From positions 1 to 35,132 of the forward strand of contig JALGSS010000004.1 of NCBI GenBank assembly GCA_029821745.1: 35,132 nucleotides of DNA, in the 5' to 3' direction. The position numbers were made by a program, and so were the translations under genes. Below, piece after piece: positions 1 through 35,132 of this stretch; positions within the stretch are counted from its first letter, which is position 1; every line of letters begins with the position of its first letter. The stretch comes from Candidatus Zipacnadia bacterium (lineage in GTDB: Bacteria; Armatimonadota; Zipacnadia; Zipacnadales; JABUFB01). Below the pieces are notes generated by a model. It was not told where the DNA came from. It did not search any database and was given only the letters and a program-made list of their open reading frames with translations.

Positions 1-1
1 C

Positions 2-511
2 TACCACGCACTGATGCCCTACATGAAGAACGCTCAAATCCTCCAGTGCCCGTCAGAGAAAGACCGCATACTCATTTCGGAGATGCAGGCGCTCGTTCCT
101 GTGCCGATCGCCGGCGGGCTGACGGCTATAGGCTACAACGGGAACTACGCCATCTTTGAGGACGGGCCCAACAACCCGGTCACGGGCTCCGACCCCGATG
201 ACTACGTGGTCTGCCAGGCCGAGCTTCCTCGGCCGGCGGAGACCATGCTGATGGGCGACGGAGAGATCGAGCTTGCCCCGAGCCTCTTCAATTCGCCCCT
301 GGTTGACGCTCACAACGATGGCGCCAACACCGCCTTCGCTGATGGGCACGCCAAGTTCGTCAAGACGGTTGAGACCCCGGGCCACCACGACTACATCGAC
401 CTTGGTGGCAACTCACACTATGCCTGTGTAATCGGCGCTGGACCGTACCGGGGCCGCTACCAGCTCTTTGGCGTCGTTGGTGATACGGGCGGGATCATCT
501 ACCTGCGCTAG
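2..511 (+). CDS. Prepilin-type processing-associated H-X9-DG domain protein (DUF1559-like), C-terminal part; open at the window's 5' edge
   Basis: Frame is open from position 2 (YHALMPYMKNAQILQCPSEKDR...). Exact H-x9-DG motif HNDGANTAFADG; 'LQCPS' and 'MLMGDGE' context typical of the family. Confidence 0.8.
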   Translation, partial: YHALMPYMKNAQILQCPSEKDRILISEMQALVPVPIAGGLTAIGYNGNYAIFEDGPNNPVTGSDPDDYVVCQAELPRPAETMLMGDGEIELAPSLFNSPLVDAHNDGANTAFADGHAKFVKTVETPGHHDYIDLGGNSHYACVIGAGPYRGRYQLFGVVGDTGGIIYLR

Positions 512-651
512 TCGGGGTAGCCTGTCGGTCCTTGCCCAGACGGACGGAACTACACTCGGCCGCGGGTCAACTCGCCTCGCGGTCGGGTGTGCGTGTGTAG
601 TTGTGCGCCGTCAGGTTCCTGGTCCACCCCCATTGTGATACAATACCCGCT

Positions 652-1782
652 ATGCTTCACCAGCGCCGCCTCCTGAGACGACTGGATCCACTCCTGCTCG
701 TCATCGTCTCTGCGCTGCTCGCGATCGGTCTGCTGATGATCTACAGTTGCACGCGGGCTTCCCTCGTCGCGGCCGGCCAATCACCGGCGGCGAAGGTGAG
801 CTTGCAGATCGTCTGGCTGATCGTCGGGCTGCCGGCTATGCTCCTGGCCGCGTTGCTGGACTACGAGAAGATCGCATCCCTGGCGCTGCCGATCATGGGC
901 GCGGTCATCTTCCTGCTCATCGTCGTGCTCATTTTGGGCATGGTGGTGGGGGACGTGCGCGGGACGCTACGGTGGATCCCGATCGGCCCGATCCACATCC
1001 AGCCGTCGGAGCTCGCGAAGATCGCCGTGATCATCATGCTCAGCGTCTTCCTCGTTGCGCGCGAGGACGAGGTCGACACGCTGTCCCTGGTGTCCCGGTC
1101 TCTCCCCTACGCATTGGTGCCGACGGGCCTCATTCTGCTGCAGCCGGACCTCGGCACCCCCGTCGTCATCATGTTCATCTGGCTGGTGATGCTGTTCGTC
1201 GCCGGGGCGCGCGTGGCGCATCTGGTGTCATACGTTGTCATCGCGATGCTGCTGTTCGGTTCCGCGTGGAACCTGAACATCATCCGCCCACACCAGAAGC
1301 AGCGCATGGCCCAGTGGATGCACCCGGAGGATGACCCCCACGGCTCGGGGTGGCAACTGCGCCAGTCGATGATCGCGATAGGCTCCGGAGGCATGTGGGG
1401 GCAAGGCCTGTTCAAGGGCAAGCAGACGCAACTCGGGTTCGTACCGGACCAGGAGACCGACTTCATCTTCACTGCCATCGGGGAGGAGACCGGGTTCGGC
1501 GGGTGTCTGCTGACCATTGGGCTGTTCGTCGCCCTCTTGTGGAGAGCCATCCACATCGCGGGTAACGCCAGGGACCGCCTGGGACAACTCATCGCGTCGG
1601 GGATCGTCGCTCTGTTCTTCATTCACGTGATGGTCAATATCGGCATGACCATCGGCCTCATGCCCGTCAAGGGGATGCCCCTGCCCTTCGTCAGCTACGG
1701 GGGCAGCAACCTGGTCATCAACATGATCTGCGTCGGGCTCCTCGAAAACGTGTATATGCGGCGGCACAAGATCGCGTTCTGA
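652..1782 (+). CDS. rodA: RodA/FtsW/SpoVE-family peptidoglycan polymerase, most like RodA
   Basis: Multi-pass SEDS protein with RWIPIGPIHIQPSELAKIA, GSGGMWGQGLFKGKQTQLGFVPDQETDFIFTAIGEETG and PLPFVSYGGSNL motifs. ATG at 652 preferred over the 601 start given in the ORF track. Confidence 0.93.
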   Translation: MLHQRRLLRRLDPLLLVIVSALLAIGLLMIYSCTRASLVAAGQSPAAKVSLQIVWLIVGLPAMLLAALLDYEKIASLALPIMGAVIFLLIVVLILGMVVGDVRGTLRWIPIGPIHIQPSELAKIAVIIMLSVFLVAREDEVDTLSLVSRSLPYALVPTGLILLQPDLGTPVVIMFIWLVMLFVAGARVAHLVSYVVIAMLLFGSAWNLNIIRPHQKQRMAQWMHPEDDPHGSGWQLRQSMIAIGSGGMWGQGLFKGKQTQLGFVPDQETDFIFTAIGEETGFGGCLLTIGLFVALLWRAIHIAGNARDRLGQLIASGIVALFFIHVMVNIGMTIGLMPVKGMPLPFVSYGGSNLVINMICVGLLENVYMRRHKIAF

Positions 1783-1794
1783 AGTGCCCAAAGC

Positions 1795-1830
1795 AGAGAA
1801 CCCAGCCGCGAGGCCGGGCTCCCGTTCTCT
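1795..1830. terminator. Possible bidirectional terminator between convergent rodA and uvrC
   Basis: Inverted repeat AGAGAAC (1795-1801) / GTTCTCT (1824-1830) with a GC-rich interior between convergent genes. No strong U-tract. Confidence 0.4.
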
Positions 1831-1851
1831 CTTAGTCGCGGAGCCACCGCG

Positions 1852-3804
1852 CTATTCCTCGCCCTCTTCCGCCGTCTCGCCGCTGAGACTGGGGCCTGCC
1901 ATCAGCGCCGAAAGCAGCTTCTCTGCGGCGCTGCGATCCATACCGTCAACCGCCGCAAGCTCCTCCACCGATGCCCGGGTCATCTCCTGCACCGACGGGA
2001 AAGCCTTCAGCAACTCCCGCTTGCGCTCCGGGCCGATCCCGGGGACATCGTCCAGCACGGACCGGGTAATCTGCGAATCCCGCAGCCCTCGGTGATGCGT
2101 GATCGCGAACCGGTGGGCCTCGTCCCGGACCCGCTGCAGCAGGAAGTGCGCCGACTGGTGCCCGCTCATATCCACGGGGTCCGGCGCGCCCGGAAGGAAG
2201 ACCTCCTCCTCCTGCTTCGCGAGGCCCGCGACGGGGGTGTCTCCCAGACCGCTGTCCCCGAGCACCTCGAGCGCCTTGTTGAGTTGTCCCTTGCCGCCGT
2301 CAACGAGGATCAGGTCAGGCATCGGGAGGAACTTTGGGTCGTCACTGAGCCCCCGCCTCAAACGCCGCTCCAGCATCTCCCCCATCATTGCGTAGTCATC
2401 GGGCTTCCCGTCGGCGATGATGCGGTAGCGCCGGTAGCTGCGCTTGTCGGGCAGCCCGTCAGTGAAAACGACCTGCGACCCGGTGGAGTTTCTCCCCTGC
2501 GTGGTCGAGATGTCATAGCACTCGATCCGCCGTGGCGTCTCGGGCAGCCCGAGGGCATCAGCGAGGTCCCGAAGCGCCCCTTGTGTCGCCTGCTGCTGCG
2601 CGGCGTGGCTCTTCTCGATGGCCTGCAGCCTGATCTCGGCGTTCTTCGTCGCCAGCTCGACGAGCCGACGCTTCTCTCCGCGCTGCGGGCGATACACGCG
2701 TACCTTGGTGCCCCGCGCCTCTCCCAGAAGCTCAGCCCACTCATCCATGTCCTCGACGTCCTCGCCCACCAACACCTCGGGCGGGATATACGTCGCGCGC
2801 GAGTAATGCTGGGTGAGAAAGGCGTCGAGCACCTCCGGCCCCGCGCGGTCGGCCGCGTGACCAAACGGCACTTGGTCCTGCTTGACCAGGCGTCCCGACC
2901 GGACTTGCAGGCAGGCCACCAGCGCCGTCTCTCCGCTCAACGCGACGCCAAGCACGTCCTGGTCCCGGTTCTCGTTGGCGACCATGACCTGATCCTGCGT
3001 GACGCGCCGGATGGCCTTGACCCGGTCCCGCAGCCGCGCCGCCAACTCGAAGTCCAAGCCCTCCGCCGCGACCTGCATCTCGGTCTCCAGGTCCTTGACG
3101 ATCTCCCCTGACTTGCCTTCGAGGAACCGGGCCGTCAGGCGCACCGCCTCGCCATATTCCTCCCGCGAGACATACTCGACGCCCCGACAGGGGCCCAGGC
3201 AGCGCCCGATGTGCAAGTTGAGGCAGGGCTTGCCATTCTCCGTGCCATCAAGCTTCCGCCGGCAGCTTCGCAGTTTGAACAGCTTCGGGACGATCTGCAT
3301 GATCCGTCTCATCGACGATGCGTCCGGGTATGGCCCGAAGATCTGACCCGAGCCCGTCCCGTGGACCTTCTGCTGGTGCGGGTCGTGAAACCGACGCCCG
3401 CCACCGCGTCCGGGGAAGCTCACCCGGGCGTCACGGGGCAGGTCCCGCAGGACCATCAGGCGCGGGTACATCTCGTCCGTCAGCTTCAGGTACGGGTAGC
3501 TCTTGTCGTCCGCGAGGCGGATGTTGTATCGGGGCTTGTGCTCCTTGATAAGGTTGGCCTCGAGGATGAAGGCCTCCACCTCGGAGCTTGTGACCGTGAA
3601 CTCTACGTCGTCGGCATGCGCGTACAACTGCTCAGTCCAGCCATAGTTCGGCGCGTTCTCGCGGAAATGCTGACGCAAGCGCTTGCGTAGGCTGCGCGCC
3701 TTACCCACATACAGGATGTTCCCCTCCGCGTCCTTCATCAGGTACGCGCCGGGCAAGTCGGGAACACTGCTCAGTTTCCGCTCTATCTTCTCACTGACGG
3801 GCAC
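1852..3804 (-). CDS. uvrC: Excinuclease ABC subunit C (UvrC)
   Basis: N-terminal GIY-YIG-type domain (LPGAYLMKDAEGNILYVGKARSLRKRLRQHF), UvrC catalytic region (RIECYDISTTQGRNSTGSQVVFTDG...DLILVDGGKGQL), C-terminal HhH (DDVPGIGPERKRELL). GTG start one base after the uvrB stop. Confidence 0.96.
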   Translation of the reverse strand: MPVSEKIERKLSSVPDLPGAYLMKDAEGNILYVGKARSLRKRLRQHFRENAPNYGWTEQLYAHADDVEFTVTSSEVEAFILEANLIKEHKPRYNIRLADDKSYPYLKLTDEMYPRLMVLRDLPRDARVSFPGRGGGRRFHDPHQQKVHGTGSGQIFGPYPDASSMRRIMQIVPKLFKLRSCRRKLDGTENGKPCLNLHIGRCLGPCRGVEYVSREEYGEAVRLTARFLEGKSGEIVKDLETEMQVAAEGLDFELAARLRDRVKAIRRVTQDQVMVANENRDQDVLGVALSGETALVACLQVRSGRLVKQDQVPFGHAADRAGPEVLDAFLTQHYSRATYIPPEVLVGEDVEDMDEWAELLGEARGTKVRVYRPQRGEKRRLVELATKNAEIRLQAIEKSHAAQQQATQGALRDLADALGLPETPRRIECYDISTTQGRNSTGSQVVFTDGLPDKRSYRRYRIIADGKPDDYAMMGEMLERRLRRGLSDDPKFLPMPDLILVDGGKGQLNKALEVLGDSGLGDTPVAGLAKQEEEVFLPGAPDPVDMSGHQSAHFLLQRVRDEAHRFAITHHRGLRDSQITRSVLDDVPGIGPERKRELLKAFPSVQEMTRASVEELAAVDGMDRSAAEKLLSALMAGPSLSGETAEEGEE

Positions 3805-3805
3805 G

Positions 3806-5788
3806 TTAGCCCTCCACCAGGGCCTTCAGTTCCTTGATCTCGTCGCGGAGGTCCGCAGCCCGCTCGAAGTCCAGGTCAGCGGCCGCCTGCTGCATCTCGG
3901 TCTCCAGCGCGGTAATGATCTCCGTGAGGTCTTCTTCCGGCACGTTCGCGGCCAGCTCGGCCGGCTCCAACTCGCGCGCCCGCTGCTGGGCCTCGTCGTC
4001 CGCGCGGATCGTGTCGCGGATTGCCTTCTGAACCGACTGCGGGGTGATGCCGTGCTCTTCGTTGTACGCGATCTGCTTCTTCCGCCTGCGCTCCGCTTCG
4101 TCGATCGCCGCCTTCATCGAGCGAGTGATCTCGTCCGCGTACATGATGACCTCGCCCTCGACATGCCGCGCGGCCCGGCCCATCATCTGGATCAGCGCCG
4201 TCTCGGATCGCAGGAAGCCCTCCCGGTCGGCGTCGAGAATGCCAACCAGAGAGACCTCCGGGAGGTCCAGTCCTTCTCGCAGCAGGTTGATGCCGACGAG
4301 CACGTCGAACTCACCCAGCCGCAGGCCCCGCAGGATCTCGTGGCGGTCCAGCGTATCGATCTGGCTGTGCATATACTGAGCGCGGATGCCGAGCTCACAC
4401 AGATAGTCGGTCAGGTCCTCGGACATCCTGATGGTCATGGTGGTGACAAGCACGCGCTGGCCCTTCTCGACGCGCTTCTTCACCTCAGCCACGAGGTCGT
4501 CGATCTGCCCAAGGGTCGGGCGCACCTCAACCGGCGGGTCGATGAGGCCCGTTGGGCGAACGATCAGCTCCACGATCTGCTTGGCGTGGCTCAACTCGTA
4601 CGGGCCGGGCGTCGCCGACGTGTAGATCACCTGACTGGCGCGCTCTTCCCACTCCTCGAAAACCAGGGGGCGGTTATCGTAGGCCGAAGGCAACCGGAAC
4701 CCGAACTGGACCAAGCTGTCCTTTCGCGACCGGTCGCCGTGCACCATGGCTCGGATCTGCGGGATCGTCTGGTGCGACTCGTCCACGACCATCAGGTAGT
4801 CCTCGGGGAAGTAGTCGAGCAGCGTGTAGGGCGGCTGCCCCTTCTTGCGGCCGTCGAAGTGGCGCGAGTAGTTCTCGATGCCCTGGCAGTAGCCGATCTC
4901 GCGGATCATCTCCAGATCATACCGCGTCCGCTGCTCAAGGCGTTGAGCTTCGAGCACCCGCCCCTCCTGGTAAAAATGCTCCAGGCGCTCGTTGAGCTCC
5001 TTGTCGATCTCCTTGAGTGCTGCCTCCGCTCTCTCAGCAGAGGCTACGTAGTGAGAGGCGGGGAACACAACGGCCCGCTCCTTCTCGTCCAGCAGCTCGC
5101 CGGTCAAGATGTCCCTGGTGACGATTCGGTCCACCTCGTCCCCGAACATCTCCACGCGCGTAATGATGTCCTCGTCCACTGGGTGGATCTCGATGACGTC
5201 GCCCCGTACCCGGAAGGTACCCCGCTCCAGCCCGATGTCATTGCGCGAGAACTGCATATTCACGAGTTGCCTGAGGATCGCGTCGCGGTCGGTCTGCTGA
5301 CCTCTCTTGAGTTGGAGTGTCACTTCCTGGTATTGCTCGGGGGAGCCCAGGCCGAAGATGCACGACACGCTGGCGACGACGATCACGTCTCGCCGCTCCA
5401 TGATTGACTGCGTGGCGAAGTGCCGCAGCCGGTCGATTTCATCATTGACCTGAGAGTCCTTCTCAATGTAGGTGTCCGTCTTTGCCAGGTACGCTTCGGG
5501 CTGGTAGTAGTCGTAGTAGCTGACGAAGTATGCGACCGCATTGTCCTGGAAGAAGTCCCTAAACTCCGCGCACAACTGCCCCGCGAGCGTCTTGTTGTGA
5601 GCGAACACCAGGGTCGGGCGCTGCACCTTCTCGATGACCTTCGCGATCGTGTATGTCTTCCCGGACCCCGTGATTCCAAGCAGCACCTGGTGGTCGAGGC
5701 CCTTCTCTAGCCCCCGGACCAGTTGCTCAATCGCCTGCGGCTGGTCGCCGCTCGGCTCGTAGTCTGAGGTAACCGCGAAGTCTGCCAC
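3806..5788 (-). CDS. uvrB: Excinuclease ABC subunit B (UvrB)
   Basis: Walker [76 protein letters not shown]-terminal UVR motif. GTG at 5788 has GGAG 8 nt upstream; the ORF track extends to 5833 without an SD. Confidence 0.96.
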
Positions 5789-5861
5789 CGGCCATGCTCC
5801 AATCAAGGCAGTGCGAAGAACGTCTGTGCGCACGGTCTGCGGGGTCGTGTGGTTCGCTCAG

Positions 5862-5900
5862 CGGCCGCCGTTCAGGGGAATCAGCCGCACCCGGCGGCCG
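5862..5900 (-). other. 9-bp stem inverted repeat in the LptD-like/uvrB intergenic region
   Basis: CGGCCGCCG (5862-5870) and CGGCGGCCG (5892-5900), 21-nt loop, no adjacent T-run. Confidence 0.5.
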
Positions 5901-5914
5901 TGTGCGGGGATGCG

Positions 5915-7900
5915 CTAGAGTCCGAAGTTCCCAAGTTCCAGTGACAGTTCGTCCGTGTCGAACGAGTAGTGCACCCCGATCTCGCGGGGCCCGAAGGACC
6001 GCGCCAACTCAAGTTCCAGGTCGTCGTAGCTGGAACTGTCATACTCGTAGTGCGTCCCTATGATACCAAACCGCCACTTGGATTTGAAGAAGTAGTCGAT
6101 CCCGACATAGCCGTACGTGTCACCCTCGGTGATGTCCCACGTACCGTTGAGGTAGGTGCTCCACAGCGTGCCGTGCGCCGTGCTGAAGTCCAATCCCAGC
6201 ATGCTGTTCGCGCCGGGACGCTGGGTGTCCCCGTTCCGGTAGCTCAGGTAGTAGTTCATCCCGAGTCGGGTGCTTCGACCCAACCGGCGGTTTACGCGCA
6301 ACTGCCCTCGAAGCTCGTTGCGGGAGTAATCAGCCGTGTCCCAACTGTACGTGTTCGAGATGCTCGGCCGCACCTTGGTGTTCTTGCCGATGCGCCACGG
6401 ATCCAGTTCGATGGAGCCGTACAGTTCGTTCTCCAGCACCCAGTCGTCGTCGAGACCGTCATACCGCCTGACCCCAAGCGACGTCCCGAGACGGAACTTT
6501 GAGTCTCCCGTCAGCCGTCGTGGGTCGGTCAGCCAGTCAGCCACTAGTCGGCGGCTCTTCTCCGCGAGCCAAGGGTCATCGTACTGCGCGCGGAAGTTGA
6601 ACCGGTACGCGTCGCCGTAATGGTAGATGCTTGCGTCAGCGAACAGGCTCCGATGGTCAGGCCAGGACACGTTCAGGAAGCCTTGGTTGTCACCGAAGAT
6701 CTTGCGCTCGTCTCGCCATTCCAGGCCCCACTCACTGCTCAACAGTCCGCCGGCCTCGATCGAGCCCTTCGCGTTCGGGCTCTCATAGGCCTCCTCCAGG
6801 GCCAGGCTCCACCCGTCACGGGCGATGAAGCTCGTCCCCGATGCGCCCCGCTGCACCTTGAGCGATCCCGACCACTTATCGCTGACACGGTAGAAGAACG
6901 GCAAGTCCACCGCCAGTCCGCCATCAGTGCTCGCCCCGACCACCTGCGTATTGCTGGTTCCGGAGTACCCCGGCAGCCCAATCACCCAGTACGGTGGGAA
7001 ACTGAATACCTTCTGAGTACCCGCATAGAGCTTCGCGTGCTTGGCGACGACCCGCTGCCCAATGAAGTACAGACAGCTTTCACAGATCAGCCACGTCATG
7101 CCCTCGCGGTCATCGCTCTGGAAGGCGTCGCTCGGCAGGTCCCACTCCGCGCCGTTCTTCTCAACCCCGTACGTGTTGAATATCACCCGCTCCACACCGA
7201 GGTCCCCAAACCGCCTCACGATCCCCCGTCCGGTGCCCAGTTCGAAGTAGACGTCCTCCCCCTCTATCGTCTCCTCCTTGCGCGTGATCCGCACGCCCCA
7301 AGCCCGAAGTGTCTGCCGCTGAATATCCACCTCAAGCCCGTCGACTGCTTCGAACAGAAGGTCTCCGAACTTCACCCTGGCCCCGTCTCGAGCACGGATG
7401 AGACTCAAGTCCAGGCAATACCCAATCCATCCCCCGTGCATGTTCACGACGCGTGCCCGCGCCTTGGCCGTCTCCCCCTCGGGCAGGAACTGTAGCGTCA
7501 CCCTCTGGCGGCTCTCCAACACTCGCACTGTCACGGTCGCGATGCCCGGCGACTCACTCAGGCAGTAGATCGTCGCGAATCCGCCCGTCGTCTCTACACT
7601 GAGCGACCGCCTGCGGTCTGTATCACTCGCCTGCAGGAGCCCATTGTCGACGGTGCAGAAGGCCTGCGTGCCATCAGGCATCGGCTGCTCGGAACGATTG
7701 CGCAGCTCAATGAGAATGCGCGCCCGGCTCTTGCCATCGGCCGGCAACGTGGTCGGGTTAGGCTTGAGCGAAATCCGCACGGCACCCGACCGAGTGTCCT
7801 GCGCCAATGCACGGCCCGGCACCAAGCCCATCGGCGCGATTGCGAGCGCCAGCAGTAGCCAGTACGCCGCAAATTTGGTGCTCCTGCGGTCTGCGAACAC
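5915..7900 (-). CDS. LptD/OstA-like outer-membrane beta-barrel protein with an N-terminal Ig-like (Big_1/invasin-type) domain
   Basis: Signal peptide (LALAIAPMGLVPGRALAQ); Ig-like segment RISLKPNPTTLPADGKSRARILIELRN...GIATVTV; OstA-like segment (VVAKHAKLYAGTQKVFSFPPYWVIGLP); then alternating beta-strand barrel to the C-terminus. GTG at 7900 with AGAAGG upstream. Confidence 0.7.
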   Translation of the reverse strand: MFADRRSTKFAAYWLLLALAIAPMGLVPGRALAQDTRSGAVRISLKPNPTTLPADGKSRARILIELRNRSEQPMPDGTQAFCTVDNGLLQASDTDRRRSLSVETTGGFATIYCLSESPGIATVTVRVLESRQRVTLQFLPEGETAKARARVVNMHGGWIGYCLDLSLIRARDGARVKFGDLLFEAVDGLEVDIQRQTLRAWGVRITRKEETIEGEDVYFELGTGRGIVRRFGDLGVERVIFNTYGVEKNGAEWDLPSDAFQSDDREGMTWLICESCLYFIGQRVVAKHAKLYAGTQKVFSFPPYWVIGLPGYSGTSNTQVVGASTDGGLAVDLPFFYRVSDKWSGSLKVQRGASGTSFIARDGWSLALEEAYESPNAKGSIEAGGLLSSEWGLEWRDERKIFGDNQGFLNVSWPDHRSLFADASIYHYGDAYRFNFRAQYDDPWLAEKSRRLVADWLTDPRRLTGDSKFRLGTSLGVRRYDGLDDDWVLENELYGSIELDPWRIGKNTKVRPSISNTYSWDTADYSRNELRGQLRVNRRLGRSTRLGMNYYLSYRNGDTQRPGANSMLGLDFSTAHGTLWSTYLNGTWDITEGDTYGYVGIDYFFKSKWRFGIIGTHYEYDSSSYDDLELELARSFGPREIGVHYSFDTDELSLELGNFGL

Positions 7901-8053
7901 GCTATACCTTCTGCGAGACTTGTTTCGTGGTATGGAAACCCACGGTCACACGTTCGGTGCCCGCACAGCACAGCCGCCCTCTGCGCGCAACGCAAAGGGC
8001 GGCCACTAGGCTGAAGGTCTCCAGGGAGGTTGTCTCTGACACGCCGTCCTCGT

Positions 8054-9133
8054 TCAGAGTGCGATCCCCTGGAAGTAGGCCCACTGAGAGAACTTGCTGT
8101 TCGTGTAGAAAACGCGGATACGGTAGGCGTAGGAATGCCCGGTCGCGACATCGAAGTCCGCGAAACTGCGCGCCGCACGGTCGACATCGGCGCTCGCGTT
8201 TCCGGCACCGAAGAAGCTCCAGTCGCCGTCGTCCACGCGCCGCTGGATCTGGTAGCGCAGGACCTCGAACGACGTTCCGCTCGGGGCTTCCCATCGAACC
8301 CGGATCGTGTCGGTTCCTTCCGGCTCAAGGGGCTGCGGCACTGGCGGCAGCGCATCGGCGCTCGGTCCCGCGTCATCGTCCCCACCACTCTCGCTCACCA
8401 GCCATGCGATGGCCGCAATGGCGAGTACGTACGTGAGGATCTTGCGGTTCTTATGTTTCTTCTTCGGCGTGGGCGTTGGCTTCGCCACGTCACTGATCGT
8501 CGCGCCGCTCAGGACCCGCGCCACGCGGTATGCGGCCTCGCCGATCGCCTCGCGAGCCAAAGGCCGGTCGCTCCCGCGGTAACCCGGCAGCTTCCGACTC
8601 GTTCCGACCACACCGAAGGCCTGCGCGACCGCAGGCTTCGAGGACGCCTCGCCGACCTCCTCGTTGTAGTTCGCCGCCACGTCGTAGGCTTGCCCGGAGA
8701 TGATAACCTCCACCGACCGGGGTTGCTGGGTGCTCCGGTATGACTGAATGCTGGCGATCACAACAGTCTCAACATTCAGGGCGTACCCGAGCTCTACGGC
8801 GTCCGGCACACTGGTCGGCCCAGTCTGGAGCTGGGTCGCCAGCACGCGACCTTCCGCCAACGCACGCCGCACCAACGGCGACGTAGGCGAGAAGTCGGTG
8901 CATTCCAAGCCCTTGAGGTCATCAATCGACATTTGCAGTGCGTCCGTCGCGATCTTCTGCAGTTCCGGCAGTCCGCTTGAGCTCTCATCTGCGACAGCGA
9001 AGAGCAGCACCGTCCGGTTCTTTGCTCCAGCATGGGCGCTCGACAATGTGCACGGCGCCACACCCAGCAGCATTGCTGCGAGCAGAGCGTAGCTGATCGC
9101 CCGCCCATACCACCTGGTTCGGATAAGGGTCAT
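8054..9133 (-). CDS. Exported TolB-N/CsgG-like protein with internal TM helix and C-terminal fibronectin type III-like domain
   Basis: Signal peptide ending SAHA|G; TolB-N-like alpha/beta region (RTVLLFAVADESSSGLPELQKIATDALQMSIDDL); KKKHKNRK + ILTYVLAIAAIAWLV helix; FN3-like tail (IRVRWEAPSGTSFEVLRYQIQRR...GHSYAYRIRVFY). ATG at 9133 with GGGGGAAAGG upstream. Confidence 0.6.
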   Translation of the reverse strand: MTLIRTRWYGRAISYALLAAMLLGVAPCTLSSAHAGAKNRTVLLFAVADESSSGLPELQKIATDALQMSIDDLKGLECTDFSPTSPLVRRALAEGRVLATQLQTGPTSVPDAVELGYALNVETVVIASIQSYRSTQQPRSVEVIISGQAYDVAANYNEEVGEASSKPAVAQAFGVVGTSRKLPGYRGSDRPLAREAIGEAAYRVARVLSGATISDVAKPTPTPKKKHKNRKILTYVLAIAAIAWLVSESGGDDDAGPSADALPPVPQPLEPEGTDTIRVRWEAPSGTSFEVLRYQIQRRVDDGDWSFFGAGNASADVDRAARSFADFDVATGHSYAYRIRVFYTNSKFSQWAYFQGIAL

Positions 9134-9205
9134 AAAACCTTTCCCCCTTGGTATCATCTGGCCGTACGAGGGTAGCCGTGCTGTGAGTCTTGCGTCTGCG
9201 ACTGA

Positions 9206-12097
9206 CTAACGGCTGAGCTGGAACGAGCAGACCATGCTATGCTGCTCGCCGCTGAGCGGCGAACGCGCGGTCACCCGGAACACATACCTACCGCCCGGCA
9301 CTCGCGATCCGCGGGAGTTCCGCGCATCCCACATCGTCGTGTTCACGCCCGCCTGACCCACATTGTCCGTCTGGATCCGGCGGATCAGCACTCCAGAGAT
9401 GTTCCGGACTTCCAGGTCAACATTCGCATCGTTCGCGAGCGAGTACACCAACGCCACGCCGCCTCCAGCTTGCGACACACTTGCGCTCTGCACCAGTGCG
9501 CGGTCATTGCCACGCGCCCTCACAACGATCTTCAGGACGCGCGCTGCACCGTCCGAACTCGAACGGAACTCATACGAGTTGGTCGTGCGCATGTAGCGCT
9601 TTTCGCCCGTCGCTGTGTCTTCAAGCGTCGCGACGAGGTCCCTGGGCATCTTGCTCAGGTCCGGCCAGCGAACGGAGATCGGCTCTCCCGTCGCGTTCGT
9701 AGCGACGGCCAACTGCCACTCCTGCTGCTGGCTGCCGGCCTGCCTGATATCCTGCATGTACCGCGTCCCGCTGCCCGGCTCGACCATCTCAGCGGTCAAT
9801 GACACACCATCAGGGAGACACGCCGGCGGGGCCAGCACGTCGTTCCCGTCCAGGCCGTCGCTGGCGCCGGCGGCCATCCCGAAGCACCGCTTGGAGCGCA
9901 CACGTCCGCCACCGGACACTACCAGTTGCGCCTTCCAGTCGCCGACCTGCGCGACCGCCTCCGGCGCCGAACTGCTTGCTGCCCGTGTGTACAGGCTGCT
10001 GGGCTCGAACAGCAGTGTCAGGTCCTCGAAGCAGTAGACCCAGTAGCCGGAGTACGGCGCCAGCGTCACATCGCCAAGCTCCGTCTTCCACAGATACTCG
10101 TTGTCGTCGGCGTCGTACGAATAGACGGTCCCAAGGATCAACCTGCGGGCCACGGCTTCCTGCATGGTCCATTCCGAGCCGCTGCTGTCGATGATGTTCA
10201 CGCCGTCGAAGTAAGTGAGCTGCGGAAACGGCGTGCCGAGCTGGTTCCACCCTGCAGAGAGGTTTAGTGAGTATTCCCACGTCGTCGGCACAGGGCTGAT
10301 GTCATCCGGGAAGTACACGGTCTCGCGATTGCGGTTCAGCAACCAGTAACCGGAACCCGGCGTCACGTTGTTCACGAACGCATGCGGGAACCACCGGTAG
10401 ATGAGCTCGTCGGGACTCCACCGTGCCAGACCATTCGCGCCACCCACATGCATCGAGCCCAGATCGGCGAATACGTGCTCAACGCTCGTGTCCGCGAACT
10501 CGTAGGGCACAGAGACCATCTCGACCCCGAGCTGCGACGGCATCGGCGTCAGCGCCGGAATCACAGGCACCGTCATCTCACGCTCGACCGTCTTGCCGTT
10601 CGGGCCCGTAAACCGGATCACATCGACTCCCGGCCGCGCAACCGTCGCACGGAGGGTCCACTCTACGCGCCGCAGATCATTCCGGGCAAGCGTTCCCAGT
10701 GATTTGCTCAGCGACTGGGTCGGCGGGTCCAGCTCGAAGCCGTCCGGCAGGTTGATCCGCACACTGGCGTCGACGAGCGGCGACGGGCTGAAGTTGTCCG
10801 CGTACGCATAGACGGGGAATGGTGACTGGCCGTCGGTGTCAGTGAGATAGAAGCGCTCCACGATGGGCGTCCCGGGATCATCCCCCTCGCGCACCTGCAA
10901 CTTGATGGGGCTGTAAGCCGCCAGTGCGTACGGCGAATCGAAGTCAACGGAGGCAGATCCCATGCCGAAGTAGGTTACGTAGCGCCGAGACCGTCCCGCC
11001 GCCAAGTCTTCCTCGTCCCATCTCACTGCGTAGGCCCAGTCCTCGCCCTCCAGGCCGATCCCTGCGTTCGCGACGAAGTCCCACTGAGCGTCCCCACCGA
11101 TGCCCATGAGCCGGCCCCAACTGATCTCGTCAGGCTTCCCTGCGGCCGTGTTCGCCGTACCGGGGCTATAGACGTCATCGCTCTCAAGGGTCCCACCCAG
11201 CATCACGGTCGGGTTGTCGAGCCGATCAAACGCCACCCAACTGTCTGGCACGATACCGGTAACGGCGTCCGGGATCGCGCGTTCGCTGAGGATCTGCTCG
11301 CCGCTCGGGAGGACGATCGTGCCACCATCTCGGGTCCATTGGCCAAAGGAAGCATCGATCATTGGGCGGATGCCGACGGCGTGAGTCTGCCCAGTCTCAT
11401 TGCGCACGGTGTACTCCAGGCGCACTGCATCGTGCACGAGGGTCCACCGATGCTCGATGTCGATGTACTCCGTTGCGGTGTTCGGGTCAGTGGTGTCGAT
11501 CGGGATGCGCCCGATGCCCCAGATGTCTCGGGTGCCGGCCTGCGGCGGGACAGGCCAGTAGTTGATCGCCGCGCCCTGCTGCTCGTCTTCGCCCGCCCCC
11601 AGCACATGGAGGTCGTACGGCTGCCCATCCACCGAAATCGTCAGTTTCGACGTAAACTCGTCCCACGTCGGGGAATTGGTTGCCGGACCGGCGAGGCCGG
11701 CGTTGATCACGCTCGCCACGGCGCGTTTCTCGTCGCCCACCTTGATGGGGTTCCCGCCCAGAGGCGATTGCCCACCAGTCACGAGGCGGAACCGACCAGA
11801 CGGTCGCTGCCACTGCTCCACATTCGCCCCATCCAGCCAACTGAAGATGGTTGCGTCTTCCACCTGAACGGTCATCAGTCCGCCCGGGTGTGAGACCTCG
11901 ACGACGTTCCGTTGGGCGCAGACAGGCGTCAAGCCGATACCGGTTAGAATGGCAAGACTGACGCCCAGCGCGCAAATCAGGTTCCACCGGGCGAACGCGG
12001 CTCGGTTGTCCTGCACGAGTGGGTCAGCTCCTCTCGCCAGCTGCCGCATGCATGTCGTAGCTCTCTTCACTGGGCATGTATCCTTTGCAGCTGCCAT
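9206..12097 (-). CDS. Large exported protein with C-terminal tripartite module ending in a FlgD-like Ig domain
   Basis: Hydrophobic export segment (LICALGVSLAILTGIGLTPVCAQ); C-terminus SVSQAGGGVALVYSLANDANVDLEVRNISGVLIRRIQ...TMWDARNSRGSRVPGGRYVFRVTA matches FlgD-like Ig. Start uncertain (12097 or ATG at 12049). Confidence 0.75.
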   Translation of the reverse strand: MAAAKDTCPVKRATTCMRQLARGADPLVQDNRAAFARWNLICALGVSLAILTGIGLTPVCAQRNVVEVSHPGGLMTVQVEDATIFSWLDGANVEQWQRPSGRFRLVTGGQSPLGGNPIKVGDEKRAVASVINAGLAGPATNSPTWDEFTSKLTISVDGQPYDLHVLGAGEDEQQGAAINYWPVPPQAGTRDIWGIGRIPIDTTDPNTATEYIDIEHRWTLVHDAVRLEYTVRNETGQTHAVGIRPMIDASFGQWTRDGGTIVLPSGEQILSERAIPDAVTGIVPDSWVAFDRLDNPTVMLGGTLESDDVYSPGTANTAAGKPDEISWGRLMGIGGDAQWDFVANAGIGLEGEDWAYAVRWDEEDLAAGRSRRYVTYFGMGSASVDFDSPYALAAYSPIKLQVREGDDPGTPIVERFYLTDTDGQSPFPVYAYADNFSPSPLVDASVRINLPDGFELDPPTQSLSKSLGTLARNDLRRVEWTLRATVARPGVDVIRFTGPNGKTVEREMTVPVIPALTPMPSQLGVEMVSVPYEFADTSVEHVFADLGSMHVGGANGLARWSPDELIYRWFPHAFVNNVTPGSGYWLLNRNRETVYFPDDISPVPTTWEYSLNLSAGWNQLGTPFPQLTYFDGVNIIDSSGSEWTMQEAVARRLILGTVYSYDADDNEYLWKTELGDVTLAPYSGYWVYCFEDLTLLFEPSSLYTRAASSSAPEAVAQVGDWKAQLVVSGGGRVRSKRCFGMAAGASDGLDGNDVLAPPACLPDGVSLTAEMVEPGSGTRYMQDIRQAGSQQQEWQLAVATNATGEPISVRWPDLSKMPRDLVATLEDTATGEKRYMRTTNSYEFRSSSDGAARVLKIVVRARGNDRALVQSASVSQAGGGVALVYSLANDANVDLEVRNISGVLIRRIQTDNVGQAGVNTTMWDARNSRGSRVPGGRYVFRVTARSPLSGEQHSMVCSFQLSR

Positions 12098-12108
12098 TTG
12101 GCTGGGTT

Positions 12109-15100
12109 CTAGCGTCCCACCTGGAATGTCCTCACTGAGTGCGCTGCCTGACCGTCTGCCGTTCGTGCCGCCAAGCGGAGCATGTATCGCCCCGCCGGCA
12201 CTTTCACGCCGCTGTTGTTGTCCCCGTTCCAGGTCAGGGTCTGCGTAACGCCGGGTGCAGCGGCTGTCTCGCCGAGTTGCTTGATGCTGCGCCCCGCAAT
12301 GTTCAGGACCTCGGCACTCACCTGGGCCGCGCAGTTGACCGCGTAGGACAGTCGGACGGCCCCATCGGGGGCCTGCTGAGTTCTGACATTCGTCAAGACC
12401 AACGCCCTGCCGTCAGCCGGGCGCGCGGTGATCGTGAAGTGCCTCACGTCTTCCGCACTCGATGCGCGGTAGGTATAGCCGGCAACGGTCCGCATGAACA
12501 CGTCGTTGCCCCCGTCCTTGTCGGTTAGCGTGAGGACGACGCCGGCGGGTACGGTGGCGTTCAGATCAGGCCACGCGACGGTCACATCAGCGCCGGCCGA
12601 CGCACATTCAACTGTGACATCCCACTGCTGCGCCGTGCCTACGAGGCCGCGGACGTCCTTGGCGTATGCGCCGGACTGCACGCCCCAATCATCGTGTCGG
12701 ATGTAAACCTTGACCGGCGTCGAAAGCGCCGGCGGCTCAGGAACGTCACCCGCCACGTCATAGCCGTCGGTGGCTGCCGGAGCGACCCCTATGTAGTTCG
12801 CCGGGTCCTGTGCTCCCGCGATGCTCGCGCCAAACTTGAGCGTCCACGAGCTCTCGCTCGGCTTCTCCGCGGCGCTCGCAACCGGGGCCGTGGCGCCCGC
12901 TGTGATCACGCTATTGTAGACGCGTAGCGTTGTGTCTTTCAGCACGTGCACCCAGTAGCCCTCGAAGGGTTTCAGCGAACCCGCCAGGGGATCCGGGAGG
13001 AAGTCGTAGTAGAAGGAATTGCCCGCCCGCTTGAGGCCGAACAGGATCCCGTCGGTTACACCGTCATCAATCGCGTCCCTTACGTCCTGTCGCACCCCGT
13101 CTGTGATGAATTCCGCTCCGCCCCAAGTTACGGGATCGGGGAAGGGGCAGCCGATCATGTTCCAGCCGCGCGGCAACGTCGATCCCACGCTGAGCTCAAT
13201 GTCGTAGCTGACGCGGTCGGACAGGCTCCAGCCGCTCACATTCAGGATCGCCGGCGAGGGTATTCTCAGGAAGTACCCGAGCCCTGCCGGGGGATCGCTG
13301 ACCACGTATGGCGGCTCCCTTGCGTCCAGGGGCTCGAAGCTGGCGAACTGGTCCTGAACCTGAGCTGGACCGCCCCACCAGTGGTACTTGTTCCCGACTG
13401 TCGCGTCTGTCGGAAGCCATCGAACGATCGTGATGTTGCTCAGCGGCAGCCCGAAGATGACGCTAGGTCTCGAGTCGGCCAACTGGCCGAAGGGCAGCGA
13501 GATCATGTGCAACCCCGCGTCCACCGTCGGCGGCGACACGCGGAAACTCACCACGGCCTGATCCGACTTGTTGCCCTCAAAGTCGCTGACCTCCAGAGCG
13601 ATCTGGTGGCTGCTGCGACTCAATGGCTCATGGTTTGGCTGCGCGACGCGGTACGTCAGGATGCCGGTCTGAGGGTCGAACACCCAGCCGTTGAGGAGTT
13701 CGCCATCAAGTGTCAGGGCGATGCTCGTCGGCTCGACCCCACTGCCCTCGTCCGACAGGTAAGCGGTGATCACTGGTTCTGTCGTGCTGATGGTGTCGCC
13801 GCTACGAGGGTACGTGATCACACCCACCGGCTTTGCCACGTCCGTTCCCACGCGCAGGTTTACGCGGCCGTTCCCATACGTCGAGTTGGGGAGCGGCAAC
13901 TGCGTCTCAGGCGGCGGAGGCACGGCCACTGCCAGTCTGATCAGCGCGTCGACCAGTTCGCTCTTGGACCGCGTCTGGTCCTCGCTCAGCAGTACCGCGA
14001 CGGCACCGGCCACATGCGCAGCGGCGAAGGACGTCCCGAATGCGGCCGGGGAAATCCAGTCGCCACCCTCGCTGATCGGGGTGGCTCCAACGGCCTCAAA
14101 GCTGGTCCGGCAACCGTCAGGAGCAACGAGGTCGGGCTTGACTAGGCCGGACAGCGTCGGGCCGCGCGAACTGAAGGGCTCGATTACGTCGACCGCCACG
14201 GTAGCCAAGTTGTAGGGCGTCGTATCGACGTCCGAACCACGAACGGCCCCCACCGTGAAGGCCCCGGTTGCTTCGGCAGGCGTCGCGAAGCTGGACTCGG
14301 GAACTCTCAACGTGTCGGGAGCAATGTCGTAGTCAGGGATGAACAGTTGGAAATTGTCCAGTTGCAGTGGGTCCCCCGCGATCCGGTGGATCTGCACGCT
14401 GTAGACGCCGGCGGCCACTACGGCCTGCAAGCGCTCCCGGGGCGGGTCGTCACCGTTCTGCGTAACTGCGGATTGCGCAACAATGGCGCCCTGGGCGTCG
14501 GTGAGCACCAAGTCGTAGTCCTGGCCCGTCTGGGGGCCACCAGTCTCGTACCAACTCAGGTACGCGTCAACCGTGCCGGCCGTCTGCACGTCCAGGTTGA
14601 TGCCCTCCACGTTGCTGTCGAACTCGTGGACGGCATTCCCGTCGGTGTCCCGGTACGTCCCCGCCCAGTGTCGCTCGGCGAGGTTCCCGGCGGCCTGGAT
14701 CCAGAGCATCCCGGTGGCCGTCGCACTGTCGACGGCTCGGGCCAGTGAATGTGATCCGTCGTACGGGCCCTCAACGACAACCAGACCCATGACGGCGACT
14801 TCACACCCCTGCCCCGCGACGAAGTTCGCAGCCGACTCGATCGACATCGGAGTGTCCACGGCGACCAAGAGCAGGTCGGCGTCCGGGGCCATGTCCATCA
14901 CGGTCTCCGCCATGGCGGTTCCGTGTCGATTGGCGGTCGTCGATTGATCAGTGCGCAGTGAAACAACCTGTGCGCCGGCGGGGACCTCCGCATTGGCCAG
15001 GTCCGCGAAACCAAGGTCAATGATAGCGACTTTCGCCTGTGCTCCCCGGAAGCCGGCTAAGTGCATTGCGGACGCGTTGGTGCGCTGCACGGCCTCGCTG

Positions 15101-15513
15101 ACCGTCGCGCCGAAGCCCTGGCACGGGATAACTGCGGCCGGAGGCGTCACCTGCGCGACCTCGGCCAGTGCCGCGATCTCCAAAAGGCTGCTCGGAGGCA
15201 CGAGACACTGCGCTCGCACGTCGCGTCGGAATTCAACCGTCGCGCCGTATTGCGCAAGATTGATGCGATACGCGTCCGAAGGGCTCCGGAAGAGGACCTC
15301 AACTTGCACAAGGCCGGCGCTCGTCGTTCCTACGGTGCCGGCCCCGACGGTCGTCCTCCCCATTGCGGCATCGCGCAAGGGACCCGCCAAATCGTACCAG
15401 CCGGCGGGCACCTGCTCGGCGCAGACTTGCGAGGCGAACAGTAGCGTCGCCAGAACGATGAGGCTGGCCACTGGGGAGCGAAAGTAGCTGCTTCGTTGGC
15501 CGACACGTCTCAC
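12109..15513 (-). CDS. Subtilisin-like S8 serine peptidase, exported, with paralogous C-terminal module and FlgD-like Ig domain
   Basis: S8 motifs: AKVAIIDLGF (Asp), NRHGTAMAE (His), QAAGN (oxyanion Asn), FGTSFAAAHVAGAVAVLL (Ser). GTG at 15513 with GGAGGAGG 7 nt upstream; the ORF track extends to 15552. Confidence 0.85.
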   Translation of the reverse strand: MRRVGQRSSYFRSPVASLIVLATLLFASQVCAEQVPAGWYDLAGPLRDAAMGRTTVGAGTVGTTSAGLVQVEVLFRSPSDAYRINLAQYGATVEFRRDVRAQCLVPPSSLLEIAALAEVAQVTPPAAVIPCQGFGATVSEAVQRTNASAMHLAGFRGAQAKVAIIDLGFADLANAEVPAGAQVVSLRTDQSTTANRHGTAMAETVMDMAPDADLLLVAVDTPMSIESAANFVAGQGCEVAVMGLVVVEGPYDGSHSLARAVDSATATGMLWIQAAGNLAERHWAGTYRDTDGNAVHEFDSNVEGINLDVQTAGTVDAYLSWYETGGPQTGQDYDLVLTDAQGAIVAQSAVTQNGDDPPRERLQAVVAAGVYSVQIHRIAGDPLQLDNFQLFIPDYDIAPDTLRVPESSFATPAEATGAFTVGAVRGSDVDTTPYNLATVAVDVIEPFSSRGPTLSGLVKPDLVAPDGCRTSFEAVGATPISEGGDWISPAAFGTSFAAAHVAGAVAVLLSEDQTRSKSELVDALIRLAVAVPPPPETQLPLPNSTYGNGRVNLRVGTDVAKPVGVITYPRSGDTISTTEPVITAYLSDEGSGVEPTSIALTLDGELLNGWVFDPQTGILTYRVAQPNHEPLSRSSHQIALEVSDFEGNKSDQAVVSFRVSPPTVDAGLHMISLPFGQLADSRPSVIFGLPLSNITIVRWLPTDATVGNKYHWWGGPAQVQDQFASFEPLDAREPPYVVSDPPAGLGYFLRIPSPAILNVSGWSLSDRVSYDIELSVGSTLPRGWNMIGCPFPDPVTWGGAEFITDGVRQDVRDAIDDGVTDGILFGLKRAGNSFYYDFLPDPLAGSLKPFEGYWVHVLKDTTLRVYNSVITAGATAPVASAAEKPSESSWTLKFGASIAGAQDPANYIGVAPAATDGYDVAGDVPEPPALSTPVKVYIRHDDWGVQSGAYAKDVRGLVGTAQQWDVTVECASAGADVTVAWPDLNATVPAGVVLTLTDKDGGNDVFMRTVAGYTYRASSAEDVRHFTITARPADGRALVLTNVRTQQAPDGAVRLSYAVNCAAQVSAEVLNIAGRSIKQLGETAAAPGVTQTLTWNGDNNSGVKVPAGRYMLRLAARTADGQAAHSVRTFQVGR

Positions 15514-15641
15514 GTTTCTGCCTCCTCCTGGCACTTCAGCGCGCCAACACACGCCGACAATCGACCCGCGTTGTGCTCGCCATGCAATGGAACGACCTAC
15601 TGCGACTATCGGGCACGAAGGCCGACACTAAGGACGTTTCT

Positions 15642-16808
15642 TCATCCAGACCCAGGCCCGGAGGCCTGCTCGGCAATGTGTCGTAGATACATCCCGGCGA
15701 CCCGCGCCCAGCCGGTCTCTCGCGCCAGACGGCTGCTTCGTTCATAGCCCTTCGAAGTAGCCCCTGGGTCGCCCGGAAGAAACAGCGTCACCCCTGCGCT
15801 ATCATGCTCCGCCTCGCCGACCCCGGCTCGCCCGCTCGCCAACCCTTCCAAGGCGCTTCGCAACCGCTCAGCCGCCCGTCTCAACTCACTGGTCCGCGCT
15901 CTTAACACCAGGCTCGTGGCCAACCCCTCCGCGTCCACCAGTCCACACGCGCCAACGCCCGATCCAGCACTCGTCTCTGCCCACCGCAACGCTTCCAAGG
16001 CGCTCGTCTTGTCTCTCAGGGCAGCCGCACACACAGCACCCAACGCGGCCTTCGCCTCGTCGTATTTCGAAAGATCAAAGATCGTCAGCGGACACCGGGC
16101 TGTCCGCGCCCCGCGCGGCACGTCGCTGAAGCCACCGCACAGCCACTGCGTCAGCGCCGCACATTCCGTCGCGTGCACATTGCTCAACGTCGGCACCAGC
16201 CGGTCCCAGGGCAGTCCCGGGCTCGCGATTTCCCACGGCGCAGCGATCAAGTAGTCCGCCGCATCGGCCAGCTCATGCACTGTCTCCAGCCCCGCGCCAA
16301 AGCACGCTTCGAGAACCACGACGACGCAGCGCGCATCTGATTTCGGTAGTTCGTCCCTCAAGGCCTGGCCCAGTTCGCGGGCCCTCAGCCCATCCCCGCT
16401 GGGCCCCACGAGCATCCGGGCGGCGGCTTCGCGCACCTCTGAGCCGGTCCGAGCTGCCAGACCATGCCCAAGGAAGACAACCAGCAGGTTAGCCCCGCCC
16501 GCGCGATCCCTCACCCAGCGCAGAAAGCCGTTTGCGTCAGTGGCCCTAACCGGCTGCCAGCCCCTCGTTTCGTCCTCGCCGGCCGACTGCCAAACCCGGC
16601 GCGCCTCAAGCCCCTGCGTGTCGCTCAGCAGCTCGACCCCAACCGCGACGCCACTGCCGGCGCCGAGAAGTGCCTGGGCGTGCGATGCTGCGTCCTGCGC
16701 AAGATCGCCTCTGCCGTCAAGGTACGCGGCTACGGCCCATTCCTCAGCGCCACCCGCGACGCACACCACCACTCCCACTGCTGCCAACATGCGCCACAAA
16801 GCCACCAC
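15642..16808 (-). CDS. Clostripain-like cysteine peptidase (C11, clan CD), exported
   Basis: N-terminal EEWAVAAYLDGRGDLAQDA (clostripain-like W-x-V-x-x-Y-x-x-G-x-x-DL); His motif LLVVFLGHGLAA; Cys motif VVVLEACFGAGLETVHELADAADYLIAAPWEIASPGLPW. N-terminal hydrophobic segment. Confidence 0.75.
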   Translation of the reverse strand: MVALWRMLAAVGVVVCVAGGAEEWAVAAYLDGRGDLAQDAASHAQALLGAGSGVAVGVELLSDTQGLEARRVWQSAGEDETRGWQPVRATDANGFLRWVRDRAGGANLLVVFLGHGLAARTGSEVREAAARMLVGPSGDGLRARELGQALRDELPKSDARCVVVVLEACFGAGLETVHELADAADYLIAAPWEIASPGLPWDRLVPTLSNVHATECAALTQWLCGGFSDVPRGARTARCPLTIFDLSKYDEAKAALGAVCAAALRDKTSALEALRWAETSAGSGVGACGLVDAEGLATSLVLRARTSELRRAAERLRSALEGLASGRAGVGEAEHDSAGVTLFLPGDPGATSKGYERSSRLARETGWARVAGMYLRHIAEQASGPGSG

Positions 16809-16830
16809 ACTCCCCAGGCGTCGGCCCGCA

Positions 16831-18738
16831 TTACGGCCTGCGGCCGAGGGGACGCTCTCCGAAGATGCCGCCGCGATCGGACGGCTGGAGCTTCCCGCCG
16901 TCCACGGACGGGTTCACAGGCGGCAGCAGAGCTGTTCGGAACCGGAACGGCTCGCTCATTACCCAGCCACGGCTCCCGTTGCTTCGCACTAGCGGCGCCA
17001 CCTCGCCGGACGTCCTCGCACCGACGAACCAGTAGTACTCGGTGTCCGATGCCAGGGTCATGTTCAGCGCCCAGTTCATCGTCGTCGTGCTCGAAGTGCT
17101 GCTAAGTCTCGGGCTCTGCTTCACGGGGTTACCCACCGCTTGAGGGTTGTCGTAGATGAAGACCATGTACTCGTCGGCACCCAGAGAGGGCGTCCACCGG
17201 AACGTTGTTTTCCCCGCGCGCGGATCCACTGTCGAGTTCCCGTCGGATGGCGTCTCCGGCTGGCCTGGGAAGAAGAACGTCACAGGCCCGGCGGGATCGC
17301 TCGGCTCACCCAGAGACTCCGGAGGATCAATGTCGAAGCTCACGTCGACAGGTACGGGGGGCGTCACCTGCCCGCTGGCCGCCGTGGGCAGGTCGACAAA
17401 TCCCGGATCGACGATGCGTCGCAGCTTGTAGTAGTACGAGCGCCCCGCCACAAGAGGAAGATGGTTGTAGGTGATATCGACGTCGCCGTCTTCCTCCTCG
17501 CCTTCGTTGTCTAGATAGTTGAACTCAAGCTCGAACTCAAGGTCGACAGTGAATGTCGGGTCGTCCTCGAAGTTGGCCAGCTTGCCGCCCTGGACGGCTG
17601 CCACCAGGTGGTTGTTGTTGTCAACCTGCGACAGGAAACCTGCGTTTTCGCCGCGGAACACAAGCCAGGCATGGGTTTTGGTCGATCCTGGCAGGTTTCC
17701 GGGCTCCGCCTCAACTGCAATGCGTGGCTCCGATCCCGGCGCTGCCTGCGTCAGGAACACGGAGACTCCCGGCGGGCTCTGGTTGTCATCGCCCGTGGCC
17801 GTTGCATAGATTCCCGCAACGAGTCCCAACGCAGCGAGGACGCGCGTGGTCCGCTTCAGCTTCGACCTCTTCACGGCCTTCGCAATCGTGTTGCTGGGGC
17901 GGTACATCACGTAGCATTTGTCAGCAGTCCGGGGCATGCTGCCGCTCGTCAGCCTGCAGCGGCAGTCATTGATCTCTACCGCGCTGACCTCGATGACCCC
18001 AATTTTCTGGAGCACAACGCGCTCAAGGCCGGAGTTCCAGATGCCACGGACAACGAGGAGTTCCTTGCCGACCTCGACACCATCGCGCGCGCCGAGGTTG
18101 ACGACGATCGTCCCGGTGTTGTCGACCATGTCGATGTTTCCGCGGGGCGTCCGGCTGGTCTGGATAGTCCGGACGCACTGTTCCGCAGCCGACCGAAGCG
18201 CCTCGTTGATAACGGTAGCCTCTTCCCCCTGCCACCCGGGCAGCGCCCGTGTCGTATAGTCGCTGGTCGCGCCATCGAGGTACTCCTGGGTAGCGATGTC
18301 GAGCAGACGGATCGTCAGCACACATCGACCGCGGCCGCTCTTGTCGATACTCAGGTGGTCGACGGAGCCAGTCGCTACCTTCTCGACGCGCAGGTGCTCG
18401 CCCAGCCTGACCATCTGTTCCTTGGAGACGCTGTGACGCGCGGACTCCGAGGCCACAATCCCGAGCGTCTGCATCTCGCGCCGGGTATCCGCACGTGTCG
18501 ACACCACATACTCCTGCGATTCGTCGAGGGCGAGGGCAGCTGCGTCGGTGGCTTTATTGGCAGTCATCTCGCTTCCGCCTGCACGGTCGGCGAAGGGGAC
18601 AACTGCGACAGAGATCGCCTCGCTGATCTTCTGCGCATGGGCTGCGGGAACGAAGGCAGCCCACAGGCAGAGCACCAGTAGCAGCGTGGCTGTCGGCGTG
18701 ATGAAGGCATTTGCATTGCCGTGGTGCGGTCGCCGCAT
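16831..18738 (-). CDS. Exported CsgG/TolB-N-like protein with FlgT-C-like segment, internal TM helix and FN3-like C-terminus
   Basis: Signal peptide ending AAHA|Q; ISVAVVPFADRAGGSEMTANKATDAAALAL; FlgT-C-like GTIVVNLGARDGVEVGKELLVVRG...IGVIEVSAVEINDCRCRLTSG; KRSKLKRTTR + VLAALGLVAGIYATA; FN3-like WALNMTLASDTEYYWFVGAR. Confidence 0.6.
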   Translation of the reverse strand: MRRPHHGNANAFITPTATLLLVLCLWAAFVPAAHAQKISEAISVAVVPFADRAGGSEMTANKATDAAALALDESQEYVVSTRADTRREMQTLGIVASESARHSVSKEQMVRLGEHLRVEKVATGSVDHLSIDKSGRGRCVLTIRLLDIATQEYLDGATSDYTTRALPGWQGEEATVINEALRSAAEQCVRTIQTSRTPRGNIDMVDNTGTIVVNLGARDGVEVGKELLVVRGIWNSGLERVVLQKIGVIEVSAVEINDCRCRLTSGSMPRTADKCYVMYRPSNTIAKAVKRSKLKRTTRVLAALGLVAGIYATATGDDNQSPPGVSVFLTQAAPGSEPRIAVEAEPGNLPGSTKTHAWLVFRGENAGFLSQVDNNNHLVAAVQGGKLANFEDDPTFTVDLEFELEFNYLDNEGEEEDGDVDITYNHLPLVAGRSYYYKLRRIVDPGFVDLPTAASGQVTPPVPVDVSFDIDPPESLGEPSDPAGPVTFFFPGQPETPSDGNSTVDPRAGKTTFRWTPSLGADEYMVFIYDNPQAVGNPVKQSPRLSSTSSTTTMNWALNMTLASDTEYYWFVGARTSGEVAPLVRSNGSRGWVMSEPFRFRTALLPPVNPSVDGGKLQPSDRGGIFGERPLGRRP

Positions 18739-18794
18739 GACGGTCGGTTCCCTCCCAGGAGGTCTCGACTAATACCCCGGAGCAACGGCCCCGC

Positions 18795-18824
18795 AGTATA
18801 GCACACAAGTTTTCGCTTTGTAAA
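18795..18824 (-). promoter_or_regulatory. Sigma70-like promoter upstream of the 18738 gene
   Basis: Minus strand TTTACA - 18 nt - TATACT (-35 at 18819-18824, -10 at 18795-18800). Confidence 0.6.
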
Positions 18825-18925
18825 CTGCACCTGCCCCGGCCGGAGCAGTACGCCACCGGCCTTGGTAGGCTGTCAAATGCCGTCTTCCGACCCGTCTAGA
18901 ACTGGGGTCCAAGGACCCCGATTCT

Positions 18926-21900
18926 CTACCGTCCTAAGCTTAGAGGTTCGACAACTTGGGCCGCGCGCCCTTCAGCGTCTTTGGCCGTAATGCGGATAAG
19001 GTACCGGCCGCTTGGGACGCGGGTACCATGGGCGCCCAGACCGTTCCAGACCACGCTGTTGGTGCCGGCCATCTGGGGCTCGCCCGAGACGACCGAGCGA
19101 ATGCCGCGCCCGGCGATGTTAAGCACCTCGACATCGACTGCCGCGTCGTGCGAGAGCGTATAGGCGATCGCCGCCCCGCCGGGCTTCGTCTGCTGCGCGG
19201 TGACCCCAGTCACTGCCAGAGCACCGGTCGCATCGGCGGCGACGATAATATCGAAGGCACGCGGCTCATCGCCCGCACGGAAGGAGTAGCCCGTGCTTGT
19301 CCGCATGTACGTCCGCTTGGCCGTCGCCAGGTCTACCAGCACGGGCTTCACGTCGGTCGGCGCGAGACCGAGGTCGGGCCACTGGAGGGTCACATCGGAC
19401 CCCGTCTGGCTCGTGTCCACCGTCAGCCGCCAACTCGACCGGGTGTCGCCCGCCGAACGCACATCCACCGAGTGGGCTCCCTGGGGGCCGCTGCCGAGGG
19501 CCGCGTACACGTAAGGTCCGAACTCGGCCACCGGCGGCTTCGCCATGTCAAGGCCCGCATCGTGGGCGGATGATGCCCCTTTCGCAGCGCCGAAGTATGT
19601 CGACGTGTCGACCATGCCATCGACCGTGGTCCGAATGGAGGCGAGCCAGCCGTCTTCCGGCGTGCGCACAGCCGCCTTCGCTTCTGCCGGCGAGGCCAGC
19701 GTGCCTGCCTGCTCGCTGATGTAGAGCGTTAGCGCCTCGTTCGCCTTGACCCAGGTACCCACCCACGGGTTGAAGACCGCCGTGTTCTGGTAGCCGCCGA
19801 GCACGTAGGCGAACATGCCGCCGTCGATCCACCCTTCCGACAGAGCCTCGTTCATGCTCAGCGTAACGCCCACTGCGTTCTCGACCGTCGCGGAGTACCA
19901 GTCGATCAGTGAGGGGAACGGATCGCCGATGATGTTCCAGCCGGCGCCCAGAGCGATGCCGGTCGGGTCTGGCGCGGCAGCGCCCGGCAAGGTCACATCG
20001 CTGGCCGTATCAAGCATGACCCAGTATCCCATGCCAGGGCGAATCTGGTCTGCCGGTGCCTGCGGGTAGGTCCGGTATCGCTGGCGCGAGGCTTCCCACG
20101 CGGCCAGCTTCAGGCTCAAGGCCGGCGTCACGTTGAGGACCGTTGCAGCGTCGCTGCCCGTGTAGTTGTACGGGGCCGAGATCATCTGCAGACCTGCAGG
20201 GAATACGTGCAGACTATCCAGCGAGAAGTTGATGTTGGCCACTATCGCCGCACTGATCACGGTCACGATGCGTTCCGCCGGAACGGCCGTGAACCCGATT
20301 GGCGCCGGACGCACGGTCACCTGTCCGGCCGGTACATCGACGAACTGGTAGTTGTAGCCCGCCTGGCCGCCGCCGGGCTCTGTGAACGTGTCCGTGCTGA
20401 ATACCGTCTGCTGGACAACATCGTTGACCAGGAGGTCCACTCGCACGTTGCCGACCGGCGCACCCGTGGTCGCCGAGACAATCTTCCCGGTCACGGCCTC
20501 GCCGTCTTCCTCGCCCTGCAGCGCGATCCCTAGCTCTGTGGTCTGGGTCGAGGCGACCAGGGCCGTGTCTCCGTCAGAGCGCTTGTAGCCGGGGCCGCTC
20601 GCGTACACCGTGTAGGTTCCAGGCTGGATCTGCAACTCGGCCAGCCCATTGTTGTTCGTCGTCCCGGTGGCGATCACCACGCCGAGGCTGCTTTGCACTT
20701 CGACCAGCGCGGCGCCGATCCCGTCAGTCGTTTCGACATCAAGGACGGTCACGGAAAGTGCGCCATCGGCTGCGGGCAGCTTGAGGTCGAGGGTCGTCGT
20801 GCTGCCGGCGGTGATCGTTATCTGCTCCCACGCTTCGCCGAACCCGATTGTCGAGCCGTCCGCGCGCACGTAGTAGTCGCCCGGCGGCAGGTTCTCTATC
20901 TTGTAGGAGCCGTCCACAGCCGTGGACGTCGCGCCGGCCTGAACCAGATCTCCCCAGACGGGCTCCTCGCCGCTTATCTGCGCCGTGACGACGGTCCCGT
21001 CGGTATCCTCTTCTTCCTCCGGCACTTCGTAGGCGGTCACGTCGACGCGCCCGAGCGGCTCGTCAGTCGCCTCGGAGCTCACGATACCGGCCACAACGCC
21101 CGGCCGGCTGCGACTGATCGCGAAGTTCAGGATATTGGGCTCCCAGCCACCGTGGGTGAGTTCGCCGTCTCGGTGGTCGATCTCGTAGCCGGGACGGATG
21201 GCTTCCAGTGTGTAGACGCCTGACGGCACGCCCTGGAGACGGAAGCGCCCGTCGTCCTGGCAGCGCACCGCGTAGTCCGGCGTTCGGTCGCGGCTCCCGA
21301 TCGGGTTGGTGCCTGTCCAAATCAGGACCACCGGGTTGGGATCGGTAATCGGCTTGCCGTCATCGATAGCGATGACCTGCCCACGGAACCCTCCGGTGCG
21401 GGTCCAGCAAAGGACGTTGTGGATCAGGTGGCTCCGGTGGTTCTTGCAGCCGACCGTCGTGTTGTAACCACGGTGAATAGACTCGAACCCGAAGGCGAGA
21501 TAGACGGCGCGGGCCGTCGTGGTGCGGTCTTCGTACCGCACACCAGCGACGCCACCGGCGTCGTAGGAGTAGATCGGGAAGATATCCGGGCCGGTCTCGG
21601 GCCGGATCACGTCCGGGTACCATGACCAGTCGTGGGCGTCGTGGGACGTGGGGGTCGCACCGCCAGGCGCCCCTCGGTCGAAGGCGGGATTGCCCTCCGG
21701 CGTAGAGAGATCGTCAGGTTGCTCATCGCCCGGGTAGTGCCCGAAGGTCTGGGTCGTGACCGGATCGCCGCCCAGCCCGGTGAGGTCCCAACCCATGACT
21801 GCTGTCCCCGCAGCCGATAGACTGTCAGAGACGAAGCTCGCCTTCAGGTACCGCCTGAGGAAGTCGTTGCTGATCGTTCCGTTCATGGTCAGCGCCCACG

Positions 21901-24142
21901 CGATGTCCATGCCGCTGATCATGACACGCCCGCCGCGGTCCAGGAACAGGCCCAGGTCGGCCTGAGTGCCCGCGTCAACGATGGAGCCGGACGCCTGCCC
22001 GACCCAGACATCGCCGGTGTGCGGAGCAGCCCAGATGACCGCCCGGTTAGCGACCTGCACCTGTCGGCTCGGCGCAGCGTTTTCGGGGTCGTCGACGGCC
22101 TCCTGCGGCTCGAGCTGGTACTCCACCGTGGGCAAGTAATAGGTGTACACACCCGGCGGGACCGGGCCGCGGCAGATAATCCGCCACACGTCGGGATCAT
22201 CGCTCTGGACGTTGTTGCGGAAGGCGTAGCCCCAGATGCTGTGGAGATCAATGTCGCCCCAGGTCGGGGTTATCGTGTTCAGCGGCGGATTGCTGAGGGG
22301 GCTGCCATCATGGCTCGGGTTGTACAGGTAGAAGCTCTCTACATACCAGCCCGAGAAGAAGTCGTTGTTGCGCCCGAAGCCCAACTCGTAGATGAAGTGC
22401 TGGCCCTCGCAGTAATCGTTCACGAACAGCACGTTGGCTTTCGGGCTAAAGATCTCGCTCGTGAACCCGTGCAGACTGTCGTAATTCTGCCAGTTGCCGG
22501 TCACATCGAAGACAATGACGTCGATGACGAAGTCGCTGACGAGGTTCGCGGGCACAGTCCACATCCCGCCGAACATTCCGTCGCCCGCCACGGCATCGCC
22601 GTGCTGCGGGTCGCCATCGTCGAACAACTCGATGCCGGGGACAATTGTCTGGTAGTCCCACTCGTGGAATTGGACCCCATCAATGGATGTATCCCACTGT
22701 TGCGTGCCGGTCCAGGGCCGACCGTCGGGGTAGTTCGGGTCCCAAACCTTGATGTCGGGGTCCTTGATGTTAACGAAGACGCGCTCGACGCCCGTATCCT
22801 TATCGAACACGTTCACATGGAAGTAGACGTCGCTGCCGGGCGTGAACAGCCGCGCCTTGGGGGCATTCTCGTCACCGGCGGTCGTGAAGGGCAGGCCGCT
22901 GACCATTGGTGGGTCGATGTCCTGGTAGACGGTCGCCCAGATGTCCCACTCGGTGCCTGCGGCATCGGCGCGCTCAGACTCGTAGTACAGCCGCATAGGC
23001 TCCTGCGTATCGGCGGGAAGCGGCGACCAACTGGGATCGAAGTCGTCGGTCGTGTCAGTGACATCGTTGTTGGAGACTGGCTGGGCCTCGACGCCTGTCG
23101 TGATTTCGCCCACGCCATTCATGCGGTAGATGTTGTAGTCGTACTGCGTATCTCCGTCCATCAGGCGATTACTGGAGAACGCGAGGAAGGCGCCGTCCTT
23201 GCTCCAGGCGGCGTCGCGGTCGCTGGCGAGGCCGTCGCCGCGACCGTCAGTGATGGCCTCGTCATCCAGCGTGTTGGCGTCCACGCGATGGATGCGGGTC
23301 GTCGCACCGACTGTCGCGGTATAGGCGATCGCGTTGCCGCTCAGGCCTCCGGCGGCAGAGCTGTTCGGCACCCATGCGGGAGCGGTGTCGTCCGTGGGCG
23401 CGAATGTGACCTGAGTCTGCGGCAGGTCGCCGGCAACCGGAAGCGTGAAGATGTCCCAGTTGCCGTTGACATTGCACTGGTAGGCGATCGAGTTGCCGTC
23501 GGGGCTCCAGGTCGGGTGGCGCTTGTCGAAGCCCGTGGCCTGCTTATCGGTCAAACACTGGACCACGTTGGGGCTGCGCACCTCGAAGACGTAGATTTCC
23601 CAATTGCCGGTCTCATTCCCGGCATAGGCGACAACGTTGCCGCCGGGGCTGTACGAGGGCTCAATCTCGTCGCCGGGCCTGTCGGTGAGCTGAACCTGCT
23701 CCGAACCGTCCGGGCGCATGATCCAGATATTGTAGTCGGCGACGAAGGTGGGGTCCTCGGGGAAAGTCGGGTCGATGCGAGCATCTGCGTCTTCATCCAC
23801 GCCGTTGCTGCTGAAGACAACGCGGTTGGTCAAGACACTGGGCGAGCCGTTCGGGTCGCGCTCCTGCGAGACCTCCGCAGTGGGCGTGAGGTCGGTGTCG
23901 GGTACCGGCCCAGAGCCCTGGGCCGTGCCCACGCGCCCGGGGCGTGGGGGCAGGAACTCCCCGATATACTGGTGGTGGCTCACGCGCCCCAGAGCGTCGT
24001 AGTGCGCAGTCGAGGCGCCACCAATCGGCGCGAACGGCGCGGATGTGGCATCAACGGCGAACGTTAGCCCTGCACAGACGGCCAGCGCAACCAGCAGTGG
24101 GATGCCCAAGGATCGGGCGTGGCCCTTGTGCAACACGATCAC
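18926..24142 (-). CDS. Giant (~1738 aa) exported protein: PD40/TolB-like beta-propeller repeats, carboxypeptidase-regulatory-like repeats, C-terminal tripartite module with FlgD-like Ig domain
   Basis: Repeats IWIMRPDGSEQVQLTDRPGDEIEPSYSPGGNVVAYAGN, RHPTWSPDGNSIAYQCN, DRDAAWSKDGAFLAFSSN; CarboxypepD-reg-like VDGSYKIENLPPGDYYVRADG; C-terminal LNIAGRGIRSV...VPSGRYLIRITAKDAEGRAAQ. AAGGAG better matches the GTG at ~24136 than the one at 24142. Confidence 0.8.
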   Translation of the reverse strand: MIVLHKGHARSLGIPLLVALAVCAGLTFAVDATSAPFAPIGGASTAHYDALGRVSHHQYIGEFLPPRPGRVGTAQGSGPVPDTDLTPTAEVSQERDPNGSPSVLTNRVVFSSNGVDEDADARIDPTFPEDPTFVADYNIWIMRPDGSEQVQLTDRPGDEIEPSYSPGGNVVAYAGNETGNWEIYVFEVRSPNVVQCLTDKQATGFDKRHPTWSPDGNSIAYQCNVNGNWDIFTLPVAGDLPQTQVTFAPTDDTAPAWVPNSSAAGGLSGNAIAYTATVGATTRIHRVDANTLDDEAITDGRGDGLASDRDAAWSKDGAFLAFSSNRLMDGDTQYDYNIYRMNGVGEITTGVEAQPVSNNDVTDTTDDFDPSWSPLPADTQEPMRLYYESERADAAGTEWDIWATVYQDIDPPMVSGLPFTTAGDENAPKARLFTPGSDVYFHVNVFDKDTGVERVFVNIKDPDIKVWDPNYPDGRPWTGTQQWDTSIDGVQFHEWDYQTIVPGIELFDDGDPQHGDAVAGDGMFGGMWTVPANLVSDFVIDVIVFDVTGNWQNYDSLHGFTSEIFSPKANVLFVNDYCEGQHFIYELGFGRNNDFFSGWYVESFYLYNPSHDGSPLSNPPLNTITPTWGDIDLHSIWGYAFRNNVQSDDPDVWRIICRGPVPPGVYTYYLPTVEYQLEPQEAVDDPENAAPSRQVQVANRAVIWAAPHTGDVWVGQASGSIVDAGTQADLGLFLDRGGRVMISGMDIAWALTMNGTISNDFLRRYLKASFVSDSLSAAGTAVMGWDLTGLGGDPVTTQTFGHYPGDEQPDDLSTPEGNPAFDRGAPGGATPTSHDAHDWSWYPDVIRPETGPDIFPIYSYDAGGVAGVRYEDRTTTARAVYLAFGFESIHRGYNTTVGCKNHRSHLIHNVLCWTRTGGFRGQVIAIDDGKPITDPNPVVLIWTGTNPIGSRDRTPDYAVRCQDDGRFRLQGVPSGVYTLEAIRPGYEIDHRDGELTHGGWEPNILNFAISRSRPGVVAGIVSSEATDEPLGRVDVTAYEVPEEEEDTDGTVVTAQISGEEPVWGDLVQAGATSTAVDGSYKIENLPPGDYYVRADGSTIGFGEAWEQITITAGSTTTLDLKLPAADGALSVTVLDVETTDGIGAALVEVQSSLGVVIATGTTNNNGLAELQIQPGTYTVYASGPGYKRSDGDTALVASTQTTELGIALQGEEDGEAVTGKIVSATTGAPVGNVRVDLLVNDVVQQTVFSTDTFTEPGGGQAGYNYQFVDVPAGQVTVRPAPIGFTAVPAERIVTVISAAIVANINFSLDSLHVFPAGLQMISAPYNYTGSDAATVLNVTPALSLKLAAWEASRQRYRTYPQAPADQIRPGMGYWVMLDTASDVTLPGAAAPDPTGIALGAGWNIIGDPFPSLIDWYSATVENAVGVTLSMNEALSEGWIDGGMFAYVLGGYQNTAVFNPWVGTWVKANEALTLYISEQAGTLASPAEAKAAVRTPEDGWLASIRTTVDGMVDTSTYFGAAKGASSAHDAGLDMAKPPVAEFGPYVYAALGSGPQGAHSVDVRSAGDTRSSWRLTVDTSQTGSDVTLQWPDLGLAPTDVKPVLVDLATAKRTYMRTSTGYSFRAGDEPRAFDIIVAADATGALAVTGVTAQQTKPGGAAIAYTLSHDAAVDVEVLNIAGRGIRSVVSGEPQMAGTNSVVWNGLGAHGTRVPSGRYLIRITAKDAEGRAAQVVEPLSLGR

Positions 24143-24392
24143 TCCTTGACGACTGCTACAGTGCCGACTTCACGCGTGCGTTGACCGACAGCACAGGCGA
24201 CAACAAGTGCAACTAACGTCGCCGGAGGAACCGACCCGCCTGCGACCGTTACTCATGCAAAAAGGAACGCGCACACGCAACCGCGTGCTCACGTGCTCTT
24301 GTGCGCGATGGACACGCCCGACCACCCAAATAGTGAGGCCCAGCCCCTGACCAGATTCCATGCCCGCTTGGGTCGAATCTGAAAACGCGGCG

Positions 24393-24422
24393 ATTATAAC
24401 ATAGCCCCCAAAACGTTGGCAA
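24393..24422 (-). promoter_or_regulatory. Sigma70-like promoter for the giant exported protein gene
   Basis: Minus strand TTGCCA - 18 nt - TATAAT (-35 at 24417-24422, -10 at 24393-24398), about 240 nt upstream of the start codon. Confidence 0.65.
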
Positions 24423-24705
24423 GGACGCGGCTCGACCTGCAATACACGCCTGTCGAATTCGCGTCCCGACAGACCCATGCCCGCAGGGAGCCGCACTGCC
24501 GCGCCACCAGCTCATTCGCCACCCCGAGAATCGCGATCCCGCAGGCCACGGTACTCACGCTGTTGGCGTCGCACTCGCTCCCGTAGTAGGGGAACTCCTT
24601 GGGCTGGTTCACCGCACGCGATCAAAGGACCTCCCGCGTTCGGAAAAAGAATCGAGCACCTTCAGGGACGACGGGGATGCCCGCAGATTGCCCCCGCCGC
24701 GCGGC

Positions 24706-25620
24706 TCAATCTCGGCAGGTGATTCGGGTCCCCGGCAGGTCTGGGTCGAAGCCGTCCCGAATCCAGATGTCGACCTGCCGTTCGCAGGCGTACAGGACCG
24801 CCTCTCGCTGGATCACCTGCGGGAACGGGTGCCAGCCTAGCAGTTCCACAGCGCCGATTGCCTCGATCTTCCGGGCGTCCGGGTGCAGATTAGGGTCCTT
24901 GTCATACAGGCCGTCAACGTTTGTGAGCATGGTGCACTCGGTCTGACCAAGCGCGTCCGCGATGGCAACGGCCGTGAGATTCGAGCCCCCACGGCCCAGG
25001 ATCGCCACGTCCTCGCGCCCGGTACTCTCGTCGAGGAAGAAGCCCTGGAAGCCCGCAACGATCGGGATCACGCCCCGTTCAATCAACCGCCTGGCGTTGG
25101 TAGGGTCCACCTGCTCGATCAGGGCGTCGACATACTGCGGGGTCGTTCGGACCCCGGCTTCCCGGCCGGTCAACGAGTTCGCAGGGCAATCAAAGCACTC
25201 CAGTACCATCGCCAGCGCCGAACTCGCCCGCAGTTCGCCGGACATCAATAGCCGCGCGTACTCCCGGTCGTTGGGCTCGGCATGGACACACGCCGCCAAC
25301 TGCTGCAGCTTGTCGGTGGCCCAGTCGAAAGCGGACACGACCACAACGGGCACGCACCCTTGCTGTTTCAGGGGGAGGATGAAGTCTGCGGCGACCTCGC
25401 GCAGGCGTTCGGCCCGGGCCTCGTTGCGCCGCAGTTCGATCAACCGGTAGACACCATTCACGCTGTCGGCCCGGCGGCACTCCTCTAGCAGTTCTGCCTC
25501 GTGCGGCCCGAAGCGCTGCTTCCCCTGGAGCGTCAACCCGCCGAACTTCAGGACTGGAGTATTGACTATCGCGATCACCTCCGCCGGTGCGCCACCCGCA
25601 GTCTGGGGCCCCGGTGTCAC
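24706..25620 (-). CDS. Aspartokinase-like amino-acid kinase domain protein without a recognisable ACT domain
   Basis: VLKFGG near the N-terminus, SGELRASSALAMVL, GRGGSNLTAVAIADALG, TNVDGLYDKDP; ends shortly after the kinase fold (IRDGFDPDLPGTRITCRD). Confidence 0.75.
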   Translation of the reverse strand: MTPGPQTAGGAPAEVIAIVNTPVLKFGGLTLQGKQRFGPHEAELLEECRRADSVNGVYRLIELRRNEARAERLREVAADFILPLKQQGCVPVVVVSAFDWATDKLQQLAACVHAEPNDREYARLLMSGELRASSALAMVLECFDCPANSLTGREAGVRTTPQYVDALIEQVDPTNARRLIERGVIPIVAGFQGFFLDESTGREDVAILGRGGSNLTAVAIADALGQTECTMLTNVDGLYDKDPNLHPDARKIEAIGAVELLGWHPFPQVIQREAVLYACERQVDIWIRDGFDPDLPGTRITCRD

Positions 25621-26777
25621 GGAGCCACCGGTTGTTCGCGCGTCTCCCGGGAGAGCTCAGTTCCCAGGTCCGGGTCATAGGTTAGCACGTCTTCGTGCAC
25701 GCGTCGCGCCGCGCCGTTGTCGTAGTACGTTCGCCTGATCGTCATTCGCCCGGCACGGCAGTCGTCCTCCACAGCCACCTTCGCGATCCGCGTGCCGCCT
25801 TTATATATGTCCACTCCCCGGGCGAAAGAGACGGAGCCGAACGGTGGGCGCACAGTGTAGGCCTCATCGCCGCGCCGGATCGCCAGGAACCCTTCTTCGC
25901 TCACGCCGACCAGGAACGCCGTGCGTCCTTCGAAGTCTCGCTGCTCACTGAACTCGCCCTTCCCGTAACGGGCCGGGGGGTCGTCGCACGCGCTCGGCGA
26001 ACACCGGCATTCCCCCGTGAGTGAACCGTCGGGAGCGATGTAGAAGTGCGTCGCTTGCCGAATGCGCCACCCCGGTGACAAGACGAGGAAAAGGTGCAGG
26101 TGCGCGGGGAAGTCGGAGTGCCCATACGGCTTGCCTCCGGACATCCGCCGAGGGAACGTGTTTTCGTAGCCTACGATGTGGATGGTGCCATCGAAGTCGC
26201 GGCGGTCATCAGTGATGTTCAGGTCGCGGAACACCTCGCGAGCCCCAAACATCAGATTCCCCTCGGCACGCGCGGCTGCATCATGCCAGGGCGCGTCCAG
26301 GTGGGGCCCGGATCGCCGCCAACTGGGCTTGTGCATGTAGGTGAGCCGGCACGAGGGCACGTCGGCCCAACTCGTATGCATGGCATACGGAACCCGGAGG
26401 TCATCAGCCAGCCGGAACTCCACGGCTTCGCCGTCGACCGTAAACGGCACCCGCGTGTGGCCGACGTAGACTTTCTCGACGGTCGCGCCGTCCCAGGCAA
26501 CGCGCAACGTCGGCAGGTCAACGCCCGCGGGAACCAGTACATCGAAGTACGCTTCGGTCGGGTTCGTCCCGTGGTAGTCCGGGCAAAGGGCGCAGCCGGC
26601 CGCGTCGCCCACGAAGGTGATCGCAGGCGTCGTCTTGAGGACCTCTTCACTCGTCTTCAGTACACGCACGCCAATACGCCGTGCCGGCTCAGCCGAATCG
26701 GCGCACAGCCCCCACGCCATCACGCAAAGCGCGAGCAAGACGATCAGCAGGGCGGTCCGAGCGTCACCATATATCAT
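25617..26777 (-). CDS. Exported protein of unknown function
   Basis: Signal-peptide-like MIYGDARTALLIVLLALCVMAWGLCADS. GTGA overlap with the downstream kinase start. ATG at 26777 preferred; the ORF track extends to 26819. Confidence 0.65.
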   Translation of the reverse strand: MIYGDARTALLIVLLALCVMAWGLCADSAEPARRIGVRVLKTSEEVLKTTPAITFVGDAAGCALCPDYHGTNPTEAYFDVLVPAGVDLPTLRVAWDGATVEKVYVGHTRVPFTVDGEAVEFRLADDLRVPYAMHTSWADVPSCRLTYMHKPSWRRSGPHLDAPWHDAAARAEGNLMFGAREVFRDLNITDDRRDFDGTIHIVGYENTFPRRMSGGKPYGHSDFPAHLHLFLVLSPGWRIRQATHFYIAPDGSLTGECRCSPSACDDPPARYGKGEFSEQRDFEGRTAFLVGVSEEGFLAIRRGDEAYTVRPPFGSVSFARGVDIYKGGTRIAKVAVEDDCRAGRMTIRRTYYDNGAARRVHEDVLTYDPDLGTELSRETREQPVAP

Positions 26778-26917
26778 GGGTAGACAGTGCCTCCCCCCGA
26801 CTCGGTGAGTGGTTCCCACCGCCGGGGTCCGCTATTGTAGTTGTGTCAAAAACCCATAACGCATGGCCGTGGGTGTCACAGCGCCTCGTTACCGACGCGC
26901 TACATGGGCCCCACGGA

Positions 26918-27022
26918 GCCTTTCGGCGCGGTACAAGCCCGCGCCCTACAACGGCCGCCCGGCGCGGTACTGTAGGGCGGGGGCTCGTACCCCGCCGGCC
27001 TTTCAGCCCTACAACAGCCGCC
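26918..27022. repeat. Intergenic palindromic (REP-like) repeat cluster, two inverted hairpin units plus direct flanking repeats
   Basis: Unit A on minus (26951-26925) TTGTAGGGCGCGGGCTTGTACCGCGCC; unit B on plus (26970-26996) CTGTAGGGCGGGGGCTCGTACCCCGCC, 23/27 identical. GCCCTACAACGGCCGCC (26943-26959) and GCCCTACAACAGCCGCC (27006-27022). Confidence 0.75.
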
Positions 27023-27051
27023 ATGATCGCCCTTCTTCAACACAACCTCGT

Positions 27052-29895
27052 TTATCGCTCAACATACAGCCTCACCGGGCCGATGAGGCCGGACTGGAGC
27101 GTCTCCTGCATCATCGGCAGCGCGCGTTCGTAGTAGGTGTTGAACCAACCCATCTCCCGCGCCTCACTGACGACCTCCTCGCGCACCGCCTGGTTGGCGA
27201 GGGTGTTGGTCACCAGCACGGTCAGGCTGTTCTCCCCTCGCTTCAGAGTCCCGCTGACCTCCATGACGAAGGGGCTCCACAGACAGGGCCGCGGGGCGGA
27301 CTCATTGAGCTTCACGAGGGCGCCGTAGCGCACATCCCCTAGATCGAGGAAGATCTCGCCCGACAGGTATTCCTCGGCGACGAAGAACGTGAACTCGTAG
27401 GCGACGGAGCCGGAGAAATCCACCAAGCCAAGTTCGTCCCACGGCCCAAGCTGTGGCGACACGGCCCGGCCTGCCTCGTCGCCCCGGCCGATCGAGACAT
27501 CACCGTCGATGATCCGGTATTCGCTCTCGACGCGCGCGCTCAGCGGGCTCTCCAGGACGTCAATGACCACAGGCTCAGGCGCTTTGCGGGGACCGTGCGC
27601 CCCGGAGACCAGGGCTGCGTCTGCGTCCCCCAGCGGCGACAGGACAAGCAGGGCCGACTCGCCCGACGCCAGGGACATGGGGACGCGCGTGATCTCGCTG
27701 ACTTCCCGGTGCACCGCCAATAGCCGCCGCGAGCCATCCTCCGGCATCCAGCGCTCGAGAACGCTCGGCTCAGACTCCACGAACTCCAACTCGAACTTCA
27801 GGGCACCGTCGCCCTCGTTCATGAGGAAGCCGATCTGGAGATCGCCCTGCTGCCGCACGCACATCCGCAGGCCCGGAGCCTCCTCCGCCGTCTGGAAATT
27901 GTAGTGGCCGGCGCGACGGGCGAGCAGACCGGCGACCCACTCGATCTCCGTCGCCGAAGCGACGACAACGGCCTGGCTCTGGAACGCAGCGTTCGATGAC
28001 TGCTCCCACCCGCGCCCGGCCCGCAAGGCATCCACCGGGCCTTCAGCGCGCCCCTCGCCCGAGTCGGCAATCTCCTCACGTGCCATGGTCACACTCGCCG
28101 CCGACAGTTCCCCCATCAGCCCGGCGTAGCGCTCGTTCTCTCCGTAGTCGCTGTTGGCGGGAGGAATGCCTCCGACAAACACGATGCGTCCCCCGGCCCT
28201 ATACAGGGCCAGCAGTCGATCCGCCACGTCAGTGGGCATCACCGGCGTCTCGGGCACGATGATGGTCCCGTAGAACTGGCCCTCGGTCTCGAGAGCGCCA
28301 TCGCCTGTCGTGCCCTCCTTGATCGTCTCGCCGTCGATGAAGTCGAAGGCGATCTGCTCTTCGTGCAGGGCCCGAGAGATGGCCTTCAGCGATTCCCATG
28401 CGGCCTCTGCGCTGTCTCCGTCGGGGTCGGTCCACGCGGCCTCGATCGGGTAGTAGACCGCGATGTCCGCAAGCGCCGCACCGCTGCGCATGGCAGTGCA
28501 CAGCCGCCCGACATAGTCCGAGAAGCCTTCGTACAACTCCCATTGCGGCAGCCCGGGGCCAATGTTGTCCATCGTCCGGTACAGGCGCCCGCCTGATGTC
28601 TCGTAGCTGTAGGACATCGGGCCGATCAGGTTCACGCCGCGCAGGCACTGGTAGTCCACGAGCCAGCGCATCTGCTCGAAGGTCAGCCCGAACCCGTACA
28701 CGCCGTTCGTCTCAGTGACCACGAGATTGTCGAAGGGGCTGTCTTCATCCATCGCGCCGCCTTGCCCAGGTCTTTGGTGAGCCGCCGACGCGGGGAACTG
28801 CGGGAAATCGAAGTTGTCCTTCCCGGGCCAAAGCTGCCGCCAGATGACATCGACCCCGGGGGCGTGCAGCGACCCCGCCGTCTTGAAGAAATGCCCGAAG
28901 CCGTGTCTGCCATGGTCGAGAAGATTGTCCTCGCCGCCGACGTGCCCCGTGTGGATCAGCCCCTGTGATTCGCACCAGTCGTTGATCTGGAGCCAATAGG
29001 CTTCCTGGTACAGGTCGGTCCAGTGGTCGCTGAACTCGCAGCGTATCTGGGAGATCACCGCGGCGTCGAAATGCCGGGCGATGTCCCCGCGAAGCAGGCC
29101 TTGCGAGAAGAGCACGGGGAGGAACGGGCGCAGATCGAACCCGCGGCGTTCCTCGAATGAGCGCAGCAGTCCGCGCGTCCACGGAATCTCATCGCCGGCA
29201 ACGCGTCCCGCCACGGCCGGCTCGTCGGTGAAAATCCCCGGAATGACCGTCTCAAAGTAGTCGCCGACCCACTCGGCGTACTGCTCGTGGGTGACATCGA
29301 TGAACCGCCGAACGGCGGCATGGCTCAGCAGGTTGACACGAGGGGGCGCCGGCGTAGGGGCATAGAACACAACCCCCGTGGTCCCTTTGGGCATGTGCAC
29401 CTGTCCCTCGCTCGGCTCCAGCGGCTCGGGCCAGTGGTCTTCGAAGATGGCGAGCGCCGCCACAGTCTTCTCGGGGCATGGGATCGACTCGCCTGGCTCG
29501 GCATCCCGCATCTCAAAGCGCAACACCTGCGCCGCGTGCTCCGGGTGTCCGTCCAGCACGAGTCCCTGGGCCGTGCCGCTGGGCCACCCACCCTCATCGT
29601 AGAGCCACGCGTAGAGCCCGTACTCATCGGCGGCCTCGACGGCGTGACGGACGGCTTCGAAGTACCCGTCTGACAGGTAAGGAGGCGACTGCCCCTGGAT
29701 GAAGTCCCCCAGCCTGAAGTTCTCGCCCATCGGGTGTATGAAAAAGCCGCCGCAGCCCTTATCGGCCATGTCGGCGACCTGCTGCCGGATCCGCCCCCGC
29801 TCCAACTCGCCATTCCAGACCCAGAACATCATCGGGCGGAAGGCCGAATCAGGACTCTCGAAGCGTCTGAACAGCTCATCACGGTCGTACGCCAT
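27052..29895 (-). CDS. GH106-like (alpha-L-rhamnosidase-type) glycoside hydrolase
   Basis: RPMMFWVWNGELERGRIRQQVADMADKGCGGFFIHPMG...YLSDGYFEAVRHAVEAADEYGLYAWLYDEGGWPSGTAQG and TDEPAV typical of GH106-like proteins. ATG at 29895 with AGAGG upstream; the ORF track extends to 29994. Confidence 0.75.
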   Translation of the reverse strand: MAYDRDELFRRFESPDSAFRPMMFWVWNGELERGRIRQQVADMADKGCGGFFIHPMGENFRLGDFIQGQSPPYLSDGYFEAVRHAVEAADEYGLYAWLYDEGGWPSGTAQGLVLDGHPEHAAQVLRFEMRDAEPGESIPCPEKTVAALAIFEDHWPEPLEPSEGQVHMPKGTTGVVFYAPTPAPPRVNLLSHAAVRRFIDVTHEQYAEWVGDYFETVIPGIFTDEPAVAGRVAGDEIPWTRGLLRSFEERRGFDLRPFLPVLFSQGLLRGDIARHFDAAVISQIRCEFSDHWTDLYQEAYWLQINDWCESQGLIHTGHVGGEDNLLDHGRHGFGHFFKTAGSLHAPGVDVIWRQLWPGKDNFDFPQFPASAAHQRPGQGGAMDEDSPFDNLVVTETNGVYGFGLTFEQMRWLVDYQCLRGVNLIGPMSYSYETSGGRLYRTMDNIGPGLPQWELYEGFSDYVGRLCTAMRSGAALADIAVYYPIEAAWTDPDGDSAEAAWESLKAISRALHEEQIAFDFIDGETIKEGTTGDGALETEGQFYGTIIVPETPVMPTDVADRLLALYRAGGRIVFVGGIPPANSDYGENERYAGLMGELSAASVTMAREEIADSGEGRAEGPVDALRAGRGWEQSSNAAFQSQAVVVASATEIEWVAGLLARRAGHYNFQTAEEAPGLRMCVRQQGDLQIGFLMNEGDGALKFELEFVESEPSVLERWMPEDGSRRLLAVHREVSEITRVPMSLASGESALLVLSPLGDADAALVSGAHGPRKAPEPVVIDVLESPLSARVESEYRIIDGDVSIGRGDEAGRAVSPQLGPWDELGLVDFSGSVAYEFTFFVAEEYLSGEIFLDLGDVRYGALVKLNESAPRPCLWSPFVMEVSGTLKRGENSLTVLVTNTLANQAVREEVVSEAREMGWFNTYYERALPMMQETLQSGLIGPVRLYVER

Positions 29896-30015
29896 GGTGG
29901 CACCTCTCGGGTCGCTGGAGGTTGCGCCGTCGGGCCTCCCAGCGCCTTCTTTCGTGATGCGCTCTGACTGAATCACTTCGCCCCGGCGGGGCAATCTCCT
30001 GCCGGTCGGGGACGC

Positions 30016-30447
30016 TCACAGTTCCCGCGTGACGCGGCCCGTGACAACCATCATGACCTTCCCGTCCTGGCCGACGAACACGAACTCCGCATGCTCGTTC
30101 GTTGTGCGGTAGAGCATCACGCGCTTGAAGTCCGAAGGCAGGGCGCCCTCGCTCGTGACATCCCGGTCGAAGCGCCCGTAGATGCCGCGCCCGGCGAACA
30201 CTCGCCCAATGGCTTCCGGGGTCCAGTAGCTCCGATATGGCCGCCCGAAACCGGCAATGACTTCCTTTTCCGTGACCCCCGCTTTCACTGCGGACCGGAA
30301 CTCATAGTGGGGCGCGTAGATCGTCCTCTGCTTGGCGTACACCACCAGGGCGCCGAAGGCGCCGATGCCGATCAGCGCCACGAGTGCGACCCACAGGTAC
30401 ATGCGCCGCTTCTTGCGCTCCAGCGCCTGTTCGTCGAAGGATGACAT
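30016..30447 (-). CDS. Small membrane-anchored protein, possibly SmpA/BamE-like
   Basis: Single N-terminal TM (MYLWVALVALIGIGAFGALVVYA) followed by VKAGVTEKEVIAGFGRPYRSYW, resembling the SmpA/BamE 'GMT..EV...G.P' pattern. Start uncertain. Confidence 0.45.
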   Translation of the reverse strand: MSSFDEQALERKKRRMYLWVALVALIGIGAFGALVVYAKQRTIYAPHYEFRSAVKAGVTEKEVIAGFGRPYRSYWTPEAIGRVFAGRGIYGRFDRDVTSEGALPSDFKRVMLYRTTNEHAEFVFVGQDGKVMMVVTGRVTREL

Positions 30448-30693
30448 CTGGCTCAGTTCATGAGGCTCCAACACCGGGCGTCTCACTCGCAATCAGGGAC
30501 GGCGCATAGTAAGGAGGTAGTTCCGCCCACGGGACCCGAATCCTGCTTCAGGGATCCCGGCGCGCAAGATGTCTCTGCCTGCGGGCGGGCGCTGTTTGGC
30601 ATCCGTTCGGGTCGGTTTCGCCGGCGGCAATGGCGCCTCCAGAGCCGCTCCGAGACCCCATCAGCGGCGCATGAGACACACGTTTCCCGTGGC

Positions 30694-30722
30694 TTGACGC
30701 TCCCCGACCCACTTGCTATACT
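30694..30722 (+). promoter_or_regulatory. Sigma70-like promoter for the tRNA-Val gene
   Basis: TTGACG (30694-30699) - 17 nt - TATACT (30717-30722), ending 11 nt before the tRNA. Confidence 0.75.
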
Positions 30723-30733
30723 ATGGGTCCTTC

Positions 30734-30808
30734 GGGCGCTTAGTTCAGGGGGAGAACGCCACCTTGACACGGTGGAGGTCAGTGGTTCAAATCCACTAGC
30801 GCCCACCA
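30734..30808 (+). tRNA. tRNA-Val(GAC), CCA encoded
   Basis: Cloverleaf: acceptor GGGCGCT/AGCGCCC, D stem GTTC/GAAC, anticodon arm CCACC-TTGACAC-GGTGG (anticodon GAC), T arm AGTGG-TTCAAAT-CCACT, then A+CCA. Confidence 0.95.
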
Positions 30809-30821
30809 CTTGGTACTAACA

Positions 30822-30849
30822 AAGCCACGCCTTCCGGGCGTGGCTTTTT
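30822..30849 (+). terminator. Rho-independent terminator after tRNA-Val
   Basis: AAGCCACGCC - TTCCG - GGCGTGGCTT followed by TTT; perfect 10-bp stem. Confidence 0.9.
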
Positions 30850-30946
30850 GCTGTCCTCAGCCCTCCGACAATAGCGCGATATCCGCTCCGCTTTGCCGCT
30901 CCTCAGCCGACCTCTGCGCAACAGGCGCGACGAAGATCACCTTTGC

Positions 30947-30975
30947 TTCACACCCCACATCATCCGTGATATACT
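30947..30975 (+). promoter_or_regulatory. Sigma70-like promoter upstream of the small membrane protein/thrS unit
   Basis: TTCACA (30947-30952) - 17 nt - TATACT (30970-30975). Confidence 0.6.
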
Positions 30976-31010
30976 CGAGCCTCCCACGCCTGTGCGTAGG
31001 GGTGGTCGCG

Positions 31011-31313
31011 ATGGAAGATGCTGCGTCGCCCGGCGAAATCGTGATGACTGTTGTCACGGCGCTCGTCTATTTCGGTGCCGCGCTCTACATGATCTATGAC
31101 CCCGAGACGCCCGCGGCCGCCACGGGCCGCATGGGGCACAGCCAGATTACCGCAGAGACACCGGCCGGCATGGTCCGTTTTGCGGGTTGTGTGATGCTGA
31201 CCTGGCCGCTCGGGGTGCCGGCATGGATCCTGTGGTGGCCACTGGGGATCATCGTCGCGCTTGCCGCAGCGATCGGCGCTCACCATCTTGCCAATCGCTG
31301 GTGGCCGATCTAA
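31011..31313 (+). CDS. Small (~100 aa) two-TM membrane protein of unknown function
   Basis: ATG at 31011, 36 nt after the -10; hydrophobic TVVTALVYFGAALYMIY and WPLGVPAWILWWPLGIIVALAAAIG; co-oriented with thrS 45 bp downstream. Confidence 0.55.
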   Translation: MEDAASPGEIVMTVVTALVYFGAALYMIYDPETPAAATGRMGHSQITAETPAGMVRFAGCVMLTWPLGVPAWILWWPLGIIVALAAAIGAHHLANRWWPI

Positions 31314-31358
31314 TCGGCCAAATCGCTGCACATTCCAAGTAAGAAGGAGGTTGTCCCG

Positions 31359-33272
31359 ATGAGCGCTATTAACGTAACGCTTCCAGACGGCTCAATTATG
31401 GAGTGTGATCGAGGGACAACCGTCTTTCAGGTCGCGCAGAACATCGGTGAGCGTCTCGGCAGGGCCGCTGTCGCCGGCAAGATCAACGGAGATCTTGTCG
31501 ACCTCAGTACGCCCCTAGATGGGGACGCAGCCATCGAGATCGTCACATTCGACAGTGAAGAGGGCAAGGATGTCTACTGGCACTCCTCGGCCCACGTCAT
31601 GGCCGATGCGGTCCTGCGCCTCTTCCCCGATGCGAAGCTGACCATCGGCCCGCCCATTGATGAGGGCTTCTACTACGACTTCGACGTGGAGCAGCCCTTC
31701 AGTGAAGAGGACCTCGAGAAGATTGAGGCCGAGATGAAGGCGATCGTCAAAGCGGACATTCCCTTCGAGCGCCGCGAGGTGTCCATCGACGAGGCCCGCG
31801 AGCTCTTCAAGGACAACCCGTACAAGCTCGAACTCGTGAATGAGATCGCCGAAGCGGACGACAGCATTTCCCTGTACACGCACGGGGGCTTCACGGACTT
31901 GTGCTGCGGCCCGCATCTGCCCAGCAGTTCGCGGATCAAGGCGTTCAAGCTCACGTCTGTCGCCGGGGCTTACTGGCGCGGCGATGAGAAGAACCCGATG
32001 CTCTCGCGCATCTACGGGGTCGCGTACCCGGACAAGAAGATGCTCAAGAAGCATCTGGAGCAGATCGAGGAGGCCAAGCGCCGGGACCACCGCAGACTGG
32101 GCCGCGAACTCGACCTGTTCAGCTTCCACGAGGAAGCCGGAGTCGGCCTGCCCTACTACCACCCGAAGGGCGCGATGCTCCGCCAAATCGTCTGCGACTT
32201 CTCGATCAAGGAGCATCTGAAGCGCGGGTACGAATTGCTCCGCACGCCGCATCTGATCAAGAGCGACATCTGGACGACGTCGGGTCACCGCCAGCAGGGC
32301 TACCCGATGTACTTCACCGAGATCGACGGGCAGGAATACGGCATCAAGCCGATGAACTGCCCGGGCCACATCCTCATATACAAGACGCACACGCGCAGCT
32401 ACCGGGACCTGCCGATCCGCTACTTCGAGCTCGGGACGGTCTACCGGCACGAGATGTCCGGGGTGCTCCACGGGCTGATGCGCGTACGCGGCTTCACGCA
32501 GGACGACGCCCATATCTTCTGCCGCGAGGATCAGCTTCAGGACGAGATCACGGGCGTCATCGACTTCGCGACCTTCATGATGAGAACCTTCGGGTTCCCG
32601 GAGTACAAGGTCTACCTGTCGACGCGGCCCGAGAAGTCGGTCGGGACGGATGAGCAGTGGGAGATCGCCACGCAGGCGCTGATCCAGGCCCTCCACGCCA
32701 ATAACCTGGAGTACGAGGAGGACCCGGGCGGCGGCGCGTTCTACGGGCCCAAGATCGATATCAAGGTCAAGGACGCCATCGGCCGCCTCTGGCAGTGCCC
32801 GACGATTCAGTGCGATTTCACGCAGCCCGAGCGCTTCGACATCACGTATGTGGGCGAGGACGGCAAGGAACATCGGCCCGTTATGCTGCACCGCGTCGTG
32901 CTGGCGGGCATCGAGCGGTTCCTCGGCGTGCTGATCGAGAACTACGCCGGAGCCTTCCCGCTATGGCTCGCGCCGGTGCAGGCGACGATCCTGCCGATCA
33001 CGGACCGCAACAACGACTTCGCCGACCAGATCGCGGCCCGGATGTTCGACGAGGGCTTCCGCGTAGAGGTCGACAAGCTCAGCGGCACTCTCGGCAACAA
33101 GATCCGCAATGCCGAGATGCAGAAGGTCCCGTACATGCTGGTGGTGGGCGACAAGGAGCAGGAGGCCGGCGCTGCCGCCCTCCGGTCGCGGGAAGAGGGC
33201 GACCTCGGCCCGCAGCCCCTGGACGACATCATCGCCCGTCTCAAGAGCGAGGACGTCCCGGCAGGCGCGTAA
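31359..33272 (+). CDS. thrS: Threonyl-tRNA synthetase
   Basis: TGS domain, editing-domain motif HSSAHVMADAV, class II core (GIKPMNCPGHILIYKT, YRHEMSGVLHGLMRVRGFTQDDAHIFC), anticodon-binding C-terminus. AGAAGGAGG SD upstream. Confidence 0.97.
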   Translation: MSAINVTLPDGSIMECDRGTTVFQVAQNIGERLGRAAVAGKINGDLVDLSTPLDGDAAIEIVTFDSEEGKDVYWHSSAHVMADAVLRLFPDAKLTIGPPIDEGFYYDFDVEQPFSEEDLEKIEAEMKAIVKADIPFERREVSIDEARELFKDNPYKLELVNEIAEADDSISLYTHGGFTDLCCGPHLPSSSRIKAFKLTSVAGAYWRGDEKNPMLSRIYGVAYPDKKMLKKHLEQIEEAKRRDHRRLGRELDLFSFHEEAGVGLPYYHPKGAMLRQIVCDFSIKEHLKRGYELLRTPHLIKSDIWTTSGHRQQGYPMYFTEIDGQEYGIKPMNCPGHILIYKTHTRSYRDLPIRYFELGTVYRHEMSGVLHGLMRVRGFTQDDAHIFCREDQLQDEITGVIDFATFMMRTFGFPEYKVYLSTRPEKSVGTDEQWEIATQALIQALHANNLEYEEDPGGGAFYGPKIDIKVKDAIGRLWQCPTIQCDFTQPERFDITYVGEDGKEHRPVMLHRVVLAGIERFLGVLIENYAGAFPLWLAPVQATILPITDRNNDFADQIAARMFDEGFRVEVDKLSGTLGNKIRNAEMQKVPYMLVVGDKEQEAGAAALRSREEGDLGPQPLDDIIARLKSEDVPAGA

Positions 33273-33307
33273 GCCGGACCCGAAGGCGCTGTTCGGAGCG
33301 GACATGA

Positions 33308-33340
33308 AGCGGCCTGCGCCAACGGTGCAGGCCGCTTTTT
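33308..33340 (+). terminator. Rho-independent terminator after thrS
   Basis: AGCGGCCTGC (33308-33317) / GCAGGCCGCT (33327-33336) followed by a T-run. Confidence 0.9.
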
Positions 33341-33460
33341 CAGCCCAAGACCGACGCAAGTGAAATGAGCGCCCCGTGAGCCGACAAGGGACTTGCGCGC
33401 CGGCCGGCGAATACGCCCTCTGAGCGTGAAGAGCCTTGCCGGAACGCGGGGTCCTATCGT

Positions 33461-34732
33461 ATGCCCGAGCAACTGGGTATCGACGCCAATCACCTCATAC
33501 AGGTCCTGGTCACCGTCGGCCTGGCGCTGCTCATCGGCTGGGAGCGCGAGGTGCGCAGCACGTCCGACGAGGTCTACAAGTTCGGTGGCGTGCGCACCTT
33601 CCCCATCATCGGCCTCATCGGCTACGGCGTCGGCGTCATCGCGCCGGGCAACGCCATCTGTACCGGGCTGGGTCTGCTTGCCGTCTCAGGTTTGCTCGTG
33701 GTGGCGTATGTCCATAAACTCCGTGACGGCCCTCACGGCGCCACGACGGAAGTCGCCGCCATCGCCGTGTACGTGGTCGGCGCCCTGGTCGCCCACGAGT
33801 TTCTCTGGCTCGCCTGCGCCATGTCCGTCGCCATTCTCCTTCTGCTCCAGGCGAAGGCCCCCCTGGAGAGCTTCACCACGCAGATTCCGCGCCAGGAGAT
33901 CGCTACCCTCGTCCAGTTCATGCTTCTCGCCGGGGTCATCCTGCCGGTCTTGCCCAACGAAGGCTTCACGCGGTTCCAGATCAACCCATTCAAGACGTGG
34001 CTGATCGTCGTCGCGGTCAGCGGCATATCCTACGCGAGCTACGTCGTCCGCCGATTGCTGCGCAGCCGGTCCACCGAACTGCTGACGGCGGTGCTGGGCG
34101 GGACCTACTCCAGCACTGCGACCACAATCGTCCTCGCCAAGCGCTCCCGCCTACTCGACGATCCCCGGCTCTACGCCGGAGCCATGACCCTGACCTCGTC
34201 CGTCATGTACCTGCGCATCGCGATACTGCTATGGCTGTTCAATGCAGGACTGGGGTGGATGCTCGGGCCGCGCCTGGTCATCCTGTCTCTCGTGGGCGCC
34301 ACGGCCGGTTACCTGATCGCGAGCGCCGGGCGCCCCCCGCGGACGGCCAGCGCAGAACCGGAGGATGAGGCCTACCGCAACCCCCTGGAGATCTGGTCCG
34401 CGTTGCTGTTCGCCGGGCTGTTCGTCGCCATCACCATCGCCACGCGTCTTGCCGGTCAGTACCTGGGTGACACCGGGCTCTACGCGCTGGCCGCCGTGAT
34501 GGGGATCAGCGATGTGGACCCGTTCATACTCAGCCTAACCCAGACGGCCGGCGCAACCGCCGGCACGCCGCTTCATGTCGCCGCGGTGGCGATCCTCGTT
34601 GCGTCGGCGAGCAACAACGTCCTCAAGGGCATCTACGCCATCACCTTCGGCGAGAGAAGAACGGGCGTCATCACCCTCGTGTCCATCGTGTTGCTGGGCG
34701 CGCTTAGTTTCCTATCGCTCATCGGCCTATGA
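33461..34732 (+). CDS. MgtC/SapB-type + DUF4010-type integral membrane protein
   Basis: N-terminal LALLIGWEREVRS...VRTFPIIGLIGYGVG; DUF4010-like C-terminal half (LTAVLGGTYSSTATTIVLAKRS, GISDVDPFILSLTQTAG). Confidence 0.8.
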   Translation: MPEQLGIDANHLIQVLVTVGLALLIGWEREVRSTSDEVYKFGGVRTFPIIGLIGYGVGVIAPGNAICTGLGLLAVSGLLVVAYVHKLRDGPHGATTEVAAIAVYVVGALVAHEFLWLACAMSVAILLLLQAKAPLESFTTQIPRQEIATLVQFMLLAGVILPVLPNEGFTRFQINPFKTWLIVVAVSGISYASYVVRRLLRSRSTELLTAVLGGTYSSTATTIVLAKRSRLLDDPRLYAGAMTLTSSVMYLRIAILLWLFNAGLGWMLGPRLVILSLVGATAGYLIASAGRPPRTASAEPEDEAYRNPLEIWSALLFAGLFVAITIATRLAGQYLGDTGLYALAAVMGISDVDPFILSLTQTAGATAGTPLHVAAVAILVASASNNVLKGIYAITFGERRTGVITLVSIVLLGALSFLSLIGL

Positions 34733-34785
34733 GCATCCGCTTGCGGGCAGCTTGCCGATCAACTATCGACGGAGGCATTGGACTC

Positions 34786-35132
34786 ATGGATCAACCTATG
34801 CGTATCCTCATCCTGCTCGTGCTGGTCGCGCTGCCGGGGTCCGCTGCACCTCTGCATGACTTCGATGACATCTCGGTGTGGAAGGACAATGCCGACGGCG
34901 GCAATGCGCCCGAGATAAGCGCCGATACTGAGTTCACCCGCGACGGCGGGGCCATGCGCATCATCTACACCGACAAGACGCCGCATTGGGGCAATCTCAC
35001 TGCCGCCTGCCAGGTACCTCCCGATGCCCGGGCGCTTCGCTTCTGGGTCTACAAGCATGAGGCCAAGCTGGGCGCAGCCATGCACATCTGGCTGTTCGAA
35101 CCGGACGGTGACGCCTGGGCCCAGCGCGTCCG
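34786..35132 (+). CDS. Exported protein, N-terminal fragment, possibly carbohydrate-binding; truncated by window end
   Basis: ATG at 34786 with GGAGG upstream; signal peptide MRILILLVLVALPGSAA; frame open to the edge (...ALRFWVYKHEAKLGAAMHIWLFEPDGDAWAQRV). Confidence 0.6.
   Translation, partial: MDQPMRILILLVLVALPGSAAPLHDFDDISVWKDNADGGNAPEISADTEFTRDGGAMRIIYTDKTPHWGNLTAACQVPPDARALRFWVYKHEAKLGAAMHIWLFEPDGDAWAQRV

Follow-up and report, generated by a model that had tools for sequence, protein, structure and literature searches.

A three-part C-terminal module of exported Armatimonadota proteins, a candidate docking or address module related to the sorting domains of type IX secretion

Three predicted exported proteins (W6, W7 and W10) encoded in the window, by which we mean the whole 35,132-nucleotide stretch of Candidatus Zipacnadia bacterium DNA analysed here, share a real and homologous C-terminal module of approximately 430 residues. 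We regard this shared C-terminus, with slightly better than even confidence, as a candidate docking or address module of exported Armatimonadota proteins. On the best reading of the sequences, it would be a tag related to the C-terminal domains (CTDs) of the type IX secretion system (T9SS) that is read by an envelope machine other than a recognisable T9SS. The module consists, in this order, of a duplicated domain with GWN and GYW motifs (Di), a beta domain with WPDL and YMRT motifs (Dii) and a FlgD-like Ig domain (Diii). The three genes and the domains of their modules are located as follows:

9206..12097, minus strand: W6, predicted exported protein of 963 aa, N-terminal part without known domain (Pfam), C-terminal module
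9998..10528, minus strand: Di of W6, residues 524-700
9512..9943, minus strand: Dii of W6, residues 719-862, beta domain with WPDL and YMRT
9209..9487, minus strand: Diii of W6, residues 871-963, FlgD-like Ig domain ending in FQLSR-COOH
12109..15552, minus strand: W7, 1147 aa, subtilisin-like S8 protease with Asp, His and Ser motifs present, followed by the module
12913..13515, minus strand: Di of W7, residues 680-880
12412..12852, minus strand: Dii of W7, residues 901-1047
12112..12396, minus strand: Diii of W7, residues 1053-1147, ending in FQVGR-COOH
18926..24142, minus strand: W10, 1738 aa, TolB-type propeller and carboxypeptidase-regulatory repeats, followed by the module
19709..20194, minus strand: Di of W10, residues 1317-1478
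19232..19657, minus strand: Dii of W10, residues 1496-1637
18929..19216, minus strand: Diii of W10, residues 1643-1738, ending in LSLGR-COOH

The C-terminal regions of W6, W7 and W10 (441, 469 and 423 aa, respectively) can be aligned from end to end, with 28–31% identity in pairwise BLASTP comparisons (E = 1e-33 to 2e-55) and alignment scores 55–87 SD higher than those of shuffled sequences. An initial annotation, made from the letters of the window, had proposed that the three C-termini align in order, which these comparisons bear out, and every motif that it quoted was found in its place. Its coordinates are right for the C-terminal parts, whereas the full genes are longer and occupy the minus-strand intervals listed above. 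Domain Di is itself a tandem duplication of a unit of ~80 aa (hhalign probability 94.7, P 6e-8). The assignment of a FlgD-like Ig domain as the third part agrees with Pfam, where Diii of all three proteins matches FlgD_ig (PF13860) at 28.9–36.6 bits; Di and Dii have no consistent Pfam match across 71 diverse module members. The N-terminal portions are unrelated, as had been proposed: Pfam assigns an S8 peptidase to W7 (1.3e-15) and a PD40 propeller (1.7e-15) with carboxypeptidase-regulatory repeats (1.5e-22) to W10, and finds no known domain in W6 outside FlgD_ig. Each of the three proteins has a Sec-type hydrophobic N-terminal segment, as judged by hydropathy only.

AlphaFold2 models the module with confidence (pLDDT 94.7). 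Among solved structures, FlgD and PorU were matched by sequence with the module profile, with a weak match to PorZ (E 0.2), and FlgD and PorZ were matched by the fold of the model, with a weaker match to PorU. Diii is thus like the Ig-like domain of FlgD in domain family and fold, whereas the proteins that it terminates are large and exported and are not hook-cap proteins; only the Ig part of FlgD is matched in the window proteins, in which no FlgD N-terminal region was found, and this sets them apart from the hook-cap protein.

Named relatives of the module assign the window to Armatimonadota, close to the Zipacnadia/WS1 lineage. It comes from a fragmented MAG (7.0 Mb in 1168 contigs, 88% complete, 6.6% contamination), and both the locus and the tails are also found in other genomes that are much less fragmented. 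The module is not confined to the three genes, since an HMM built for it gave 20 matches in the source genome and matched 113 of the 121 genomes of the phylum. The source genome has further passengers, among them two additional subtilases, a protein with dockerin and Big_5, proteins with carboxypeptidase-regulatory repeats and one with PD40. Full-length modules in this genome end 0–2 residues before the stop. Among the 96 full-length modules at phylum loci that have a stop codon in the sequence, the module end coincides with the stop in 58 and lies at most 13 residues from it in 95; the full module is therefore C-terminal and not internal. Of 87 module proteins at these loci, 69 have a strongly hydrophobic stretch close to the N-terminus, compared with 20% of other ORFs.

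The initial annotation viewed the three proteins as passengers of one C-terminus. The passengers are indeed unrelated, but the proteins are also conserved members of one phylum-wide locus. The regions around the W9 gene were compared in 34 families, in some of which some genes were not found, and the gene order across the phylum is W10-W9-(W8)-W7-W6-W5-W4. Module genes lie at most three ORFs from W9 and on the same strand in 38 of 46 loci, representing 30 of the 34 families. Besides the module genes, the locus in the window comprises:

5915..7900, minus strand: W4, invasin-type Ig domain and predicted OstA/LptD-like outer-membrane beta-barrel
8054..9157, minus strand: W5, CsgG/LpoB-like domain, TM segment and Fn3; a weak relative of W9
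15642..16808, minus strand: W8, cysteine protease of the clostripain-like (C11) type, predicted to be exported, with His and Cys motifs present but lacking the module
16831..18738, minus strand: W9, CsgG/LpoB/TolB_N-like domain, SH3-like (TsaP-like) domain, TM segment and Fn3

W9, encoded by 117 of the 121 genomes of the phylum, has weak matches to TsaP and LpoB among solved structures when compared by sequence. The protease slot represented by W7 is occupied by S8 enzymes in most families, by C11 enzymes in two and by M6 enzymes in three, and one family has a C39-like enzyme there; these enzymes of unrelated folds all carry the same C-terminal module. Among the loci read, the C11 gene stands alone only in the taxonomic order to which the source genome belongs and is fused to the module in two families (f19 and f30); this clostripain-like protease (W8) and PorU belong to the same peptidase clan. 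W6, W7 and W10 probably belong together in a single surface assembly, for which the conserved W10-W9-(W8)-W7-W6-W5-W4 locus would code. Such an assembly would bring together the propeller protein, W6 and a protease that can be exchanged, along with an LptD-like barrel and two periplasmic proteins of the CsgG/LpoB-like type. Elsewhere, the window also encodes a GH106-like protein (27052-29994; PF17132, 56.8 bits) and a tRNA gene (30734-30805).

Within the module, only Diii varies as a tag would. A C-terminal arginine was found in 67 of 72 Ig-tailed locus proteins and in 34 of the 308 remaining ORFs at these loci (Fisher 2e-42, computed ignoring relatedness), and the module paralogues of the source genome end in arginine too. 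The presence of Diii is all-or-none per genome, every uncut locus protein of one genome being in agreement. It is present in 22 families, and in eight families (f7, f10, f11, f20, f21, f22, f25 and f34) the proteins end after Di or Dii. The pattern extends to genes outside the locus: for FlgD_ig domains sampled among the best matches listed, the position was exactly C-terminal in 22 of 28 cases from six genomes with Diii versus 0 of 12 from eight genomes without it (Fisher about 3e-6, for samples that are not phylogenetically independent). The remaining six of the 28 domains are internal, so the FlgD_ig fold alone is not a tag in these genomes. In the W9 tree the lineages without Diii fall in three or four places, and the number of independent events is uncertain because the well-supported branches force only one change. 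Concerted gain or loss of Diii over many genes is the expectation for a tag read by one machine, and a purely structural domain would predict neither this nor the C-terminal arginine. The suggestion in the initial annotation of a secretion or attachment signal is thus favoured by a genome-wide, strictly C-terminal occurrence on unrelated passengers, by the terminal arginine and by the all-or-none behaviour of Diii; a T9SS as the reader of the tag, considered below, is not supported.

A structural role without any address function, in which Di-Dii-Diii is a rigid stalk or a protein-protein interface placed C-terminally by a habit of domain shuffling, is an unlikely alternative. Stalks are commonly built from Ig and beta domains, and the proteins of the locus are plausibly one complex. 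Moreover, Di is retained in lineages without Diii, where orthologous proteins evidently manage without the Ig domain, which fits a structural add-on as well. However, this alternative leaves unexplained the excess of C-terminal arginine, the uniform state of Diii within each genome and the corresponding pattern among genes elsewhere in these genomes. At four loci from Capsulimonadales and an unclassified Armatimonadota (L046, L047, L051 and L052), the proteins stop straight after Di, with neither Dii nor Diii.

The closest known counterpart of the proposed tag is the type A CTD of the T9SS (TIGR04183 / PF18962), which is likewise Ig-like, located at the extreme C-terminus and attached to unrelated Sec-exported passengers including proteases, and Diii is related in sequence to the PorU and PorZ tails. 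The module proteins indeed combine a Sec-type N-terminus (by hydropathy only) with a C-terminal Ig-like CTD on varied passengers. On the other hand, the Armatimonadota tail ends in arginine after a hydrophobic strand (hhh-x-R), whereas T9SS-type modules end in K-x-hhh-x, and Diii is preceded by two further unnamed domains. In the TIGR04183 model, for which the cut-off is 23 bits, the three window tails reach at most 15.4 bits in the Ig domain, and seven further Armatimonadota tails reach at most 22.9 bits or have no score. In contrast, related modules from SprA-bearing Latescibacterota pass this cut-off (35.2 and 24.1 bits), as do those from a Lindowbacteria genome.

We searched 46 genomes with the profiles SprA_N (PF14349) and PorV (PF19572). 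Among these were 37 Armatimonadota (several of them single-contig) and four named Armatimonadota-related records, of which at least one seems to duplicate a member of the 37. Neither SprA nor PorV was found in any of the 37 phylum genomes or the four named records, whereas both were detected in control genomes of other phyla, namely, two Latescibacterota and one further genome. With TIGR04189, a model for the SprA/Sov translocon, the score in the source genome is 16 bits, compared with a cut-off of 200. In both Latescibacterota, PorV adjoins a C25 peptidase; peptidases of this family are sporadic in Armatimonadota, and no PorU-PorV pair, i.e., a C25 peptidase beside PorV, was seen there. The source genome encodes one gingipain-type C25 peptidase (1e-57; G000:C729:1095-2234, L131), with no PorV or SprA found in that genome. 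The GldM model for the PorL/PorM motor had no match anywhere, including the SprA-positive controls. The T9SS, to whose sorting domains the initial annotation had likened the module, was rejected as the tag reader on the absence of SprA and PorV from all Armatimonadota genomes tested.

The module is rather improbable as an ordinary type IX cargo domain served by a translocon too diverged for the models used. The matches of Diii to the CTD regions of PorU and PorZ, the T9SS-type scores of the Latescibacterota modules and the scattered C25 peptidases speak for such a translocon, but the same SprA_N and PorV models match in distant phyla and in no Armatimonadota genome tested, the three window tails and the seven further Armatimonadota tails stay below the cut-off or unscored, the last strand is unlike, and the PorU-PorV pair was not seen. 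In Bacteroidota, T9SS CTDs contain a secretion signal together with a targeting signal, the latter being read by PorV or PorP/SprF shuttles (PMC12618676), which makes a related Ig tag with another reader plausible.

Another known sorting system, PEP-CTERM/exosortase, resembles the proposed tag in placing a C-terminal signal on many exported proteins and occurs in most of these genomes. Unlike PEP-CTERM proteins, the module proteins show neither a PEP motif nor a TM helix nor a basic tail in the C-terminal sequences inspected. An exosortase scores over the cut-off in 32 of 42 Armatimonadota genomes, with 0–69 PEP-CTERM matches in each. Two PEP-CTERM ends in Diii-less lineages suggested that this signal might substitute for the Ig tag; the idea was rejected, as the counts of the two are uncorrelated (Spearman 0.05, P 0.74, 42 genomes). 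The source genome itself has an exosortase (G000:C116:7916-8680, L235) and several PEP-CTERM proteins (G000:C806, C279, C508 and C1038).

The putative barrel protein W4 shares with LptD an OstA-like part and a barrel, and the ten best PDB matches of its model in the fold search are all LptD (pLDDT 67.7, moderate). It differs from LptD by its N-terminal invasin-type Ig domain; by sequence, only invasin/Ig matches were obtained among solved structures. No Pfam LptD match over the cut-off was found in 42 Armatimonadota, so the LptD assignment of W4 is one of fold only. W9 and usually W4 are also encoded in families without the module at the locus (f23 and f29) and in Diii-less families; their distribution does not track Diii, and they are thus not specific to the tag. 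Even in the module-less loci, W4 and W9 adjoin, forming an unnamed phylum-wide envelope gene pair. That the locus itself is a secretion machine, with W4 and W9/W5 translocating the adjoining module proteins, is very unlikely: the neighbourhood is conserved across the phylum, the fold matches of W4 point to LptD, and barrels of the LptD type have a lateral opening at the outer membrane, but the cargo of LptD is lipid and not protein, the W4 model has only the above pLDDT, and W9 and W4 occur without the tag.

Returning to the preferred reading, a tag related to T9SS CTDs but served by another envelope machine, proteins ending in Di-Dii-Diii would first be exported by Sec. A shared envelope machine, not a recognisable T9SS in that SprA and PorV are lacking, would then recognise the Diii end, i.e., the last strand and the C-terminal arginine, and would move the protein to, or fasten it at, the outer membrane or the cell surface, with Di and Dii serving as a stalk or dock. 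More tentatively, we suggest that Armatimonadota may possess a so far undescribed pathway for outer-membrane export or anchoring. Its signal would be a FlgD/T9SS-like Ig domain with arginine as the last residue, and it would need neither the translocon nor the shuttle of the T9SS; one ancient C-terminal Ig signal would then have been put to two uses, in T9SS CTDs and in this tag. In the literature outside most subscription journals, we found no description of such an Armatimonadota tag or of a coupling between FlgD and T9SS sorting.

If this proposal is true, Armatimonadota would deliver proteins to the outer membrane by machinery that nobody has named, and it would become apparent how T9SS signals are related to C-terminal Ig tags as a broader class. 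The lineages with and without the tag provide a natural experiment, in which the gene for the reader is expected to be present in the 22 families with Diii and absent from the eight without it, and hence may be searched for.
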